Below are positions 1-64,000 of a DNA stretch of 64,000 bases, piece after piece. Source of the stretch: Anaeromusa acidaminophila DSM 3853. GTDB lineage: Bacteria > Bacillota > Negativicutes > Anaeromusales > Anaeromusaceae. The stretch's first letter is position 1; each line of letters begins with the position of its first letter. Under the pieces are notes generated by a model. It was not told the origin of the DNA, did not search any database, and saw only the letters and a list, made by a program, of their open reading frames with translations. The stretch lies in the NCBI RefSeq assembly GCF_000374545.1, contig NZ_KB894588.1:62001-126000 (forward strand). The letters run 5' to 3'. A program made the position numbers and the translations under genes.

Positions 1-233
1 GCGCTCTCAGTGATTTCGAATATGAGTTTCAGCGCGCACTTCTCATCAAGTGTGTTCGTCCTGAAATTGAAACTGTTTTTATGATGACATCTAGTGAATA
101 TTCCTTTGTCAGTTCTAGCGGCATCAAGGAATTAGCTCAATTTGGCGGAGATATTTCCAAACTAGTCCCCCCTATGCTATACGACGAAATCACCCAACGT
201 TGCCGGGAACTGGCTGCCCGGAAAACATCGTAA
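1..233 (+). CDS. coaD: Pantetheine-phosphate adenylyltransferase, C-terminal part
   Basis: This is the last 76 codons of CoaD, the enzyme that adenylylates 4'-phosphopantetheine to dephospho-CoA, the penultimate step of CoA synthesis in the cytoplasm. The frame starts at base 3 and ends with TAA at 231-233. Recognisable CoaD C-terminal motifs are the DFEYEFQRA helix, the PEIETVFMMTSSEYSFVSSS segment that forms the adenylate and active-site region, and the GGDISKLVPP tail. The gene is cut by the window start, so its 5' end cannot be judged. A ribosome site overlaps the stop codon and serves the next gene, so the two are probably one transcript. Confidence 0.93.
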   Translation, partial: ALSDFEYEFQRALLIKCVRPEIETVFMMTSSEYSFVSSSGIKELAQFGGDISKLVPPMLYDEITQRCRELAARKTS

Positions 234-246
234 GGAGGCATCTTTT

Positions 247-741
247 ATGACGATTGAAGAAATCTTTGATGAATTGGAAACATTGCTAATGGAATCATCC
301 CATGTTCCTTTTACTAACAAGCGCATTGTTGAAGAAGATGAATTAGTACGTCTTTTGGATTATTTGCGGGAACTTATCCCCCAAGAAGTAATGGAAGCGC
401 GCAAAGTATTAGCCGAGCGAACCCAAATTGTAGAGAACGCGCAGCGCGAGGCGCAGCGGGTAGTCGAACAGGCTAAAGTCTATGGCGCCAAAATGACGGA
501 CGATAACGTCATTGCCAAGCAAGCCCAAGAACAAGCACAGCAAATTATGCAACAAGCGCAAGAACAAGCTCGGGACCTTACTCGCCAATCCCAGGAACAA
601 GCCCGTCAACTCCAGCAGGATTCCACTACCTATGCGGACGAAGTATTTCGTCATCTTTCGGGAAATCTGGAAAAAGCGCTGGAAGTTGTCCGCCAAGGTC
701 ATGCCGAACTGCACCGCAGCCTGCGCGACAAGCAGGAATAA
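247..741 (+). CDS. Coiled-coil protein linked to coaD
   Basis: A 164-residue, Gln/Ala/Glu-rich protein. Residues 45-130 form a long predicted coiled coil with short repeats of the QAQEQA type, like the stalk subunit b of F-type ATPases. There is no signal peptide or membrane segment, so it is probably cytosolic. The start is set by an AAGGAGG site at 232-238, just after the coaD stop. Similar proteins often follow coaD in Firmicutes and are named only as ATPase-like or hypothetical. I do not know the function; resemblance to subunit b probably reflects coiled-coil composition. An intrinsic terminator follows at once, so this closes the coaD operon. Confidence 0.75.
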   Translation: MTIEEIFDELETLLMESSHVPFTNKRIVEEDELVRLLDYLRELIPQEVMEARKVLAERTQIVENAQREAQRVVEQAKVYGAKMTDDNVIAKQAQEQAQQIMQQAQEQARDLTRQSQEQARQLQQDSTTYADEVFRHLSGNLEKALEVVRQGHAELHRSLRDKQE

Positions 742-769
742 GTACATCTTCTTCCTATCGTCTGAATCA

Positions 770-797
770 CCCGGGAGCCATCTCCCGGGTTTTCTTT
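770..797 (+). terminator. Intrinsic terminator after the coaD operon
   Basis: An 8-bp perfect stem, CCCGGGAG with CTCCCGGG around a CCAT loop, followed by TTTTCTTT. Confidence 0.9.
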
Positions 798-843
798 GTA
801 CACAATTATCTATTTCCAAAAAGAACAGGAGTCATTGTCATCC

Positions 844-2448
844 ATGAATAGACAGGTTTTTCGTTGGCTTCCTTTTACCGTCGCCTTGCTTGTTTTTCTC
901 TTAGTTATTCCTGCAACAGGAATAACTCCGCCGCCGATATCCCATCCCGCTCCGGCCAACAAATCATCCCTTCGCATTCTGCTGCTCCCCCTCGACAGCC
1001 GGCCTCCTTGTACGGATTTTGTTGTCGAATTAGCGCAACTAGCAGGCATGCAAGTCATCTTGCCTCCCATGGAGCTGCTTGATCATTATCGTCGTCCGGC
1101 AGACCCGGGGAAATTGGCAGCCTGGGTAGCCGCTATATTGAAGGAAGAAAAGCCGGATGCGGTTATTCTTTCTACCGATATGCTGGTTCATGGCAGCCTT
1201 CTGGCCTCCCGGCAGCGCATCGGCAAAAAAGAGCAAGAACAGCAACTGCTTCACTGGCTGACGCAATGGCACAAAGAATATCCAGACATACCGCTATACG
1301 CCTTCAGCATCATTCCCAGACTGCTATTAGCTGATGACAGTCCGTTTCAGATCTACCAATATCACCTGAAAAAATATTCCGTTTGGGCTGATGAAGTCGG
1401 CTGGTTTGACAATCCCGACGACGTACAGACGCTTCTGGCTATGGAAAAGAGACTGCCAGAGGAATTAAAATCAGAATACGCCGCTCTCTACGAACAGAAT
1501 TTAGCCTTCAATCGCTCGCTCATTGATTTGGCCGCTTCCGGAACCTTACAAATGCTAATTTTGGGCCAAGATGACGGCTTCCCTTTTGGTCTTCCCAACC
1601 AAGAAAAAGAACAATTAGCGCAGTACGCCGCACAGAAGAAAACTCATTCCGTCGAAGTTACACGCGGCACCGACGAAGTGGCTCTCTCTCTTTTGGGCAA
1701 AATCATTTCCCAGCAGCGTCCGCAAGCCGCCACGGCAGAAATCCGTTATTCTCGTCCAGACGTACCAGGCATGATCATGCCGTATATGCCTCATTCGATT
1801 GCCTCAACCGCTAAAGAAAAACTGGTTCTTAGCGGCGTCCTCCCCGCTACGGAGGGCCAAGCGGATTTCATTCTCTATATTCATGCCGGACGCAAAGGCG
1901 ACTCTCCTTGGAAACAACTAACACCAGCCAGGGAAATAGCCAAGCTACTGCAAGAAGGCAAGTCTGTCGCGCTAGTCGACCTTAGTGAAGATTTTTCCTC
2001 GCTAAATACAATCTATCCTTGGCTGGTACTGCTGGATGTTCCCGTAAACCAATTAACCGCTTATGCCGGTTGGAATACTACTAGCAACTCTTTAGGAACG
2101 ATTGTGACGCACGCCCTGGCCGTATTGCAGGGCCAAGCCTCTACGACAAAAAAAGCTTCTTTTCTGGGCGAACGTTTCCTCGATGACTGGTATTATCAAA
2201 AAACCATTCAAAGCCGCTTAAATCGCTGGCTACTCGCCAAACGTCAAGATCCTTATTCCCTAAAGCAAAACTACGCGGAAGCCAATTTTCGCCTGCAACG
2301 CCATTTGCAAAGCAGCGTTGTGCATCTGGGTCGTTACGACTTTCCCTCCTCCTCAGGCGCTACATTACCGTTGCGCAGATATGACGCCACTGCTAAAACG
2401 CCCTGGGAACGGACCTTTGAAGCTTCAATCGAGCTAAAAGTCCAGTAA
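844..2448 (+). CDS. DUF4127 family protein, exported or membrane-anchored
   Basis: About 534 residues. The N-terminus MNRQVFRWLPFT followed by a hydrophobic stretch is a signal peptide or anchor. The body starts ILLLPLDSRPPCTDFV, the hallmark opening of the DUF4127 family, and contains the STDMLVHGSLLASR and LGQDDGFPFGLPN segments typical of it. Enzymatic role is unknown for the family. I choose ATG 844 over an upstream in-frame ATG at 796 because AGGAG at 827-831 and the signal peptide both fit it. The gene is monocistronic, with terminators on both sides. Confidence 0.8.
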   Translation: MNRQVFRWLPFTVALLVFLLVIPATGITPPPISHPAPANKSSLRILLLPLDSRPPCTDFVVELAQLAGMQVILPPMELLDHYRRPADPGKLAAWVAAILKEEKPDAVILSTDMLVHGSLLASRQRIGKKEQEQQLLHWLTQWHKEYPDIPLYAFSIIPRLLLADDSPFQIYQYHLKKYSVWADEVGWFDNPDDVQTLLAMEKRLPEELKSEYAALYEQNLAFNRSLIDLAASGTLQMLILGQDDGFPFGLPNQEKEQLAQYAAQKKTHSVEVTRGTDEVALSLLGKIISQQRPQAATAEIRYSRPDVPGMIMPYMPHSIASTAKEKLVLSGVLPATEGQADFILYIHAGRKGDSPWKQLTPAREIAKLLQEGKSVALVDLSEDFSSLNTIYPWLVLLDVPVNQLTAYAGWNTTSNSLGTIVTHALAVLQGQASTTKKASFLGERFLDDWYYQKTIQSRLNRWLLAKRQDPYSLKQNYAEANFRLQRHLQSSVVHLGRYDFPSSSGATLPLRRYDATAKTPWERTFEASIELKVQ

Positions 2449-2469
2449 AGGGCTTAAAAAAACCCTTTT
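2447..2469 (+). terminator. Weak hairpin at the end of the DUF4127 gene
   Basis: AAAGGG pairs with CCCTTT across an A-rich loop, with a short T tract. The stem is only five or six pairs, so this may be secondary to the stronger hairpin at 2523-2568. Confidence 0.35.
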
Positions 2470-2522
2470 CGCGTCTTTCGTGTATTTCGCGGTTCGTTTT
2501 ATAAATTCTGGTGTATTAAAGA

Positions 2523-2568
2523 AAAGAGCTATGGAAAACTTGCAAGCAAGCCTTCCATAGCTCTTTTT
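2523..2568. terminator. Bidirectional intrinsic terminator
   Basis: A 14-bp stem (AAAGAGCTATGGAA with TTCCATAGCTCTTT) with T runs on both strands. It lies between the convergent DUF4127 gene and the NlpC/P60 gene and can end both transcripts. Confidence 0.9.
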
Positions 2569-2575
2569 CTGTTTT

Positions 2576-3259
2576 TTACCAAACTCGCCGAGCTCCTAAA
2601 TAACGTTCTTGATAGTACGATTTGCCTAAGGGCGTAATCGTCACTTCGCCTGCCGCTGAACTGGCATGGATAAAACGGCCTCCGCCAAGATAAATTCCCA
2701 CATGAGAAGCGCCCGGTTCATAAGTAGTAAAGAAAACCAAATCTCCAGGCAAAAGATTATCTCCTGAAATCGCCCGACCCACTTCAAACTGTCCATCGCT
2801 CATACGCGGTAAGGAAATACCGAACTGGCCATATATGTAATAGATAAAACCAGAACAATCAAAACCGCCTGGACTGCTTCCTCCCCATACATAGGGAGTA
2901 CCCATGTATTGTTGAGCCATTTGTACAATTTGCGCGCCTCTACGTCCAAAGCCGCGACTTACTTCAACTGCAGCCTGCCGTTGCTGTAACGCGTATAAAG
3001 TACCAGCTCCTACAACTCCGTCCGCATCAAGGCCTCTACTTAGCTGAAATTGAATCACCGCTTGGCGGGTCTCCTCACCGAAAACTCCGTCCGCTTCCCC
3101 TACCTCATACCCCAAGTCTTCCAGCCTTTCTTGAATCCACTGTACCTGCTCGCCGCGATCTCCTTGACGCAAGGAAGCCGCTTCCGCATTAGAAAAAAAG
3201 AAGAGAGAAAACAAAAGGAAACCAAAGCATAACCATGTTATTTTGTTACAATACTTCAT
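2576..3259 (-). CDS. Secreted NlpC/P60 peptidoglycan hydrolase with peptidoglycan-binding domain
   Basis: 227 residues. Residues 1-27 are a signal peptide ending in SNAEA. Residues about 29-92 are a PG_binding_1 domain (LRQGDRGEQVQWIQERL, then DGVFGEETRQAV). Residues about 105-227 are an NlpC/P60 domain with the catalytic Cys in GFDCSGF, a His in SHVGIYLG and a third polar residue in FIHAS. The family cleaves peptide stems, usually D-Glu/meso-DAP bonds, in the wall. The start has an odd spacing: AAAGGAG lies about 15 bases upstream of the ATG. The gene stands alone. Confidence 0.92.
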   Translation of the reverse strand: MKYCNKITWLCFGFLLFSLFFFSNAEAASLRQGDRGEQVQWIQERLEDLGYEVGEADGVFGEETRQAVIQFQLSRGLDADGVVGAGTLYALQQRQAAVEVSRGFGRRGAQIVQMAQQYMGTPYVWGGSSPGGFDCSGFIYYIYGQFGISLPRMSDGQFEVGRAISGDNLLPGDLVFFTTYEPGASHVGIYLGGGRFIHASSAAGEVTITPLGKSYYQERYLGARRVW

Positions 3260-3581
3260 CTATTTTACGTCGAACTCCTTTATGTAAAAATCTCGCCTTA
3301 GTAGGCTCATATTAGATTCAACGTCCACCCCAAGATCCCTTTCTCCAAAAGTCCTTTCTCTGAGTCCCGGATTTATATTTTTACAATCAGGCAAATTTGT
3401 CAAGTCCTGTTTTTTAAAAAGCACAAAAACCGGATGCCACCATCGCTCCCCTATCTCCTAGGGGTTCTCTTAAATCTTTCTATAACTTGAAACTGCTGTT
3501 GCAAACAACCTAATGTATTGCTAACGCCTATTACCAAAGACCCAATGCACTCTGTTTCAGATGCTCTTATTAATTATTTAG
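3260..3581. other. Intergenic region upstream of the NlpC/P60 gene
   Basis: No gene is visible. On the minus strand a TTGACA box near 3402-3407 (read as TGTCAA on +) could be a promoter for the hydrolase, with an A/T-rich -10 about 17-18 bases on. That would leave a leader of roughly 110 bases, for which I see no known riboswitch. Confidence 0.35.
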
Positions 3582-3610
3582 TTGATAATAATTATCATTT
3601 GTGCTATGCT
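3582..3610 (+). promoter_or_regulatory. Promoter overlapped by a Fur box
   Basis: A -35 TTGATA (3582-3587) and an extended -10 TGCTATGCT (-10 hexamer 3605-3610) are 17 bp apart. A perfect 7-1-7 inverted repeat, TGATAATAATTATCA at 3583-3597, covers the -35 and part of the spacer. This matches the Bacillus-type Fur box, so the promoter should be shut by iron-loaded Fur. Confidence 0.75.
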
Positions 3611-3635
3611 ATAAAAAGATTGGGAGGTGTCGTAT

Positions 3636-3782
3636 ATGTGTGAAATTGGAGTTTCGACATTAGAAGAAGCCTTGGCTAGAGCCGAAGAACTCTTTCAAAA
3701 AAAAGGCCAATGCAAAATCAAAACCAAAGTACATGCAAACAAAGAAACTGGCGAACACTTTGTTTGCTATAATGTTTATTAA
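3636..3782 (+). CDS. Small 48-residue protein under a Fur-type promoter
   Basis: A 48-codon frame from ATG 3636 to TAA 3780-3782, with GGGAGGTG at 3622-3629. The product is a charged, probably soluble peptide: an amphipathic helix (TLEEALARAEELFQKKG) then a strand-rich tail KIKTKVHANKETGEHFVCYN. Cysteines at residues 2, 27 and 45 could bind iron or be redox-active. There is no signal peptide. The gene lies alone between the Fur-controlled promoter and the tRNA-Pro region. Family not recognised; a role in iron limitation is inferred from the promoter only. Confidence 0.65.
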   Translation: MCEIGVSTLEEALARAEELFQKKGQCKIKTKVHANKETGEHFVCYNVY

Positions 3783-3844
3783 TATCTATGCTTATGAAAG
3801 AAGTTAAAAGTTAGAAAAAGCACCAGAAAAGCAACAGTGATTAA

Positions 3845-3879
3845 AAGCAAAAAGAGTCTTGCCAATTAGCAAGACTCTT
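3845..3879 (-). terminator. Terminator of the tRNA-Pro transcript
   Basis: An 11-bp stem (AAGAGTCTTGC with GCAAGACTCTT, 3852-3879), followed on the minus strand by a run of five T. It lies just downstream of the tRNA 3' end. Confidence 0.85.
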
Positions 3880-3897
3880 GATTACGTTGAATTTTAA

Positions 3898-3974
3898 TGG
3901 TCGGGGCGACAGGATTCGAACCTGCGGCCTCTTAGTCCCGAACCAAGCGCGCTACCAAACTGCGCCACGCCCCG
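3898..3974 (-). tRNA. tRNA-Pro (anticodon CGG)
   Basis: The cloverleaf folds on the minus strand. The acceptor CGGGGCG pairs with CGCCCCG, followed by discriminator A and an encoded CCA. The D arm contains GCGCAGTTTGGTAGCGC. The anticodon stem CTTGG/CTAAG holds the loop TTCGGGA, so the anticodon is CGG. The T arm is GCAGG-TTCGAAT-CCTGT. It is a single-gene transcript with its own promoter and terminator. Confidence 0.95.
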
Positions 3975-3988
3975 ACATCACGTTATGT

Positions 3989-4017
3989 ATTATATGTTAC
4001 CCAAGCCTCTTTGTCAA
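3989..4017 (-). promoter_or_regulatory. Consensus promoter of tRNA-Pro
   Basis: On the minus strand TTGACA (4012-4017) and TATAAT (3989-3994) are 17 bp apart, a perfect sigma-A match typical of stable RNA genes. Confidence 0.9.
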
Positions 4018-4114
4018 TAGTCTAGAATAAAGCACTTCAGATTATTGCGCTACAGGTATTTTTCAATCTAATGTCGAATTAAAATTTAGCTATATAGTAA
4101 AGGAGGCGTTTCTT

Positions 4115-4528
4115 TTGGAAAATGAAAAAACCAAGGCCCCGAGCTTTATCGCCAATCGCATTGACGTAAAAGCCGTCACCATTAATTGTGCCGCTATGTC
4201 CTTAAACACGCTAAAGGAAGAGGATACCTCAGGCGAACTCGAAGATACAAACATTATGCTTTTAACAAATTTCGGCACTATCGAAGGCGAAATTGTCCTT
4301 GATAATAACAATTTTTTTAGCGACTGCAATGAACTGCGAAACACCCTTTTAGCCAATGCGCCGCAAAAAGACGGTATTATTATCAATAATTCCAGCAGCA
4401 TTATTTTAAAAAATGCCAAAATCATCCCCTACGCCAACCCTTCTTATAGTATCCAACTTCAAGACTTCAGCATTTTTTCCGATCAAATCGTCGGTTTTAC
4501 ATATGGTAAAAAAGAAATAAAAGAATGA
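4115..4528 (+). CDS. Hypothetical protein, 137 residues
   Basis: Starts at a TTG (4115) with AGGAGG at 4101-4106, eight bases upstream. The protein is soluble, without signal peptide or membrane segment, and looks strand-rich, with hydrophobic/polar alternation (TNIMLLTNFGTIEGEIVL and DGIIINNSSSIILKNAKII). It ends 16 bases before zwf, so co-transcription with zwf-pgl is likely. I do not recognise the family. Confidence 0.7.
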   Translation: MENEKTKAPSFIANRIDVKAVTINCAAMSLNTLKEEDTSGELEDTNIMLLTNFGTIEGEIVLDNNNFFSDCNELRNTLLANAPQKDGIIINNSSSIILKNAKIIPYANPSYSIQLQDFSIFSDQIVGFTYGKKEIKE

Positions 4529-4544
4529 GATAGGGGTAATTAAT

Positions 4545-6101
4545 ATGTCTGCATCTCCTGCTATTTTTCTTTGCGAACCATTCACCAAGTCTTGTGGAGA
4601 ACTGCAGCCGGAACCCTGCGGCTTAGTTATTTTCGGAGCTTCCGGCGATTTGACGCGCCGGAAGCTTCTTCCCTCTTTATGGCGTCTCTACCAGCGTCGA
4701 CGTCTTCCGGCCCGCTTCTATATTCTCGGCTGCGCTCGCAGCGCCTATACGCCGGAAGAGTTCCGCCTAAGCCTGCAAAAAGAATTTCCTACGGACTCAA
4801 TAAATGCCGCTGAGTTCACTGCCTTCTTCAATCATATTGATTATCTGGCTGGCGACTATAACAGCCCTGTATTTTATGAAGAATTGAAGGACAAGTTGAA
4901 ACATCTGGATGAATATCATCAGCTAAAAGGAAATCATCTTTTCTATCTGGCAACGCCCCCAAACCTAACAGAAGATATTGTGTCCGGTTTAGGCAACTGC
5001 GGTCTTGCAGCACAGCACACCTCTTCTTTACCGCTGCGTTGGTCGCGCCTAATTGTAGAAAAGCCTTTTGGAACTTCCCTGTCTACAGCGCTAGCGCTCA
5101 ACCACATCCTATATCAACATTGGACCGAAGATCAAATTTACCGCATCGACCACTATTTAGGTAAAGAAACCGTACAAAACATTTTAGTGACCCGTTTTGC
5201 CAACCTATTTTTCGCGCCTCTCTGGAATCAGCAATATATTGAGCACGTTCAAATCACTGTTTCTGAAGATCTGGGCGTAGAAAAAAGAGCCGGTTATTAT
5301 GAGCAAGCCGGCGCCTTGCGTGACATGTTTCAAAATCACATGCTGCAGCTTTTAGCGATGGTCGCAATGGAACCGCCAGCTATCTTCAACGCGGATCGCT
5401 ATCGAGACGAAAAAGTTAAGGTTCTGCGCGCCATCCGTTCTTTAACAGAAGAAGACATTGCCACATCTGTCGTTCGCGGCCAATATACAGTTTCCGAGAA
5501 AGCTCTCGGTTATAAAGAGGAAGCAGGGGTCGCTGCAAATTCTTCAACCGAAACGTTTGTCGCTCTTAAATTGTACGTTGATAATTGGCGTTGGGCCGGC
5601 GTCCCCTTTTATTTGCGTTCAGGAAAGCGTCTAGCCGCTCGCTGCACAGAAATAGCTATTACCTTTAAAGAAGTCCCGCACAGCATTTTCTCCCCCCTTA
5701 CGCCTCAAGATTTGACGCAAAACACCTTGGTCTTCACCATACAACCAGAAGAAGGCATTCATGTGAACCTTCAGGCGAAACGCCCTGGACCCAAGCTTTG
5801 CATGAGCCAGTTAAAGCTCCATGTACGCTATCATGAGCTCGACCATCAACAAGACAGTATGGATGCTTACGAACGCCTTTTGCTCGACGCCATCTGCGGT
5901 GATCAGACCTTGTTCGTACGCAATGATGACATCGAAGCAGCTTGGTCCGTTTTCCAGCCAGTTCTTGATTGCTGGCGAGAAAAGCCGCACCACTCCCCCC
6001 TGCATGAGTATCCCTGCGGAAGCCAAGGACCTATGCCGGCGTCTTCCTTGTTTCCTTCCGGTCATGCTGGCTGGAGGAATATTCCAGGAGGTTCTTCATG
6101 A
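4545..6101 (+). CDS. zwf: Glucose-6-phosphate 1-dehydrogenase
   Basis: 518 residues, the usual G6PDH length. It oxidises glucose-6-phosphate to 6-phosphogluconolactone with NADP+ or NAD+, the entry to the oxidative pentose phosphate pathway. The N-terminal Rossmann motif GASGDLTRRK lies at residues 31-40. The active-site signature RIDHYLGKE lies at 200-208, with the substrate-binding lysine and histidine. The conserved LRSGKRL segment follows near 350. The stop overlaps the pgl start by ATGA, so the next pathway step is translationally coupled. No gnd is visible in the window. Confidence 0.96.
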   Translation: MSASPAIFLCEPFTKSCGELQPEPCGLVIFGASGDLTRRKLLPSLWRLYQRRRLPARFYILGCARSAYTPEEFRLSLQKEFPTDSINAAEFTAFFNHIDYLAGDYNSPVFYEELKDKLKHLDEYHQLKGNHLFYLATPPNLTEDIVSGLGNCGLAAQHTSSLPLRWSRLIVEKPFGTSLSTALALNHILYQHWTEDQIYRIDHYLGKETVQNILVTRFANLFFAPLWNQQYIEHVQITVSEDLGVEKRAGYYEQAGALRDMFQNHMLQLLAMVAMEPPAIFNADRYRDEKVKVLRAIRSLTEEDIATSVVRGQYTVSEKALGYKEEAGVAANSSTETFVALKLYVDNWRWAGVPFYLRSGKRLAARCTEIAITFKEVPHSIFSPLTPQDLTQNTLVFTIQPEEGIHVNLQAKRPGPKLCMSQLKLHVRYHELDHQQDSMDAYERLLLDAICGDQTLFVRNDDIEAAWSVFQPVLDCWREKPHHSPLHEYPCGSQGPMPASSLFPSGHAGWRNIPGGSS

Positions 6102-6802
6102 GGTGGCACTGCATTCCAGAGGCATCGCTATTATTTCAAGAAGCGGTTCTGCAATTGGAAACAACAATTCGTCACTTATTGCAAAAAGAAAACCGCCCTC
6201 TCACCTTATTCTTATCGGGCGGTTCTACGCCGTTATCTCTTTATCAGCAATGGCTGGCGTCTTCACAGCTTTCACCCGAAGAATGGGAACAAATTCATTT
6301 TTTCTGGGGTGATGAAAGAATGGTGCCGTCCCAAGATCCTCGCAGCAACGCCGGTTCAGCCGCGCGCGTTTTTCTTGCTCCCCTTGGGATCTCCCCCCAG
6401 AACATTCATTACTATCCCGCCACAGGATCCGCCGCTAACCGCGCCAAGCGGCATGAAACATATCTTCGTTGCTTTTTAAACCGCCTAGCTAGCAAGGGGC
6501 CGGATATTTTACTTCTCGGCATGGGCGCTGACGGTCACACTGCGTCTTTATTTCCCTACAGCCGCTCACTACGCACGCAACGCTGGTGTGTCGATGCGCC
6601 ATCCCCCATTGACGCCACACGACGTTTAACCTTGACCTTGCCTTTTTTAAACCGCAGCAGCTATATCTTTCTTTTGGCTACAGGTTCCGCCAAACACCAA
6701 CTGCTGCGAAACTGGCCCCAACGTCCTCTGCCGTCTGCAGCCGTACCGGCGTACTCTTTGCGGCAGCAGAATTTGCATATCTTTTGCGATTTACCATCTT
6801 AA
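6098..6802 (+). CDS. pgl: 6-Phosphogluconolactonase (DevB/SOL type)
   Basis: 234 residues. It hydrolyses 6-phosphogluconolactone made by the upstream zwf product. Family motifs are LFLSGGSTPLSLY near 42, FFWGDERMVP near 70 and the ILLLGMGADGHTASLFP block near 145. The start ATG overlaps the zwf stop (ATGA at 6098-6101). A strong terminator follows, so zwf and pgl, perhaps with the 4115 gene, form one transcript. Confidence 0.94.
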   Translation: MRWHCIPEASLLFQEAVLQLETTIRHLLQKENRPLTLFLSGGSTPLSLYQQWLASSQLSPEEWEQIHFFWGDERMVPSQDPRSNAGSAARVFLAPLGISPQNIHYYPATGSAANRAKRHETYLRCFLNRLASKGPDILLLGMGADGHTASLFPYSRSLRTQRWCVDAPSPIDATRRLTLTLPFLNRSSYIFLLATGSAKHQLLRNWPQRPLPSAAVPAYSLRQQNLHIFCDLPS

Positions 6803-6821
6803 CTACGGAACGCGAGCGAGT

Positions 6822-6873
6822 AAAGCAAGACAAGCCCGAAGCGTATTAATACGCTTCGGGCTTGTCTTGCTTT
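6822..6873. terminator. Bidirectional terminator, perfect 52-bp palindrome
   Basis: A perfect dyad of 26-bp arms centred at 6847/6848 (GCGTATTAATACGC at the centre), with T/A runs at the outer ends. It separates the convergent pgl and EF-G-like genes. Confidence 0.92.
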
Positions 6874-6876
6874 GGC

Positions 6877-8949
6877 TTAGGTAACTGGTTCTTCCTTTTT
6901 CGTGGAAGCAATCAGCGTTTCCGCCAGCTTATTGGGAACCTCTTCATAATGCGAGAACTCCATATCAAAAGAACCACGCCCCTGGGTCATAGATCGCAAA
7001 TCAATAGCATAACGGAAAAGTTCCGCTTGCGGCGCCTGCGCCTTAACTAGGCTTTTTCCTTGCCCGATTGGCTCCATACCCAGTACGCGCCCGCGTTTGC
7101 TATTCAAATCACCGATCACATCGCCCATGCAGCTTTCCGGCACCTTCACTTCTATATTGCAAATGGGTTCCAGTAAAACCGGCTTGGCTTGGAGTACGCC
7201 TTTTTTCAAAGCCATGCCGCTAGCTACCTTGAATGCCATTTCTGAAGAATCCACCGTATGGTAAGATCCGTCATACAAAGTAACCTTCACGTCTACCAGC
7301 GGAAAACCAGCTAATACGCCGCCCTGCATGGCATCGCGCACGCCTTTTTCTACCGCCGGAATGTATTGTCTTGGCACAGCACCGCCGAAAATAGAATCAA
7401 CAAATTCAAATTTTTGTCCCGGCGGCAAGGGATCTAATTGCAGCCACACATGACCATATTGCCCATGACCGCCACTTTGCTTTTTATGTTTTCCTTCCAC
7501 TTTCACAGTGCTGCGAATGGTCTCCCGATAAGGAACTTTCGGTGTTTTCACCACAACCTCTACGCCAAATTTCCGTTTCATCCGCTCAGCCATAATATCC
7601 AAATGCAATTCGCCAATACCGCTAAGCAGCAATTGACCGCCTTCGCCGGTTTTGGATGTGCGTAACGTAGGATCCTCGTCGCGCATCCTCGCTAACGCGC
7701 CACCCAGTTTATCTTCATCTCCTTTGTTCTTAGCCGCAATTGCCACCGTATACATTGCCTTGGGATACTCGATGGGCTCGAATAAAATGGGTTCTTCTTT
7801 GCTGCACAGACTATCTCCTGTAGCTGTTTCCTGCATTTTTGCAACCACTACAATATCACCGGCATGCGCCGTGGTCAGCTGCTCTTGCTGTTTACCTCGC
7901 ATGGTGAAAATATTACCAATGCGTTCACTCTTTTCTTTGCTTGCATTATACAAAGTGCTGTCCGGTTTCAAAGAACCGGAAAATACACGCAAGAAACTTA
8001 ATCGTCCTACAAACGGATCGGCTGTCGTTTTAAAAACCAAGGCCGAAAATGGGTCGGCCGCAACACGTTCTACCGGTTCCTCTGTGCGCGGATCAGTTCC
8101 TAGAACACTGCGCTGCGCCCCATCTGGAACATACGCGTTAATGCCATCCAAAAGCTGCTGTACCCCGATATTGCGATATGCGGAACCGCAAAAAACCGGA
8201 AATAATTCGGCTTTGGCAATACCGCATTGTAACGCGCCATATAATTCCTCGGTCGTCAATTCATTTCCTTCCAGGTATTTATTTAGTAAGGCGTCATCGG
8301 TCTCGGCTATCGTTTCCAGCGTTCCTTGCCGCACGTCGTCAAGAACGCTTGCCAATTCTACGGGAACTGGCCCTTCCGTCAATTTGCCTTCTACAAGCAA
8401 ATAAGCTTTGCCGCTCAATACATCGATGATGCCGGAAAATTCATCTTCAGCGCCTATAGGCCAAAATAAAGGGATGGCCCGTTGGCTAAGTTTTTCTTTA
8501 ATCTCCGCAATAGCTCCTGCAAAATCCGCATTTTCGCGGTCCATTTTATTGACAAACAATAATCTTGGTAATCCCTCACTGCCAGCAAAACGCCAAACTT
8601 TTTCCGTATCCACTTCCACGCCGGATGCCGCACAAAGAACAACTACCGCTGCATCCACCGCGCGGAGAGAGCCTTTCACATCGGCAACAAAATCTGCATA
8701 ACCAGGAGTATCCAGAAAGGTAATTTTTCCGCCCTGCCATTCACAAGGCGCCAAAGCAGTACTAATCGTAACTTTGCGCTTAATTTCCTCAGGTTCATAA
8801 TCGGTAGTGGAATTCCCCTCATCTACGCGGCCCAGGCGAGTTACCGCTCCAGCGGTAAACAAAATTGCTTCCGCCAGTGACGTCTTGCCTGCGCCGCCAT
8901 GTGAGATGAGGCTAACACTCCTGAGCTTGTCGCTTTGATACTCTTTCAC
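6877..8949 (-). CDS. Elongation factor G-like GTPase (second EF-G)
   Basis: 690 residues with full EF-G architecture. The G domain has SHGGAGKTSLAE as P-loop (residues about 16-27), DTPGYADF as G3 and NKMD as G4; domains II to V follow (LSFLRVFSGSLKP, GELHLDI, GGHGQYGHVW, and the MGDVIGDLNSKRGRV switch near the C-terminus). The P-loop has GGAGKT in place of the usual AHIDAGKTT of ribosomal EF-G. It also stands outside a str operon, so it is most likely the Firmicute EF-G paralog rather than the housekeeping factor. I choose GTG 8949: AGGGGG precedes it by nine bases, and the upstream extension is not family-like. Confidence 0.88.
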   Translation of the reverse strand: MKEYQSDKLRSVSLISHGGAGKTSLAEAILFTAGAVTRLGRVDEGNSTTDYEPEEIKRKVTISTALAPCEWQGGKITFLDTPGYADFVADVKGSLRAVDAAVVVLCAASGVEVDTEKVWRFAGSEGLPRLLFVNKMDRENADFAGAIAEIKEKLSQRAIPLFWPIGAEDEFSGIIDVLSGKAYLLVEGKLTEGPVPVELASVLDDVRQGTLETIAETDDALLNKYLEGNELTTEELYGALQCGIAKAELFPVFCGSAYRNIGVQQLLDGINAYVPDGAQRSVLGTDPRTEEPVERVAADPFSALVFKTTADPFVGRLSFLRVFSGSLKPDSTLYNASKEKSERIGNIFTMRGKQQEQLTTAHAGDIVVVAKMQETATGDSLCSKEEPILFEPIEYPKAMYTVAIAAKNKGDEDKLGGALARMRDEDPTLRTSKTGEGGQLLLSGIGELHLDIMAERMKRKFGVEVVVKTPKVPYRETIRSTVKVEGKHKKQSGGHGQYGHVWLQLDPLPPGQKFEFVDSIFGGAVPRQYIPAVEKGVRDAMQGGVLAGFPLVDVKVTLYDGSYHTVDSSEMAFKVASGMALKKGVLQAKPVLLEPICNIEVKVPESCMGDVIGDLNSKRGRVLGMEPIGQGKSLVKAQAPQAELFRYAIDLRSMTQGRGSFDMEFSHYEEVPNKLAETLIASTKKEEPVT

Positions 8950-9120
8950 ATAAATACCCCCTTGTTTTTTTGCTTTATCGTAAAAGACATTGTGAAACAA
9001 AGGATTTCATGATACGAGCCAATTACCTTACATTATTCCAACTACTATACTCACTGAGAATGTTTTTTAAATTCTCTGCCAAATCCAAATATTCCTGCTA
9101 TCCCTTTCTGATTTTATGGA

Positions 9121-9167
9121 AAATAAAAGGTTCTGTTTGCAGAAATATTTTCTGCAAACAGAACCTT
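9121..9167 (-). terminator. Intrinsic terminator after the M42-ndk-pduO operon
   Basis: A 17-bp perfect stem (AAGGTTCTGTTTGCAGA with its complement, 9127-9167) with a T-rich tail on the minus strand. Confidence 0.9.
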
Positions 9168-9187
9168 CAATAATTAACAAACAACCG

Positions 9188-9694
9188 CTATTTTCCTGCA
9201 ACTTCCGCTTCAAATCGAGCCATAACAAAGCACAAATCAGAAATCCGGTTCAATACAATACCAAGCGTTTCCGATACAGTTTCGCTTCGCCGTAAACGCA
9301 CAAACTGACGTTCCGCTCGTCGCGTAACGGTTCGCGCCAAATCTAGGGCTGCAGCTGCTACGGTATCGCCAGGAATAATAAAAGAACTCAACGGAGGCAG
9401 TTGCGCTTGAAACCGATCAATAGCCGCTTCCAATTTGCTGATCTCTTCCGGTTTTACGTATACAGCGCCATCAACGCTGGCCATTTCGGCCATCACCAAC
9501 ATTAACAGCTTCTGTACCGACAGCGTAGTTTCCTTTACTTCCGCCGATATTGCCTGAGCCCGTGCCAATCCTAACGCCGAACTGATTTCATCAACCGAGC
9601 CATAGGCCTCCACGCGCAAGCAATCCTTATCCACTCGCTCGCCGCTCAAAAGAGCTGTCGTACCTTTGTCACCAGTTTTCGTATATACGCTCAT
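9188..9694 (-). CDS. pduO: Cob(I)yrinic acid a,c-diamide adenosyltransferase, PduO type
   Basis: 168 residues. It transfers adenosyl from ATP to cob(I)alamin to make coenzyme B12. Signatures: N-terminal MSVYTKTGDKGTTALLSGER (ATP-binding), the VDEISSALG helix, and the C-terminal RRAERQFVRL and LNRISDLCFVMAR segments. It is the last gene of an operon with ndk, five bases upstream. The corrinoid link is notable given the large B12-riboswitch island in the same window. The gene could also be named cobO/pduO-type; the fold is PduO, not CobA. Confidence 0.93.
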   Translation of the reverse strand: MSVYTKTGDKGTTALLSGERVDKDCLRVEAYGSVDEISSALGLARAQAISAEVKETTLSVQKLLMLVMAEMASVDGAVYVKPEEISKLEAAIDRFQAQLPPLSSFIIPGDTVAAAALDLARTVTRRAERQFVRLRRSETVSETLGIVLNRISDLCFVMARFEAEVAGK

Positions 9695-9699
9695 CTTAC

Positions 9700-10119
9700 T
9701 TATGCCCCCTCTTTTTTATACTCTGGAAAAAAACGCGCAATCTCTACACTAGCACTAGCGGGACTATCTGAAGCATGCACCACATTTTCCGTTACATTTA
9801 ACGCATAATCGCCGCGAATCGTCCCAGCTCCCGCCTGCAAGGGATCAGTAGAGCCCACAAGGCGCCGCACTTGCTCTACAGCCCGCGGCCCCGTCAAAAC
9901 AATAGCCACTACCGGGCCTGACAGGATATACGCGGCAAGCTCTGGAAAGAACGCTTTTTCCACATGTTCCTGATAGTGCTCCCGTACTAAAGCCTCGTTA
10001 AAGTTCAGCATACGCAGGGCTGATACTTGCAATCCCTTCTGCTCAAAGCGGCCCAAAATAGCACCGCAAAGTCCGCGCCGCACCGCATCAGGTTTCAAAA
10101 GCACTAGTGTCTTTTCCAT
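9700..10119 (-). CDS. ndk: Nucleoside diphosphate kinase
   Basis: 139 residues, standard length. It moves the gamma phosphate from ATP to NDPs through a phosphohistidine. It begins MEKTLVLLKPDAVRRG and has the active-site motif NVVHASDSPASA with the catalytic His at residue 115. The gene sits between the gamma-carbonic-anhydrase-like gene and pduO with very short gaps, in one minus-strand operon. Confidence 0.96.
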   Translation of the reverse strand: MEKTLVLLKPDAVRRGLCGAILGRFEQKGLQVSALRMLNFNEALVREHYQEHVEKAFFPELAAYILSGPVVAIVLTGPRAVEQVRRLVGSTDPLQAGAGTIRGDYALNVTENVVHASDSPASASVEIARFFPEYKKEGA

Positions 10120-10126
10120 GCGCGCT

Positions 10127-10654
10127 TCACTCCTTGTTATTCATATACTTCGCCGCTAATTCTACATACGATTGAGCCGACGCCTGCAACGCTGCAATAT
10201 CTTCTTCGGTAAGAGAACGAACCACCTTGGCCGGCGACCCCATTACCAACGAACCAGAGGGGATCACTTTTCGCTCCGGCACCAAGGAACCGGCGGCCAC
10301 TATACAATTATCGCCAATCTCGCAATAACTCAATAAAATAGCGCCCATACCGATAAGACAATTATTCCCCACTTTGCAGCCATGCACAATCGCGTTATGA
10401 CCTACGGTAACATCTCGTCCAATAATGGCCGGATAATCATGCATAACATGCACGGTACTGTTATCTTGGATGTTGGTGTTAGCGCCAATAAAAATTGGAT
10501 GTACATCGCCTCGCAACACGGCATTATGCCAAATATTAACATTATCTTCCAAGGTTACATCACCAATTACACGCGCGCCATTCGCCACAAACACCTTCTG
10601 CCCCAATTGCGGAGTCTTGCCTGCAAAGGCTTCCAGCTTATCGTTATTACTCAT
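10127..10654 (-). CDS. Gamma-carbonic anhydrase-like hexapeptide-repeat protein
   Basis: 175 residues of left-handed beta-helix hexapeptide repeats (GARVIGDVTLEDNVNIWHNAV and similar). The metal-ligand histidines of the gamma-CA family are present in the TVHVMHD and VGHNAIVHGC segments. Proteins of this YrdA/PaaY type may hydrate CO2 or only bind metal. The start is ATG 10654, whose ATGA overlaps the stop of the M42 peptidase; a longer frame to 10708 lacks family similarity. Confidence 0.88.
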   Translation of the reverse strand: MSNNDKLEAFAGKTPQLGQKVFVANGARVIGDVTLEDNVNIWHNAVLRGDVHPIFIGANTNIQDNSTVHVMHDYPAIIGRDVTVGHNAIVHGCKVGNNCLIGMGAILLSYCEIGDNCIVAAGSLVPERKVIPSGSLVMGSPAKVVRSLTEEDIAALQASAQSYVELAAKYMNNKE

Positions 10655-11730
10655 TGTTGTAACAGCTCCTCGTATTCTTTCTGATCCAGCTTGCGCAGTG
10701 CGGCGCAAAGCAATTGCACCGCTGATTCATAATCTTTGCGATGAATAATGCCATGATGGCTATGAATATACCGCGTCGGTACGCTCAATACCAAGCTAGG
10801 CACGCCGTCGCCATAGAGATGCACCTTGCCGGCATCGGTGCCGCCTCCTTCGGAAAAGCCCAACTGAAAGGGAATCTTCTCCTTTTCCGCCATCTCAATT
10901 ATCCAGTTACGCAACGGAGTATGGGGAATCATGGAGGCGTCATAAAAAGTAACCGCCACGCCCTGCCCCAACTTAGCCGATGCTTGTTCCGGAGTTACCC
11001 CCGGCGTATCACCAGCCACGCAGGTATCAATGATAAACGCAAGATCCGGTTTTATCGCCGCGGCGCTCGTCTGGGCGCCACGCAAACCCACTTCTTCCTG
11101 GACCGTGCCAGCGCCATAAACTTCATTTGGATGCTTCTCTTTGCTCAGTTGCAAAAGCACTTCCGCCATAATAGCGCAACCCACCCGATTATCCCAAGCC
11201 TTGCCTATTAAAAAATCAGGATTAGCCATAACGGCAAATTCTCCCTGCGGTACGACGGGGTCCCCCGGTCGAATGCCAAAGATCTCTTTGGCTTCTTTTT
11301 CATCGGCAGCACCCACGTCAATGTACATATCTTTGCGATCTACAAGCTTTTTTCGTTCTTCCGGGCTTAAAATGTGCGGCGGCTTACTGCCGACCACGCC
11401 AGGAACGCGAGATCCTTTAGAAGTCAGCACCATAACTCGCTGGCCTAACATGACATGATCCCACCAACCTCCCAGATTGGTAAATTTCAAAAAACCTTCC
11501 TTCGTAATATGCTTCACTAAAAAACCAATTTCATCCATATGCGCCGCTAGCATAATCTTGGGGCCGCCTTGGCCGCCGTGAGCTCGAAAAAGCACACTCC
11601 CTGTTTTATCATAGGAAATTTCACTGCATCCAGCCAGTTTCTCCTTCAACAGCTCCTTTACTTCGCCTTCAAAACCAGATACGCCATCCGCCTCCGACAA
11701 CTGTTTCAACCACTGCACTTTCTCTTCCAT
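10651..11730 (-). CDS. M42 family metallopeptidase (glutamyl aminopeptidase/endoglucanase M type)
   Basis: 359 residues. A cytosolic di-metal aminopeptidase of the tetrahedral M42 family. Metal ligands and catalytic residues are visible in LAAHMDEIGF, KAWDNRVGC, TVQEEVGLRGA and the late HSHHGIIHRKD. It is first in the operon with the gamma-CA-like gene, ndk and pduO. A GGAGGA site precedes the ATG. Confidence 0.92.
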   Translation of the reverse strand: MEEKVQWLKQLSEADGVSGFEGEVKELLKEKLAGCSEISYDKTGSVLFRAHGGQGGPKIMLAAHMDEIGFLVKHITKEGFLKFTNLGGWWDHVMLGQRVMVLTSKGSRVPGVVGSKPPHILSPEERKKLVDRKDMYIDVGAADEKEAKEIFGIRPGDPVVPQGEFAVMANPDFLIGKAWDNRVGCAIMAEVLLQLSKEKHPNEVYGAGTVQEEVGLRGAQTSAAAIKPDLAFIIDTCVAGDTPGVTPEQASAKLGQGVAVTFYDASMIPHTPLRNWIIEMAEKEKIPFQLGFSEGGGTDAGKVHLYGDGVPSLVLSVPTRYIHSHHGIIHRKDYESAVQLLCAALRKLDQKEYEELLQQ

Positions 11731-11788
11731 AACTGCTCCTCCTTAGAACTGCTCTGCGTATACATACTATTTGAACATAGTCTCGCAA

Positions 11789-11882
11789 AAATCCTGCCAT
11801 CTCACAGCTTCCGGCAGGAAAATTCCCTTTCGTAACCGAAATGGATAGTGTTAAAATTATTACGAAACCTTACTTTGTTCAA
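11789..11882 (-). promoter_or_regulatory. Promoter and hairpin leader of the M42 operon
   Basis: On the minus strand TTGAAC (11877-11882) and TAATTT (11854-11859) are 17 bp apart. The leader then holds a hairpin with TCCTGCC and GGCAGGA arms (about 11792-11820) followed by ATTTTTG. This resembles an intrinsic terminator inside the 5' leader, so attenuation is possible; the -10 is weak. Confidence 0.45.
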
Positions 11883-11901
11883 TAATAGGAGATGTTTAGG
11901 T

Positions 11902-12378
11902 TTGAATATATATCGCTTCCAAGTCATTTGCTGCCTTATTCTCTATATTGCGGCGCTTGGTTTTGCCTATGCCTACTGCAGCTATGATATCCAACGTTAT
12001 CAAAGCGCCTTAACTGCTCCTATAATCCAACCGCCGCCAACGCCGCAGGAAGAAGAATATTGGCAATCGGAGCAGCAGCGCTTGCAAGCGCAAGTTACCA
12101 GACTACGCAGTGAATATGAGCGAGTAAAAGGCACCGTAGATGTCAATCGCGACTTCATTGAGTGGTCTTTAACAAAAGCGGAACAAAGGGAGATGGAGCA
12201 CTTCTTTTCTCCCATTCCCAAGCACACTCCGCCACTGCGAGAACTGCAGCAGCGAATCGCCGCCGCCGAACAACACAGGTTGGAAATATTGACGCAAACC
12301 GCGCTCTGGGGAGGGTTAGCCCTTCTCCTTGCCTTAGCATGTATTTTCGAACACTACCGCAAGAATCGACTTCCATAA
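11902..12378 (+). CDS. Small membrane protein with periplasmic coiled coil, hypothetical
   Basis: About 158 residues from TTG 11902, with ATAGGAG at 11885-11891. A membrane segment lies near residues 5-26 and a second one near 128-148. A hydrophilic loop between them has a coiled-coil stretch (about residues 48-70). Both ends are probably cytoplasmic with the coiled coil outside. The family is not recognised. The gene is monocistronic and ends in a strong terminator. Confidence 0.6.
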   Translation: MNIYRFQVICCLILYIAALGFAYAYCSYDIQRYQSALTAPIIQPPPTPQEEEYWQSEQQRLQAQVTRLRSEYERVKGTVDVNRDFIEWSLTKAEQREMEHFFSPIPKHTPPLRELQQRIAAAEQHRLEILTQTALWGGLALLLALACIFEHYRKNRLP

Positions 12379-12425
12379 AGAGTAAGGATCCCCCCGGCGC
12401 ATGCATCGGGGGGATCCTTACTCTT
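12378..12425. terminator. Bidirectional terminator
   Basis: An about 19-bp stem (AAGAGTAAGGATCCCCCCG with its complement) around a 10-base loop. It lies between convergent genes, with T-rich flanks. Confidence 0.85.
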
Positions 12426-12447
12426 CTCTTGTATCTTATTTCTTCTC

Positions 12448-12696
12448 CTAAGACATGCCAACTTTGTGTCTCGTCGGAACATCCCAGCATTCTTCCACAC
12501 CATGGGGCCGCTCCGTACAAAGAGCTAACGCTTCTTCCATAGTCGTAATTTCCGGACGAAGTACAGGATCCGATCCATTACGGAAAGAATAAAATTGTCC
12601 GTTTCTGTGCAAAATCATCTCATCTGCATCCCACTCGCCTTCACAGGCATTCACCGCTTTCCAAGAAACCGTTCCTACCAATTCCATATCTTTCAT
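12448..12696 (-). CDS. Hypothetical protein, 82 residues
   Basis: A small acidic soluble protein with several Trp and Cys residues (SWKAVNACEGEWDADEM, ALCTERPHGVEECWD). It has a good ribosome site (AAAGGGGG before the ATG) and no signal peptide or membrane segment. I do not recognise the family. It is monocistronic and divergent from the ArsR gene. Confidence 0.65.
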   Translation of the reverse strand: MKDMELVGTVSWKAVNACEGEWDADEMILHRNGQFYSFRNGSDPVLRPEITTMEEALALCTERPHGVEECWDVPTRHKVGMS

Positions 12697-13001
12697 TGTA
12701 CTTCCCCCTTTCTTTTCAGAGAACGCAAGTTAGCCTATTTCTAGTTCTTACTTGCAATATGAATCAAATTGACAAATAAGTCAAACTTTAAAAATCGGAA
12801 AAATCAGTCATTCGTCCAGCTTTTAAGTTCGTTTCTATTTCCTGCTTCTTCTTAATTTGAAATTAGACAAAATACTTCTTTCTTCGTATTGGCTCAGCTT
12901 CGCTAAAATAGCAGCAAATACAGTCTCTTGACAGATACCTCCACAAGAGTTATCCTTATATCGTAATAATCAAATATAACGATTTGAAAGGAGGCGCAGC
13001 A
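12697..13001 (+). promoter_or_regulatory. Promoter and ArsR-type operator of the sulfur-transfer operon
   Basis: TTGACA (12928-12933) and TATCCT (12951-12956) are 17 bp apart. Just downstream, at 12959-12984, an imperfect dyad with ATCGT and ACGAT arms about 14 bp apart covers the expected start of transcription, where an ArsR-family repressor would block it. Ribosome site AAAGGAGG follows at 12987-12994. The rest (12697-12927) holds no gene that I can see. Confidence 0.6.
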
Positions 13002-13289
13002 ATGGATACCAATACAAAAGCTTATCTCGATTTAGCCGAGCTGTTAAAAGCGCTGGCCCACCCCTTGCGCCTATGCATAGTCCGCGGCCTGCTTCAAAAA
13101 GGCGGCTGCAACGTCTCGCATATGCAAGAATGTTTAGGCGCGCCGCAATCTACGATCTCCCAGCATCTTCAGAAATTGCGCGCCGCCGGTATTATCACAG
13201 GCACTCGCAAGGGCCTGGAAGTTCAATACCAAGTCAGCGACCCTATCGTGGTAAAGCTCATTCATGTTTTATTCCCCGATTCCAAATAA
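13002..13289 (+). CDS. ArsR-family transcriptional repressor
   Basis: 95 residues. A winged-helix ArsR/SmtB fold with ELLKALAHPLRLCIVRGLL as helices 1-2 and the recognition helix in APQSTISQHLQKLRAAGII. Cysteines lie in RLCIVRG, GGCNVSHMQEC and are placed near the alpha3 region where metal or persulfide sensors carry their thiols. Given the neighbour, sensing of persulfide or thiol state is more likely than metal, but this is inference. ATG 13002 follows the AAAGGAGG site; an upstream TTG frame would include that site. Confidence 0.85.
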   Translation: MDTNTKAYLDLAELLKALAHPLRLCIVRGLLQKGGCNVSHMQECLGAPQSTISQHLQKLRAAGIITGTRKGLEVQYQVSDPIVVKLIHVLFPDSK

Positions 13290-13344
13290 CATCGTACAAC
13301 AAGAGCGATGCTTACTATGATAATCAACAAGGAGGTCTATTGTT

Positions 13345-15795
13345 ATGAGTAAAAAAGTTTTAATTGTTGGCGGCGTAGCCGGTGGCGCGTCCGCTGCCGC
13401 TCGTTTGCGCCGGTTAGACGAACAAGCGGAAATTATCCTTTTCGAAAGGGATGAACATATTTCCTTCGCGAATTGCGGCCTGCCCTACTATATTGGCGAA
13501 ACCATCCAGGAACGCGGCAATCTCTTGGTACAAACGCCAGCGGCCATGCAAGCTCGCTTTGCCATTGACGTTCGCGTTTATAGCGAAGTTACCGCCATTG
13601 CCCCAGCCAAAAAGACGGTTACCGTTTCCAGCCGCGACAAAGGCGTCTATGAAGAAAGCTATGACGCCCTCGTTCTTTCTCCCGGCGCCAAACCAATACG
13701 CCCTAATCTTCCCGGCATCGACAGTCCTCGTATTTTCTCCTTACGCAACATTCCGGATACGGATCGAATCAAAGAATTTGTTGACCGCGAAGACAGCCGC
13801 CGTGCTATCGTGATCGGCGGCGGATTCATCGGTATCGAGATGGCGGAAAACTTACGCGAACGAGGCCTGGAAGTCACCCTGGCTGAAGCAGCTCCGCACA
13901 TTCTAGCTCCCTTCGACAGCGAGATGTCTATGCTGGCTGAAAAAGAACTGCAGGAAAATGGCGTTCACCTGTATTTGAATGATGGCGTTGCCTCCTTTGA
14001 AACCACAGATGCAGGCATTACCGTATCCCTGCAAAGCGGCGCACGTTTGGAAGCCGAATTGGTTATCTTGGCTATTGGCGTCACCCCGGATACAACCTTT
14101 TTAAAAGACAGCGGCATTCAACTAGGCTCACGCGGACACATCATGGTCGATACGCAGCTGCGCACCAATCAACCTGACATTTACGCCGTCGGCGATGCCA
14201 TCGAAGTCATTGATTTTGTCAACGGCAAACCTACAGCCATTCCTTTGGCCGGCCCGGCCAACAAGCAAGGCCGCATCGCAGCGGACAATATCGCCGGCAT
14301 CTCCAGCCATTTTTCCGGGAGCCAAGGAACTTCCATCTTAAAAGTATTCAACCTCACTGCCGCCTCCACTGGCAATAACGAGCGCACTCTGCAGCGGCTG
14401 GGACAAAGCTATCACACCGTGTATCTACACCCCAATTCGCACGCCTCCTATTATCCAGGCGCTCTGCCGTTGACGATGAAGCTGCTTTTTGACGACTCCG
14501 GCCGCATCTTGGGCGCCCAAGCCGTAGGTATAGACGGCGTAGATAAACGCATCGACGTTATCGCCACAGTGCTGCGCCTCAAAGGTACGGTAGCCGACCT
14601 GACCGAGCTCGAGTTAGCGTATGCTCCGCCGTATTCTTCCGCCAAAGACCCAGTCAATATGATTGGCTTTGCCGCAGAAAACATTCTCGCTGGTCTAACC
14701 GATGTCTTCACGTATGAGCAGCTTCCCTCCTTTGATCGCAGCCAATCCATCCTGCTCGACGTGCGCACCGAAGCGGAATTTGCCAATGGCCATCTTCCCG
14801 GCGCTTTGAATATTCCTGTTGACGACCTGCGTCAGCGTCTGGGAGAATTAAACAAGGACAAGCTGATCCTGGCTTATTGTCAAGTGGGTCTGCGCGGTTA
14901 TATCGCTTCGCGCATTCTAACCCAGCACGGCTTCCGCGTGAAAAACATGACAGGCGGTTATAAAACGGCCGCCGTACAGCTTCCGAATAAACCCGCAGCC
15001 CCTTGCGGCGTCGAAATTGATACGGAAACGCAAACCGTCCGCGAAGTAAAATCGGAACAAAAAAAAAACCATCGCTCCCTTAATGCCTGCGGCCTCTCCT
15101 GCCCCGGCCCGCTGATGCAAGTCAAAACAACCTTGGATGACATGGCCGAAGAAGAAATTTTAGAAATCACGGCTTCCGACCCTGGCTTTTCTGAAGATAT
15201 CCGCGCCTGGTGCCACCGTACCGGAAACCAGCTCTTGGATTTAAAGAAAGAAAAAGGTATTATCACGGCAACCGTTCAAAAAGGCGGCGTGACCGCCTCC
15301 CTAGCTGCACCAACAGCAGCTGCCAAGGATAACAAAACCATCGTTGTTTTTAGCGGCGACCTGGATAAAGCCCTGGCCTCTTTCGTCATCGCCAACGGCG
15401 CGGCCGCCATGGGCAAAAAAGTGACTATGTTCTTCACCTTCTGGGGACTTAACATTTTGCGCAAACCGGAAGACGTCCCTGTCGTCAAAGGCTTCATTGA
15501 CCGCATGTTCGGCTGGATGATGCCTCGCGGCAGTACCAATTTAAAACTGTCCAACATGCACATGCTGGGCATGGGCACGCAGCTTATGCGCAAAGTAATG
15601 AAAGATAAAAACATCGCCTCGTTGGAAGACTTAATGCGGGCCGCTCAAAAAGCCGGTATTGAAATCGTAGCCTGCCAGATGTCTATGGATGTAATGGGCA
15701 TCCATAAAGAAGAATTGCTTGACGGCGTAAAAATCGGCGGGGTGGGCTACTATCTCAATGAAGCCGAAGATGCAAACGTCAATCTCTTCATCTAA
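13345..15795 (+). CDS. Multidomain CoA-disulfide reductase/rhodanese/TusA/DsrE-like sulfurtransferase
   Basis: 816 residues with four modules. Residues 1-445 are an FAD/NAD(P)H pyridine-nucleotide-disulfide oxidoreductase of the CoA-disulfide or CoA-persulfide reductase family, with the single redox Cys44 in FANCGLPYYIGE. Residues about 460-550 are a rhodanese with Cys512 in YCQVGLRGY. Residues about 576-645 are a TusA/SirA domain with Cys582 and Cys586 in CGLSCPGP. Residues 664-816 are a DsrE/DsrF-like domain with Cys777 in VACQMSMDV. All four sulfur-carrying cysteines are intact, so sulfur could pass between modules. The likely role is reduction and relay of persulfide sulfur in the cytoplasm. 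It follows an ArsR regulator and precedes a TSCPD protein. Confidence 0.93.
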   Translation: MSKKVLIVGGVAGGASAAARLRRLDEQAEIILFERDEHISFANCGLPYYIGETIQERGNLLVQTPAAMQARFAIDVRVYSEVTAIAPAKKTVTVSSRDKGVYEESYDALVLSPGAKPIRPNLPGIDSPRIFSLRNIPDTDRIKEFVDREDSRRAIVIGGGFIGIEMAENLRERGLEVTLAEAAPHILAPFDSEMSMLAEKELQENGVHLYLNDGVASFETTDAGITVSLQSGARLEAELVILAIGVTPDTTFLKDSGIQLGSRGHIMVDTQLRTNQPDIYAVGDAIEVIDFVNGKPTAIPLAGPANKQGRIAADNIAGISSHFSGSQGTSILKVFNLTAASTGNNERTLQRLGQSYHTVYLHPNSHASYYPGALPLTMKLLFDDSGRILGAQAVGIDGVDKRIDVIATVLRLKGTVADLTELELAYAPPYSSAKDPVNMIGFAAENILAGLTDVFTYEQLPSFDRSQSILLDVRTEAEFANGHLPGALNIPVDDLRQRLGELNKDKLILAYCQVGLRGYIASRILTQHGFRVKNMTGGYKTAAVQLPNKPAAPCGVEIDTETQTVREVKSEQKKNHRSLNACGLSCPGPLMQVKTTLDDMAEEEILEITASDPGFSEDIRAWCHRTGNQLLDLKKEKGIITATVQKGGVTASLAAPTAAAKDNKTIVVFSGDLDKALASFVIANGAAAMGKKVTMFFTFWGLNILRKPEDVPVVKGFIDRMFGWMMPRGSTNLKLSNMHMLGMGTQLMRKVMKDKNIASLEDLMRAAQKAGIEIVACQMSMDVMGIHKEELLDGVKIGGVGYYLNEAEDANVNLFI

Positions 15796-15837
15796 TTTTC
15801 AGCACTATCGATTAATGAAACAGGAGTTGTTGCACCT

Positions 15838-16086
15838 ATGAAACGCTATATACCTCAAGGAGTTTGTCCGAAAGAAATACAATTCAACATCGAAAACGGA
15901 ACTGTAAAAGACGTCAATTTCATCGGCGGCTGCCCTGGAAATTTAAAAGCCATCAGTACTTTGATTGACGGTATGCCTGTGGAGGACGTCATTTCTAAAT
16001 TCAAAGGAAATATTTGTCGCAACCAGACTTCCTGCGCTGACCAATTGGCTAAAGCGCTTGAAGAACATGTAAACCAAAATATTTAA
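15838..16086 (+). CDS. TSCPD domain (TIGR03905 family) protein
   Basis: 82 residues. Conserved blocks: CPKEIQFNIENGTVKDVNFIG, GGCPGNLKAIS and CRNQTSCADQLAKAL. Four cysteines suggest metal or redox binding. This domain also occurs at the end of some ribonucleotide reductases. Function is not known for the stand-alone form. A close paralog lies at 33062-33325 in the orange-protein-like operon. It is the last gene of the ArsR/CDR operon. Confidence 0.85.
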   Translation: MKRYIPQGVCPKEIQFNIENGTVKDVNFIGGCPGNLKAISTLIDGMPVEDVISKFKGNICRNQTSCADQLAKALEEHVNQNI

Positions 16087-16089
16087 ACA

Positions 16090-16128
16090 AAAGCAGGCTT
16101 CAACCGTCACGCGGTTGAAGCCTGCTTT
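16090..16128. terminator. Intrinsic terminator after the CDR operon
   Basis: A 17-bp stem (AAAGCAGGCTTCAACCG with its complement) around a 5-base loop. Confidence 0.85.
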
Positions 16129-16183
16129 GTTCATATACCAAAATGTATAAAGTGATCGCGAAAAACATGTAAGAGACAAAAGA

Positions 16184-16200
16184 CCGCATAGCGGTTTTTT
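16184..16200 (+). terminator. Second, short terminator
   Basis: CCGC-ATA-GCGG followed by six T. It backs up the stronger hairpin 60 bases upstream. Confidence 0.5.
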
Positions 16201-16205
16201 ATGTT

Positions 16206-17393
16206 TTAGCGGTATTCCGCTTTTACAAATTTCTCCAAAGCTACCAACGCTCGTTCTACTTTCTCCGTATCAATGCAATAAGCCATCCGGAAGAAACCAG
16301 GGCAGCCAAAGCTATCTCCAGGAACCAAAATCAAATCGTATTGCAGCGCTTTTTTGCAGAAAGCCGCCGCATCCTCTTCCAAAGCTTTCGGGAAAATATA
16401 GAAGGTGCCGCCCGGGCGGACGACTGTGAAGCCCAATTCTACCAGCTTATCATAAATCAAATTCATGTTCTTTTCATAAACAGCCATATCCGACGTCATG
16501 TCGATCACTTCAGCTACAGCCATTTGAATCAAAGAAGCCGGGCAATTATGTCCTGTTCCTCTAGATACTTGGCCACAAAGCAGAGATATCAATGCCGCGT
16601 CTTTACATGCAGGATTGACCGCCACATAGCCAATACGTTCCCCAGGCAGAGAAAGTGACTTGGAAAAAGAGTAGCACGACAAGGTATTATCGTAGAATTT
16701 CGAGACGTACGGCGCTTCTTTGCCGTCAAAAACAATTTCACGATACGGTTCATCGGAAAGAATAAAAATTTCATGTCCGTATTCTTCCTGCTTGGCCTTC
16801 AAAATAGACGCCAATCTGGTAAGAGTCTCGGCCGAATAAGAAATCCCGGAGGGATTGTTCGGGGTATTAATCAAGATTGCCGAGGTTTTTTCCGAAAGCA
16901 CTTCCTCGAATTTTTCAAAATTAATCTGAAAGTCTTCCGTATTAGCCGGCACTACAAGGAGCTTCGAGCCCATATGATTTATGTAGGGAATATATTCCGG
17001 GAAAAAGGGAGCGAAAGTAATAATCTCGTCGCCTTCGCCGCTCACGCAACGCGCCGCATGAGCCAGCGCGCCAGCAGCGCCGCTGGTGGGAAAAATATGC
17101 TCCGCCTTATACTCCATGCCAAAACGCTTATTCAAAGACGCGGCAACCGCCTTTTTAAACTGGGGATTTCCAAGAGTAGGGCTGTAGCCATGCAATTTGC
17201 TTGCTGGTTCATTTTGCAGCAGCCGGATCATCGCTTCCGTAAACTCTTTCGGCGCCGGAACCGAAGGATTACCTAGACTAAAATCAAACACATTCTCATA
17301 GCCTATCTCAGCCCCGCGCTTACCCGCATATTCCGCGAATTCACGAATAACGGAGCGCGCATTTAACATGTCTTTATACATCTTAGAAATCAA
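16206..17393 (-). CDS. Pyridoxal-phosphate aminotransferase, class I/II
   Basis: 395 residues of fold type I. Visible motifs: FSLGNPSVPAP near the N-terminus, the substrate and PLP-phosphate motif INTPNNPSG, LSDEPYREI, and the Schiff-base lysine in SFSKSLSLPGERIGY. The close relatives are annotated as aspartate/aromatic-type aminotransferases, but the amino-acid substrate cannot be read from the sequence. TTG 17393 is the start: AGGAGG lies eight bases upstream. Monocistronic. Confidence 0.88.
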   Translation of the reverse strand: MISKMYKDMLNARSVIREFAEYAGKRGAEIGYENVFDFSLGNPSVPAPKEFTEAMIRLLQNEPASKLHGYSPTLGNPQFKKAVAASLNKRFGMEYKAEHIFPTSGAAGALAHAARCVSGEGDEIITFAPFFPEYIPYINHMGSKLLVVPANTEDFQINFEKFEEVLSEKTSAILINTPNNPSGISYSAETLTRLASILKAKQEEYGHEIFILSDEPYREIVFDGKEAPYVSKFYDNTLSCYSFSKSLSLPGERIGYVAVNPACKDAALISLLCGQVSRGTGHNCPASLIQMAVAEVIDMTSDMAVYEKNMNLIYDKLVELGFTVVRPGGTFYIFPKALEEDAAAFCKKALQYDLILVPGDSFGCPGFFRMAYCIDTEKVERALVALEKFVKAEYR

Positions 17394-17534
17394 AGCAGTT
17401 ACCTCCTAAATTCCATTGTGCTAAACAAAGGTTCGCTTTCTCGAGTTATTACCATCGAAATGTATTTCAATGGTCCCTCAAAATATACCAATGTACTTTT
17501 TATGCACTACTTATAGTTTAGCATGTCCCCTAGC

Positions 17535-18044
17535 TCATTCACAATGTTTATCACGTCTTTTTCGAAAAAAAGGACCGCTAGTCGCGATATAAACCTCTTT
17601 CGTTTTTTCAAAATAGATAGCCGCTAACAAAAAGGTAATGCCTGCTACTATCAAGGCGCTCCCAAGCCCTTGATAAAAAACGCCTAAATTAATTGCTTTT
17701 AGCAAGTGCGCTTTTCTAAAAAAAGCTCCGCCCGCAATCATAATAACCATGATCCCGTAGCTCTTAAAATCAAAAAAAGAAAAAATGCACTGCTTATTCT
17801 GCTCTTTCAACATAATCCGTTGAATGTGCTTCTTAGCGATTCGTTTAAAAATCAAAAGATAAAAAAAGAAAAATACAGCTAATGCAAGCCCCCAATGCTC
17901 CCCAGAAAACTTGCTATTGAAATCGGCATCCGAATAACCAATAGACCATACGCGCCAGCCAGCCGCCAACCACACTATGCCCGCAATACATAACAGCCAA
18001 CGTCGATCCGCTTTAATTGCATATTTTTCAAGCATATCGCTCAT
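17535..18044 (-). CDS. Four-helix membrane protein, hypothetical
   Basis: 169 residues with hydrophobic segments near 18-36, 51-68, 94-108 and 128-148. A basic tail follows (FFRKRRDK). GAGGGCG precedes ATG 18044. It lies 24 bases after the 18068-18418 gene on the same strand, so they are probably co-transcribed. Family not recognised. Confidence 0.6.
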   Translation of the reverse strand: MSDMLEKYAIKADRRWLLCIAGIVWLAAGWRVWSIGYSDADFNSKFSGEHWGLALAVFFFFYLLIFKRIAKKHIQRIMLKEQNKQCIFSFFDFKSYGIMVIMIAGGAFFRKAHLLKAINLGVFYQGLGSALIVAGITFLLAAIYFEKTKEVYIATSGPFFRKRRDKHCE

Positions 18045-18067
18045 ACATTCGCCCTCACATCAATTGG

Positions 18068-18418
18068 TTACGATAAATTCGTCTTTTGATAAGACCACTC
18101 CCAAAAAGGATACCGCTTTAAAACGCCGTTCATCATCCAATCTGAAAAAGAATATCCTACTCGCAAAGTAAATAATAAAGATAAAGCCGTCACCCACCAT
18201 AACCAATTGCCTGAACGATATTCATAGGGAATCAATACGATACAAAGAGAAGTGACAACTACAAAGGCCAATAGCAAGGGAATTACTGAATGGACAAAAG
18301 TAAATCCCAATTTTGAGTATAAAGCAGTTCTTTGGGTCAAGGCCCCCTGGGGAAAAATGCCTACTAAGTCTTCAAACAACGGCTTCGCCCACTCCTCATA
18401 CAGCCCTTCCACCTTCAA
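18068..18418 (-). CDS. Small membrane protein, hypothetical
   Basis: About 116 residues with two hydrophobic segments (about 39-63 and 72-90), opened by an amphipathic N-terminus. The start is uncertain: a TTG at 18418 or a nearby GTG, neither with a clean ribosome site. Paired with the gene at 17535. Function not known. Confidence 0.5.
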   Translation of the reverse strand: MKVEGLYEEWAKPLFEDLVGIFPQGALTQRTALYSKLGFTFVHSVIPLLLAFVVVTSLCIVLIPYEYRSGNWLWWVTALSLLFTLRVGYSFSDWMMNGVLKRYPFWEWSYQKTNLS

Positions 18419-18547
18419 AATACCACTATCAAGGAAGTTGGCTCCATGCTATTTTTTCGTTAAAATTTGTACTATCAGTGAAAACAAGCGTCTTTATATA
18501 TTATACTTGAATTAAGGATAAATCAAATTAAAAAGGAGGTAAGCATC

Positions 18548-18631
18548 ATGAAAAAACTGTTCCATTTAATTTGGGAAAGCTATAAAAAATATGCACTAAC
18601 CTTTGTCATGATGAGCAGATATGTTGAATAA
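18548..18631 (+). CDS. 27-residue small protein
   Basis: ATG 18548 to TAA 18629-18631, preceded by the strong site AAAAGGAGGTAAG and followed by an intrinsic terminator 20 bases later. The peptide starts MKKLFHLIWESYKKYALTF and is amphipathic or weakly membrane-active. The tight package of ribosome site, frame and terminator supports a real gene. I do not recognise it. Confidence 0.5.
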   Translation: MKKLFHLIWESYKKYALTFVMMSRYVE

Positions 18632-18651
18632 AGCTTACACCTCTTCAGAGT

Positions 18652-18690
18652 AAGACTGTCGCGGTAAAATGCGGCAGTCTTTTTTATTTT
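18652..18690 (+). terminator. Intrinsic terminator after the 27-residue gene
   Basis: An 11-bp stem (AAGACTGTCGC with GCGGCAGTCTT, one G-T pair) followed by TTTTTTATTTT. Confidence 0.85.
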
Positions 18691-18869
18691 ATAGCTTCTT
18701 GCTGGTATTCATGGATGAAAGTTCCTTGGATATGAGCTACTTTGATCCGTAATGCTTCAATATCAGGGAGCCAATAGCTCACATCTTGTATCCAAAAAAG
18801 AGTTCCGGTTACCCACTCTGTCTCTAGTCCTGTCGTAACAGCTTCATTAATGACAGGAAGCAATTTCAC
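18684..18869 (-). CDS. Small hypothetical protein coupled to the DUF4405 gene
   Basis: 61 residues from GTG 18869. The start overlaps the stop of the upstream gene as GTGA, a pattern of translational coupling. The product is soluble with no recognisable domain (EWVTGTLFWIQDVSYWLPD). Confidence rests on the overlap and operon position. Confidence 0.45.
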   Translation of the reverse strand: MKLLPVINEAVTTGLETEWVTGTLFWIQDVSYWLPDIEALRIKVAHIQGTFIHEYQQEAIK

Positions 18870-19474
18870 CGCAGTTCCTTCATTATTTCTTCTGTCGAAA
18901 CACCATTTTGCTTGGCAATGTCCACAATTGTCTGATTGCCTCGCGCCTTCCAGCCCCTATGCGCCAGCTTTTCTACCAAGCTTCGTACATCCTTGTGATT
19001 TTCTGTGTCCAATGCCGCTAAGGTCATGTTTTCATTCACAAGAATATGCCCGCCTCTTTCTCTTGTGCCTCCGCCCCCTGGCCCGCCCCAGCTCTCCTTC
19101 ACGGTTTGCCCAAAATCCATAACCGCAGAAGCCGGCCAAACATTTACCACCGCTCCTGCCATAAGCAAAATAACCATACCTGCCGCCAGCAACGGCTCGC
19201 TTTTCCATTTCTCCTTGCTTTGCGGCAGCAAATACTCTTTTAAAGCCGCCCAATTGAACCATATATGCCAAATCCCCACAATTAAAAAGCAAAACGAGGC
19301 GATCGTATGCACCCGCACATACTCTCCCTTACTAAATCCCAAGAAAGTCCAAGCTAAGGCATTCGCGACCCGCGTTGGCGGTACTATATAAAGCACAATC
19401 CCTGTCAACACCGCGAAAACAAACAAAAACAACGATAGTAAAGATGCTACTCGACGCCAAGCTATCTCCTTCAT
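18866..19474 (-). CDS. DUF4405 membrane protein (cytochrome b-like)
   Basis: 202 residues with three hydrophobic segments (about 10-32, 56-76 and 92-113). His residues in VRVHTIASF and GIWHIWFNW are placed as possible heme ligands. DUF4405 proteins are related to the cytochrome b561/FdnI group and often serve electron transfer. The C-terminal soluble part has NQTIVDIAKQNGVSTEEIMKEL, like a LysM or helix-turn-helix-like short domain. It lies downstream of the RND pump genes with a 42-base gap. Confidence 0.75.
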   Translation of the reverse strand: MKEIAWRRVASLLSLFLFVFAVLTGIVLYIVPPTRVANALAWTFLGFSKGEYVRVHTIASFCFLIVGIWHIWFNWAALKEYLLPQSKEKWKSEPLLAAGMVILLMAGAVVNVWPASAVMDFGQTVKESWGGPGGGGTRERGGHILVNENMTLAALDTENHKDVRSLVEKLAHRGWKARGNQTIVDIAKQNGVSTEEIMKELR

Positions 19475-19516
19475 GGCGACTTCTCCTTTCTATCACCTAT
19501 ATGGATTATCTCCTCT

Positions 19517-22500
19517 TTAATCGCCTTGTCCAAACAACTCAAAATACAACAACGGCACAACTACCAAGGTTAACGCCGTCGCCGCCACAGCTCCAAACAT
19601 CATGGCAATAGCTAATCCTTGGAAGATGGGATCAAAGAGCATGACAAAAGAGCCCACAACCACCGCGGCGGCTGTCAGAACAATGGGCCGAAAACGAACT
19701 GAACCAGCCTCAACCAAGGCTTGCCGCAGTTCCTTACCCTCACTGCCCTCTTCCTGTACAAAGTCAATTAATAGAATAGAGTTTCTGACGACAATCCCGG
19801 ACAGCGCAATAAAGCCAATCATAGAGGTAGCCGTAAAAAAAGCGCCAAACAGCCAGTGCCCCGGCAAAATGCCAACAAGCGTCAAAGGAATCGGCGCCAT
19901 GATCACCAAAGGCGTCCAGAAATTTTTGAACCAAGCCACCACTAAGACATAGATGAGCACCAGCACCGCGGCAAAAGCTACTCCCAAATCCCGAAAAACT
20001 TCGTACGTAATATGCCATTCTCCGTCCCATTTCATGGCGTAGCTGTCTTCCAGCCATGGCTGAATAGCCGAGTATTGCTGCAGCTTCGGTCCTGACGGCA
20101 CTAGAACATCGCCAACTTTGTCCTTCATCCCCAAGATGGCATACACAGGACTTTCTATGCTGCCAGCGACATCGCCCACCACATAAGTTACAGGCTTTAA
20201 GTTTTTGTGATAGATGGTCTTGTCCTCAATACCTGTTTTCCGTACCACCAGTTCCGACAAAGGAACCGCCGTGCCATCCTTGCCGGGCAAAGTTAGCTGC
20301 GCCAGACGTCCTGTTTCCAAATAAGACCGTTCCGCATACGGAAGCCGCAGAAGCAATTCTACCGGCTCCTTTTCTTTTTCCAAATGGGCTTGGCCTACAA
20401 CGTTGCCGCTAATGGCCATTTGCAGCAGCTGCGCCACGTTTTGCGGGCTAATTCCATGATAGGATGCTTTTTCCTGATTCACCTCAAAAAAGGTTTTAGG
20501 TTGATCTTCTTCCACATACCAATCGACATCCACCACTCCGTCCGTGCGCTTAAAGATGTCTCGAATTTCAGCAGCTATCTGTTTTCTCCCCTCCGGAGCT
20601 GGTCCATACACTTCCGCCACCAGCGTACTAAGCACTGGGGGGCCGGGAGGAACCTCGGCCACTTTCAAACGCGCCCCATAAGTTAAGCCAATCTCCTCTA
20701 GTCGAGGCCGCAGCTTTTTCGCCAACTCATGACTTTGCTCGCTCCGTTCCCCTTTGCTTACAAAGTTAACCTGAATATCTGCGCTGCTGCTGCCGGAGCG
20801 CTGAAAATAATGCCGCACTAAACCGTTAAAATTATACGGCGAAGCCGTCCCTACATAACTTTGAAAGTCCGTGACTTCCGGCACGGTACGCAAATAAGCG
20901 CCAAGATATCTTGTCAGGGCGGCCGTTTTCTCGAGGGAGCTGCTTTCCGGCATGTCAACAATAACCTGCAGCTCGCTTTTATTGTCAAACGGAAGCATTT
21001 TCACTTCCACGCCTTTTAAGGGAACTAGGGCCACAGCCAGTACCAAGAGCAGCACGATGGCGCCTATCGCTTTACGGCGCTTTCCTTTCTCCTGCAAAAG
21101 CCGTTCCAGCAGGGCCTCATAGCCCTGCTGCCAGCGTCCCTTTTTCCCAGCCGTTTCATGCGAGGTCTGCTTCAAAAGACGATATCCCAGCCAGGGACTT
21201 ACAATGAAAGCCACTAACAAGGAAAAGAGCATGGCCGCCGAAGCCCCTACAGGAATGGGCTTCATGTAAGGACCCATGAGTCCGGAAACAAAGGCCATGG
21301 GCAGCAGCGCCGCGATAACCGCCAGGGTCGCCAGAATGGTCGGATTGCCCACCTCGTCAACAGCGGCAGCGGCAATCTCCTCGTCTGCTTTGCCTGCCAG
21401 CATGAAACGCCTGTGAATGTTCTCCACCACAACAATGGCGTCATCCACCAAAATACCGATCGAAAAAATCAGAGCAAACAAGGTGACCCGGTTCAAGGTA
21501 TATCCCAGCAGATACGTTACCAATAGCGTCAAAGCCAGCGTCGTAGGCACCGCCACGCCGACAACCCCAGCTTCTCGCCAGCCCAAAGTAAAGCCGATCA
21601 GCAGTACTACGGATACCGTCGCAATCAGCATATGCTGCAGCAGCTCATTAGATTTTTCCTTAGCGGTCTCGCCATAATCACGCGTAACCGTCCACTGCAC
21701 ATCTAGGGGCAGCATCTTGCCGTGGAGAGCTTCCAATTTCGCCAGCGCCCTTTCGGCAATCACCGTCGCGTTGGCGCCTTTTTTCTTGGCCAACGACAAA
21801 GTCACCGCTTCATAAGGGCCATTAGCTGCCTGCACCTTGGCGGTGCCTCCAGCCCCTTGATCCATAAAGACATATTGATCCGGTTCAGCCGGTCCATCAG
21901 CAATCGCAGCGACCTGTTTTAGATAAATGGGCCGTTGCTGCGCCACGGCAACCACGATATTGCCAACATCTGCCGCGCTTTTTATAAAGCGCCCGCCTTC
22001 CAGGCGTTGCTCTTGATTTCCCAGTTGCACATTGCCGCTTTGCAGCTGAACATTAGCCTGCTGCAACTTGTCCGCCACTTGGGCAAAGGGAAGCTGAAAC
22101 GCACGCAATTTAGCCGGATCCGGCTCCACGCGAATTTGGCGTTTTTGGCCGCCGATAATGGCTATTTCCGATACGTCCTCATCTTTTTTCAGCTCTTCGG
22201 CAACCTCCGCTGCTGCCCGCCTCAGCTCATACCCCGAATAACCAGGACGAGTACTCCAAAAGGTAAGGGCTAAAATGGGGACATCATCAATCGAGCGCAC
22301 TTTCACCATAGGCTGCGATACTCCCGGAGGAATCCGGTCATAATTGGACATCAATTTGTTATATACCCGTACCAGGCTGTCTTCTGCGTTTTCCCCTACG
22401 CGAAAGCGCAAAATAGTCAGGTTGCTGCCCGGTTTCGCCATGGAATAGACGTATTCAATGCCCGGAACTTCCCATAGCAGCTGTTCCATCGGTTTGGTAA

Positions 22501-22705
22501 CCCGATTTTCCACTTCCGCCGCCGAAGCCCCTGGATAGGTTACGGCCACGTCAATCATCGGCACAACAATCTGCGGTTCTTCTTCGCGCGGCGTCAACGA
22601 CGTGGCAAAACCGCCCAGCAACAACGAAGCAAGCACTAGCAGCGGCGTCAATTTAGACAGAATAAAAGCCTGAGCCAGCTTGCCGGCAAATCCTAATTTT
22701 TTCAT
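19517..22705 (-). CDS. RND efflux pump permease
   Basis: 1062 residues, full RND length with 12 membrane segments. The conserved TM4 proton-relay motif ILVDDAIVVVENIHRRF is near residue 430. The N-terminal porter domain has YPGASAAEVENRVT. The sequence is closer to the AcrB/MdtB-like HAE families than to heavy-metal CzcA types, but the substrate is not clear. Its start overlaps the stop of the adaptor gene by ATGA. No outer-membrane factor (TolC) gene is beside it. Confidence 0.93.
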   Translation of the reverse strand: MKKLGFAGKLAQAFILSKLTPLLVLASLLLGGFATSLTPREEEPQIVVPMIDVAVTYPGASAAEVENRVTKPMEQLLWEVPGIEYVYSMAKPGSNLTILRFRVGENAEDSLVRVYNKLMSNYDRIPPGVSQPMVKVRSIDDVPILALTFWSTRPGYSGYELRRAAAEVAEELKKDEDVSEIAIIGGQKRQIRVEPDPAKLRAFQLPFAQVADKLQQANVQLQSGNVQLGNQEQRLEGGRFIKSAADVGNIVVAVAQQRPIYLKQVAAIADGPAEPDQYVFMDQGAGGTAKVQAANGPYEAVTLSLAKKKGANATVIAERALAKLEALHGKMLPLDVQWTVTRDYGETAKEKSNELLQHMLIATVSVVLLIGFTLGWREAGVVGVAVPTTLALTLLVTYLLGYTLNRVTLFALIFSIGILVDDAIVVVENIHRRFMLAGKADEEIAAAAVDEVGNPTILATLAVIAALLPMAFVSGLMGPYMKPIPVGASAAMLFSLLVAFIVSPWLGYRLLKQTSHETAGKKGRWQQGYEALLERLLQEKGKRRKAIGAIVLLLVLAVALVPLKGVEVKMLPFDNKSELQVIVDMPESSSLEKTAALTRYLGAYLRTVPEVTDFQSYVGTASPYNFNGLVRHYFQRSGSSSADIQVNFVSKGERSEQSHELAKKLRPRLEEIGLTYGARLKVAEVPPGPPVLSTLVAEVYGPAPEGRKQIAAEIRDIFKRTDGVVDVDWYVEEDQPKTFFEVNQEKASYHGISPQNVAQLLQMAISGNVVGQAHLEKEKEPVELLLRLPYAERSYLETGRLAQLTLPGKDGTAVPLSELVVRKTGIEDKTIYHKNLKPVTYVVGDVAGSIESPVYAILGMKDKVGDVLVPSGPKLQQYSAIQPWLEDSYAMKWDGEWHITYEVFRDLGVAFAAVLVLIYVLVVAWFKNFWTPLVIMAPIPLTLVGILPGHWLFGAFFTATSMIGFIALSGIVVRNSILLIDFVQEEGSEGKELRQALVEAGSVRFRPIVLTAAAVVVGSFVMLFDPIFQGLAIAMMFGAVAATALTLVVVPLLYFELFGQGD

Positions 22706-23865
22706 AGGCCGAGCACCTCTCCGGCCACCGCTCCATCACTTGCCGCTTCCACGCCGCGAACAACAACGTAATCTCCCGGCTGCACCCCGGAAACAATCTC
22801 CACACGGCCATTTTCTTTGCGCCCAGTACGCACCAGCCGATACCACAGCTTCTTATTTGCATCCATAACGTACACCCCGATTAGCTGCCCTTTAGCAACC
22901 AGGCTTTCTTGGGGCAGCAAAACCGCCTGCCGCTCTCCTAAGGGAAAGCGAATTTTACTATACATGCCTGTTTTAAGCGCCGTTCCCGGCAGCGCAACCT
23001 TCACTAAAAAAGAACGGCTGGCCGCATCCACCGCCGGAGTCAGTTCGATAATTTGTCCCTGTAGGCTTTCTCCAGCTCCTTCAACTTCAGCCAATGCCGC
23101 ACCGCCTACTTGCAGCTGCGAGCTTAGCGCTCCATCCACATAACACTCCACTAAAAACGATTGATCATCCTCTACCACCAACGCCCAGACTCCCGGAAGG
23201 GCCATTGAGCCAAGCTCTAGATTTTTCTCTGTCACAATCCCGCTTACAGGAGCCACTAATTTGCTATACGCCCGAGCTTCTTTTTCGCTAGCCATGGCTC
23301 GTTCCATCGCCGCCTGCGCCTGTTCGCTTAGTAACGTTGCGACATCGTTTTGGGTACGAACTTCATCCACTTGCTGTTGAGAAATAGCCCCTTGACGATA
23401 TAACTCTTCATAACGCTCGCTTGTATTTTTTTGCAAAGACCGGTTCCGCACCACCACTTGCAGCCCCTTTTGCGCTTCCCGCACTCCCGCTTCGGCAGCT
23501 GATATCTTTTGCAAAATTTCTTCGTCCTGCAATTCCGCCAGAACCTGCCCGGCCCTGACGCGGTCTCCTGCTTTAACGTACAGCGCAGTGACCTGCCCCA
23601 TGGCTTTTGGCGCTACTTTACTTACCACGTTGGCCTTCACCGTTCCCGATGTTTCATAGTATTGAAGCGCATTGCCGAGTTGTACCCGTTCTACAGTCAA
23701 CGACTGCTGAACTATCTGCTCCCGCTGTTCTATTGGCTTCTTCGTTTCTGGCCTGTTCCAAACAATCAAGATAACCGCCGCAACCGCAACTAAGGCAATT
23801 ATACCTGCAAGCTTTTTCTTTGTTTTCAGCAATGCGATCATCCTCTCTTTAAGCCGCCAAGACAC
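22702..23865 (-). CDS. RND pump periplasmic adaptor (membrane fusion protein)
   Basis: About 387 residues: membrane anchor, then biotinyl-lipoyl and coiled-coil hairpin domains (GQVTALYVKAGDRVRAGQVL, then LEREV-type heptads around 120-190), then beta-barrel. It bridges the permease to an outer-membrane channel. GTG 23865 is the longest start; ATG 23841 or TTG 23832 are possible, and AGAGAGG is best spaced for TTG 23832. Translationally coupled to the permease. Confidence 0.9.
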   Translation of the reverse strand: MSWRLKERMIALLKTKKKLAGIIALVAVAAVILIVWNRPETKKPIEQREQIVQQSLTVERVQLGNALQYYETSGTVKANVVSKVAPKAMGQVTALYVKAGDRVRAGQVLAELQDEEILQKISAAEAGVREAQKGLQVVVRNRSLQKNTSERYEELYRQGAISQQQVDEVRTQNDVATLLSEQAQAAMERAMASEKEARAYSKLVAPVSGIVTEKNLELGSMALPGVWALVVEDDQSFLVECYVDGALSSQLQVGGAALAEVEGAGESLQGQIIELTPAVDAASRSFLVKVALPGTALKTGMYSKIRFPLGERQAVLLPQESLVAKGQLIGVYVMDANKKLWYRLVRTGRKENGRVEIVSGVQPGDYVVVRGVEAASDGAVAGEVLGL

Positions 23866-23938
23866 TCATTCTCTATTTTGAATAATTCTTATAAAAGACA
23901 TTCATTTCCTCTATTTTGCTGACATTAAAAATAAATAA

Positions 23939-23978
23939 AAGCCTTAATTTCTCAAGATTATTGATGAAATCAAGGCTT
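23939..23978 (-). terminator. Terminator of the ArsB/NhaD-like transporter gene
   Basis: Stem of AAGCCTTAATTTC with GAAATCAAGGCTT, with a T-rich tail on the minus strand. Confidence 0.8.
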
Positions 23979-24032
23979 CTATTATAAGCATCTCAACTTA
24001 TCTAGATTTTTAAATTACCAACTCATAATAAA

Positions 24033-25316
24033 TTAAACACAGAAATATCTTAGGTACACATAAACATGAGAAATCAAGATAGAACCAATCATAAGCGGAA
24101 AAGCAATTTTCAAGTAATGCCGAAAAGAAAGCAAAATCCCGTTCTTTTCAGCAATCCCTGCCACAACGACATTAGCAGTAGCTCCTATTAACGTTCCATT
24201 TCCACCCAAACAAGCCCCTAACGCTAAAGACCACCATACTGGTTCCAAATTGCCTCCCGATAATTGAGCCATTTCCTGTAACATCGGAATCATAGTTGCC
24301 ACAAAAGGAATATTATCAATAAACGCGGAGGCAATCGCTGACAACCATAACATTAACAATGCCGTTTCCATGACTTGCCCCTGTGTCACTGACAACCCCC
24401 ATTGCGCAAGAGCTCCAACAACACCGCTTGCTTTTAGCCCCCCAACAAGAACAAACAAACCGATAAAGAAAAAGATTGTTGGCCATTCTACATTCAGCAG
24501 TATCTCTTCGGGCTCTTCCTTGCTAATCAACAGCAAAAAGATGGCGCCGGACATCGCTACCGTTGCGGAATCCAAATGCAAAACACTATGGAAAACAAAG
24601 CCGCTTAACGTTAGCCCCAGGACCAGCAATGACTTTTTCAAAAGCGCGCTATCTTTAATCTCGTCTTTATAGTTCAACTTCAATACTTGAAGCCGATCTT
24701 TTTCTTCTACTTGTAAATCATTTCGATATAGGAAGAGTAAAACCAACAGCGTTGCCAATAAAATGATAATACTCGCAGGCGCTAAGTTACTGGCAAACGC
24801 GTTAAAACTTAATCCAGTAGCGCTGCCAATCATAATATTCGGCGGATCTCCAATAAGGGTAGCTGTTCCTCCAATATTTGATGCAATAATCTCCGAAATC
24901 AAAAAGGGTAGCGGATTAATGTTAAGCTTGTCTGTCAAGGTAATGGTAACCGGTACAATTAACAAAACCGTGGTAACATTATCAAGTAGAGCCGATGCGC
25001 CAGCTGTGATTACAGACAAAAGAGCCAACAAACGAAGAGGATAAGCTTTGGTCACCGTTGCAGCCCATATAGCTACGGCTTCAAACACGCCCGTCCTCCG
25101 AGTAATAGTTACTAAAATCATCATGCCCATCAATAATCCCAGCGTATTAAAGTCAATGGCCTCTTTGATTGCAGTATCCTGATTTAGAAAACCAAAGAGC
25201 AGCATAACACTCCCGCCGCTCATGGCTACAACCATTCGATGATATTTTTCCCAAATAATCAAGCCATACGTAACCATGAAAATCAAGATCGACCCATAAA
25301 ATAAAACCTCTTGCAA
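24033..25316 (-). CDS. ArsB/NhaD-superfamily ion transporter
   Basis: About 427 residues, 10-12 membrane segments. The family signature occurs twice as inverted halves: DNVTTVLLIVPVTI and DNIPFVATMIPML, with GGTATLIGDPPNIMIG and GGNGTLIGATANVV. These mark the SLC13/ArsB/NhaD group, which moves Na+/H+, arsenite or anions; the ion is not clear. I choose TTG 25316 because GAGGAGG lies eight bases upstream; the longer frame would run through the leader hairpin. The leader carries a terminator-like hairpin that may control it. Confidence 0.88.
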   Translation of the reverse strand: MQEVLFYGSILIFMVTYGLIIWEKYHRMVVAMSGGSVMLLFGFLNQDTAIKEAIDFNTLGLLMGMMILVTITRRTGVFEAVAIWAATVTKAYPLRLLALLSVITAGASALLDNVTTVLLIVPVTITLTDKLNINPLPFLISEIIASNIGGTATLIGDPPNIMIGSATGLSFNAFASNLAPASIIILLATLLVLLFLYRNDLQVEEKDRLQVLKLNYKDEIKDSALLKKSLLVLGLTLSGFVFHSVLHLDSATVAMSGAIFLLLISKEEPEEILLNVEWPTIFFFIGLFVLVGGLKASGVVGALAQWGLSVTQGQVMETALLMLWLSAIASAFIDNIPFVATMIPMLQEMAQLSGGNLEPVWWSLALGACLGGNGTLIGATANVVVAGIAEKNGILLSFRHYLKIAFPLMIGSILISHVYVYLRYFCV

Positions 25317-25341
25317 AAACAACGCCTCCTCAAAATACCTA

Positions 25342-25380
25342 TAAAAAAATAGGAGAAGCCCTTGGTGACAGGCTCCTCCT
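25342..25380 (-). terminator. Leader hairpin with loop TGTCACCAAG (copy 1)
   Basis: On the minus strand AGGAGGAGCC, loop TGTCACCAAG, GGCTTCTCCT, then ATTTTTTTAT. It has the form of an intrinsic terminator, yet it lies in the 5' leader between a consensus promoter and the transporter's ribosome site. A hairpin with the same ten-base loop occurs at 27211-27240. Confidence 0.75.
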
Positions 25381-25407
25381 AACGATAACCATATTAAATT
25401 TATTCTT

Positions 25408-25436
25408 ATTATATCCGCCCCTGTTAAATTCGTCAA
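25408..25436 (-). promoter_or_regulatory. Promoter of the ArsB/NhaD-like gene
   Basis: On the minus strand TTGACG (25431-25436) and TATAAT (25408-25413) are 17 bp apart. The transcript would start near 25400, giving an about 85-base leader containing the hairpin. Confidence 0.8.
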
Positions 25437-25473
25437 ACAAATTAGCTAGTTACATTTCCATATCATAACCTCT

Positions 25474-27048
25474 TTATTTAATGCTTTCTTCCGCCATTTT
25501 TTGTAAGGATTCCACTTGCTCATTTTTCACTGCCACGTACAAATAGTCGCCAGCTTCTATCCTTGTTTCCCCCTTGGGCACAATTTCGGATTCTCCTCGG
25601 CGAATACTAAACAACAAGCACGAAGACGGCCAGGAAATTTGTTTCACCTGCTTGCCTGCCAGCTTTGAATTCACACAGACAAGCACTTCCACAATGCTAC
25701 GCAAGGATTGGACATTTTCGGCTTTTCTTTTACCCTGCTTAAGTAATGCTTTTTCTAAAAGAACTTCATATATAGGCTGCACTCGCAACAAGTCCGCCGT
25801 TAAATACGCAATCACAGACACAAAAACCAACGGCAGCATATGATGAAAAGCCCCAGACATTTCCATGATTAGAATACTTCCGGTAATAGGGGATTTTACA
25901 ACCGCTGCAAAACAAGCCGCCATAGAGAAAATTATTATATTGGCGCTATAAAACGAATCAAGAAGTCCAAACTGAACAAACCCATAACTAAATAAACTTC
26001 CTCCTAGCGCTCCAATAACCAGCATGGGCAAGAAGATGCCTCCCGGAACGCCAGAACCATAGCTGATAAGCGTAAAGAAAAATTTAGCCGCCAACAAAGA
26101 TAGCAAATACAAGAACCCAAAATTCGTTACTGTCAGTTCATTTACCAGCCCGTTGCCGCCTCCCAACACCTCCGGCAACAACAGCGCAAATACTCCGGCA
26201 AAAGCTAAGGGTAACAGCGCTTTGGAAAAGACGGACACCGGCAGCAACCTTTCGAAGAGACTTCCCGTCACCAGCAACCCTTTATTAAATGCCGCACCGA
26301 GAATCCCCATCCCCACACCTAGCACTAGCAACACGCCAAAACTCGACACCGGAAACACTGGAACTCCAGTAAATGTAAAAACAGGATTTTCGCCATAAAA
26401 ATATTGCGATAACACCGTCGCTGTCAAAGATGCCGTAATCGCGGAAACAAGCACAGCCGGTGAAAAATTCTTATGCAGTTCCTCCAGAGAAAATACAACC
26501 CCCGCCAAGGGCGCATTAAATGCCGCCGCCAAACCAGCGCTAGCCCCGCTGGTCAACAAATAACGCTCCTCCATGCGACTTCTTCCCCATAGACGGCTAA
26601 TCCCTTGTCCAACCACCGCGCCCAACTGAATGGACGGCCCCTCTCGGCCTAAAGAAAGCCCTGCGCCAATAGCCGTCACGCCGCCTGCAAGCTTAGCAGC
26701 CAGTACGCGCAGCCACGGCATGCGCATAACACCGCCTAATACTCCTTTCACCTGTGGAATACCACTACCTGACGCCATCGGCTCCCAAGCAACTAAGGCA
26801 TGAAGAATCCCTGCGATCAAGAGAGATAAGCCAATCCAGCCGCATATCGAAATCCAAGATGCGTCTTTTATAGCCATCTGATATAAAAAATTCCTCAGTA
26901 CTTCCGCGTTTTCTAAGGCGTATCGAAAAAACACTACCACTCCGCCTGCCACCGCGCCAACCAAAACGCTCTCCGCAAACAGCTTAAAACGAAAATTACG
27001 CCACTGTAACAGCGCTCCATAGGCGCTACTCACTCGATACTTGCGCAT
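25474..27048 (-). CDS. ClC-family chloride channel/exchanger with C-terminal RCK_C domain
   Basis: 524 residues. The ClC core (residues about 20-425) has the anion-filter motifs GSGIPQVKG, GREGPSIQLG and GGIFLPMLV; the gating glutamate of GREGP is present, which fits an H+/Cl- exchanger or gated channel. Residues about 445-524 form a TrkA_C/RCK_C domain (VCVNSKLAGKQVKQISWP, IVPKGETRIEAGDYLYVAV). RCK_C domains bind c-di-AMP in several K+ and other transporters, and a c-di-AMP riboswitch lies next door; regulation of this protein by c-di-AMP is inference. Confidence 0.92.
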   Translation of the reverse strand: MRKYRVSSAYGALLQWRNFRFKLFAESVLVGAVAGGVVVFFRYALENAEVLRNFLYQMAIKDASWISICGWIGLSLLIAGILHALVAWEPMASGSGIPQVKGVLGGVMRMPWLRVLAAKLAGGVTAIGAGLSLGREGPSIQLGAVVGQGISRLWGRSRMEERYLLTSGASAGLAAAFNAPLAGVVFSLEELHKNFSPAVLVSAITASLTATVLSQYFYGENPVFTFTGVPVFPVSSFGVLLVLGVGMGILGAAFNKGLLVTGSLFERLLPVSVFSKALLPLAFAGVFALLLPEVLGGGNGLVNELTVTNFGFLYLLSLLAAKFFFTLISYGSGVPGGIFLPMLVIGALGGSLFSYGFVQFGLLDSFYSANIIIFSMAACFAAVVKSPITGSILIMEMSGAFHHMLPLVFVSVIAYLTADLLRVQPIYEVLLEKALLKQGKRKAENVQSLRSIVEVLVCVNSKLAGKQVKQISWPSSCLLFSIRRGESEIVPKGETRIEAGDYLYVAVKNEQVESLQKMAEESIK

Positions 27049-27154
27049 AACCTAACCTCTTCCTAGTTTTCTATTTTCTTATTGTACCACGCCGCTTCTT
27101 CCGCTACCGTTTATTTTTTAATTCCGCTCCAAAAGTAATTCTCTATTGATAAAT

Positions 27155-27184
27155 TTGACTAAAAAGCAATTGTTGTGTTATTAT
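27155..27184 (+). promoter_or_regulatory. Promoter of the c-di-AMP riboswitch transcript
   Basis: TTGACT (27155-27160) and TATTAT (27179-27184) are 18 bp apart. The start of transcription near 27191 precedes both the hairpin at 27211 and the riboswitch. Confidence 0.6.
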
Positions 27185-27210
27185 AAGTACAAATAAAATA
27201 TGTGTTTTTT

Positions 27211-27240
27211 AGGAGTAGCCTGTCACCAAGGGCTCTTTTT
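27211..27240 (+). terminator. Leader hairpin with loop TGTCACCAAG (copy 2)
   Basis: AGGAGTAGCC, loop TGTCACCAAG, GGCTCTTTTT. Stem and loop match copy 1 at 25342-25380, in opposite orientation. It lies upstream of the c-di-AMP riboswitch in the same leader. Confidence 0.7.
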
Positions 27241-27283
27241 GTTTTCTTCGCTGTATTCCCGCAAGTCGGGTAATGCATATAGC

Positions 27284-27396
27284 AAGCGCCTAATTCCAAA
27301 ATTGGAAGCGGGGGACCCATTCTTGGGGTGAATCCTGAACATTCAGGTAGGGCGTATCTCTTTTCGCCCGAATCCGTCAGCTAACCTCGCCGGCGT
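27284..27396 (+). promoter_or_regulatory. c-di-AMP riboswitch (ydaO/yuaA class)
   Basis: The conserved core is clear: GGAAGCGGGGGACCC, TTGGGGTGAATCC, CAGGTAGGG, and the diagnostic 3' block CCCGAATCCGTCAGCTAACC. The outer stem pairs GCGCC near 27286-27290 with GGCGT near 27392-27396. The ribosome site AAAGGAGG follows the last stem directly and no terminator lies between, so control of translation is more likely than termination. Ligand assignment follows from the known class. Confidence 0.9.
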
Positions 27397-27415
27397 AAAA
27401 AAAGGAGGACTTTCA

Positions 27416-28180
27416 TTGAAACCAATCCAAGTAGGACTCTGGGGCTTTGGCAAAACCGGCCGCCTGGTAGCCAACGAATTTTTAAATGACAAGCGTTTTG
27501 ACTTGTCCTGGGTGGTGCGCAAAAGCACCGCTGATCACCATAAGTATGCCAGCCGCTTATTAGGGCAGGAATGCGATACTGGTGAAATTATTTCTATTGA
27601 AGACATAGGCCCTTCTTTTTTTCGCGAGCATCCTGTCGATGTTCTTGTTGATTTCTCCGGTTCACGCGGCGTTCACGCCTATCAGCGCGCCGCCGAAGAA
27701 GGCATTTCTATTGTCTCGGCTATCTCTCAGTATGAAAAAGAAGACCTTGACTTATTAGAGTCTTTATCCCAAAAAACGCCAGTTCTCTACTCTCCTAATA
27801 TCACCCTGGGGATCAACGTTTTATTGATTGCAGCCCAAATTTTGCAAAAAATCGCACCTCATGCCGATATTGAAGTCGTCGAAGAACACTTTAAAAACAA
27901 GCCGGAAACCTCAGGCACTGCTAAAAAGATCGCCAAACTGTTGCAGCTAGATGACGAACATGTTAACTCCATCCGCGTAGGCGGCATAGTAGGGCGACAT
28001 GAAATTATTTTTGGCATGCCGAACCAAACGATCCGTCTCAGCCACGAAAGCATCAGCCGCGCTTCCTTCGGGCAAGGAGCTATTTTTGCAGCTAACTTTC
28101 TGTTAAAACAACCGCCAGGTCTATATTCCATGGAAGGAGTCATAGCCGACATGTTTCGCGACAACATTCCGGTTTATTAA
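27416..28180 (+). CDS. DapB-like NAD(P)-dependent dehydrogenase
   Basis: 254 residues from TTG 27416 (AAAGGAGG at seven bases). Residues 1-110 are a Rossmann domain (VGLWGFGKTGRLVANEF). The second half resembles the C-terminal domain of dihydrodipicolinate reductase, with VVEEHFKNKPETSGTAKKIAKLL matching the DapB motif with His, Lys and SGTA. It may reduce dihydrodipicolinate or be a relative with another substrate. Expression is likely set by c-di-AMP through the riboswitch in its leader. Confidence 0.82.
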   Translation: MKPIQVGLWGFGKTGRLVANEFLNDKRFDLSWVVRKSTADHHKYASRLLGQECDTGEIISIEDIGPSFFREHPVDVLVDFSGSRGVHAYQRAAEEGISIVSAISQYEKEDLDLLESLSQKTPVLYSPNITLGINVLLIAAQILQKIAPHADIEVVEEHFKNKPETSGTAKKIAKLLQLDDEHVNSIRVGGIVGRHEIIFGMPNQTIRLSHESISRASFGQGAIFAANFLLKQPPGLYSMEGVIADMFRDNIPVY

Positions 28181-28200
28181 GGACACAAAATCAACGAATA

Positions 28201-28242
28201 AAGAAAACCCGGCTTCCTCAAGAGGGGAAACTGGGTTTTCTT
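28201..28242. terminator. Bidirectional terminator
   Basis: AAGAAAACCC with GGGTTTTCTT arms around a G/C-rich inner loop, between convergent genes. Confidence 0.8.
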
Positions 28243-28246
28243 CGTC

Positions 28247-29581
28247 TTATGGCGCTTGCTGCGAGGCTTTTTCTACCTCTGCTGCCGCCGTAGGAGGCGC
28301 TTTTATACGTAGTTGGACCTCTACTCTTCGTTTCAAACGTTCCTCCAGCACCGCCTGGAGCGATTTACGTACACTTTCTTCTATTGGCTTCGCACTCGCG
28401 ATAACAGCTTCAATCTGATAGGTGCTGCCTCCTCGCTGGTACGAAAAGCGATAATCCTCCAGCTCCACATCGGGCAACAACGACAGCTTTTCTTTTATCG
28501 CCTGCTCGATGATTTCTTCAGGCGTCCCGCTGCGCACAACCTCCACAATTTCTTTTTCTTTGATCTTGGGAAGCAGCATTTGAAAGGAATCTATATTTTT
28601 CTCATCGTTCACTTTTTGCACCAATACAACATCAGCACTTACCTTCACCGCTTTTCCCAGACGCAACTCCAATAAATTCTCCATCTGCCTTATATTTTCA
28701 GGGTTAATCACCTTCGTGGTCCGAAATGCCGCAGCCACTTCATACCGTCGGTCCGCTTCATTAAATGTAGCAGAAATCAAAGTAGACTGCGGCGCAATCA
28801 TATCCAGCGACTCTTCAAGAGAGGTTTGAATAATCTGCTCCGTATGCGCTTTAGCATATGTCTTATACATAATGAAGGCCAACGGTATAGAGATTATCAC
28901 CAGCAGCAATACGGGATAAAAGAGACGCCGAACCGCCGATTGAGCCCCTGCTTCTTTTTCACGCCCGTGCCCGTCCGCAAAGCCCGCTAATTCAAAGACA
29001 AGTACAGCAGCAACAACGATGGCTACCATATTGGCAAGAAACAACAGAAATGCCCCGCCAGCAACACTCATATTCTGCTGCGCCAAACCAATGCCTACGG
29101 TACATAACGGCGGCATCAGCGCCGTAGCAATCGCTACCCCCGGAAGGGTCGCACTCTGCGGCTTCATACAAATTGCATAGGTTCCCGCCGCACCAGAGGC
29201 CAGTGCAATAACCAAATCTAAAATAGTCGGCGTAGTTCGCGCCATCACTTCACTGGTCAACTCCGCCCGCGGCAACAGAAGGGTCAAGACCATAGCCAAT
29301 AAAACTGCAGCTACCGCTCCAAGAGCCTCTGCTTTCAACGCCAACACAAGCAGTGCTCTGCTATTAGCCGCCACTGCCAGTGCGCATCCTAAAATCGGCC
29401 CCATTAGCGGCGCAATCAACATCGCCCCTATCACGACAGCCGTGCTGTTCGATAACAGCCCGTACGTTGCTACCGTACAAGAAAGTACGACCATGATTAA
29501 ATAGTAGCGGCTCAAACTCGCATCAGTGAAAACATTATTAAAAATAGCATTCCGTTCTTCTGAGTTCGGCCAAGCAGCCAT
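28247..29581 (-). CDS. DUF389 family membrane protein
   Basis: 444 residues. The N-terminal 230 residues have five or six hydrophobic segments, including the family core SNSTAVVIGAMLIAPLMGPI and IATALMPPLCTVGIGLA. A membrane segment near 235-255 is followed by a C-terminal soluble region of 190 residues, probably outside. Function unknown for the family. AAGGAG lies upstream of the ATG. Confidence 0.85.
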   Translation of the reverse strand: MAAWPNSEERNAIFNNVFTDASLSRYYLIMVVLSCTVATYGLLSNSTAVVIGAMLIAPLMGPILGCALAVAANSRALLVLALKAEALGAVAAVLLAMVLTLLLPRAELTSEVMARTTPTILDLVIALASGAAGTYAICMKPQSATLPGVAIATALMPPLCTVGIGLAQQNMSVAGGAFLLFLANMVAIVVAAVLVFELAGFADGHGREKEAGAQSAVRRLFYPVLLLVIISIPLAFIMYKTYAKAHTEQIIQTSLEESLDMIAPQSTLISATFNEADRRYEVAAAFRTTKVINPENIRQMENLLELRLGKAVKVSADVVLVQKVNDEKNIDSFQMLLPKIKEKEIVEVVRSGTPEEIIEQAIKEKLSLLPDVELEDYRFSYQRGGSTYQIEAVIASAKPIEESVRKSLQAVLEERLKRRVEVQLRIKAPPTAAAEVEKASQQAP

Positions 29582-29767
29582 AGCCGGTTCACTCCTTTTT
29601 GTTAAAGTAACTCAGCAAGTGCATTCACGTTTAGTAAAATTTGAATTATGATTCCTTACTTTTAATTCGACAAAACTCTAATGAAACATTTTCTAAGCAC
29701 TATAAAAAATCAGATTAATTCGAGTTGGGATTACCAGTTAATTGCGAGCATTCGTTCTACACCCCTA

Positions 29768-29802
29768 GAAAGAAAAGCCGCATAGACCTTCGTCCATACG
29801 AC
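29768..29802 (-). terminator. Terminator of the orange-protein-like operon
   Basis: An 11-bp stem with GAAG loop (GTCGTATGGAC with GTCTATGCGGC, G-T pairs included) and TTTTCTTTC on the minus strand. The remaining gap 29582-29767 holds no gene I can see. Confidence 0.85.
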
Positions 29803-29833
29803 TTTACTAAAAAGCAAATGCTTATAATGTTAT

Positions 29834-30427
29834 TTACATCTGTCCCTCCGGCAAGATATCCAGCTTTCTGCGCCAATATCTTGAATAAACAGCGCCTAAG
29901 GGATTATGAGCCATAACGCGATCCTTCGCCACCAAGCACGATACAGGCGCCGCAGACGCGGAAGTAAACAGCATATCATGTCCTACGCAAAGGCCCACGG
30001 TAAAATTCAATTCTGTCTCTTCTTTATTCAATATCGCAGCCTGCACCTTTGGATTACACATAACTTCTTTAGCTCCGTCTTTTATCGGTTCTAAGCCCAG
30101 CTTGTCTTTTTCAATGGCGCAAACCTTGCAGCAAACCGAATGGACCTCAAAAAACTTGGCAAAATACGCCTCGATCAACTTAGCTTCCTCAGCTAAGCCG
30201 ATGCAAAAAGCCAACCCGATTTTCTTGGTTCCTAAGAGCTTGGCAAATTCTACGCTTTCTTCCAGGCGGGTCAGTTTCAGATAATAGCGCCCTTCTGTAC
30301 AAGCCGCCGCCTGCATCATTTCCAGCTCTCTTCCTTGATATTGTTCTTTCACGTCATCTACGGACCAGCCCAAACAATTCTGTCCTATCTTATAGCAGTT
30401 TTTATGTCCGCATTGCGCACATTTCAT
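29834..30427 (-). CDS. DUF1847 family metal-binding protein
   Basis: 197 residues, cysteine-rich. N-terminal MKCAQCGHKNCYK is a possible metal site. Further cysteines lie in SVCCKVCAIEK, VMCNPKVQA and FTVGLCVGHDMLF, the last being the DUF1847 signature. Function unknown. It is the final gene of the 11-gene operon that starts near 36384. Confidence 0.88.
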   Translation of the reverse strand: MKCAQCGHKNCYKIGQNCLGWSVDDVKEQYQGRELEMMQAAACTEGRYYLKLTRLEESVEFAKLLGTKKIGLAFCIGLAEEAKLIEAYFAKFFEVHSVCCKVCAIEKDKLGLEPIKDGAKEVMCNPKVQAAILNKEETELNFTVGLCVGHDMLFTSASAAPVSCLVAKDRVMAHNPLGAVYSRYWRRKLDILPEGQM

Positions 30428-30457
30428 AAACCTTCACGCTTCTTTCCCCAAAGCTTA

Positions 30458-31237
30458 TTATTTTTGCATCAAATTAGCAAGGACTCGCTCCCAGGCCTCT
30501 TCGCAGGCCGGAGAAGCAGCCTGATCCGGAAGACCTTGATCGCCGCCCAGCATAACCAAAGGATCTAAGGGCAAGGCGCCTAAAAAGGAAAGCTTCTTTT
30601 CCGCCGCTAATTTCTCGCCGCCCCCTTGACCGAACGGATAATGGCAATGCCCGCAATCAGGACAAATAAAACCGCTCATATTTTCAATCAAGCCTCGCAA
30701 AGGCAGCTTGACAGTCGCCGCAAAATTCAGCGATTTTCGCACATCCGCCAACGATACTTCTTGCGGGGTTGTCACAACAATTCCTTCACATTGCGGCACA
30801 TCTTGAACCAAGGTTAACGGCTCATCACCAGTACCGGGAGGGCTGTCCATCAAAAGCACGTCCAGCTTTCCCCAATCGGTATCGCCGAGAAGCTGCTGCA
30901 AGAGACCAATTTTCAAAGGACCGCGCCAAATTAATGCTTCGTCAGGTGTGTTGAGCAAACCCTGCATGGTAACCACTTTGACATTCGGTCCATGCGTAAA
31001 AGGCTGAATTCTATCCCCTACGGCCGTGTGCTGCTGCCCCCGCATGCCAAAAATTCCGCTTTGGCTCGGCCCATGCATGTCCGCATCCAATACGCCCACT
31101 TTCCATCCTTTAGCCGCCAGACGAACTGCTAACTGCGCAGTTACCGTGCTTTTCCCTACGCCGCCTTTACCGCTCATAACCAACCAGCGGCGTTTAACGC
31201 CTGCAAGATTTTTTTCAATCTTCGTCATTTCACTCAT
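30458..31237 (-). CDS. Mrp/NBP35 family ATPase (iron-sulfur cluster carrier type)
   Basis: 259 residues. Deviant Walker A MSGKGGVGKST at residues 21-31, Walker B MDSPPGTGDE, and the Fe-S-binding pair CPDCGHCHYPFG. Proteins of this family carry and transfer [4Fe-4S] clusters. Its placement with MinD-ferredoxin ATPases and NifX-like proteins resembles the MRP member of the Desulfovibrio orange protein complex. Confidence 0.92.
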   Translation of the reverse strand: MSEMTKIEKNLAGVKRRWLVMSGKGGVGKSTVTAQLAVRLAAKGWKVGVLDADMHGPSQSGIFGMRGQQHTAVGDRIQPFTHGPNVKVVTMQGLLNTPDEALIWRGPLKIGLLQQLLGDTDWGKLDVLLMDSPPGTGDEPLTLVQDVPQCEGIVVTTPQEVSLADVRKSLNFAATVKLPLRGLIENMSGFICPDCGHCHYPFGQGGGEKLAAEKKLSFLGALPLDPLVMLGGDQGLPDQAASPACEEAWERVLANLMQK

Positions 31238-31295
31238 ACTTCCTACCCCTTCAAGTTTTCTATAGTATTTTCTTTATCACAAACCATGCTTGCCG

Positions 31296-32153
31296 CTATA
31301 ACGCTTTTTGCACGTTCTGCCATAATAATTGGATAGCTGCCTGCAGCTCTTTGCCGCCGCTTTCCCAAATGCTGCAGCCTTCGGAAGACGCCTTGCGAAA
31401 CGCCTCATGATAAGGAAGTTCTCCTACCAGCACAAGTCCCGCGTCCGCAATCCATTTTTTAGCAATGGTCGTCTGGCCCTCATGCAAGGTTGCTTTATTG
31501 ATACACACTAGCACCGGAAGCTCAAAATGTTTGGCCAGCGCCAGCAAGCGTTTCGCATCAGCCAAGCCGCTTCCCGTCGGTTCTAATACCAACAGCACAA
31601 CATCAACGCCTGTTAATGAAGCAATCGTAGGACAGCCTACACCGGGAGGACCGTCGACTAAAAGCCATTCCGCCCCCTGCGATAAAGCCCGTTCTTTCGC
31701 CTCGCGGCGCACCTGGGAAACCAGCTTTCCTGAGTTTTCAATGGCAATGCCCAATTCCGCATGTACCAACGTCCCGAAGGGACTTTCCGATACCAGCCAA
31801 CAGCCAGCCTGGCGTTCCCGCAGACCCACGGCTTTTTGCGGACATACCAAGGCGCAGGCGCCGCAGCCTTCACAAGCTAGCTCGTCCACTACTCCGGCGC
31901 TGGTAATAGCGCCAAAGCGGCACACTTCTTCACATTTCCCGCAGCTCGTACAAAGAGCTTGATCTACAAACGCTTCCAGCCCCGCAAAAAAAGGTTGCCT
32001 TTCAATTTCTCTCGCGTTCAACGTCAGGTAAAAATTAGCGGCATCCACATCGCAGTCCACTAAAACTTTTTTTCTCAAAATACGAGCCAAGGCAGCACTC
32101 ACCGAAGTCTTGCCGCTGCCGCCTTTGCCACTTAGCACAACAATTTCTTTCAT
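31296..32153 (-). CDS. Ferredoxin-containing MinD-like ATPase (1)
   Basis: 285 residues. Walker A LSGKGGSGKTS at residues 7-17. Two [4Fe-4S] motifs are inserted (CTSCGKCEEVCRFGA near 68 and CEGCGACALVCPQKA near 94). MinD-type signature VDGPPGVGCP follows. The ATG overlaps the upstream gene stop (ATGA). Forms a tandem pair with the next gene. Homologs occur in the orp cluster of sulfate reducers. Confidence 0.92.
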   Translation of the reverse strand: MKEIVVLSGKGGSGKTSVSAALARILRKKVLVDCDVDAANFYLTLNAREIERQPFFAGLEAFVDQALCTSCGKCEEVCRFGAITSAGVVDELACEGCGACALVCPQKAVGLRERQAGCWLVSESPFGTLVHAELGIAIENSGKLVSQVRREAKERALSQGAEWLLVDGPPGVGCPTIASLTGVDVVLLVLEPTGSGLADAKRLLALAKHFELPVLVCINKATLHEGQTTIAKKWIADAGLVLVGELPYHEAFRKASSEGCSIWESGGKELQAAIQLLWQNVQKAL

Positions 32154-33010
32154 GCTTTATCCCCCTTGGCCAACGCTCTCACTTGCAGCCAAAACTTCGA
32201 CCAATCCACAGAAATCTCTGTGTCAATATTCCCGGCAGCATATTTTTGAGCAAACTCCCTGGAATAAGGAATTCGCAAAAGAAGCGGCACGTTCATACGC
32301 TGGCACAACTCTTCCACTTCTTTTTCCAAATGGCTTCCATCGCTCTTGTTAAGCACAACACCCGCAGAAATACCAATCCTGGCTGCTACAGAAAGAGCGC
32401 CTCGCAAATCATGAATGCCAAACAAGCTTGGCTCCGTAACCATAATACAGCAATCGCTCCCTTTGACAGCCGCTACCATCGAACAGGTGGTTCCTGGAGG
32501 ACAATCGACAAGGGTTAGCTCCGGGTTTCCTGCAACTGCCGCTTTTTTGGCCGCCTCAATGACCACAGTGCTTGCTACGCTGCCGATTTTGAGCAATCCT
32601 TGAATATATAAATGTTCCTGCCCTTCTTTTCGCCAAATGCCGCACCGCACCTGCCCCACTTCTTCCGGCCGCTCCCGCAATACCTGCGCCGGACAATGTT
32701 GAATACAAACACCGCAAGAATGGCACAATTCCGGGAACACCATTGGTTTGCCACCTGCCATGGCGAGCGCTTGAAAACGGCATAGATCCGCACAAGTACC
32801 GCATCCACTGCACTGGCCGAACAATTCGGGAACCTGCCTCGTCACTACTTGCTCTTGACGCCACTCTACCTCGCCAAAAACATCGCCGTCAGGCGCTTCT
32901 ACATCGCAGTCAACCCAAACAATACTATCGGTTGGCGCTTTCTGCATCATTAATGTTGTCAGAGTAGTCTTTCCAGTACCGCCTTTGCCGCTAGCAATGC
33001 TAATACGCAT
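32150..33010 (-). CDS. Ferredoxin-containing MinD-like ATPase (2)
   Basis: 286 residues. Walker A ASGKGGTGKTT near the N-terminus, two [4Fe-4S] motifs (CSGCGTCADLCRFQA and CHSCGVCIQHCPAQV), and VDCPPGTTC. ATG 33010 follows GAGGAG by eight bases; a longer frame to 33025 is less likely. It pairs with the downstream ATPase and probably forms a heterodimer with it. Confidence 0.92.
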   Translation of the reverse strand: MRISIASGKGGTGKTTLTTLMMQKAPTDSIVWVDCDVEAPDGDVFGEVEWRQEQVVTRQVPELFGQCSGCGTCADLCRFQALAMAGGKPMVFPELCHSCGVCIQHCPAQVLRERPEEVGQVRCGIWRKEGQEHLYIQGLLKIGSVASTVVIEAAKKAAVAGNPELTLVDCPPGTTCSMVAAVKGSDCCIMVTEPSLFGIHDLRGALSVAARIGISAGVVLNKSDGSHLEKEVEELCQRMNVPLLLRIPYSREFAQKYAAGNIDTEISVDWSKFWLQVRALAKGDKA

Positions 33011-33061
33011 AGGTTCACTCCTCATCCTAAAAGTCTCGTTGGGAAATATATTTTTTATGGT

Positions 33062-33325
33062 TCATGCAGTACGTTCTTGGCTTTTTTGCCATTCCTCCAA
33101 TGCTTGCGCCAACTGATCCGTGCAGGAAGTACCGTTGCGGCAAAGATTACCGCTAAATTTATCAATCACGTTTTGCACGTCCATTCCTTCCAATAAAATG
33201 CTAATGGCCCGTAAATTACCGGGACAGCCTCCTTTAAAGAAGACTTGACTCAATTTGCCATCATGAATTTCAAAGGATATTTCTTTTGCACAAGATCCGA
33301 CGGTCTTATACTTCACAAAAATCAC
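33062..33325 (-). CDS. TSCPD domain (TIGR03905 family) protein
   Basis: 87 residues, clearly related to the protein at 15838-16086: GGCPGNLRAISILLEGM and CRNGTSCTDQLAQAL. Conserved cysteines suggest metal or redox binding. Located inside the orange-protein-like operon. Confidence 0.85.
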   Translation of the reverse strand: MIFVKYKTVGSCAKEISFEIHDGKLSQVFFKGGCPGNLRAISILLEGMDVQNVIDKFSGNLCRNGTSCTDQLAQALEEWQKSQERTA

Positions 33326-33381
33326 CTCATTAATTAAGCAATAGGATAAAAGCGCCAGAGCTCTCGCTCTAACGCTCTGTT

Positions 33382-34266
33382 TTAAAACTCTTCCGGTATA
33401 AATTTAGGATACGGACTGCCGCAACGGCAAGTTTTTTCCGCAAACCGTCCTACCCAGCCGGTTCGCATGCGAATCGCCGGAGAACTCCGCCGCCTTAGGG
33501 CTGTCAGCACTAGCTCGCCTGCCACACCAGGAGCCGTCAACTCTTGCGTCTGTGAATCAATGAGTTCCGGCCAAAACGAATCAATAGGCAAGTGGAACCC
33601 GCCCCCTTGCGGACACTCCCAGGCGATAAGAGACGCCTGCAGTCCAGGCAAGCCCCACTGAAGATACACAGGATAGCCTAAATACTTTTGCCAAGCTTGC
33701 CGTTGTTCCTCAGACGCTCCCGCAGTCAAACAAAAGAATGTTCGACAAGTTCCTGGGCCTTCGCCGCTATTCATCCACGCATCCAACAGTGGAGCCGATA
33801 ACGCACAGGCGCTGGCGCCGCATTCGCTGACTGTTTCCCACGGACGCGCACTTAAGGAAACAACAGTAGTCTGCATAGTTTTAGCGCCTTCCAACACGCC
33901 CCAACCAGGCCCTTCGCCGTCTAGTCCATCAGCGACTAACAGAATAGAGGCTAGCGTCATACCGCACGAGCGAAGCCAAAAAGCGCTTTTCTGCGCCCAA
34001 TCGTCCACTTCCTCTACCAAATACGGCGTCGAATTCATTAACCGCGCAACACCGCTTAAGGGCAAAGTCAAGCGCGCAAAAGGAGACGCGGAGGGTTCGG
34101 GTTTAGGCTGTAACGGCAAAGCCGCTAACTCTTTTAGAGGCAGCTTCTCCGAATTCACGTCCGCAACGCGGCAGCGTTCTTTAAAATCATTGTCTTTTTC
34201 CCGGGCCCAAAGCAAACAATCTTGCCAAAGCTCTTCGGGCGAATCTTTCTTAACTTCTTCGCTCAA
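33382..34266 (-). CDS. Degenerate PaaK-like (phenylacetate-CoA ligase family) protein
   Basis: 294 residues, shorter than the about 430 of PaaK. The N-terminus resembles the PaaK N-terminal helices. A middle part matches the region after the AMP-binding loop, but the SSGTTG-type P-loop has been replaced by MNSTPYLVEEVDDWAQ. The C-terminal part (PELIDSQTQELTAPGVAGELVLTAL, IRMRTGW, CRCGSP) tracks the PaaK arginine/aspartate end region. Catalysis of acyl adenylation is therefore doubtful; a binding or scaffold role is likely. TTG 34266 with AAGGAG upstream. No frameshift is seen. Confidence 0.6.
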   Translation of the reverse strand: MSEEVKKDSPEELWQDCLLWAREKDNDFKERCRVADVNSEKLPLKELAALPLQPKPEPSASPFARLTLPLSGVARLMNSTPYLVEEVDDWAQKSAFWLRSCGMTLASILLVADGLDGEGPGWGVLEGAKTMQTTVVSLSARPWETVSECGASACALSAPLLDAWMNSGEGPGTCRTFFCLTAGASEEQRQAWQKYLGYPVYLQWGLPGLQASLIAWECPQGGGFHLPIDSFWPELIDSQTQELTAPGVAGELVLTALRRRSSPAIRMRTGWVGRFAEKTCRCGSPYPKFIPEEF

Positions 34267-34280
34267 AGCTCCACTCCTTC

Positions 34281-34646
34281 TTACTTATGACCGGTGCAGG
34301 GCTGTCCCTCTTCATGAGAGCAAGGATTGTCTCCTTGTACCAGTTGTCCGGCCAAATACAAACGAACTAGCTCTTGCGGCTCTTGCGCCGCTGCACCGCA
34401 GACTACTTCAATGCCATGGGTAGCAAAAATCATCTGGGCCTTAACCCCCATACCTCCGGCAATCACTTTATGCACGCCCTGCTGCGCCAGCCAGTTTGGA
34501 ATAACGCCCGGTTCATGCGGGGGCGGCGTCAACATTTCCATTCCCTGTACCTGCCCATTCTCTACGGCTACAATAGCAAACTGCTCGCAATGACCAAAAT
34601 GAGCGCACAACATCCCCTGATAGGTTGGTACTCCATACTTTTCCAT
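34281..34646 (-). CDS. NifX/NifB-family (dinitrogenase iron-molybdenum cofactor) protein (1)
   Basis: 121 residues of the NifB/NifX/NafY fold. Motifs: HFGHCEQFAIVAVENG and VIAGGMGVKAQMIF. The C-terminal tail NPCSHEEGQPCTGH adds Cys and His residues not common in the family. In Desulfovibrio the related ORP protein holds a Mo-Cu cluster. Whether this one does is inference. Confidence 0.88.
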   Translation of the reverse strand: MEKYGVPTYQGMLCAHFGHCEQFAIVAVENGQVQGMEMLTPPPHEPGVIPNWLAQQGVHKVIAGGMGVKAQMIFATHGIEVVCGAAAQEPQELVRLYLAGQLVQGDNPCSHEEGQPCTGHK

Positions 34647-34689
34647 TAAAAATTCCTCCTCTAATTTATATCTTTTAGTCCAATAGATT

Positions 34690-35052
34690 TTACCAATGAC
34701 CTTCTACATCCGCCTGCAGCTGGCGCTGCAGTTCTCCTGCTTTCCAAGCTTCCATGGCGGCTTCAACTGTTAACCCTTCTTGAGCCAAATACACTTCCGC
34801 CTGATTGGCTTCCAGCACCCGAAACGCCTTTGGCCCCACGTGGCCTGTAATAACCACTTTGGCCCCCAACCGTTCGACAGCTTGCGCCGCTTGAATCCCA
34901 GCTCCTTGAGCCGCATTCATATTGGTGGCGTTCGTTACGCTTTCCCATATGCCGCTTTCTGTATCATACACACAGAAAAACGGCGCCCTGCCAAAGCGCA
35001 ATTCCATCACTTGTCCCGGTTGCTCATTTTGAGCGGTAATTACTACTTTCAT
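34690..35052 (-). CDS. NifX/NifB-family (dinitrogenase iron-molybdenum cofactor) protein (2)
   Basis: 120 residues. Typical N-terminus MKVVITAQNEQPGQVMELRFGRAPFF and AKVVITGHVGPKAFRVLEAN. ATG 35052 follows AAAGGAG; a longer frame to 35076 lacks it. It forms a pair with the NifX-like protein downstream and may act as its apo partner. Confidence 0.9.
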   Translation of the reverse strand: MKVVITAQNEQPGQVMELRFGRAPFFCVYDTESGIWESVTNATNMNAAQGAGIQAAQAVERLGAKVVITGHVGPKAFRVLEANQAEVYLAQEGLTVEAAMEAWKAGELQRQLQADVEGHW

Positions 35053-35173
35053 GTTCAGTCTCCTTTTATAAAACATATTTCAAAATGGTTTTCAAAAAAA
35101 GACATTCGAAAATGTCTTTTGAAACTTGTTTCACTATGTTAATTGTATCGCAAGCACGAAAAGCCGTCAAGCC

Positions 35174-35605
35174 TCAACCATCTAAGCGCACTTGATCTCC
35201 TCCGCACTTAGGGCAATGGCTCTCCCCGCCACAGCGCCCTCTTGCGCAGCGGCCTCGCCACTGATGACCACAAGAATCACATCTCCACAAACTTTTCCCG
35301 CGGGGACATCCTTTTTCCAAACGAAAATTCCCGCCTTCCACTTGCAGACATTTTGCCTGCCAAAGAGCGCGAGCCACCTTTTGTCGCGCCTGCATCAGCA
35401 CCCGACAAAAAGTCGGTTTTGATACATCCATGCATTGCGAAGCTTGGTCCTGATCCATTCCTTCCAAATCAGCCAACCGCAAAGCTTCCATCTCTTCCAC
35501 CGTAATATTCTCGTCTTCTAATTCTTCTATCGGTATTCCTGCCGGTTTAAACCGCGCCCAAGGCGGCATCATCCCAACAGCGCGTTCTTTCGTCGGTCTT
35601 GGCAT
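35174..35605 (-). CDS. DUF134 helix-turn-helix protein with C-terminal zinc-ribbon-like tail
   Basis: 143 residues. Residues 1-95 are DUF134 (MPRPTKERAVGMMP, ITVEEMEALRLADLEGMDQDQAS, VSKPTFCRVLMQARQKVARAL), a sigma-70-like HTH. Residues 100-143 add CPRG, CDSCGHQW, CARGRC and CPKCGG, a Cys-rich metal-binding tail. Probably a transcription factor sensing metal or redox state for this operon. Confidence 0.85.
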   Translation of the reverse strand: MPRPTKERAVGMMPPWARFKPAGIPIEELEDENITVEEMEALRLADLEGMDQDQASQCMDVSKPTFCRVLMQARQKVARALWQAKCLQVEGGNFRLEKGCPRGKSLWRCDSCGHQWRGRCARGRCGGESHCPKCGGDQVRLDG

Positions 35606-35664
35606 CTAGTTTTCCTCTTTCCACATATGATTTCTTTTCAGCATACTGTTTTATTTTTCATCCG

Positions 35665-36033
35665 TCAATCCAATGGTTCATCCTGCCTTCCATGTCTTCG
35701 CCGATGACATCTGCCGCAGTGCACAACCGGCTCCTCTCCTTCACAAAGCCGGTACTCGCCTCCCTCTATGCGAAGCGTTCTCCCTTCTACTAAAGCCAGG
35801 CCTAACTTACGTCGAGCGTCATTATATATTTTTTGCACGGTTGTCCGAGCTACATTCATACGAGCTGCGCATTCTTCCTGCATCAAACCTTCTACGTCAA
35901 TCCACCGAATCGTTTCGTATTCATCAACCGTCATAATAACGGCTTCTTGATGAGACACCGCAGCCGTAAGCGGGCCAAACGAATCGATTTGAGGAAGTTC
36001 ACAGACACGACGCCATTTTCTTGGTCTTGGCAC
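35665..36033 (-). CDS. DUF134 helix-turn-helix protein
   Basis: 122 residues. I choose GTG 36033 because the family conserves a start of the form MPRPRKWRRVCELP and the GAGGTG site lies six bases upstream. The HTH is in QEECAARMNVARTTVQKIYNDARRK. A Cys/His-rich end (CGRCHRRRHGR) may bind metal. Likely a second operon regulator, paralogous to the 35174 gene. Confidence 0.85.
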   Translation of the reverse strand: MPRPRKWRRVCELPQIDSFGPLTAAVSHQEAVIMTVDEYETIRWIDVEGLMQEECAARMNVARTTVQKIYNDARRKLGLALVEGRTLRIEGGEYRLCEGEEPVVHCGRCHRRRHGRQDEPLD

Positions 36034-36060
36034 AGACTTCACCTCTTATTCCCACTCATT

Positions 36061-36099
36061 AAAGTAGGCGACAGGAAGACTTCTCCCGCCGCCTACTTT
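36061..36099. other. Intercistronic hairpin in the orange-protein-like operon
   Basis: AAAGTAGGCG pairs with CGCCTACTTT around an 18-base loop. The minus-strand tail has no T run, so it is more likely an mRNA-stability or partial-attenuation hairpin than a full terminator. Confidence 0.5.
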
Positions 36100-36102
36100 A
36101 TT

Positions 36103-36384
36103 TTACACTTTTTCCAAGTCCTTGTTAATTGTTTCTAGCCTTTGCTGCAACAGCTTTTTTTCTTGCAGCAATTCCTCTTTCGCTAAAGACTCACTGCCTT
36201 GCGAAGCAAAGGATCCCCGATTTCCTTGTCCCATTCCTTGCCCAAACCCCTGACCAGCTCCACGCCCCATCCCTTTTCCCATGCCGCCTGCGCCTTGCCC
36301 CTTTCCTTGTCCACTGCACGCTCCCGTCCTACGACCGCTAAGCGGCCCTTGTCCCATTGGCCCTGTCCCATCTCTTCTTGGCAT
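36103..36384 (-). CDS. DUF5320 family protein, Gly/Gln/Met-rich
   Basis: 93 residues. It begins MPRRDGTGPMGQGPLSGRRTG, the DUF5320 hallmark, followed by a GMG/GQG-rich low-complexity part and a C-terminal coiled coil (KEELLQEKKLLQQRLETINK). AAAGGGGG precedes ATG 36384. Usually found next to NifX-like proteins in anaerobes; function unknown. First gene of the operon. Confidence 0.85.
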   Translation of the reverse strand: MPRRDGTGPMGQGPLSGRRTGACSGQGKGQGAGGMGKGMGRGAGQGFGQGMGQGNRGSFASQGSESLAKEELLQEKKLLQQRLETINKDLEKV

Positions 36385-36404
36385 TGTTGATTCCCCCTTT
36401 TGTT

Positions 36405-36454
36405 TTGACATATGTTTCATATCTCTATTTTAGCTCTTTTATGGCATATGTCAA
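36405..36454 (-). promoter_or_regulatory. Promoter and spaced palindromic operator of the orange-protein-like operon
   Basis: On the minus strand TTGACA (36449-36454) and TAAAAT (36427-36432) are 16 bp apart. Two inverted ten-base arms, TTGACATATG at 36405-36414 and CATATGTCAA at 36445-36454, are exact complements 30 bp apart. One arm covers the -35; the other lies just past the start of transcription. They look like twin sites for a dimeric regulator, perhaps a DUF134 protein. Confidence 0.65.
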
Positions 36455-36527
36455 TAACAACTAGCGCTATTTATCATTTTCACGAATCCATACAGCCCTT
36501 ATATTACGTCTAGATGTAATACCCCGC

Positions 36528-37412
36528 TCAAACTAACGACGCCCTCATCAACTCCGTAAATTTCGTTATCGCAGCGGTAAGCCATTTGTCTTTATGATAA
36601 ATAAGCCGAATAAACGGTTCTTCTATCTTTTCAGCAACATCTAGTTTTACCAGCTTTCCTTCTTTAAATTCCGACCGGACCGCAACTTCCGGTAGTAACG
36701 CAATGCCTATGTTGTTCTCTACAAATTTCTTAATAATCTCTGTATTTCCTGTTTCAAAATAAATTGCAGGCGTTAATCGTCTCGCCTCGAACATCTGCTC
36801 AAATTTCTTGCGATACCGGCATTCTTTCTCTGTAACCAGAAAGGGTTCGTTTTCAATATCCTTGAGTGTGAGATTTGCTTTATATCGAAGCGGATTATCA
36901 GGTCCGCACAAAAAGCAGAGCGGATTTCTTTTCTCAAAGGCGACAATCACATCTTTAGGCGCTTCTGCAAAGTCCATATATAAAGCCACGTCAACATTGC
37001 CTGTTTTTACCTGCTCAAGTACGTCTCCAATAACTCCTGTTGCAATTTCAATTTTTACATTTGGATATTTTTCTTTGTATTCTTGTACAAGACAAGGCAT
37101 TATACTGGCGCATAATGAATGAATCCCTGCTATTTTCAATACTCCGCAAGGCTGGTTGGCATGCTTCAAATTTTCTTTCGCACGATCCATGGTAAAAAGA
37201 ATTTGCTCCGTATATTCTAAGAAGGTTCTTCCCGCTTCCGTCAAACAAATTCGATTCCCCAATCGTTCAAACAGTTTCACCTCTAGCTCGTTTTCCAATT
37301 GTTGAATCTGGGTTGTAATAGTTGATTGCGCATACCCCACTGCTGTTGCAGCATGACTTATATTCTCAAGTTCCGCAACCATCTTAAAACTACGCAGCAA
37401 TTTGAAGTCCAT
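36528..37412 (-). CDS. LysR-family transcriptional regulator
   Basis: 294 residues. N-terminal winged HTH (MDFKLLRSFKMVAELENIS, GYAQSTITTQIQQLENELEVKLFER), then a LysR substrate domain (residues about 88-290). ATG 37412 has GGGAGG six bases upstream; the longer frame is not family-like. It is divergent from the flavoprotein gene at 37551, its probable target. Inducer unknown. Confidence 0.92.
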   Translation of the reverse strand: MDFKLLRSFKMVAELENISHAATAVGYAQSTITTQIQQLENELEVKLFERLGNRICLTEAGRTFLEYTEQILFTMDRAKENLKHANQPCGVLKIAGIHSLCASIMPCLVQEYKEKYPNVKIEIATGVIGDVLEQVKTGNVDVALYMDFAEAPKDVIVAFEKRNPLCFLCGPDNPLRYKANLTLKDIENEPFLVTEKECRYRKKFEQMFEARRLTPAIYFETGNTEIIKKFVENNIGIALLPEVAVRSEFKEGKLVKLDVAEKIEEPFIRLIYHKDKWLTAAITKFTELMRASLV

Positions 37413-37550
37413 CCAAATCCTCCCTATCATTTTCAGCAAGCAACTATCATTAAATTCGATTGTTATAATTATCAAAATCAATTTTACGAATACTTTTCTT
37501 TATGATACCTTTAATTTTACAATATTTCAAATTCCAAGGAGGAAAGCAAC

Positions 37551-38087
37551 ATGAGAAAAGTATTGGTTCTATATTGCAGCGCTAGAAAAACCGGCAATTC
37601 CGCAACCTTAGCTGCTTCATTCATTAAAGGCGCCCTCACGAAAGGTCACCAGGTTACAGAATATTTTATTCCCGATAAAACCATCGCGCCTTGCTTAGGC
37701 TGCAACTATTGCCAAACACATCAAGGAGAATGCATCCAAAAAGATGACATGCAAGAGGCCTCTCGCTTATTGCAAGAACATGATACGCTCGTCATCGCGT
37801 CACCTGTGTATTATCTGGGTTTTCCCGGCAGCTTCAAGCTTTTCTTGGATCGAACCTATAACGAAAGCGCCACCGGGCGGAAAATTACTGCCAGTATTTT
37901 GTTAACAACCGCTTGCAAACAAGAAGATTTTGTTACAAACACCCTAGTACAATACTATCGGTCCCTTGCTGACTATCTAGGTTGGAAAAACCTCGGCGTT
38001 ATCAGTGCGCAAGGAGTTGAATCTCCTGGTGAAATTGATAGCCTTCCTTGCCTTGATGCTGCATTTCAGTTAGGTCTGGAGCTATAA
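37551..38087 (+). CDS. Iron-sulfur-flavoprotein-like NAD(P)H-dependent FMN reductase
   Basis: 178 residues of flavodoxin-like fold. FMN-binding loop CSARKTGNSATLA near residue 9. The motif CLGCNYCQTHQGEC (CX2CX2CX6C, residues about 49-62) matches the compact cysteine cluster of iron-sulfur flavoproteins. PVYYLGFPGSFKLFLDR is the second FMN loop. May transfer electrons or detoxify oxidants or xenobiotics. AAGGAGG precedes the ATG. Confidence 0.88.
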   Translation: MRKVLVLYCSARKTGNSATLAASFIKGALTKGHQVTEYFIPDKTIAPCLGCNYCQTHQGECIQKDDMQEASRLLQEHDTLVIASPVYYLGFPGSFKLFLDRTYNESATGRKITASILLTTACKQEDFVTNTLVQYYRSLADYLGWKNLGVISAQGVESPGEIDSLPCLDAAFQLGLEL

Positions 38088-38111
38088 TCCAGAAAATCAG
38101 CTACCTAAATA

Positions 38112-38147
38112 AAACGGTACGGTCCCTCAAAAGGACGCGTACCGTTT
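38112..38147 (+). terminator. Terminator of the flavoprotein gene
   Basis: AAACGGTACG with CGTACCGTTT around a 16-base loop, with a T-rich run after about ten bases. Confidence 0.75.
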
Positions 38148-38188
38148 GCACTCAATTTTTTATTATTTTTATATACCGCACCGTACCT

Positions 38189-38533
38189 TCAGCCTTCTCC
38201 CTCTTCAGGTACAATGCAAATAAAGCGAAATACGTCTTCGCCGCGATTGATCATCTTGTGTAGCGCATTAGACGGGATATAAGCAAAAGAACCGGCTTTC
38301 ACCTCGTGGGCTTTCCCGTCCAAATAGACGGTCCCTTCTCCTTGCAGAAAATAATTGATATGCGGCCACGGATGCGTATGTTCCGGCGTATTCCCGCCTG
38401 GTTCCAGTTCAAACACTCGCATTACATAGCCTTCCCAACCTTCTTGCGGGGAGATACATACTTTTTTCCATGCTTTTTCCGCCCCGGGAATCTTCATAGC
38501 CACCGTATTCACGTTGTCAATATGAGAAATCAT
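38189..38533 (-). CDS. Cupin domain protein
   Basis: 114 residues, single small cupin barrel. Metal ligands in the first motif GGNTPEHTHPWPHINYFLQGEG and second motif PSNALHKMIN. No enzyme class can be assigned. Monocistronic. Confidence 0.88.
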   Translation of the reverse strand: MISHIDNVNTVAMKIPGAEKAWKKVCISPQEGWEGYVMRVFELEPGGNTPEHTHPWPHINYFLQGEGTVYLDGKAHEVKAGSFAYIPSNALHKMINRGEDVFRFICIVPEEGEG

Positions 38534-38737
38534 GCTTGCTCACTCCTACTCTTTTTTGTTGCTCTTGCTAAGCAATTCAGCTTATATTTTCTCTCTTTCT
38601 ACACCCATTGCCTTTGTACGCTTGCATGAATTTTAGTATAAACAAACTATTTTTTAGGCCAATATGCACAATAGTGGAATTGAATTTGATCACAAAGTTA
38701 AAACTAGCATTTTATTTCAGGCCACGAAATACAAAAT

Positions 38738-38784
38738 CGCCATAAAAAAACCTAGCCAGTCTTTCTCTAGGTCTCCTTATGGCG
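38738..38784 (-). terminator. Terminator after trmO (end of the corrinoid island)
   Basis: Inner CCTAG/CTAGG stem with TTTTTTT on the minus strand, inside an outer CGCCATAA/TTATGGCG pair. It may be the end of the long corrinoid operon. The remaining gap to 38534 holds no gene I can see. Confidence 0.7.
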
Positions 38785-38810
38785 CTTTTCCCTGCATTCA
38801 AAACGCGGAT

Positions 38811-39287
38811 TTAGCCTTTAAACCGTCCGTCATCTTTTACAGCATTCATTTTATGTATGGATTTTTGAAACCAGCCGATTTTTTCAGTCATTCTATGATC
38901 AAATTCACCTATATACGGCTTTATATCCAATACAGGCGTTTGATCCAAAATATCAACATCTTCAACATAAAGAAGGTTTTCGTCAACCATATTAAGACGA
39001 ACAACCGAAAAGCCGATAGGATTCGGCCTCGCAGGCGAACGCGTAGCAAAAATACCGTGCGTATGGTCATCCAAAAATGGCTTTACGATTAATCTGGCCT
39101 TCTTTATTTGATGAAAGTGATATAACAAAATCAAATGAGAAAAGCCATCTATATCTTTTAGCCCTTCCATATACTCATCATATACTTCGATAATAGCCTT
39201 GCTTCCAATGGAGGCTGCCGCTTGAATAGGCGTTCCTTCGGGCTCACAAAAAGTAGAATGGACAATGCCGATTGGGCTTACTTGCAT
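38811..39287 (-). CDS. trmO: tRNA (N6-threonylcarbamoyladenosine37-N6)-methyltransferase TrmO-like
   Basis: 158 residues of the TsaA/TrmO beta-barrel family, SAM-dependent. Family motifs: IGIVHSTFCEPEGTPIQ, FSHLILLYHFHQI, GIFATRSPARPNPIG (SAM site), and PVLDIKPYI. It lies 29 bases after the rhodanese gene; whether it belongs to the corrinoid operon or only follows it is open. Confidence 0.88.
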   Translation of the reverse strand: MQVSPIGIVHSTFCEPEGTPIQAAASIGSKAIIEVYDEYMEGLKDIDGFSHLILLYHFHQIKKARLIVKPFLDDHTHGIFATRSPARPNPIGFSVVRLNMVDENLLYVEDVDILDQTPVLDIKPYIGEFDHRMTEKIGWFQKSIHKMNAVKDDGRFKG

Positions 39288-39316
39288 CGTTTCAGCTCCC
39301 TCTCTTCCTATACTTC

Positions 39317-39736
39317 TTATTGCTCGATATTCACCTTTTCAATATCCTCTTCTCTTCGTAAAGCATCCCAGCCGTCCTTCAAGACAAAAACCTTCTCAAA
39401 ATTGCAGTCTGCCAAGACCTGGGCAATGCGTATGCTGTATTTATCTTCCGGGCAAGAACAAAAGATAACATAGGCTTTTTCCGTATCAGCCGTCTTCAAA
39501 AACGATTCCAAAGCTTCCTCGTTTTTCGGATTGAGCCACGTTTCGCCTGGTATTTCTTGCCGACTCAGGCTTCGGCTTTTTACGGAACGTACGTCAAGAA
39601 GCATTACATTGTCCTTAGCCGCCAAATACTGATCAACATCAATAAACCGCACCTCGTCTCCTTGTGCAGCAGCGGAAACCGTAAAAAGAAAGAACGCTAA
39701 AAAGCAAATAATATGTTTCTTCACAACACATTTCAC
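39317..39736 (-). CDS. Exported rhodanese-like protein
   Basis: 139 residues. Residues 1-25 are a signal peptide (CFLAFFLFTVSAAAQG). The rest is a rhodanese fold: VMLLDVRSVKSRS, PGETWLNP, and the active loop VIFCSCPEDKYS with Cys in the catalytic position (the loop is longer and not the standard CRxGxR). Possible periplasmic sulfur or metal role. Start codon GTG 39736 is uncertain. Lies 35 bases after the propeller gene, so probably in the same operon. Confidence 0.75.
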   Translation of the reverse strand: MKCVVKKHIICFLAFFLFTVSAAAQGDEVRFIDVDQYLAAKDNVMLLDVRSVKSRSLSRQEIPGETWLNPKNEEALESFLKTADTEKAYVIFCSCPEDKYSIRIAQVLADCNFEKVFVLKDGWDALRREEDIEKVNIEQ

Positions 39737-39771
39737 TTACCTTTTTGAAATTTGTTTCTTATTATATCACA

Positions 39772-41208
39772 CTACTGCGCCGGTTTCTTTATGACTATCA
39801 GCCTATATTCTCCCATAATCGTTCCATCATCCAATTGCAGGGGCGCTTCCACGGCAGCTGCAAAGCGTCCATTCTTGCTAATCGCCGCTCCTGCGCAAGG
39901 CCCTTCCAAAGGCAAACGATCAAGCACGCTTCCGTCGCGAAGCGAAAGCAAGGTCAAACCATGCACAGCCACATTCTTCGTGCGGCTATTTCGTCCCACC
40001 GCCACCGCCGCAGCCCCTTCGGATAGCGCCAGTTGCTCCGCCATACCGCCCAGCTCTTTTTTTTCGATCAGCCGTCCTTGATAATCAAACAGAAAGACGC
40101 AATTAGAGCTTGGGTGCTCCATGGGCGTAGTCATCTGCCAATTCGCCCGGTTATAGGTATTGCCAGTTGTAAATACCAAGCGGTCTGCCGTTGCCTGCCC
40201 GTATAGTCCTGTGGCATTGACATAGATACCGTTTACAAGTTCCGGCCTACTCAGCGTTCTTCTCCAAACAAGCGTTCCGTCTTCACCGTGGTGCAAAAAC
40301 GCCCTGCCATCACTGGCAAAGGAAACGACCCACTTTCCATCCTCGGTCACTTCCGGACTGGAGCGCAGCGTAGTTCTTTCGTAAGGAGGAACCGGCGCCA
40401 TAGACGTGCTCCACAATACTTGCCGCAGACCCTCGTCCAATTTATAGATGGATTGATTATCCTGGCACTGCAGCTTAGCATCCCAATTGGCCGTCCCGAA
40501 AAACACCTGTCCTTGCGCAGAAACGCTCATCCAGCCTACCCAAGCGTCCAAATTACGCTCTTGCGGAAATTTTCCCGCCAAAGCGCCTTCCGGCGTGTAC
40601 GCATATAAACGCCCTCGATACTCATACCGTTCCGCAGAACGTATCGTTCGCTGCCCCGCCGCATATACAGTCCCGGCGTTTGACTCCCGAATGCAGACAA
40701 TTCCAGGGTAGGTTTTGTCGTTCAATCCAGAACCCAGTTCTTTAGCAGAACCACGACGCCAAAGCTCCTCACCTGTTTGCGCGTCCAAGCAAATCAAATC
40801 TGCTTGAGGACCGTTTTCTCCGACATATAGGCGTCGCCCATCCCGGCTAAAAGCAAGGGCGCTGATCTTTCCGTTGCCGCTGCGCTTGCGCCACTTTAGC
40901 TTTCCCATCTCACTCTCCAGCACAAGAAGTTCGCTGTTTTCCGTACCAACCGCCAAAGCGGCCCCATCCGGCGAAAAGCATACAAAGCCTTTTGTGAAAC
41001 CCATGCGCTGGTAGTTGTACACTTCCACCTGTCCTAACGGAACCTCCGCCACCACCTGATATAAGCCAGTGCTTGTCTTTAGAAAGCTGTCCTTATTGGT
41101 TCCATCGCCTGCTTGCTGAAAGATGTATCGTCCTAAAAAGAACAACGTTATAAAGAGCAGCGCTATGATCGCGACTGCTTTAGCTTTTTCGCGCCACCTG
41201 TCATTCAT
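39772..41208 (-). CDS. Membrane-anchored PQQ/WD40-like beta-propeller protein
   Basis: 478 residues. An N-terminal membrane anchor (VAIIALLFITLFFLG) is followed by repeated propeller blades: FSPDGAALAVGTENSELLVLE, LAFSRDGRRLYVGENG, VSFASDGRAFLHHGEDGTLVWRR, and ALSEGAAAVAVG. It should hang in the periplasm. No PQQ-enzyme active site can be shown. Placed right after the EcfT gene, it may bind substrate or assist the transporter. Confidence 0.75.
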   Translation of the reverse strand: MNDRWREKAKAVAIIALLFITLFFLGRYIFQQAGDGTNKDSFLKTSTGLYQVVAEVPLGQVEVYNYQRMGFTKGFVCFSPDGAALAVGTENSELLVLESEMGKLKWRKRSGNGKISALAFSRDGRRLYVGENGPQADLICLDAQTGEELWRRGSAKELGSGLNDKTYPGIVCIRESNAGTVYAAGQRTIRSAERYEYRGRLYAYTPEGALAGKFPQERNLDAWVGWMSVSAQGQVFFGTANWDAKLQCQDNQSIYKLDEGLRQVLWSTSMAPVPPYERTTLRSSPEVTEDGKWVVSFASDGRAFLHHGEDGTLVWRRTLSRPELVNGIYVNATGLYGQATADRLVFTTGNTYNRANWQMTTPMEHPSSNCVFLFDYQGRLIEKKELGGMAEQLALSEGAAAVAVGRNSRTKNVAVHGLTLLSLRDGSVLDRLPLEGPCAGAAISKNGRFAAAVEAPLQLDDGTIMGEYRLIVIKKPAQ

Positions 41209-41212
41209 ACCG

Positions 41213-42100
41213 TTATAGCCATCCTTTCATACCATCATACAACGGCTGGCACCAGGAACCATAGTAAACCCCATAGAAAGCCAGCAAGGACAGTGTTTTG
41301 AAAGTAACCAACAGAACCATCAAAAAGAGCAGCAACAAGCAAAACCGCTTTTGCCATTTCGGAAGCGGCAGCGTTACCTTAAGACGCTGTTTGCGCCCGA
41401 AGCCCCGGCTTTCTGCCGAAGCAGCCAGCGTAGCCGCTCGCCGCAGGGTTCTCGCCAAAATCGGAAACAGCGTTTTTCTGGCTAACGGCACTATTTCATC
41501 AGGCCGCCACCAGCGCAGCACGCCTTCTCCCTGCAGCCGCTGCGCCGTTAAAACAATCGCCGTTTCCTGAAACAAAACCGGTAGAAAACGCAAGCCCGTT
41601 GTCAGCATAAACGAAAGCTCATAAGGAAGCTTCCAGGCCATTAAACTGCGTAAAAGGCTGCGGGAATCTGAAGTCCAAACCAAAAGCAGCCCTGCCGCCA
41701 TCATGCTGCCGGACCGCAACGCTTGCACAGCGCCATATTCAAGGCCTTCCCGATATACAAACACGCCTCCCGTAAGGGCGCCAACAAGTGGAGTCAAGGG
41801 CGGCACAAGGCAGGCTAAAATGGTGCGCGGTTCTTGATTGTAAAACAAAGCTTGGCTCATCATCGTCCCCCACATGCCCAAAAGGACAAAGAGAGATAAA
41901 AGCTTCCACCTTTCTAAGGACATGCGTCCCATTCCGTGAAGACATAGAATAAAAGAAAACAAGCAAAACAAAGATTTGCCGCTTTCCACAACAATCACAA
42001 AAAGAGCGCAGCAGCCTAAGAAACAGAGTTTAACTCTGGCATCTAGCCGGTGCAGCAGCGTTTGCCCTGGCGTCGCTTCCCATATTTGACTGTCGTACAT
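41213..42100 (-). CDS. ECF transporter T component (EcfT/CbiQ-like)
   Basis: 295 residues, five or six membrane segments. The coupling helices contain the Ala-Arg type motifs (SAESRGFGRKQRLK near residue 230 is the EcfT signature for ATPase contact). ATG 42100 has GAGGAGG upstream and overlaps the end of the ATPase gene by 71 bases. It is the integral coupling unit for the S component at 43734. Confidence 0.88.
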   Translation of the reverse strand: MYDSQIWEATPGQTLLHRLDARVKLCFLGCCALFVIVVESGKSLFCLFSFILCLHGMGRMSLERWKLLSLFVLLGMWGTMMSQALFYNQEPRTILACLVPPLTPLVGALTGGVFVYREGLEYGAVQALRSGSMMAAGLLLVWTSDSRSLLRSLMAWKLPYELSFMLTTGLRFLPVLFQETAIVLTAQRLQGEGVLRWWRPDEIVPLARKTLFPILARTLRRAATLAASAESRGFGRKQRLKVTLPLPKWQKRFCLLLLFLMVLLVTFKTLSLLAFYGVYYGSWCQPLYDGMKGWL

Positions 42101-43730
42101 GCGCCACCACCTCCTCTACCGTTACATGCTTGCCGCCATACAATTCCTGCGCCAAAAGCAGCGCCGCCGGAGCACGCAGACCGGCAGACGCAATCAGAGG
42201 CTGACTAAAAACAACAGCAGGCGTACCATCTAAAAACACTTTTCCTTCGTTCAGCACCACTACGCGCTGCGCAAAACAAGAGGCCGCTTCCGTGTCATGG
42301 GTACATAAAATAACCGTACCGCCGCCGGCCGCATACTCTTGCAGCAGGGAAACAATATCCCGAATATGGGCAATATCCTGCCCGGTTGTTGGCTCATCCA
42401 AAAGCAGCACTGCCGGTTCACGCCCCAGCACCGCCGCCAGAGCTACCCGCAGACGCTGCCCTTTGCTCAAAGCCAAAGGAAATTCTTCTTCCAGCCCCGT
42501 TAAGCCCAGTCGTTCAAGCAGTCGCTGCTGCCATGGCGAAAGCTTCCCGGAAGCTCCCCCAACTTCCGCTCGTACCGTTTCTTCGAGTAGCATAAAATCC
42601 GGATTTTGCAGTACCATCCCTACAATTCCTTCGCCTACTCGCGGCGCTTTGCGTTGAACCAGAATTTCTCCCTCAGCGGGAGCCTGCAAACCGGCTATCA
42701 GGTGCAACAGCGTCGACTTTCCCGCTCCATTACAGCCCATAAGCGCCACAAACTCACCCTTTTCAATTTGCAGATTCAAATCCTGCAATACCAAGCTTTG
42801 ACGACGGCCATAACGGTAAGAAAGAGCTTTGGCTTCTACTACAGGAAAAGGCTCTATTGCCGCAGACGCTGGCTGCAGCAATGTCTCACCCCCAGCTTTC
42901 ATAAGGTATGCTTCTTGAATGCATCGCACCGCTTCTTCTACTTCCAGTACAGCCGGAACGCCTAAACTGCGGCAAACATCCACCGTTTGGGGCAAGCGCA
43001 GCCCATAGCGGTCAAAGCGTTCCGCCTCCATCAGCGCTTCCTCCCTAGTGCCTTGCCAAACGATTCTTCCCTCTTGCATCATGTCAATATGAGTACATAA
43101 GGGCAAGGCTTCATGTAGACGATGTTCCACCAACACCATCGCTGTATTGCGGCGGCGCAAAAGCGCCTGTAGCACCTCCAGCAGCTCCGTCGCTCCCTGA
43201 GGGTCAAGCTGACTGATTGGCTCATCCAAGGCCAAAATTTGCGGCTGCGCCGCCATTACGGAAGCCACAGCCAAACGCTGCTTTTGACCACCGGACAAAG
43301 CATGTACGCTGCGCTTTTCTAGTCCCTCCAACCCCACTTGAAGCAATGCTTTTGACGCTTCTAAAGCCGCCGCCTCAAAACCAACGCCCAGGTTTTCCAG
43401 GAAAAATGCCGCTTCTTCCTGTACTGACGAAGAAATCAGCTGATCATCAGGAGACTGAAACACCATGCCTACGAGCTGGCTTCGTTCGCCTACGCTCCAT
43501 TCGCTTACCTCTTGTCCGTCCAAGAATACCTTGCCCTGCAGCCTGCCGCCGCTCTCTTGCGGCACAAGGCCATTAAGTACTTGGAGCAGCGTACTTTTGC
43601 CACAGCCGGTTTCTCCGGCTAACAGCAGCAGCTCCCCTGCGTGAACTTCCAGATTAATGTCCTCTAGGCTGGGCTTATTGCGCCGCGGGTAGGTATAAGT
43701 AACATGCTCTAAGCGAAGCAACGGCTTCAT
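42030..43730 (-). CDS. ECF transporter double ATPase (EcfA-EcfA fusion)
   Basis: 566 residues with two ABC domains. First: Walker A GETGCGKSTLL near 39, LSGGQKQRLAV, Walker B ILALDEP. Second: Walker A GCNGAGKSTLL near 333, a less regular signature LSKGQRLRVAL, Walker B VLLLDEP. Fused EcfA1-EcfA2 ATPases are known in ECF importers. The gene lies four bases after the S-component gene. Confidence 0.92.
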   Translation of the reverse strand: MKPLLRLEHVTYTYPRRNKPSLEDINLEVHAGELLLLAGETGCGKSTLLQVLNGLVPQESGGRLQGKVFLDGQEVSEWSVGERSQLVGMVFQSPDDQLISSSVQEEAAFFLENLGVGFEAAALEASKALLQVGLEGLEKRSVHALSGGQKQRLAVASVMAAQPQILALDEPISQLDPQGATELLEVLQALLRRRNTAMVLVEHRLHEALPLCTHIDMMQEGRIVWQGTREEALMEAERFDRYGLRLPQTVDVCRSLGVPAVLEVEEAVRCIQEAYLMKAGGETLLQPASAAIEPFPVVEAKALSYRYGRRQSLVLQDLNLQIEKGEFVALMGCNGAGKSTLLHLIAGLQAPAEGEILVQRKAPRVGEGIVGMVLQNPDFMLLEETVRAEVGGASGKLSPWQQRLLERLGLTGLEEEFPLALSKGQRLRVALAAVLGREPAVLLLDEPTTGQDIAHIRDIVSLLQEYAAGGGTVILCTHDTEAASCFAQRVVVLNEGKVFLDGTPAVVFSQPLIASAGLRAPAALLLAQELYGGKHVTVEEVVAHVRQSNMGSDARANAAAPARCQS

Positions 43731-43733
43731 CTT

Positions 43734-45392
43734 TTAATCTCCTCCCACGCGAATCAAATTCCGTCCTAAACGAATACCGCTCCAAGCGCCAATCGCCGTA
43801 TATAGCAACCCATTTACGCCTACCAGCAGCGCAATATACCATTCAGCATAAAACAAGCGGTACAAAAGGCACATGGCCTGCAAACTCACATACGTCGCCG
43901 CGCCATCGGCTACAGCGCAGGCAACAGCAATTTCTACCGCCTTTCTAGCTTGGAAAGACGCCCCGCCTTTCACTTGCTCCAGATAGCGATACAGTCCGGC
44001 GCCGTAAAAGAAGGCTTCCAGCAAGAGCGCATGCATGCCAAAAGATAGAAAGCTGATAGGCGACATCTGGCCAAACGCCAACATGCCTAAAAGCATCCGC
44101 ACCAATAGCGCCAGCGCCAAAACGCCTGGTCTTGGGATTAGAGCCGCCAAGGCCACCAGCAGCATATACAAGACAATACCGGAAAACAAACCGGTTACCA
44201 AGAAAGAAAAAGGTCCCAGCAATACATGCAGTACTTCTCCAAACAAAATAGTAGGCACGCTGACCACCGCAAAAGCGGCCGCTCCAAAAAGAGCCACCGT
44301 CGCCAGCCAGCGCGTTTTCATCGACGCCAGCAAGGGACGAAGACGAAAAGCGCCCCAAATAAAAGCCGCCATGACCAGCAACGCCGCGGCCAAAGTGACC
44401 CAGGCGGCTCTAACGTCCTGTTTCACCATTTCCACAGGTCCTCTCCACACGATGGTCTCACTGTCTGACATAGCAATCTGCGCCTGCAGCAAATACGCGC
44501 CATTGCGCAGCTTTCTTTCGTCTGCATAGATTGGCAGCAATAGGGTCTGATGCCCCGAACCGTCTAAGGCAATCATGGCGTGCAGTCCTTCTTCATCCCC
44601 TGCCATAGCGCCGCCTTCCTTCTCTTCGCCAGAGGTTCCCGGCGTAAAAAAGCCGGGCAGGGGATTGCCTGTGTGAACATCCGCCAGTTGCAGCGTAACA
44701 AGCCCCAGACCTTGACCCCCCCGAGGATTGGAGATCGTCAGCGCTGCATGAGTCACAGGATGAATGGCTTCCACTTCCTGATTGGACGCGCCTTTTCCTT
44801 GCAATAAATTTTTCCAATAATCCCATTCCCGATCCCGAAGAACAACGGCGCGGGATTTCTTGCGCGCATCCCGGTGTCCATCCCGATCTAACGGCAAATT
44901 CACATCGGTTATTTCTAACGAAGCCCCTGCTCCCTCGCCGGAAGCAATCGCAATCTGCCTGGACAGCCTATTCCCGTCCGCCTCCAGGTAAATTGCGGCC
45001 GGTCCCTGCGGCGCGTCAGGCGCTGCCTTTACTCCCAGCCAGAAGAATTTTTGATCAAAGCCCTCTTCCAGAGGAACTTCCGTGCGCCAGACATTTCCCT
45101 GCTGCTGCCATGGCCCCGCCCATTCGTCAGGCTGTAAAAACGGCGGCAGCTCTACTTGTAATAAAGTCGCCGCCTTCGGGCTTTCACGATTTTCCACAGA
45201 CACCAGTAAATAGGCGCGTTCCCCTGGCTGCAAGGTTTCCTTCGCTTTTCCCGCTCCCAGCACATAGGGAAATTGGCAGTTCAAGCGCACTTGCGCCTGA
45301 ACTGCCATTGTACTGAAAGCAAATAAAAACAGACCTGTTAAAATACCTATACTAAGCCTCGTTCTGCATCGTTCCCATTTACATTTCATCAT
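43734..45392 (-). CDS. ECF S-component-like protein with large N-terminal extracytoplasmic domain
   Basis: 552 residues. A signal or anchor (LSIGILTGLFLFAFSTMAVQA, residues about 13-33). Residues 34-320 are soluble, probably beta-rich and periplasmic. Residues about 335-552 hold six or more membrane segments with the compact layout of an ECF S component (VPTILFGEVLHVLLGPFSFL, LALALLVRMLLGMLAFG). Its position beside EcfA-EcfA and EcfT supports the substrate-binding role. The soluble part could capture ligand after the TonB receptor. Two adjacent ATG codons (45392, 45389) are possible starts. Confidence 0.7.
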   Translation of the reverse strand: MMKCKWERCRTRLSIGILTGLFLFAFSTMAVQAQVRLNCQFPYVLGAGKAKETLQPGERAYLLVSVENRESPKAATLLQVELPPFLQPDEWAGPWQQQGNVWRTEVPLEEGFDQKFFWLGVKAAPDAPQGPAAIYLEADGNRLSRQIAIASGEGAGASLEITDVNLPLDRDGHRDARKKSRAVVLRDREWDYWKNLLQGKGASNQEVEAIHPVTHAALTISNPRGGQGLGLVTLQLADVHTGNPLPGFFTPGTSGEEKEGGAMAGDEEGLHAMIALDGSGHQTLLLPIYADERKLRNGAYLLQAQIAMSDSETIVWRGPVEMVKQDVRAAWVTLAAALLVMAAFIWGAFRLRPLLASMKTRWLATVALFGAAAFAVVSVPTILFGEVLHVLLGPFSFLVTGLFSGIVLYMLLVALAALIPRPGVLALALLVRMLLGMLAFGQMSPISFLSFGMHALLLEAFFYGAGLYRYLEQVKGGASFQARKAVEIAVACAVADGAATYVSLQAMCLLYRLFYAEWYIALLVGVNGLLYTAIGAWSGIRLGRNLIRVGGD

Positions 45393-45405
45393 TCACCTAT
45401 TCATA

Positions 45406-47409
45406 TTAGAAAGTAGCCGTCAATCCCAGACGGAATAAGCGTTCCGGCATATAGTAAGCGCTGCTGTTCGTCGTAACATCGCGCCGATTGAGCAAATTAT
45501 CCACATCAAAGGTCAGGGTACGGTTTTCTTTTAATTTATAGCCTACATGAAGAGAAACAGGAATCATCGCACTGCGATCCAAGCCGTCATTATCGACACG
45601 ATCGCCATAATACATAGCGCTCAAATCCGCCGTCCAAGGACCGCTCATATAGTGTAATGCGCCATTAAAGGTCATGCGCCCCAGCGTCCTGGTCCAAGCG
45701 CTGCCATCGCTTTCCTGCTGTTCCGGATTACCAAAACTGCTTCCCAAAGAATAACTCCAATGCTTACTCAATTTATGATCATAGCTAGCTTCGATACCGC
45801 TATTACGGAACTTTGAGACATTTTGCGCTACATAATAGGTAGAGCCCCCTGAAACTATTTTTTTCCAAGTGATTTGATCGTCAACTTCCAAGTGAAACGC
45901 CGCAACTTTCCACTTTACATCGCCTTTTTCATATTTATAGCCGACTTCCTGATTAAGTCCTGTTTCTGGTTTTAAATCCGGATTGGAAATAAAATTGTCG
46001 CTGCTAGTTTTATATAAGGCGGTAAAATTAGGCATCCTGAAGGATTTGCTGGCATCTAAATACAGTGAGCGATTTTCATCTAAGCGGTGTAAAAACTGAA
46101 GTTGCGGCGAAAGAGCGTCAAAACGTTGTCCTTCTCCTGTTTTAACAACATCCTCGCGGGCGCCGATAATCAGGCGGTTTTTCCTGCCCATTTCTTTATC
46201 CCATTGCATATACAGCGCGTAATGATTACGGTCATGCGGCCCGTTGGTATAGGGCGCTTTTAACGTTCTAGCCGCTTTATTGCCAGATAAGGTTTGCCCA
46301 AAATCATTGTACGATTCCCGTTGCACCGTCGTTCCTGCAAGCCAGGTTGCGCCCCCTGCCTGCCAGGTTTTTTGCGTGTCGATGCCATATACGGTATTCG
46401 TGGTATCTGTCCAATCATGTTTATTCGCTAAAGCCGGTTCGGTGCCTCGCTGATCCACATGTTGACGATTAAAGTACGCCTTGCTGCTCCAGCCGTTCTT
46501 GTCATACGCCAACTGCAGGCGATGCGATTCATCAATATAGTCGCTGGAACGCAGTAACGAATCATCGCCAACTTTTTTATACATCACCGAATAGTCATCT
46601 TTCCCATAGGAGTAATTAGCGGAAAAATGATCATCAAATTTATAATGCCAGTTTACATTGTTTTTGGTAGCGTCTCCAAATGCAGTGTAATAGCTGCCGC
46701 CGGTAGTCCCATAGGTAGCATTAGCCTTGGGATCTGTCATCACACCGCTTTCATTGGTTTTGCCGAAGGAAACATTAAAGCTCGATTTACCGGCTTGCAA
46801 CGATACGCTGTGGCTTTGACCGTCATTACCGCCGGAAACAGTAACGCTGTTTTGCACTTTTTCGCGCGTAATAATATTAATAATGCCCCCAAGCGCCTCA
46901 CTGCCATAAAGAACGGAGCCGCCGCCCTTAAGCACCTCTACGCGCTCCACCTGTTCAACCGGAATGCTCTCTAAGTGGTAATACCCATTCATGTTAATGG
47001 GAACGCCGTTCATCATAACCAAGGTGCCGCTTTCTACGCCGCGAATAATGATTTTACTAGTCATATTTCCCCAAGACTGCCCATGAGGCCCCATGGAGCT
47101 ATAAATCAGTCCGGTGGAGTACTTCAAAGCATCCGCCAAATTTGTCGCTCCAGTGGCTTTAAGCTGCTCCCGACTGTAGCTGCTGACATCGGCTGGCGTT
47201 TCGAGGTTTTTGGACTTATAACGCAAAGCCGTTACGGTTACCTCTTCCAAGGCAAACTCCTCGGTCTCCGCCGCAGTTTTCGCCTCCGAACCCGGTTTAG
47301 ACGCTTCCGCCGCCCAGCCCGACTGCGCCGCACTGCCCACCAACAGCGAACTCAGCAGTAAACACGCCCACAAACGCTTCTTATGTCTTGCCAAATTTTC
47401 TTTTCTCAC
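45406..47409 (-). CDS. TonB-dependent outer-membrane receptor
   Basis: About 667 residues. Signal peptide near residues 5-34. TonB-box-like EEVTVTALR; plug domain about 50-160 (LADALKYSTGLIYSSMG, IIIRGVESGTLVMMNGVP, GGSVLYGSEALGGIINIITR); 22-strand barrel to the C-terminal PERLFRLGLTATF. It resembles BtuB/FepA-type receptors; ligand unclear, but the operon suggests a corrinoid, other tetrapyrrole or metal complex. GTG 47409 follows GAGGAG by nine bases. Confidence 0.92.
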   Translation of the reverse strand: MRKENLARHKKRLWACLLLSSLLVGSAAQSGWAAEASKPGSEAKTAAETEEFALEEVTVTALRYKSKNLETPADVSSYSREQLKATGATNLADALKYSTGLIYSSMGPHGQSWGNMTSKIIIRGVESGTLVMMNGVPINMNGYYHLESIPVEQVERVEVLKGGGSVLYGSEALGGIINIITREKVQNSVTVSGGNDGQSHSVSLQAGKSSFNVSFGKTNESGVMTDPKANATYGTTGGSYYTAFGDATKNNVNWHYKFDDHFSANYSYGKDDYSVMYKKVGDDSLLRSSDYIDESHRLQLAYDKNGWSSKAYFNRQHVDQRGTEPALANKHDWTDTTNTVYGIDTQKTWQAGGATWLAGTTVQRESYNDFGQTLSGNKAARTLKAPYTNGPHDRNHYALYMQWDKEMGRKNRLIIGAREDVVKTGEGQRFDALSPQLQFLHRLDENRSLYLDASKSFRMPNFTALYKTSSDNFISNPDLKPETGLNQEVGYKYEKGDVKWKVAAFHLEVDDQITWKKIVSGGSTYYVAQNVSKFRNSGIEASYDHKLSKHWSYSLGSSFGNPEQQESDGSAWTRTLGRMTFNGALHYMSGPWTADLSAMYYGDRVDNDGLDRSAMIPVSLHVGYKLKENRTLTFDVDNLLNRRDVTTNSSAYYMPERLFRLGLTATF

Positions 47410-47474
47410 TACACACAACTCCTCTATGTACTTCTTATTATGTTTTACGCAGCCTTCGCAGCGTTATCTATAGC

Positions 47475-49415
47475 TCACCTTGCGCCGCCGGCTTCGCGCT
47501 GCGTCCGCCAGCTGCGAAGTATGCGCACTAAGCCGTCGCTTTCGATGGAACGCAGCGGGCGATAGGTTCCCTGCAGCCGCAAAGCGATTTCTTTGGCAAT
47601 ACCCATGCGGACAAAATCCTCTTCCGTATCAATCACCAAAGCGGGAATGTCCTGATTTCCCAGTTTTTCCGCAGCGTCCCGCGCTTCTTGCACAGGGTCT
47701 GCGCCGCCGCTGTTAGCGCGCCCGTCTGTAACCAAAACAATAACAGGCCTGGATTCTTTTTCCCGCAAACGCAAACACTCAATCTCCCGGGCCGTTGTCT
47801 CCAGCGCCGCAGCTAATGGCGTACGGCCTCCTGTAGGCAGCTGCTGCAAGCATTTTCGCGCTAAATCCAAACTGCGGGTTACTGGCAAAAGCATTTCCGC
47901 CTCATGGCGGCGAAAGGCGACAAGAGCAACACGGTCCCGTTTTTGATAGGCATCCTGTAAGAATGATAAAATCGCCCCTTTGACCGCCGCCATTCTCTTT
48001 TTTGCCCCCATAGATCCGCTGGCGTCGACCACAAAAAAGAAAACGCCTCCCACGCGTGTTTCCCGCACCTTTTGGCGTAAATCCTCCGTTTTTATCACCA
48101 GCTTTACGCCTTGAGACGCTCTTTTTTTCTGCCAAGGCGCAGCCGCACGCAAGGTTGCGTCAAAAGCCAGATCGCTGACCTTGCCGTTAGGAAAAATGGC
48201 CCGCACATACCGTCCCTGCTTCAAGGAGGAACGAGTACGGCTGCGCTTGCCATTACCAGCCCGTTCGCGGCGATCCATGGTCTCTTCCAATTTCATCTGC
48301 ATTAAACCCTTTAGCAATGGCAGATCCACTTTTTCCTGAGAGGTCGGCTCCGAGTCCGGCTCCGGTGGTTTATCCTGTTCCTTTTGCTCATTTTCCGGCG
48401 TTTCTTCCTCCGGCGGCTTTTCGTTTTCTGCCGGCTTGTCTGCATCCGTTTCCGGATCTTGCGGCAATTCCGGCGGTTTTTCCTGCTCGCTTTGCTCGTT
48501 TTCCGGCGGTTCTTCCTCCTGCTGCGAATCCCCCTGGTTTTCTTCCGACATAGGCGGTTCTTGCTGCTGCCGCACTCGATGCGGCAATACGTAGAGAGCC
48601 GCTTTTTCCATGTCTTTAGGCAGTACGTATAAACGCTCATCTAATGCAGCGGCGCTCTTAGCCGCTTCCAGTAAAAACAACTCACCCCGATGTCCTGCGC
48701 AATGTCCTTGCGAGCACCACGCCGCCGCCAATTCCATCATTGCCGCGGAAACTTCGACCTGACACACGCATTCTCTAGCTTGCAATATTTTATCTCGCAA
48801 GTGTCTTTCCTCAGCTTCCCACGTCTTAGCTACTTGCTCCGGTTCCCGCTCCCAGCGCAGCACTTGTTTGACGATTTGCGCGCGCAAAGGGGCCTCCTTT
48901 TCCGCACTTATGGATACCATAAGTCCAAAACGATCCAAAAGAGCGTCAGGCAAGGTTCCTTCTTCCGGATTCATCGTACCTACCACACAAAACGAAGTTT
49001 TACTCACCTGGGACAAGCCTTCACGCTCAATACGCACACAACCGGACAATGCGGCGTCCAGCAGCGGACCAATCACTTCGCTGCGCAGTAAATTCACTTC
49101 ATCTACATACAGCACACATCCGTCCGCTTCCGTTAACAAGCCTTTTTGCAGCCGTTCTTTCCCCGTCTCCAAGGCTGTTTCCCAATCAAGGCTGCCAAAA
49201 AGTCGGTCCTCCGTAATATGTAAGGGCAGCGTACGCAAGCCTAGTTCCGGGGCCAAAATTCCTAAAGAGCGAACCAAGGTCGATTTTGCGCTGCCCTTAT
49301 CCCCGGAAAGCAAAATCCCTCCGGCTGAGGGATTGACCACAGCTAAAAGCAGCGCTTCTTTAGCCTGTTCTTGACCCACAATGGCCGAAAAAGGCATTAC
49401 TCCGCCGCTGCGCAT
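47475..49415 (-). CDS. Magnesium/cobalt chelatase D-like protein (AAA+ and VWA)
   Basis: 646 residues. Residues 1-290 are an AAA+ domain with Walker [13 protein letters not shown] and Walker B-like [10 protein letters not shown]. Residues about 293-365 are an acidic Pro/Glu/Gln-rich linker with repeated units. Residues about 455-646 are a VWA domain with MIDAS motif DASGSMG (D464) and TPLAAALE. It pairs with the ChlI-like AAA+ protein to form the ATPase motor of a CobN/BchH-type chelatase. ATG 49415 follows GAGGAG by eight bases and overlaps the chlI-like stop. Confidence 0.9.
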
Positions 49416-50455
49416 GTTCCATTCTCCTCTGCTGCGCCAAACAGTTCATCTAGTACCTGAACTGAAAGGCTCGCTTCTTCAAAAGGCCGCCGCCGCATGC
49501 GGTGCGGCAAAGCCAAAGACGCCGCGCGGCGCACATCCAGTAGCGTGGCTTCCTTACGCTCCTCCAGGGCCGCCAAGGTTAAAGCCGTTTTAATGACCGT
49601 AATATCCGCCCGATGTCCGTCCACGCCCAACTTTAAGGAAGCCTCGGCTACCCGCAAGAGCAATTCATCCTCAATCGCTACCTGGGGCAGCAGCTTCCTC
49701 GCGGCGGTAATTTTCCGCGCCAATTCCTCTTCCGCCGCCTCCCACGCGCCGCGAAATTCTCTTGGCCCCGCTTCGTAAGCCATGCGCCGTTTAATGACCT
49801 CCACCCGAGAAGAAGCTTCATTTTCGCCAGCCACTTCCACAGACAGCGCAAAACGGTCCAATAACTGCGGGCGAATATCCCCCTCTTCCGGGTTCATCGT
49901 ACCAACCAGCACAAACCGGGCCGGATGCGAATAAGAAACGCCTTCGCGTTCTACCGTATTGACGCCCATCGCCGCGGCGTCCAGCAAAACATCCACTACA
50001 TGATCATCAAGCAAATTGATTTCATCAACATACAAAATATTGCGATTGGCTTCCGCCAAAATGCCGGGTTCAAATTTCTTTTCCCCTTCTTTAATGGCAT
50101 ACTCCATATCCAAGGTCCCCACTACCCGGTCTTCCGTAGCGCTCACAGGCAGTTCCACGACGCGCATAAAGCCCGAAACGCCGCTAAGGGCGCCGTTTTT
50201 CGCCAGCTTGGCGGCACAAGCCTCACATAAGCGCCCCGCATCCGTCGGGTCGCAATGAAAGGGACAGCCAGCCGCCATCTCAACAGCCGGCAAGAGCGCC
50301 GCCAAGGCCCGTACGGCCGTTGACTTTGCAGTTCCCTTTTCCCCTTTAACCAATACGCCCCCTAATGCCGGATTCACCACATTTAAAAGCAGAGCCAGCT
50401 TCATGTCCTCCTGCCCGACAATAGCGCTAAAAGGATATACTTGGGTTCGTTTCAT
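49397..50455 (-). CDS. Magnesium/cobalt chelatase I-like AAA+ protein
   Basis: 352 residues. Walker [17 protein letters not shown] (residues about 36-51), the Cys-bearing zinc-like insert [20 protein letters not shown], Walker [12 protein letters not shown], sensor [12 protein letters not shown] 50455 has GGAGGAG upstream. It is the ATPase subunit that drives metal insertion with ChlD-like and CobN. The gene overlaps chlD-like, which supports a complex. Confidence 0.92.
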
Positions 50456-50476
50456 AGTTAACTCCTCCATCTATCT

Positions 50477-51538
50477 CTATTGCTTATGCTCTTGCAGCCA
50501 CCAGCGCGCCGCCGTGCGTTTCAACGCACATTCCCCTTCAACGTTCTGCGGCGCTCCTTGCGCATCGTACCATCTGGAAAAACAGCCGCCGCCGCAATGC
50601 GGCAGCCATTGGCAGTTGCGACACATAGCCATACCGTCGCAAACTCGTTCCGCCGCGCGCTTGCGTAAAAGCGGCTCCGGTCCTTCCTCTACGCGCCCCA
50701 GGTAAAAATGCACATCCCCTGACAACGACGCGCAAGCGTATAGCGAGCCGTCTGCAGCCACATACAAGGCTGCGCCAGTCATCGCATGACAGTGTCCAAA
50801 GCAGGCTAGCTTGCGTTGCTGCAATTTATCGACTCTGGCGACTTGGGCCATCTCCAGAGCCCCCCCGTTAGCCTTGCGCCAAAACTCATTTCTCTCCAGC
50901 GCCTGCCAAAAGCCCTGTTCCACTTGCGCCGCTTGCGGCGCTTGCACCTGATCGCCTCTGCCTCTTGGACGCAGCAGATCAAAGCCTAACGAGCGCGCGC
51001 ACCCGAAGTAGCACGCCATATCAACAGTCTCCGACAGCTTAAGAACATTTTCCGCCGTAACCACACAAGTAACTCCTGCGCCGCATTTTTCTTCCGCCAA
51101 ATTCTTCATACCCAAAGCCACGGATTGCATAGTTCCTTTGCCGTCCGGAAAGAAGCGCATTTGATCGTGAACCGCAGGCCTGCCGTCCACACTAACCCCC
51201 ACGCCGACTCCGTATTGACGCAGCTGTTTCGCTAGTTCCGCCGTAAGAAGCGAGCCATTTGTCTGCATCTGCAGCACAGCCGGCCATTTTCGTTCCCGAA
51301 TCCAGGCCGCCGTCTTGAGCAGCGCCTCCGCCGCCAGCAGCGGCTCTCCTCCTGTAAACTGCACTAAAAATGGCTCTTGTGATTCTTGTGATGCCGCTAC
51401 GGAGGCTACCGCCTGCATAGCGACCGCCAGCGGCATGGACAACGGCTTTTTTCCGGCGGCATAACAGTAGCGGCAGGCAAAATTACATTGCCCTGTCAAT
51501 TCCAAAATCAAAACGCGGCAGCCTTGCCAGCTATGCAT
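50477..51538 (-). CDS. Radical SAM/SPASM-domain protein
   Basis: 353 residues. Radical SAM Cys motif CNFACRYC near residue 18. FTGGEPL is the SAM-contact GGE motif. The C-terminal SPASM-type cluster has Cys in YACAS, CDGMAMCRNCQWLPHCGGGC and ECALK, for additional Fe-S clusters. Such enzymes often modify peptides or proteins; here the target is unknown. ATG 51538 overlaps the cobN end by eight bases. It is placed between cobN and chlI-like. Confidence 0.88.
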   Translation of the reverse strand: MHSWQGCRVLILELTGQCNFACRYCYAAGKKPLSMPLAVAMQAVASVAASQESQEPFLVQFTGGEPLLAAEALLKTAAWIRERKWPAVLQMQTNGSLLTAELAKQLRQYGVGVGVSVDGRPAVHDQMRFFPDGKGTMQSVALGMKNLAEEKCGAGVTCVVTAENVLKLSETVDMACYFGCARSLGFDLLRPRGRGDQVQAPQAAQVEQGFWQALERNEFWRKANGGALEMAQVARVDKLQQRKLACFGHCHAMTGAALYVAADGSLYACASLSGDVHFYLGRVEEGPEPLLRKRAAERVCDGMAMCRNCQWLPHCGGGCFSRWYDAQGAPQNVEGECALKRTAARWWLQEHKQ

Positions 51539-54500
51539 CGCTTCGTTCCTCCAGGTCTCCTTCAATATCCAACTGCAACCGGCGCAGCTGCTGCAGCATG
51601 GCTTCGTCTGCCTGCCACAACTGCCGCTGTGACGCTTCCAAGAGTTTCTCCGTAATGCGCTCCAACGCCCACGGATTGACTTCTTTCATCCACTCCTGCA
51701 TAGTCGCGTCAAGAGCATATTTTTCCGCCAAAGTTTGATACATCCAGTCTTCCATGACCGCGCTGGTGGCATCCCAGCCCAAGCAGCGAGAAACCAAGCC
51801 GGCTAAATCCGCTGCGCCTTTATAACCGTGATGTTTCATACCTTCAATAAATTTAGGATTCGCCATCTCGCCGCGAAAAAGACGTTTGACTTCTTCCTGG
51901 AGCGACCGCACCTTTACTTGACCTCGATCCGAGCTGTCGCCGCAATAAGAGCGGGGAGCTTCCCCTTTCAGCGAGCGCACAGCGGCAATCATGCCTCCAT
52001 GATAAGAATTAAAATCATCCGAATTGAACATATTTACTTCCCGGTTGTCCTCATTTTTCACGGTTACGTCCAGCGTCTGCAAGCGCTGCGCAAACAAGGC
52101 AGGCACGAAATCCCCCTGCGTTTTTGCGCCATAAGCATGGGCGCCCCAGCGCACATAGGCTTTCGCTAAATCGTCTACCGACTCCCAGTTGCGCTCTTCA
52201 ATGACGCTTCCCACACCGGCGCCATAGGCGCCCGGCGGACAGCCAAAAATACGAAAGCTCGCCTGACGCCAAGCGTCACTTGGCGCAGCACCGTTTACCG
52301 CCAGCTGCGCGGCATCCTGCTGCACATGCTTGCGCACATAGTTATCCTCGGCGTCTTCTTCCAAGGCAGCCACCATGGAAACGGCTTCATCCATCCATTG
52401 AACCACTACCGGCATGGCATCTCGAAACATGCCGCTGATGCGGGCGGTTACGTCCAGGCGCGGACGTTTCAATTCCGCCAGCGGGATCACTTCCAAGGCA
52501 ATGACCCGCTGACTTCCTTTTTGCCAAACCGGCCGCACTCCTAAAAAGTAAAGAAATTCCGCAATGCATTGCCCTCGGCTGCGCATATTGGCGCCGCTCC
52601 AAAAAATCATGCCAATATTTTCCGGATACCGCCCTTCTTCCGCAATGTAACGGGCAATCACGCCATCACCTAGTTGGCAGCCCAGCTCCCACGCCGCCGA
52701 GGAGGGCAGCAGCTTTGGATCGACGCCATAAAAATTGCGCCCTGTGGGCAGTACGTCAGTCATACCGCTGGTAGGCGATCCAGCAGGGCCCGGCTCTACA
52801 TAACAGCCGGATAAAGCGTCCAGCAAATGGCCCATTTCCTGACTTGTCGCCTGCAATGCCGGAACCAGCACTTCGCAAATATGCTCCGCTAACCTTGCCA
52901 GCTGTTCCCGCAGCGAAGCATCACAATCACCAATACTAGCCACCGCGCTTCGCCGCGCCCCTTCATTAAAATTCCCGGCTTGCAAAATGTCGATAAAGCG
53001 CCTGGCCGCTTCTTCCACTTCATCCAAAATCCGCCCCTGCGTTTGCAGGCCGTCTGGCGTCAGCACGCCGCTTGCCGCCAGCAAAGCCTCATACTCATAG
53101 CCGCGGATGTTAGCCAGCAGTTTCGGCAAAGAAGGCTGCTCCGCCTGCTCGACGCGAGTCAGCGCCAGCAAGTAGCCAAGAAGAGTCTCCTGCTGCGGCG
53201 CCTGCCCGAGTATATGCAACCCTGTACGAATGGACATGTTTTTAATTTCTGAAATATAGGCGTGCAGCTTTAAAGCATAAGCTGAAAAGTCCGCCTCCGG
53301 CGGCACTTCCTTTTCCAAGGATGCAGTCGACGCTTTTTCCCGAATTCGTCTAGCCGCCACCTCCGCCTGTTCCGGTTGAAAGGTTAAGAAATGCTGGTAC
53401 TCTTCGAGCATTTTTTCTAATTCTTCCAGTTCTTCATACGCTTCCGCCCTAGCCATGGGCGGCGGCAAATGCCCGATTAGGCAGGCGGCGCTGCGCCGTT
53501 TAGCCTGTACGCCTTCGCCAATAACCGTAATCAAGTACGGATATACGTTCGGCAAGTCCGCCAATGCCAAATCCGGATAGCACGCTTCGCTCAGTCCCGC
53601 GCCCTTGCCTGGCAGCCATTCCAACGAGCCATGAGTGCCAATATGTACCACCGCATCCGCTTGAAAATCCTCTTTCAGCCAGCGATAAAAGGCCAAGTAA
53701 TGATAGGTGGGCGCACAATCCGGCGAATGATACAGTTTCCCCGGATCTCCCTCAAAGCCTCGCGGCGGCTGAACCATAACCACCACATTACCCAGGCGTA
53801 AACCAGGCACCAGCAAGCCTTCTTCATAACAAAAGGCTTCTCCCGGAGCCTCGCCCCAGCTTTCCTTCATATGCGTCCGCACTTTTGGGGGCCACTGTTT
53901 CGCCCATTCTTGAACCCGTTTTGACTCAACCCAGCCCAAAGCAGTCTTCTTTTGTTTGTCTGTCAAAAAACGCCCGTCATTGGTCGCCTGGGCCAGCATA
54001 GCTTTCAGCAGCTCCGCCCCATTCACGGGCAGTTCGCCAACTAGATAGCCAGTTGCCTCCATTCTCTCCAGCAGCCGCTGTACGCTTGCGGGAGAATCAA
54101 GGCCTTCCGCCGTACCAATATTGAAATTACGGGGCGGATAATTATGAAAAATGATAGCAATTTTCTTTTCGCTATTCTTCTTCTGGCGCAGCCTAGCCCA
54201 TTTTGCCGCCCTAGCGGCCATAGCCTTGCAGCGTTCTGCGATCGGTTCAAAATGACTTGCCCCGTCTTCAGTTTGATTTTTCGCCGCCAGAGGCGCTCCA
54301 TGAATCACACCGTCAAACTCTGGAAGCACAACACAACAAGAAAGTTCTACTGGGTTTAGACCGGTTACGCTTGTCTCCCAGCTCTCCTCCGTTTGCAGCA
54401 AAGTAACGCCTTGTAAAATTGGCACATTTAACTTCTGTAAAAACAAAGGGTCCACAGGACGACCAACGGTAAGGGAAAACTTGAAGCAATTAATAACAAC

Positions 54501-55226
54501 ATCCACTAGGCAGCGACCTGATGCATCAAAGAAAAAGCGCCGCACCGCCTCGTCTACGCCTGGCGCCCCTAAAGCCTCATTCTTGGCCCAATGGCTAAAA
54601 ATCGGAATGACCTGCAGCCCCTGCGCCTCCAGCTCTCGAATCAAGCTTTCCTGATGCCGCAAATCGCGCCAAACCCACTCATCGCGTGGAAACAAGACGC
54701 CCGCAGTTAAAGATTTTTCCGACCAGCATTGTTGCTTAAACGCAAAAAAATCCTCCGCTTCCCCCTGGTACGCAGGATGAAAAATTCCTTGCCACGGCTG
54801 CTGACGAGGTTGCTCCCAAAATACTTTTTCTTGAACAAACAACGCAGCCAACCACTGCCAAAAATTTATATAGTTTTGCACGCCCCCAAAAGAAAGATAC
54901 TGCCTCGCCTGCAATTGCCTTGCCGCATTAAAGCCCTGCGCTTCGCCTTTTACTTCCGGATTCGCTGGCAGCATCACAAAGGGCTTCTGCGCCCGTCGCA
55001 AATAGGCTATTGTTTTTTCTAAAAAAGACCACTCTTTTCCATGGCCCATCCATGAGCACACCAAACATGCGCACTGATCTAAGGTATGCTGCCATGCCGC
55101 TGTCCAAAGTGCATCTTCCTGAAGCCCTACAACTTGACCTGCTGCAGATATGTTACACTGTCGCAGCGCCTGCTGCATTTGCTGCTGTTGCCGCTCAATA
55201 TTACTAATAAAAACAATCGACTTCAT
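51531..55226 (-). CDS. cobN: CobN-family cobaltochelatase-like subunit (BchH/CobN)
   Basis: 1231 residues, normal CobN length. The conserved HIGTHGSLEWLPGKGAG lies at about 528-544. GADVDP-like region and GSPTSGMTDVLPTGRNFYGVD near 820 are family hallmarks, as are FFGCPPG-type IFGCPPGAYGAG and the C-terminal GYKGAADLAGLV region. CobN inserts Co2+ into hydrogenobyrinate diamide in the aerobic B12 pathway, with ATPase partners. In this anaerobe, with a CbiK also present, its role may be different. AAGGAG precedes the ATG. Confidence 0.93.
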   Translation of the reverse strand: MKSIVFISNIERQQQQMQQALRQCNISAAGQVVGLQEDALWTAAWQHTLDQCACLVCSWMGHGKEWSFLEKTIAYLRRAQKPFVMLPANPEVKGEAQGFNAARQLQARQYLSFGGVQNYINFWQWLAALFVQEKVFWEQPRQQPWQGIFHPAYQGEAEDFFAFKQQCWSEKSLTAGVLFPRDEWVWRDLRHQESLIRELEAQGLQVIPIFSHWAKNEALGAPGVDEAVRRFFFDASGRCLVDVVINCFKFSLTVGRPVDPLFLQKLNVPILQGVTLLQTEESWETSVTGLNPVELSCCVVLPEFDGVIHGAPLAAKNQTEDGASHFEPIAERCKAMAARAAKWARLRQKKNSEKKIAIIFHNYPPRNFNIGTAEGLDSPASVQRLLERMEATGYLVGELPVNGAELLKAMLAQATNDGRFLTDKQKKTALGWVESKRVQEWAKQWPPKVRTHMKESWGEAPGEAFCYEEGLLVPGLRLGNVVVMVQPPRGFEGDPGKLYHSPDCAPTYHYLAFYRWLKEDFQADAVVHIGTHGSLEWLPGKGAGLSEACYPDLALADLPNVYPYLITVIGEGVQAKRRSAACLIGHLPPPMARAEAYEELEELEKMLEEYQHFLTFQPEQAEVAARRIREKASTASLEKEVPPEADFSAYALKLHAYISEIKNMSIRTGLHILGQAPQQETLLGYLLALTRVEQAEQPSLPKLLANIRGYEYEALLAASGVLTPDGLQTQGRILDEVEEAARRFIDILQAGNFNEGARRSAVASIGDCDASLREQLARLAEHICEVLVPALQATSQEMGHLLDALSGCYVEPGPAGSPTSGMTDVLPTGRNFYGVDPKLLPSSAAWELGCQLGDGVIARYIAEEGRYPENIGMIFWSGANMRSRGQCIAEFLYFLGVRPVWQKGSQRVIALEVIPLAELKRPRLDVTARISGMFRDAMPVVVQWMDEAVSMVAALEEDAEDNYVRKHVQQDAAQLAVNGAAPSDAWRQASFRIFGCPPGAYGAGVGSVIEERNWESVDDLAKAYVRWGAHAYGAKTQGDFVPALFAQRLQTLDVTVKNEDNREVNMFNSDDFNSYHGGMIAAVRSLKGEAPRSYCGDSSDRGQVKVRSLQEEVKRLFRGEMANPKFIEGMKHHGYKGAADLAGLVSRCLGWDATSAVMEDWMYQTLAEKYALDATMQEWMKEVNPWALERITEKLLEASQRQLWQADEAMLQQLRRLQLDIEGDLEERSDA

Positions 55227-55250
55227 TTCTTGCTCCTTACTTACTATGCA

Positions 55251-55940
55251 CTACGAGGCAAAGCCTGTCTTTTTTCGCTGCACCATCAGTCCATCTGCAA
55301 TAATCGCCGCCTGCCTAGTAAGACCTTCTTTCAAAGGCAGATTCAACCAGGGAATACCGTACTCCCTCTCTAAATACCGCGCTAATGCGCCCCCAAGTTC
55401 TTCATGTCCCACTACATTTAGCTGTACCCGGGTCGAACTTGCAATATCCGCTAGTGTCGCTTTACACCCGGGCGCTGCCCGAACCGAAACCCCTATTTTC
55501 ATCAATGCATCACTCAATTCAGCAAACTGCTCTACATCTTGCTGGCAGCTCACACTATAACCAAGTACGGCAATTTGATTCGGAAAAATTTCACGCCGTT
55601 CTTGCAGAGGCAAGGTCTGGAATAAAGCGGCCGCCGCACTGCGATAGCCGCGCGCAAACAATTCCGGCGAGCCATTGCCATTCTTCCGCAGCAATTGGTA
55701 ACTATGCAATGTCCTCACTGCTACGCGAGGCAATAACTCGTCAGAAGCCAGCATTACCGCTTCCTCTCGGCGCACCCCATCCAGTCCCTGCCTTTCCAGC
55801 AACCCGCAAGCGTAGAAATAACACCAGAGTGATTGCATGCGTGCAGCTCCTACATCGGATATGCTCGCAAAAAATGCGCTAGCCCCTTGCCATAGCGCCT
55901 CATTTTTCCGCATAAGCCAATCCGCTTTTCCTACACGCAT
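55251..55940 (-). CDS. Protein with nitrogenase component-1-like Rossmann domain
   Basis: 229 residues. The C-terminal half (residues about 122-220) resembles one Rossmann domain of nitrogenase/protochlorophyllide-reductase component 1: IAVLGYS, then ALMKIGVSVRAAPG, ATLADIASSTRVQLNVV, and LARYLEREYGIPWLNLPL. Cysteines that bind P- or FeS-clusters in NifD/BchN are not clearly present. The N-terminal half is unassigned. It lies between tonB and cobN, 24 bases from cobN. I place only moderate trust in the family link. Confidence 0.5.
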   Translation of the reverse strand: MRVGKADWLMRKNEALWQGASAFFASISDVGAARMQSLWCYFYACGLLERQGLDGVRREEAVMLASDELLPRVAVRTLHSYQLLRKNGNGSPELFARGYRSAAAALFQTLPLQERREIFPNQIAVLGYSVSCQQDVEQFAELSDALMKIGVSVRAAPGCKATLADIASSTRVQLNVVGHEELGGALARYLEREYGIPWLNLPLKEGLTRQAAIIADGLMVQRKKTGFAS

Positions 55941-55963
55941 AGGAATCGCCGCCTCTCTCCGTA

Positions 55964-56665
55964 TTATCCTCTCAATCGAAAGCTAACTGACAATGTCGTC
56001 CGGCAACGCACCGCGCCGCCGCCCTCCTGTCGTGCCGGCACAAATTGCCATTGCCTAACCGCGTCCAATGCCGCTTCATCCATTTCTCCATATCCCGAAG
56101 AAGACACCACGTTCGCATCGCCTACGCTTCCGTCTTCTAAGACCAGCATGCGCACCGCTACACGTCCTTCAATACGCTGCTGCCGCAGAGTTTCCGGATA
56201 GGCAGGCTCCGTCTGCCGTAAGATGCGCGGCGGTAATACTCTAGCGGAAGCAGGTACTGTCCCGCCACTACCGCCAGCACCAGTTCCTGCGCTTTGTCCA
56301 TCCGACGGGCTGCCTCCCTCTAACGAACCTCCGCCAGCTGCAGCGCCCTCACTGACAGGGCCAGCCGCAACTGCGTTTCCCATAGCCTGAGGCGCCGCTT
56401 GGACATTGGTCGGCGCCGCTGCAACAGCGCTAACGGCGGCCTGGGTTTGCTGCTGTCTAGCAGCCGGTGCGCTTGGCGGCGCTATCGCCGGCATAGCCGC
56501 TGCTGCACCATTTACAGGCAAAGGCGCAGCGGTTAAGGAAAGCTCCAAATACTCTTCTGCGGCTTGCGCTGGCCAAGAAAAAACGCCGACATATCCTAGC
56601 ACTAGCAGGACCACAAGATGCGCGCCCGCCGAAATTGCCAGCGCTTTTTTTGAACTTTTACTCAT
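55964..56665 (-). CDS. tonB: TonB energy-transducing protein
   Basis: 233 residues. N-terminal membrane anchor (residues 8-27), an Ala/Pro/Gly-rich linker across the periplasm (residues about 50-145), and a C-terminal TonB domain (TEPAYPETLRQQRIEGRV; SGYGEMDEAALDAVRQWQFVPA). ATG overlaps the exbD stop. Serves the TonB receptor 8.5 kb downstream in the same operon. Confidence 0.93.
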   Translation of the reverse strand: MSKSSKKALAISAGAHLVVLLVLGYVGVFSWPAQAAEEYLELSLTAAPLPVNGAAAAMPAIAPPSAPAARQQQTQAAVSAVAAAPTNVQAAPQAMGNAVAAGPVSEGAAAGGGSLEGGSPSDGQSAGTGAGGSGGTVPASARVLPPRILRQTEPAYPETLRQQRIEGRVAVRMLVLEDGSVGDANVVSSSGYGEMDEAALDAVRQWQFVPARQEGGGAVRCRTTLSVSFRLRG

Positions 56666-57078
56666 GGCTGCGCAGCTCCCGCTTCTGTTGCCACGCTAAG
56701 ACGCTGCACTCCGGCAGCTTTCAAGGCATCCATAACAGCCACTACCCGTCCATACTCCACACGTTTATCAGCGCGCAAAACAAAAAAAGCTTCCTGCTGC
56801 CTGGATATTTCCAACCGAATTCGCTTCCCTAAAAGCGGCAGAGGCACATTTTCCTCATCTACATATGTCTGCCCTTCAGCCGTTACCGTAACGGCCACCT
56901 GCTTTTTCAAATCCGCCTGCGCCGCTTGCGCCGCTGGCAACTGCACAGGCAGCGTTTTCTGCTCTACCATATATAAGGTGCTCAGCATGAAGAAGACCAA
57001 GAGAAAGAAAATAATGTCAATCATAGGAATAATCATCAGCCGTGGCTGACGCGATACCCTCCATTCACGCAGTTTCAC
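56662..57078 (-). CDS. exbD: ExbD/TolR-family biopolymer transporter
   Basis: 138 residues. One membrane segment with the proton-carrying Asp in IPMIDIIFFLLVFFM, then a periplasmic domain ending VERLSVATEAG-like. GTG 57078 follows GGGAGG by seven bases and overlaps exbB by 14 bases; a longer frame to 57102 lies inside exbB. Confidence 0.93.
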   Translation of the reverse strand: MKLREWRVSRQPRLMIIPMIDIIFFLLVFFMLSTLYMVEQKTLPVQLPAAQAAQADLKKQVAVTVTAEGQTYVDEENVPLPLLGKRIRLEISRQQEAFFVLRADKRVEYGRVVAVMDALKAAGVQRLSVATEAGAAQP

Positions 57079-57691
57079 GGCTGCGCCTCCCTGTAGCAAC
57101 ATTGGAACCCGTCAAAAGGGCAGCACCGCATTCTTCCATGTCTCCCGCTAAGCGTTCTAAACGTTGGCAAAGCCAGGAATGACACAACAACGCCAAAACC
57201 GCTACGCAAAGCCCTGTTGCTGTCGCCACCAACGCTTCCCCAACGCCGCCAGTAATAGCCTGCATTTGTCCTGTTTTGACAGCCAACACCTGAAAGGACT
57301 GAATCATCCCCACCACGGTTCCCAAAAGGCCCAGGAGCGGCGCTAATGTGACAATGGTCTCCAAATAGCTTAAGTGTTCCCGAAACCGTCCCATTACCGT
57401 CGCCGCCGCATTCTCAAACATTTGCAACTGCACCGACGCCTCTAAGCCACGCCAGCTATATGCATCCTGCAGCAGCTTAGAAAAGGCTCCCGCCGTTGCC
57501 GGCGGTTCAATCCATCGGCCCTCTTGCAGCGAACTCAAAAATTCCGCCTTCCCGCCTCGAAAACTCTCCGCCTCTTTATAGTTCCAATGCCGCTCCAAAG
57601 TCACTGCCACCACCAAAATCGAGCAAAAAATCAACGGATACATAACCACGCCACCCGCTTGAAATAACTGCCAGATCCGCTCTAAATCCAT
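57065..57691 (-). CDS. exbB: ExbB/TolQ-family proton channel protein
   Basis: 208 residues with three membrane segments (about 13-33, 105-130 and 150-172). Family signature LAPLLGLLGTVVGMIQSFQ and the pore region EALVATATGLCVAVLALL. Forms the proton channel that powers TonB. AAAGGAG precedes the ATG. Confidence 0.94.
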   Translation of the reverse strand: MDLERIWQLFQAGGVVMYPLIFCSILVVAVTLERHWNYKEAESFRGGKAEFLSSLQEGRWIEPPATAGAFSKLLQDAYSWRGLEASVQLQMFENAAATVMGRFREHLSYLETIVTLAPLLGLLGTVVGMIQSFQVLAVKTGQMQAITGGVGEALVATATGLCVAVLALLCHSWLCQRLERLAGDMEECGAALLTGSNVATGRRSRETA

Positions 57692-57694
57692 CTT

Positions 57695-57829
57695 TCAAAC
57701 TCCTTTCACGATCACTTCCGCTTTATACGGTTTATTCTCAATTGGCCGCAGCCTGTCTTTGAAAAAGAAAGCCCCTACCCCTGGGGCCGCCGTTAAATAA
57801 CGGCTTATAGTGAGCAATGAAATATCTAT
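57695..57829 (-). CDS. Possible small protein with rare ATA start
   Basis: A 44-codon open frame between cbiZ and exbB ends with TGA at 57695-57697, directly before the exbB ribosome site. A strong AGGAGG (57839-57844) lies nine bases before an ATA codon at 57827-57829; no ATG, GTG or TTG is well placed (an ATT at 57821-57823 is 15 bases away). The tail reads RPIENKPYKAEVIVKGV, which looks protein-like. It may be a gene with a rare start, or a remnant. Confidence 0.3.
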   Translation of the reverse strand: MDISLLTISRYLTAAPGVGAFFFKDRLRPIENKPYKAEVIVKGV

Positions 57830-57851
57830 CCTAAAATTCCTCCTAGGAACT

Positions 57852-58613
57852 TCAAGATCGTAAAGAATGAGTCTTTCTTGCAAATCTCGGTGCAATCTCT
57901 TGCAAGCCTTCTTCTTTAAACAAGGCGTCCTTTACACCGGATTTTACTGCATCCGCCAACATTTCCCCTAGTTTCGATTGCGTACCGACATCCTTGCATA
58001 CCAATCCTTCTAAATGGCTTACAAGAATTACCCCATCCGTGCCGGTGCCAGTTGCCTGAAGCAAACTATGAGGGCTGTATACCCTTAAATCCTGCAAGGC
58101 TGCGGTTTTCGCTTCCGTAGCTGTAATCAGGGCTTTCGCTAAAGCTCCCGGGGATAAGTTTGCTTCTATAAGCAGCATGATATTGATAGTTCCTGAAATA
58201 GGAACGTATTTTCCATGATGTTCCCAGTAAAGCGCATCATCCCCGGCTCGGGCGGCATTATGCTTCACCCCAGCCGTCACAATGGCTTCCACTGTAATTC
58301 CTTCATAAAAACGTCGTTGGTAGGACATGAATTCCATATGGGCTGTCGTTAAAAGACCGCTTGTTTCATCTTTTTCTAAACCTTCCCTCATAGCAATAGC
58401 TGCTAAGTATCCTTCTAAGCCGCCGCCAGGCAGTGCCGCCTCACTTTCAACATAAAAAGTCAAGCGATGATTAAATATTGCCGATACCTCGCGAATCCCG
58501 CCGTTGTACGGAGAGGTACTTAAAGCAATGCGTCGCTGTGAAAAACGGCAAATCAGCAAATCTTCCTTAATCTGCAAAACACCTCCTGCAGAAAGCAGGC
58601 GAGTTTGCTCCAT
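57852..58613 (-). CDS. cbiZ: Adenosylcobinamide amidohydrolase
   Basis: 253 residues. CbiZ cleaves the aminopropanol side chain from adenosylcobinamide to give adenosylcobyric acid, for corrinoid salvage. Family motifs: TAGVKHNAARAGDDALYWEH, GTINIMLLIEANLSPGAL and TGTGTDGVILVS. ATG 58613 follows AAAGG by ten bases; the longer frame covers the leader terminator. It is the first gene after cobalamin riboswitch 1. Confidence 0.92.
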   Translation of the reverse strand: MEQTRLLSAGGVLQIKEDLLICRFSQRRIALSTSPYNGGIREVSAIFNHRLTFYVESEAALPGGGLEGYLAAIAMREGLEKDETSGLLTTAHMEFMSYQRRFYEGITVEAIVTAGVKHNAARAGDDALYWEHHGKYVPISGTINIMLLIEANLSPGALAKALITATEAKTAALQDLRVYSPHSLLQATGTGTDGVILVSHLEGLVCKDVGTQSKLGEMLADAVKSGVKDALFKEEGLQEIAPRFARKTHSLRS

Positions 58614-58652
58614 ATAAATCCAACCTTTCTGCCAGCCAGGCGCTAGCGCCAA

Positions 58653-58691
58653 TAAAAATAGACTACCCCGTCTACAATAGACGGGATAGTC
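58653..58691 (-). terminator. Intrinsic terminator of cobalamin riboswitch 1
   Basis: A 14-bp stem with TTG loop (GACTATCCCGTCTA with TAGACGGGGTAGTC) followed by TATTTTTATT, between the riboswitch and cbiZ. It is the expression platform: B12 bound should favour termination. Confidence 0.9.
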
Positions 58692-58754
58692 TGAATTGCC
58701 AAACAATGCTTACTTTGCTAAAGCACGCCTGCCAAATCCCCTCCCCATCGTTCG

Positions 58755-58945
58755 TAGGTCAAATGGTGATTGTCAAACAGGCAGTTCTCCTGGCTCTGGA
58801 TCTTTGCTCATTCAAACCTTCCCAAGGCTTTCGCCCCAGTGGCATTTCTTGAATTCGCTCCCCATTACAGTGGCGGGACCGCGCCGGTATTGCACCGGAC
58901 TTCCCTATTAAGCCCTTACGGGCACCTGTTCCGCTTCTTTATTGA
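58755..58945 (-). promoter_or_regulatory. Cobalamin riboswitch 1 (before the cbiZ-cobN operon)
   Basis: Conserved core on the minus strand: AGGTGCCCGTAAGGGC, GGGAAGTCCGGTGCAATACC, GGTCCCGCCACTGTAA, TGCCACTGGGGC, and the B12 box AGCCAGGAGAACTGCCTG at 58778-58795. It begins only about 25 bases after the cbiK stop, and I see no strong promoter in between. The operon may be read through from cbiK. Confidence 0.95.
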
Positions 58946-58969
58946 GTTTTCTTAACACTCTATCTGACA

Positions 58970-59887
58970 TTAGTGTTGCGGCTGATACAAGCCTCGAATT
59001 GCATCACGAACATGATTCACATAAATAGAACGATACGCCGCATTTTCTCCTAGCCCTTTCAGAACCGTTTCTACTTGGAAACCTTCTTTTTGCAGACGGT
59101 TTTTCCAAGAATCCGGCTCACTGCCAGCCATATCATTATTTGCATGATCGCCAGCCACCAGCATAAACGGCATCAAGGTCACCTTCTGAATTTGGTTCTT
59201 TTTCAGTTCCGCCAACGCATCCTCAAAGTTAGGATGGTCAGTTTCTTCCACTACTCCCATATAAGCTTTATTGCCTCTCTCTTGCAAAATGCTCTGCATT
59301 TTTGCATAGGCCGGATTCGGCTGATGCGGCGAACCATGGCCCATGAAGAGAACCGCTTCCCCGTTTCCTAATTTAGGCATTTGTTTTTCAACCGCTGCGG
59401 CCAAAGCCTTGAAATCATCTGGCATGCCTTGCTGTCCGTCAAACATCAAAACTGGCCGTCCTACTGCAATGCTTGCAAAGGAATTATCAGCCCAAGCCTG
59501 ACGATATGCATTCAGAATCTTCTTTTCATATTCCTCGCCCGGAGTCAGATGCAATGGCTGAATGACCACTTCTTGATAGCCTTCCGCCTTCAACTTTGCC
59601 AAGGCTTGCTCCAATGTATCCACTTGAATTTTTTCTTCCGCCGCCATCTTTGCAATTACTTTCCGAGCCGTAAAGGCGCGGCGCACTTCGTAATCTGGAA
59701 AAGCCGCCCGAATATCATTTTCCGCAGTTTCAATGCAAGCCTTGCGAGCATCTGGAAACGTAGTGCCGAAACTGGTAACTACAATGGCTTTTTTCGTTTG
59801 CGCGGCTGAAGCCCCTCCTCCAATACCAACCGAAAGCAAACATACGGCGCACATGGCGAACAGTCCTTTTTTCATCCACTTATTCAT
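58970..59887 (-). CDS. cbiK: Exported sirohydrochlorin cobaltochelatase, CbiK type
   Basis: 305 residues. Signal peptide at residues 1-28 (GLFAMCAVCLLSVGIGGGASA). Chelatase fold: AIVVTSFGTTFPDARKACIE, QPLHLTPGEEYEK (catalytic His), FMGHGSPHQPNPAY, and FMLVAGDHANNDMAG (second metal His). It inserts Co2+ (or Fe2+) into sirohydrochlorin. Periplasmic CbiK forms are known from Desulfovibrio vulgaris. It sits under cobalamin riboswitch 2. Confidence 0.93.
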   Translation of the reverse strand: MNKWMKKGLFAMCAVCLLSVGIGGGASAAQTKKAIVVTSFGTTFPDARKACIETAENDIRAAFPDYEVRRAFTARKVIAKMAAEEKIQVDTLEQALAKLKAEGYQEVVIQPLHLTPGEEYEKKILNAYRQAWADNSFASIAVGRPVLMFDGQQGMPDDFKALAAAVEKQMPKLGNGEAVLFMGHGSPHQPNPAYAKMQSILQERGNKAYMGVVEETDHPNFEDALAELKKNQIQKVTLMPFMLVAGDHANNDMAGSEPDSWKNRLQKEGFQVETVLKGLGENAAYRSIYVNHVRDAIRGLYQPQH

Positions 59888-59925
59888 TCAATTCCACTCC
59901 TTATTCTTTTTCATACCTTTAGCTG

Positions 59926-59960
59926 TAACAATAAAATCCCAACGCCTACGCGTTGGGATT
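59926..59960 (-). terminator. Intrinsic terminator of cobalamin riboswitch 2
   Basis: AATCCCAACGC and GCGTTGGGATT around a 4-base loop (59935-59960) with a TTTTATTG tail on the minus strand. Confidence 0.85.
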
Positions 59961-60009
59961 ACATAGCAAACAGCCTTGTTGCCTGAATCTCCATCCCCAT
60001 CCGTCGTAG

Positions 60010-60190
60010 GTATAGCGGTGATTGTCAAACAGGCAGTTCTCCTGGCTCTGGATCGTCGCTCGCCCAAACCTTCCCAAGGCTTTCGCCCCAGTGGCATTTC
60101 TTGGATTTGCTCCCCATTACAGTGGCGGGACCGCGCCGGTATTGCACCGAACTTCCCTATTAAGCCCTTGCGGGCACCTGTTCCATACAT
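60010..60190 (-). promoter_or_regulatory. Cobalamin riboswitch 2 (before cbiK)
   Basis: Same core as riboswitch 1, with the B12 box at 60030-60047 and GGGAAGTTCGGTGCAATACC (one change). Very close in sequence to riboswitch 1. Confidence 0.95.
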
Positions 60191-60208
60191 ATTCAGTTGT
60201 TATTGTTA

Positions 60209-60237
60209 ACTTTAGCAAAGGCTCTAACAAAAGTCAA
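60209..60237 (-). promoter_or_regulatory. Promoter of the cbiK transcript
   Basis: On the minus strand TTGACT (60232-60237) and TAAAGT (60209-60214) are 17 bp apart, just before riboswitch 2. Confidence 0.65.
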
Positions 60238-60349
60238 CCAAGTTGGCTTTTGCTTTTTCGGAAATTTAGGAATAGCGCAAAATTATTTCTTACTACTTCT
60301 CGCTCAGACTATAAAATCACTCGAAGCTTTTCTGTTTTGCTTTTCTTTT

Positions 60350-61315
60350 TTAAATACTATGAGTAAAAGCGGCTTCTAGCTTTGTGTTTTTCAAACCGCT
60401 ATCCACTTCCTTTTGATCTTTATAGACCAATTCCAGTGAATTATCTTTGTTTAATTGATGTTTAACGCCATAATAAAAACCCTTGTTGTTGTTATCAAAA
60501 TCGCTTTGTTTTCCCATATCGCCATTCGTTTCTACTTTAAACGCAGTAATATACATTGATGTTTTATCATCAAAGCCATAATTCCAAGTTACCGCATAGG
60601 CGCGATTGTCTTCGCTGCGATTGGACTGCGTATATTCTGCCGTCCAGGTATGCTTGCCTTGCTGATAATTTCCATCCAGCGCCCAATGGTTCGTATTTCC
60701 ATTGACTCGATCTTGATATCGACCTAACGTCATCCCCCACTGCAACTGCTTGTTGGGATGAAAGCCAGTCCGAATCGCATAAATCCGGTTGTCTTCATCT
60801 CCGGCATTATCTTCTTGCACAAAGGCTGCGTTGATATCCAATCCCGCTGCTGCCCCATTTACAGTCACCCCGTCTACAAAAGCCCGTTTCCCAATATTGG
60901 ACTCTGAGCGGCTGTAAAGAAGCGACATCGCGCCAATAGTCAAATCTTGACGCCCAAGTTTAAATGCCAACTCTCCTGCTTGTTTTATCACTCCAAACTG
61001 ATCAAGGGTCATTACCGTTTTTTTATTTCCATATACCGCACTATCTGTATTGTAGTCCGCCAAGGTCGGATTCGTAGCATATTGCGCTCCCAAGCGAGTG
61101 AATACAGACCAGCCGCTCCCCAGCGCGGCTTCTCCTGTTAAGCGTAACGAGCTCATGGTACCAGAAGTATTTGCTTCTCCGGCCTTCGTATCTTTCTCAT
61201 ATTTTACCGTCACGTCGCCGCTGAATTTAACCCCAGTCTCCGCCTCCGCAGCAAATGCCGCTGAGGAAGCAGAAAATACAAGGCCCGTTATGGCCATAAG
61301 TACCGCTTTTTTCAT
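60350..61315 (-). CDS. Outer-membrane porin under a cobalamin riboswitch
   Basis: 321 residues. Signal peptide at residues 1-22 (ending AFAAEA). The rest is an amphipathic beta-barrel: VKFSGDVTVKYEKDT, GWSVFTRLGAQY, ELAFKLGRQDLTIG, WALDGNYQQGKHTWTAEYTQ, and a C-terminal strand KLEAAFTHSI with only a terminal Ile. It resembles small general porins of Negativicutes. Control by cobalamin suggests a role in corrinoid or cobalt uptake. Confidence 0.85.
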   Translation of the reverse strand: MKKAVLMAITGLVFSASSAAFAAEAETGVKFSGDVTVKYEKDTKAGEANTSGTMSSLRLTGEAALGSGWSVFTRLGAQYATNPTLADYNTDSAVYGNKKTVMTLDQFGVIKQAGELAFKLGRQDLTIGAMSLLYSRSESNIGKRAFVDGVTVNGAAAGLDINAAFVQEDNAGDEDNRIYAIRTGFHPNKQLQWGMTLGRYQDRVNGNTNHWALDGNYQQGKHTWTAEYTQSNRSEDNRAYAVTWNYGFDDKTSMYITAFKVETNGDMGKQSDFDNNNKGFYYGVKHQLNKDNSLELVYKDQKEVDSGLKNTKLEAAFTHSI

Positions 61316-61383
61316 TAAAATTCTTTCCTCCTTTTACTATTTTCTTAATCCTCTTTACTGTTTTTCTCTTCCTCCTTTTCATT

Positions 61384-61486
61384 TGAGTCCATAAAGAAAA
61401 CCCTTTTGCAACAGCAAAAGGGCGTCGTTTCGCAGATAAATTTTACATAAAATAAAATAAGACTGACCTAGAATGGTCAGTCTTAC
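61384..61486 (-). terminator. Tandem intrinsic terminators of cobalamin riboswitch 3
   Basis: First hairpin: TAAGACTGACC with GGTCAGTCTTA (61459-61486) and TTTTATTTTA. Second: CCCTTTTGC with GCAAAAGGG (61398-61420) and TTTTCTTT. Both lie between the riboswitch and the porin start. Confidence 0.8.
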
Positions 61487-61524
61487 TATGTAAAATCGTC
61501 TCACGAAATCCCCTTCCTGTCGCT

Positions 61525-61715
61525 CGCAGGTATAGCGGTGATTGTTGGTTAGGCAGTTCTCCTGGCTCTGGATCATCGCGGCTTCAAACCTTCCCGGAAC
61601 CATTCTTCCAGTGGCATCTTTTGAAGCAACTCTCCCATTACAGTGGCGGGACCGCGCCGGCATTGCACCGGACTTCCCTATTAAGCCCTTGCGGGCACCT
61701 AAACCCTCTTTATGC
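61525..61715 (-). promoter_or_regulatory. Cobalamin riboswitch 3 (before the porin)
   Basis: Core as in riboswitches 1 and 2 (AGGTGCCCGCAAGGGC, GGGAAGTCCGGTGCAATGCC, GGTCCCGCCACTGTAA) and B12 box AGCCAGGAGAACTGCCTA at 61550-61567. Confidence 0.95.
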
Positions 61716-61735
61716 GGTTTTCTTTACTAATTTAA

Positions 61736-61763
61736 ATACTAGCAGTTTTGTTCTTTTTGTCAA
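61736..61763 (-). promoter_or_regulatory. Promoter of the porin transcript
   Basis: On the minus strand TTGACA (61758-61763) and TAGTAT (61736-61741) are 16 bp apart with an extended TGC before the -10. Confidence 0.7.
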
Positions 61764-61807
61764 GCCGTTTTTCATCGTACAGCCAACTTCTTCCGTCTGC
61801 GCATTTC

Positions 61808-62377
61808 TTATTTAGCGCCAATTCCTAATTGATCTTTGTATTTCCGCATGCCTTCAATGCAGCATTGCATAACCGTATTCGCCTCCAGATTCAACAGGGC
61901 AAAGCCTTTATTGATAACCTCCCGGTTGCATTTAGCGGCAAAGCTTTTATCCTTGAATTTTTTCTTTAGACTTTTCACTTCCATGTCCTCAATACCCATA
62001 GGACGCATCAAAGCGGCAGCCATAATAATGCCAGTCAGTTCATCTACAGTAAACAAGCTTTTTTCCAAATTGGTAAGAGGCTCGCATTCCTCTGTGCAAA
62101 GGCCATAGCCATGAGAAAGAATGGCCCTGATGTCGTCCTCTTCCACATCTTCGCCACTCAGAAGCTCCCGCACATGCTGGCAGTGCTCGTCCGGATATTT
62201 TTCATAGTCAACATCATGCAAATAGCCGATAGCCGCCCAATGAGCCGCATCCTCTTGAAAATACTCCCCCATGGCCTCCATCACCGCGCTCACAGCCTGA
62301 GCGTGCAATAGTAAGTGTTTTTCCGTAACATGTTTCTTTAAAATGCCTTGCGCTTTTTCCAAGGTTAACTTTTCCAT
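61808..62377 (-). CDS. HD-domain hydrolase
   Basis: 189 residues. HD superfamily metal motif: HLLLHAQAV (His), GYLHDVDYEKYPDEH (HD), and ILSHGYG. Close relatives are annotated only as HD hydrolases; substrate unknown. ATG 62377 follows GGAGG by eight bases. Not clearly part of the corrinoid island. Confidence 0.85.
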   Translation of the reverse strand: MEKLTLEKAQGILKKHVTEKHLLLHAQAVSAVMEAMGEYFQEDAAHWAAIGYLHDVDYEKYPDEHCQHVRELLSGEDVEEDDIRAILSHGYGLCTEECEPLTNLEKSLFTVDELTGIIMAAALMRPMGIEDMEVKSLKKKFKDKSFAAKCNREVINKGFALLNLEANTVMQCCIEGMRKYKDQLGIGAK

Positions 62378-62491
62378 TTCCGCCGCCTCCATACAACAAT
62401 ATCTTGCATTCTAGTTCTTCCTACGATTACAACATTCATTATACCTCGTCTCTAGCCTACATAAAAGCGGCGCGACAAATTCTATGCGACC

Positions 62492-63301
62492 TTACCTTGA
62501 CAAAGCTCTTCGATCCTTCGGATGTGTCACCGGAGCCGCCGCCAGCAGCTTTTGCGTATACGGATGTTTTCCTTGCGCTAACTGATGCGCAGGCAAAACT
62601 TCTACCAGTCTGCCTTCTTGCATAATGCCGACGCGGTCTGCTACGTGGGGCAGCATGGCTAGATTATGCGTAATGAAAAGATAGGTTAAATCCATCTGCT
62701 GCCGCACTTGATGCAACAAGCCAAGGATTTGATTCTGCAGCGTCACATCCAAACTCGACGTAGCCTCGTCAAATACAACCAGCCTTGGCTGCGGCAAAAG
62801 AGCCCTAGCCAAAGCGACTCGCTGGCACTCCCCCCCGGAAAGTTCTCCTGGATACCGCTCCAAAACTTTAGCGGACAAGCCGCAGCATTCCAGCATATTA
62901 CTGATCCGCTTCGTTATGCGAGCTTCATTTTCCTCCAAGGCAAAAGACCGCACTGGTTCCGCTAGAATTTCGCCTACCTGCATACGGGGATTCATGGAAG
63001 AATAAGCGTCTTGAAACACCATCTGCACTTGACGCCGATAGTTTTTTTGCGTCCTCCCCTTTAGCGTGGAAATATCCTCACCACCAAAAAGAATTTTACC
63101 TGATGCCAGCGGCTCCAACAATAAGATCGCTCTAGCCAGCGTACTTTTCCCGCTGCCGCTTTCGCCAGCCAACGCCAAGCGCTCCCCTTCGGCAATCTGC
63201 AAGGATACCTTTTCTACGGCCTTCACTTCTTTATGCCCGGCCAGCCAATGCGAATGCAACCGATAACGGCAGCAAACGTTTTCAACTACAAGAAGACTCA
63301 T
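62492..63301 (-). CDS. ABC transporter ATPase, oligopeptide/nickel type (OppF/NikE-like)
   Basis: 269 residues. Walker A GESGSGKSTLA, Q-loop VFQDAYSSMNPR, signature LSGGECQRVALA, Walker B LVVFDEATSSLD, and H-loop LFITHNL. The C-terminal KHPYTQKLLAAAP is the Opp/Dpp/Nik family tail. ATG 63301 follows GAGGAGG by seven bases and lies inside the end of the preceding ATPase gene (20 bases). Substrate (peptide or nickel/cobalt) cannot be told; the metal context is suggestive. Confidence 0.88.
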   Translation of the reverse strand: MSLLVVENVCCRYRLHSHWLAGHKEVKAVEKVSLQIAEGERLALAGESGSGKSTLARAILLLEPLASGKILFGGEDISTLKGRTQKNYRRQVQMVFQDAYSSMNPRMQVGEILAEPVRSFALEENEARITKRISNMLECCGLSAKVLERYPGELSGGECQRVALARALLPQPRLVVFDEATSSLDVTLQNQILGLLHQVRQQMDLTYLFITHNLAMLPHVADRVGIMQEGRLVEVLPAHQLAQGKHPYTQKLLAAAPVTHPKDRRALSR

Positions 63302-64000
63302 GCGCCGCCTCCTCAATCAATTCGAAGCGGCTGGCCGCCAACAAGCGCTTCGTATAGGCCTCCTGAGGCGCATCAAAAATTCCCATACAGCTTCCCTGTT
63401 CTACCACGCGCCCCTCCCGCATGACCGCCACCTGATCCGCCAGCTCTGCAATCACGCCCATATCATGAGAGACTAAAAGCACTGAGCTTCCTCCCTCTTG
63501 CTGCAAGCGGCGCAATTCTTCGATAATCTGCGCTTGCAAGGTCACATCCAAGGCGGTAGTCGGCTCATCGGCGATGATCAAGGGAGGCTCCAGCGCCACA
63601 GCCATAGCAATCAGCACTCTCTGCCGCTGACCGCCTGACAATTGGTGCGGAAAGCGATAGTACAGCTCTTCCGGCTTTGTAACGCCCGCGCGAAGCAGGG
63701 CTTGTCTCGCCCCGGCTCCAGCCTCTCGACGCGACAGCTTCCGGTGCACTCGAAAAAGCTCCGCTACCTGCCAGCCTACAGGCAATACCGGATTCAGCGA
63801 GGCCAGGGGATCTTGAAAGACCATGCCGATCGCCGCACCGCGTAGCGCGCGCAGCTCCTCCGGCTTCAATGCGCATAAGTTTTTCCCTTGGAACCAGGCC
63901 TCTCCTTGAACCTGCACATTATTGCGCCCCATACCGGCCAGCCCTAGCACCGCCTGCAGCGTCAACGACTTGCCGCTGCCGCTTTCTCCTACCAAGCCCA
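63282..64000 (-). CDS. ABC transporter ATPase, oligopeptide/nickel type (OppD/NikD-like), partial
   Basis: The 5' end is cut by the window edge; 239 codons remain. Walker A GESGSGKSLTLQAV, VFQDPLASLNPV, LSGGQRQRVLIA, ADEPTTALDVT, LLVSHDMG, and the tail EAYTKRLLAA. It pairs with the overlapping downstream ATPase. The permease and binding-protein genes must lie beyond the window. Confidence 0.9.
   Translation of the reverse strand, partial: GLVGESGSGKSLTLQAVLGLAGMGRNNVQVQGEAWFQGKNLCALKPEELRALRGAAIGMVFQDPLASLNPVLPVGWQVAELFRVHRKLSRREAGAGARQALLRAGVTKPEELYYRFPHQLSGGQRQRVLIAMAVALEPPLIIADEPTTALDVTLQAQIIEELRRLQQEGGSSVLLVSHDMGVIAELADQVAVMREGRVVEQGSCMGIFDAPQEAYTKRLLAASRFELIEEAAHESSCS

Follow-up and report, generated by a model that had tools for sequence, protein, structure and literature searches.

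The locus described here lies in a stretch of 64,000 nucleotides (the window) of the present genome, named G000 below; the other three genomes of the genus are G001, G002 and G003. An open reading frame of 229 amino acids at 55251-55940 on the minus strand, hereafter X, encodes a solo, truncated K-type protein of nitrogenase component 1, as judged from the ORF, PF00148 and an HMM of the K family. As the earlier note had placed it, X sits between tonB (55964-56665) and cobN (51531-55226), separated from them by about 23 and 24 bp; a ribosome site, AAGGAG, precedes cobN. The first gene of the presumed operon is that of CbiZ, an adenosylcobinamide amidohydrolase (57852-58706, minus strand; PF01955, E 1e-51), followed by exbB-exbD-tonB (55964-57691, minus strand), which lies immediately upstream of X and was recognised from its ORFs and from a homologous trio in related clusters. 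After X, cobN (minus strand) encodes the large subunit of a CobN/BchH-type class I chelatase (TIGR02257 above cut-off, PF02514), and its end is overlapped by the gene of a radical SAM/SPASM-like protein of 362 aa (50477-51565, minus strand; PF04055) that recurs in many related clusters and scores far under the cut-off of each NCBIfam model listed for it. The ChlI- and ChlD-type AAA+ chelatase partners of CobN come next (47475-50470, minus strand; TIGR02442, TIGR02030 and TIGR02031, below the curated cut-offs), and the run is closed by a TonB-dependent receptor (45406-47418, minus strand) whose best matches are heme/hemoglobin and vitamin B12 receptor models, below their cut-offs.

A cobalamin riboswitch, as expected of a cobalamin-regulated corrinoid operon, lies ahead of cbiZ-exbBD-tonB-X-cobN (58763-58944, minus strand; RF00174, 114.9 bits). 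It is one of three in the window: another (60015-60196, minus strand; RF00174, 115.7 bits) stands ahead of cbiK (58970-59887; PF06180), and the third is found at 61535-61717 on the minus strand. From the riboswitch before cbiZ, together with the tight same-strand packing from cbiZ to the receptor at 45406, it follows that X is probably under riboswitch control in G000. Moreover, in G001 and G002 two tandem cobalamin riboswitches stand directly before X and, by their position, tie X itself to B12 status.

Beside the TonB receptor, the segment 41213-45392 holds an ECF-type transporter (a CbiQ-like protein and a double ABC ATPase) and, next to it, a membrane protein of 552 aa with no Pfam match. 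Elsewhere in the window, two ParA/MinD-type ATPases with ferredoxin inserts, an NUBPL/Mrp-type ATPase and a DUF1847 protein stand in a row (29834-33025), and a c-di-AMP riboswitch is present at 27277-27409 on the plus strand (107.9 bits).

X belongs to the component-1 family as a shortened K-type (NifK/NifE/BchB-like) subunit. The motifs IAVLGYS, GVSVRAAPG, LNVV and LEREYGIPWLNLPL, on which a component-1 Rossmann domain had been proposed, are found in X as quoted. In Pfam, Oxidored_nitro (PF00148) matches with 46.6 bits against a gathering cut-off of 28.6 (E 3e-12); the match covers residues 96-208, where residues 120-225 had been predicted, and corresponds to profile positions 122-230 of 399 only. 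These residues form Rossmann domain II (55317-55655, minus strand), the best conserved part of X (Pfam; pLDDT ~80-92). The BchB, NifE and NifD models of NCBIfam listed for X are all far under their equivalog cut-offs, and the closest single PDB sequence match is ChlB (2xdq_B, E 8e-5). From 24 homologs, AlphaFold2 gave a model with good confidence at residues ~90-220, with Rossmann alternation, and mostly low confidence at 32-91. Foldseek pairs this model best with alpha chains of nitrogenase and with BchB (3aeq_B), at a probability of 1.00 and, for BchB, over 127 columns at 2.8 A, so that the structural test put forward earlier also came out in favour of component 1; TM-scores normalised on X are only ~0.36-0.47, residues 32-91 being poorly modelled. 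Neither an unrelated fold nor a missing Oxidored_nitro match was found with Pfam and Foldseek. The G002 ortholog, modelled alone, gave a pLDDT of 41, too low for use.

A chance ORF is ruled out by the Pfam score, by conservation and by purifying selection, and a recent frameshift or assembly error by the occurrence of the same kind of short, stop-free ORF in four genomes. The earlier term fragment suits X as a short form that is fixed and inherited, and not as a broken gene, there being neither a frameshift nor an internal stop. No relatives of X were found in viral contigs, and a scan of genome contigs with X returned only distant full-length component-1 homologs.

The extent of the shortening can be read from the comparison with the full-length parent genes, for which nflH, nflD and nflK are used as labels of convenience. 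On the HMM of full-length K, residues 16-53 of X align to positions 18-55 and residues 92-207 to positions 132-247; the spacer between these parts is 38 residues long in X versus 76 in K, and has the same length of 38 in the G002 ortholog, which is merely 40% identical to X. X thus retains some 55 N-terminal residues and Rossmann domain II; domain I is about 38 residues shorter and domain III (K residues ~250-433) is absent. Three cysteines, C18, C43 and C102, are invariant in 21/21 full-length nflK sequences, and nflD has three cysteines of this kind and a fourth. X keeps one of the three, C40, the equivalent of C43, in the motif LWCYFYA of its N-terminal segment (residues 1-55; 55776-55940, minus strand), and the segment with the NSC cysteine and the IGDD motif is missing. 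Since only the second nflK cysteine is kept, X is without the usual ligands of the shared cluster; the cluster-binding cysteines, described earlier as unclear, are by alignment mostly missing.

A catalytic K subunit (NflK, BchB, NifK) requires three Rossmann domains, the cluster cysteines, and partners of the D and NifH types from its own system. X has neither the three domains nor the full set of cysteines, and in G000 it has no such partners. Indeed, nflH, nflD and full-length nflK were found in neither G000 nor G003 (nflD searched at E 1e-30). The claim that a NifH partner is absent has thus been borne out for the clade matching X; G000 carries nif genes including NifH, and this nif protein, 57% identical to nflH, is the single strong NifH of the genome. 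With the NSC/IGDD segment missing, X is unlikely to serve as a nif nitrogenase subunit.

The parent system, nflHDK, recurs and is larger in scope than X. Full-length relatives exist in G001 and G002 and, with a threshold of E 1e-25, in 84/381 genomes of the class, which to judge by its outer-membrane genes and general character is probably Negativicutes; when the phylum was sampled evenly, nflK was detected in 2/399 genomes (E 1e-45), both from the same class as G000. In G002, a cobalamin riboswitch precedes nflH-nflD-nflK, some 25 kb away from X; a TonB-dependent receptor comes next, and the vicinity holds CbiK, CbiZ, BtuF/C/D, another CobN and a nitrilase-like gene. In further families of the class, nflHDK has the same companions: CobN, ChlI, ChlD, the radical SAM protein and BtuFCD, and further CbiZ, CbiK, TonB/ExbBD and TonB receptors. 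Such corrinoid clusters with nflHDK (L069:13549-16937, L104-L123, L137) often place it directly behind cobalamin riboswitches: a riboswitch lies at most ~400 bp upstream of nflH in eight loci (L069, L107, L108, L113, L114, L115, L117 and L137), and none was seen upstream of nflH in several others, e.g. L118-L123. The place of X in G000, directly before cobN, is taken by nflK in L117 and L118.

The best PDB match of nflD is 9d9u_A/9fmg_A, whose title reads only 'Nitrogenase' and which we take to be MarD of methylthio-alkane reductase. Domain III of nflD has no invariant histidine or cysteine, hence no sign of a FeMo-cofactor-type site, and a tetrapyrrole-type active site would be favoured for nflHDK on this sequence evidence. 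Two nflD-nflK pairs (L105:5910-8493 and L104:7063-9661) belong to genomes without an nflH-clade reductase, G073 and G077, and may use the nif NifH. No description of nitrogenase-like genes with cobalamin riboswitches or CobN was found in the open-licence texts of PubMed Central.

K proteins without partners are also known from two other families, in one with and in the other without the cysteines. In four genomes of one genus (G070, G071, G074 and G076, family f7), a K protein of ~440 aa, K2, stands directly behind a cobalamin riboswitch and directly before a TonB receptor (L110:9243-10571, L134:9287-10645, L135:9404-10717, L136:9385-10740). None of these four genomes has matching H and D genes, that is, an nflH-clade reductase or an nflD of the nflHDK type, the weak nflD matches of G071 and G076 (28-29%) being other component-1 genes; an nflD fragment is left in G072, and in G073 and G077 nflD and nflK still lie beside K2. 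In family f16, two genomes (G091 and G093) carry a nearly full-length solo K', between BtuD and exbB and ahead of exbB-exbD-tonB, from which the cysteine motifs are gone (L109:9505-10764, L112:9494-10807). Altogether, a cobalamin riboswitch directly precedes a solo K2 or a lone second K copy in six loci. The second K copies of genus g47 were ruled out as partnerless, nflD adjoining them, and were excluded from the solo count. Finally, G287 has a piece of 134 aa (L138:9694-10098), near a CbiK fragment and tonB, that comprises only the C-terminal domain of nflK and is probably a decayed gene. Among the partnerless K proteins, X is the most reduced form.

The preferred explanation, to which about an even chance is given, is that X would be a non-catalytic, B12-regulated partner of CobN for the handling of corrinoids or tetrapyrroles, kept as a stand-alone protein after the loss of its enzymatic role. 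Its chief rival is a fading relic: X would be a remnant of nflK left by the loss of nflH and nflD, with little or no function, whose frame remains open since it is short and lies in an operon. The comparison within the genus bears on both. In 4/4 genomes, X has its frame intact and lies immediately ahead of cobN, with identities to congeneric orthologs of 94% and 40%. The G000 and G003 copies differ by 14 nonsynonymous and 14 synonymous changes (pN/pS 0.32, Fisher p 0.0025), and in the 113 codons of domain II (residues 96-208) by 2 nonsynonymous versus 4 synonymous ones (p 0.037); the G001/G002 pair is too alike to inform on selection. X is under purifying selection, weaker than that on the neighbouring genes (dN/dS 0.04 to 0.13). 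In a tree built from X together with K and solo K proteins, X is monophyletic with a support of 1.00; its position beside the nflK of family f34, with a support of 0.44 and a long branch, is a tentative pointer to its parent within nflK.

The fast divergence of X, down to 40% between species groups, and a pN/pS above that of the neighbours are also what partial relaxation would produce, and the loss of the catalytic parts and the decaying pieces elsewhere (the D fragment of G072, the C-terminal K piece of G287) fit a relic as well. Against a relic speak a frame intact in all four genomes, the pN/pS value and the two nonsynonymous changes in domain II, an identical spacer length in two types of X so far apart, and the tandem riboswitches that X has of its own in two species. 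This reading is accordingly held to be rather doubtful, while it stays ahead of the other rivals.

The relation between X and CobN is seen in a mosaic. Between G000 and G002, the DNA identity is 83% over tonB-exbD-exbB, 96% from the CobN body to the TonB receptor and 86-92% at reference loci elsewhere; for X and codons 1-174 of cobN, hardly any DNA match can be detected. At the protein level, the block of X and CobN residues 1-174 is 40-46% identical, and within CobN the head (residues 1-174) is 46% and the body 98% identical, the break falling at residue 175. The segment 54706-55963 of the window, with X and the CobN head, shows this sharp mosaic break between species groups. The DNA mismatch of X and head and the CobN break at 175 indicate that both were probably replaced together, swapped between species as a single block; the block may, on the other hand, reflect no more than how far a single recombination tract reached. 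Heme is bound at the head/neck interface in HmuS, which is homologous to CobN (PMC12583661), and this by analogy makes a relation between X and the head attractive without proving one.

The same exchange in a block with the CobN head, the position of X between tonB and cobN, and the solo K' directly before exbB-exbD-tonB in two genomes would also suit a structural or regulatory partner of CobN-ChlI-ChlD or TonB-ExbBD that binds no tetrapyrrole; this is considered improbable, as the context of the parent family is corrinoid chemistry throughout and the conserved part of X is its Rossmann domain. There is a very small chance that X still takes part in an electron-transfer enzyme, with NifH or a further component-1 subunit supplied by the nif cluster or by nflHDK: the nif genes with NifH in G000 and the one cysteine retained speak for it, but the NSC/IGDD segment and domain III are missing, and G000 and G003 lack nflD.

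As a partner of CobN, X would act as follows. At low cobalamin, the operon with X would be expressed; corrinoids or related rings would enter via the TonB system and be trimmed by CbiZ, and CobN with ChlI/ChlD would insert or exchange the metal. The Rossmann domain of X would bind the imported or intermediate corrinoid or tetrapyrrole, and X would hand the ring to the CobN head domain or hold it there. X itself should reduce nothing, being without cluster ligands and electron-transfer partners. The stripped-down substrate-binding version suggested in the earlier note is confirmed as to the stripping down, and substrate binding would now be its best-supported role. In G001 and G002, which hold X and the full nflHDK together, X could still work with that complex.

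A wider proposal, tentative and clearly less probable than the role of X itself, is that nitrogenase-fold proteins without partners, and partly without Fe-S ligands, may on more than one occasion have turned into corrinoid chaperones that serve CobN and respond to B12, their source being an nflHDK system that would act on corrinoids under cobalamin riboswitch control. The known nitrogenase-like tetrapyrrole reductases act in chlorophyll and F430 synthesis; if the proposal is true, a riboswitch-controlled nitrogenase-like complex would extend the substrate range of the superfamily to corrinoids. It could also explain the role of CobN-ChlI-ChlD in anaerobes that already have CbiK, and the short or partnerless K proteins would be cases of a nitrogenase fold put to new use with no redox chemistry. 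Being small and having a single obvious candidate partner, X lends itself to a direct test at the bench.

The fold of X is that of an ordinary component-1 protein. With PF00148 proteins it shares domain II and part of domain I, but it lacks domain III and most cluster ligands. Among known systems, the BchB/ChlB subunit of dark-operative protochlorophyllide reductase is matched by X in sequence (2xdq_B) and superposes on it (3aeq_B); BchB, however, acts with BchN and BchL, whereas X has no such partners and no domain III. Open-licence PubMed Central texts yielded neither a genus-wide, partnerless short K form in a B12 operon nor a nitrogenase-fold companion to any HmuS or CobN system. The HmuS and CobN class I (de)chelatases belong to the same superfamily as the gene product that follows X. 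Finally, the group IV nitrogenase-like reductases (CfbCD, Mar/NflHDK) share the NifH-D-K layout with the parent nflHDK, which differs from them in lying in corrinoid clusters controlled by B12 riboswitches, X being its solo K derivative.
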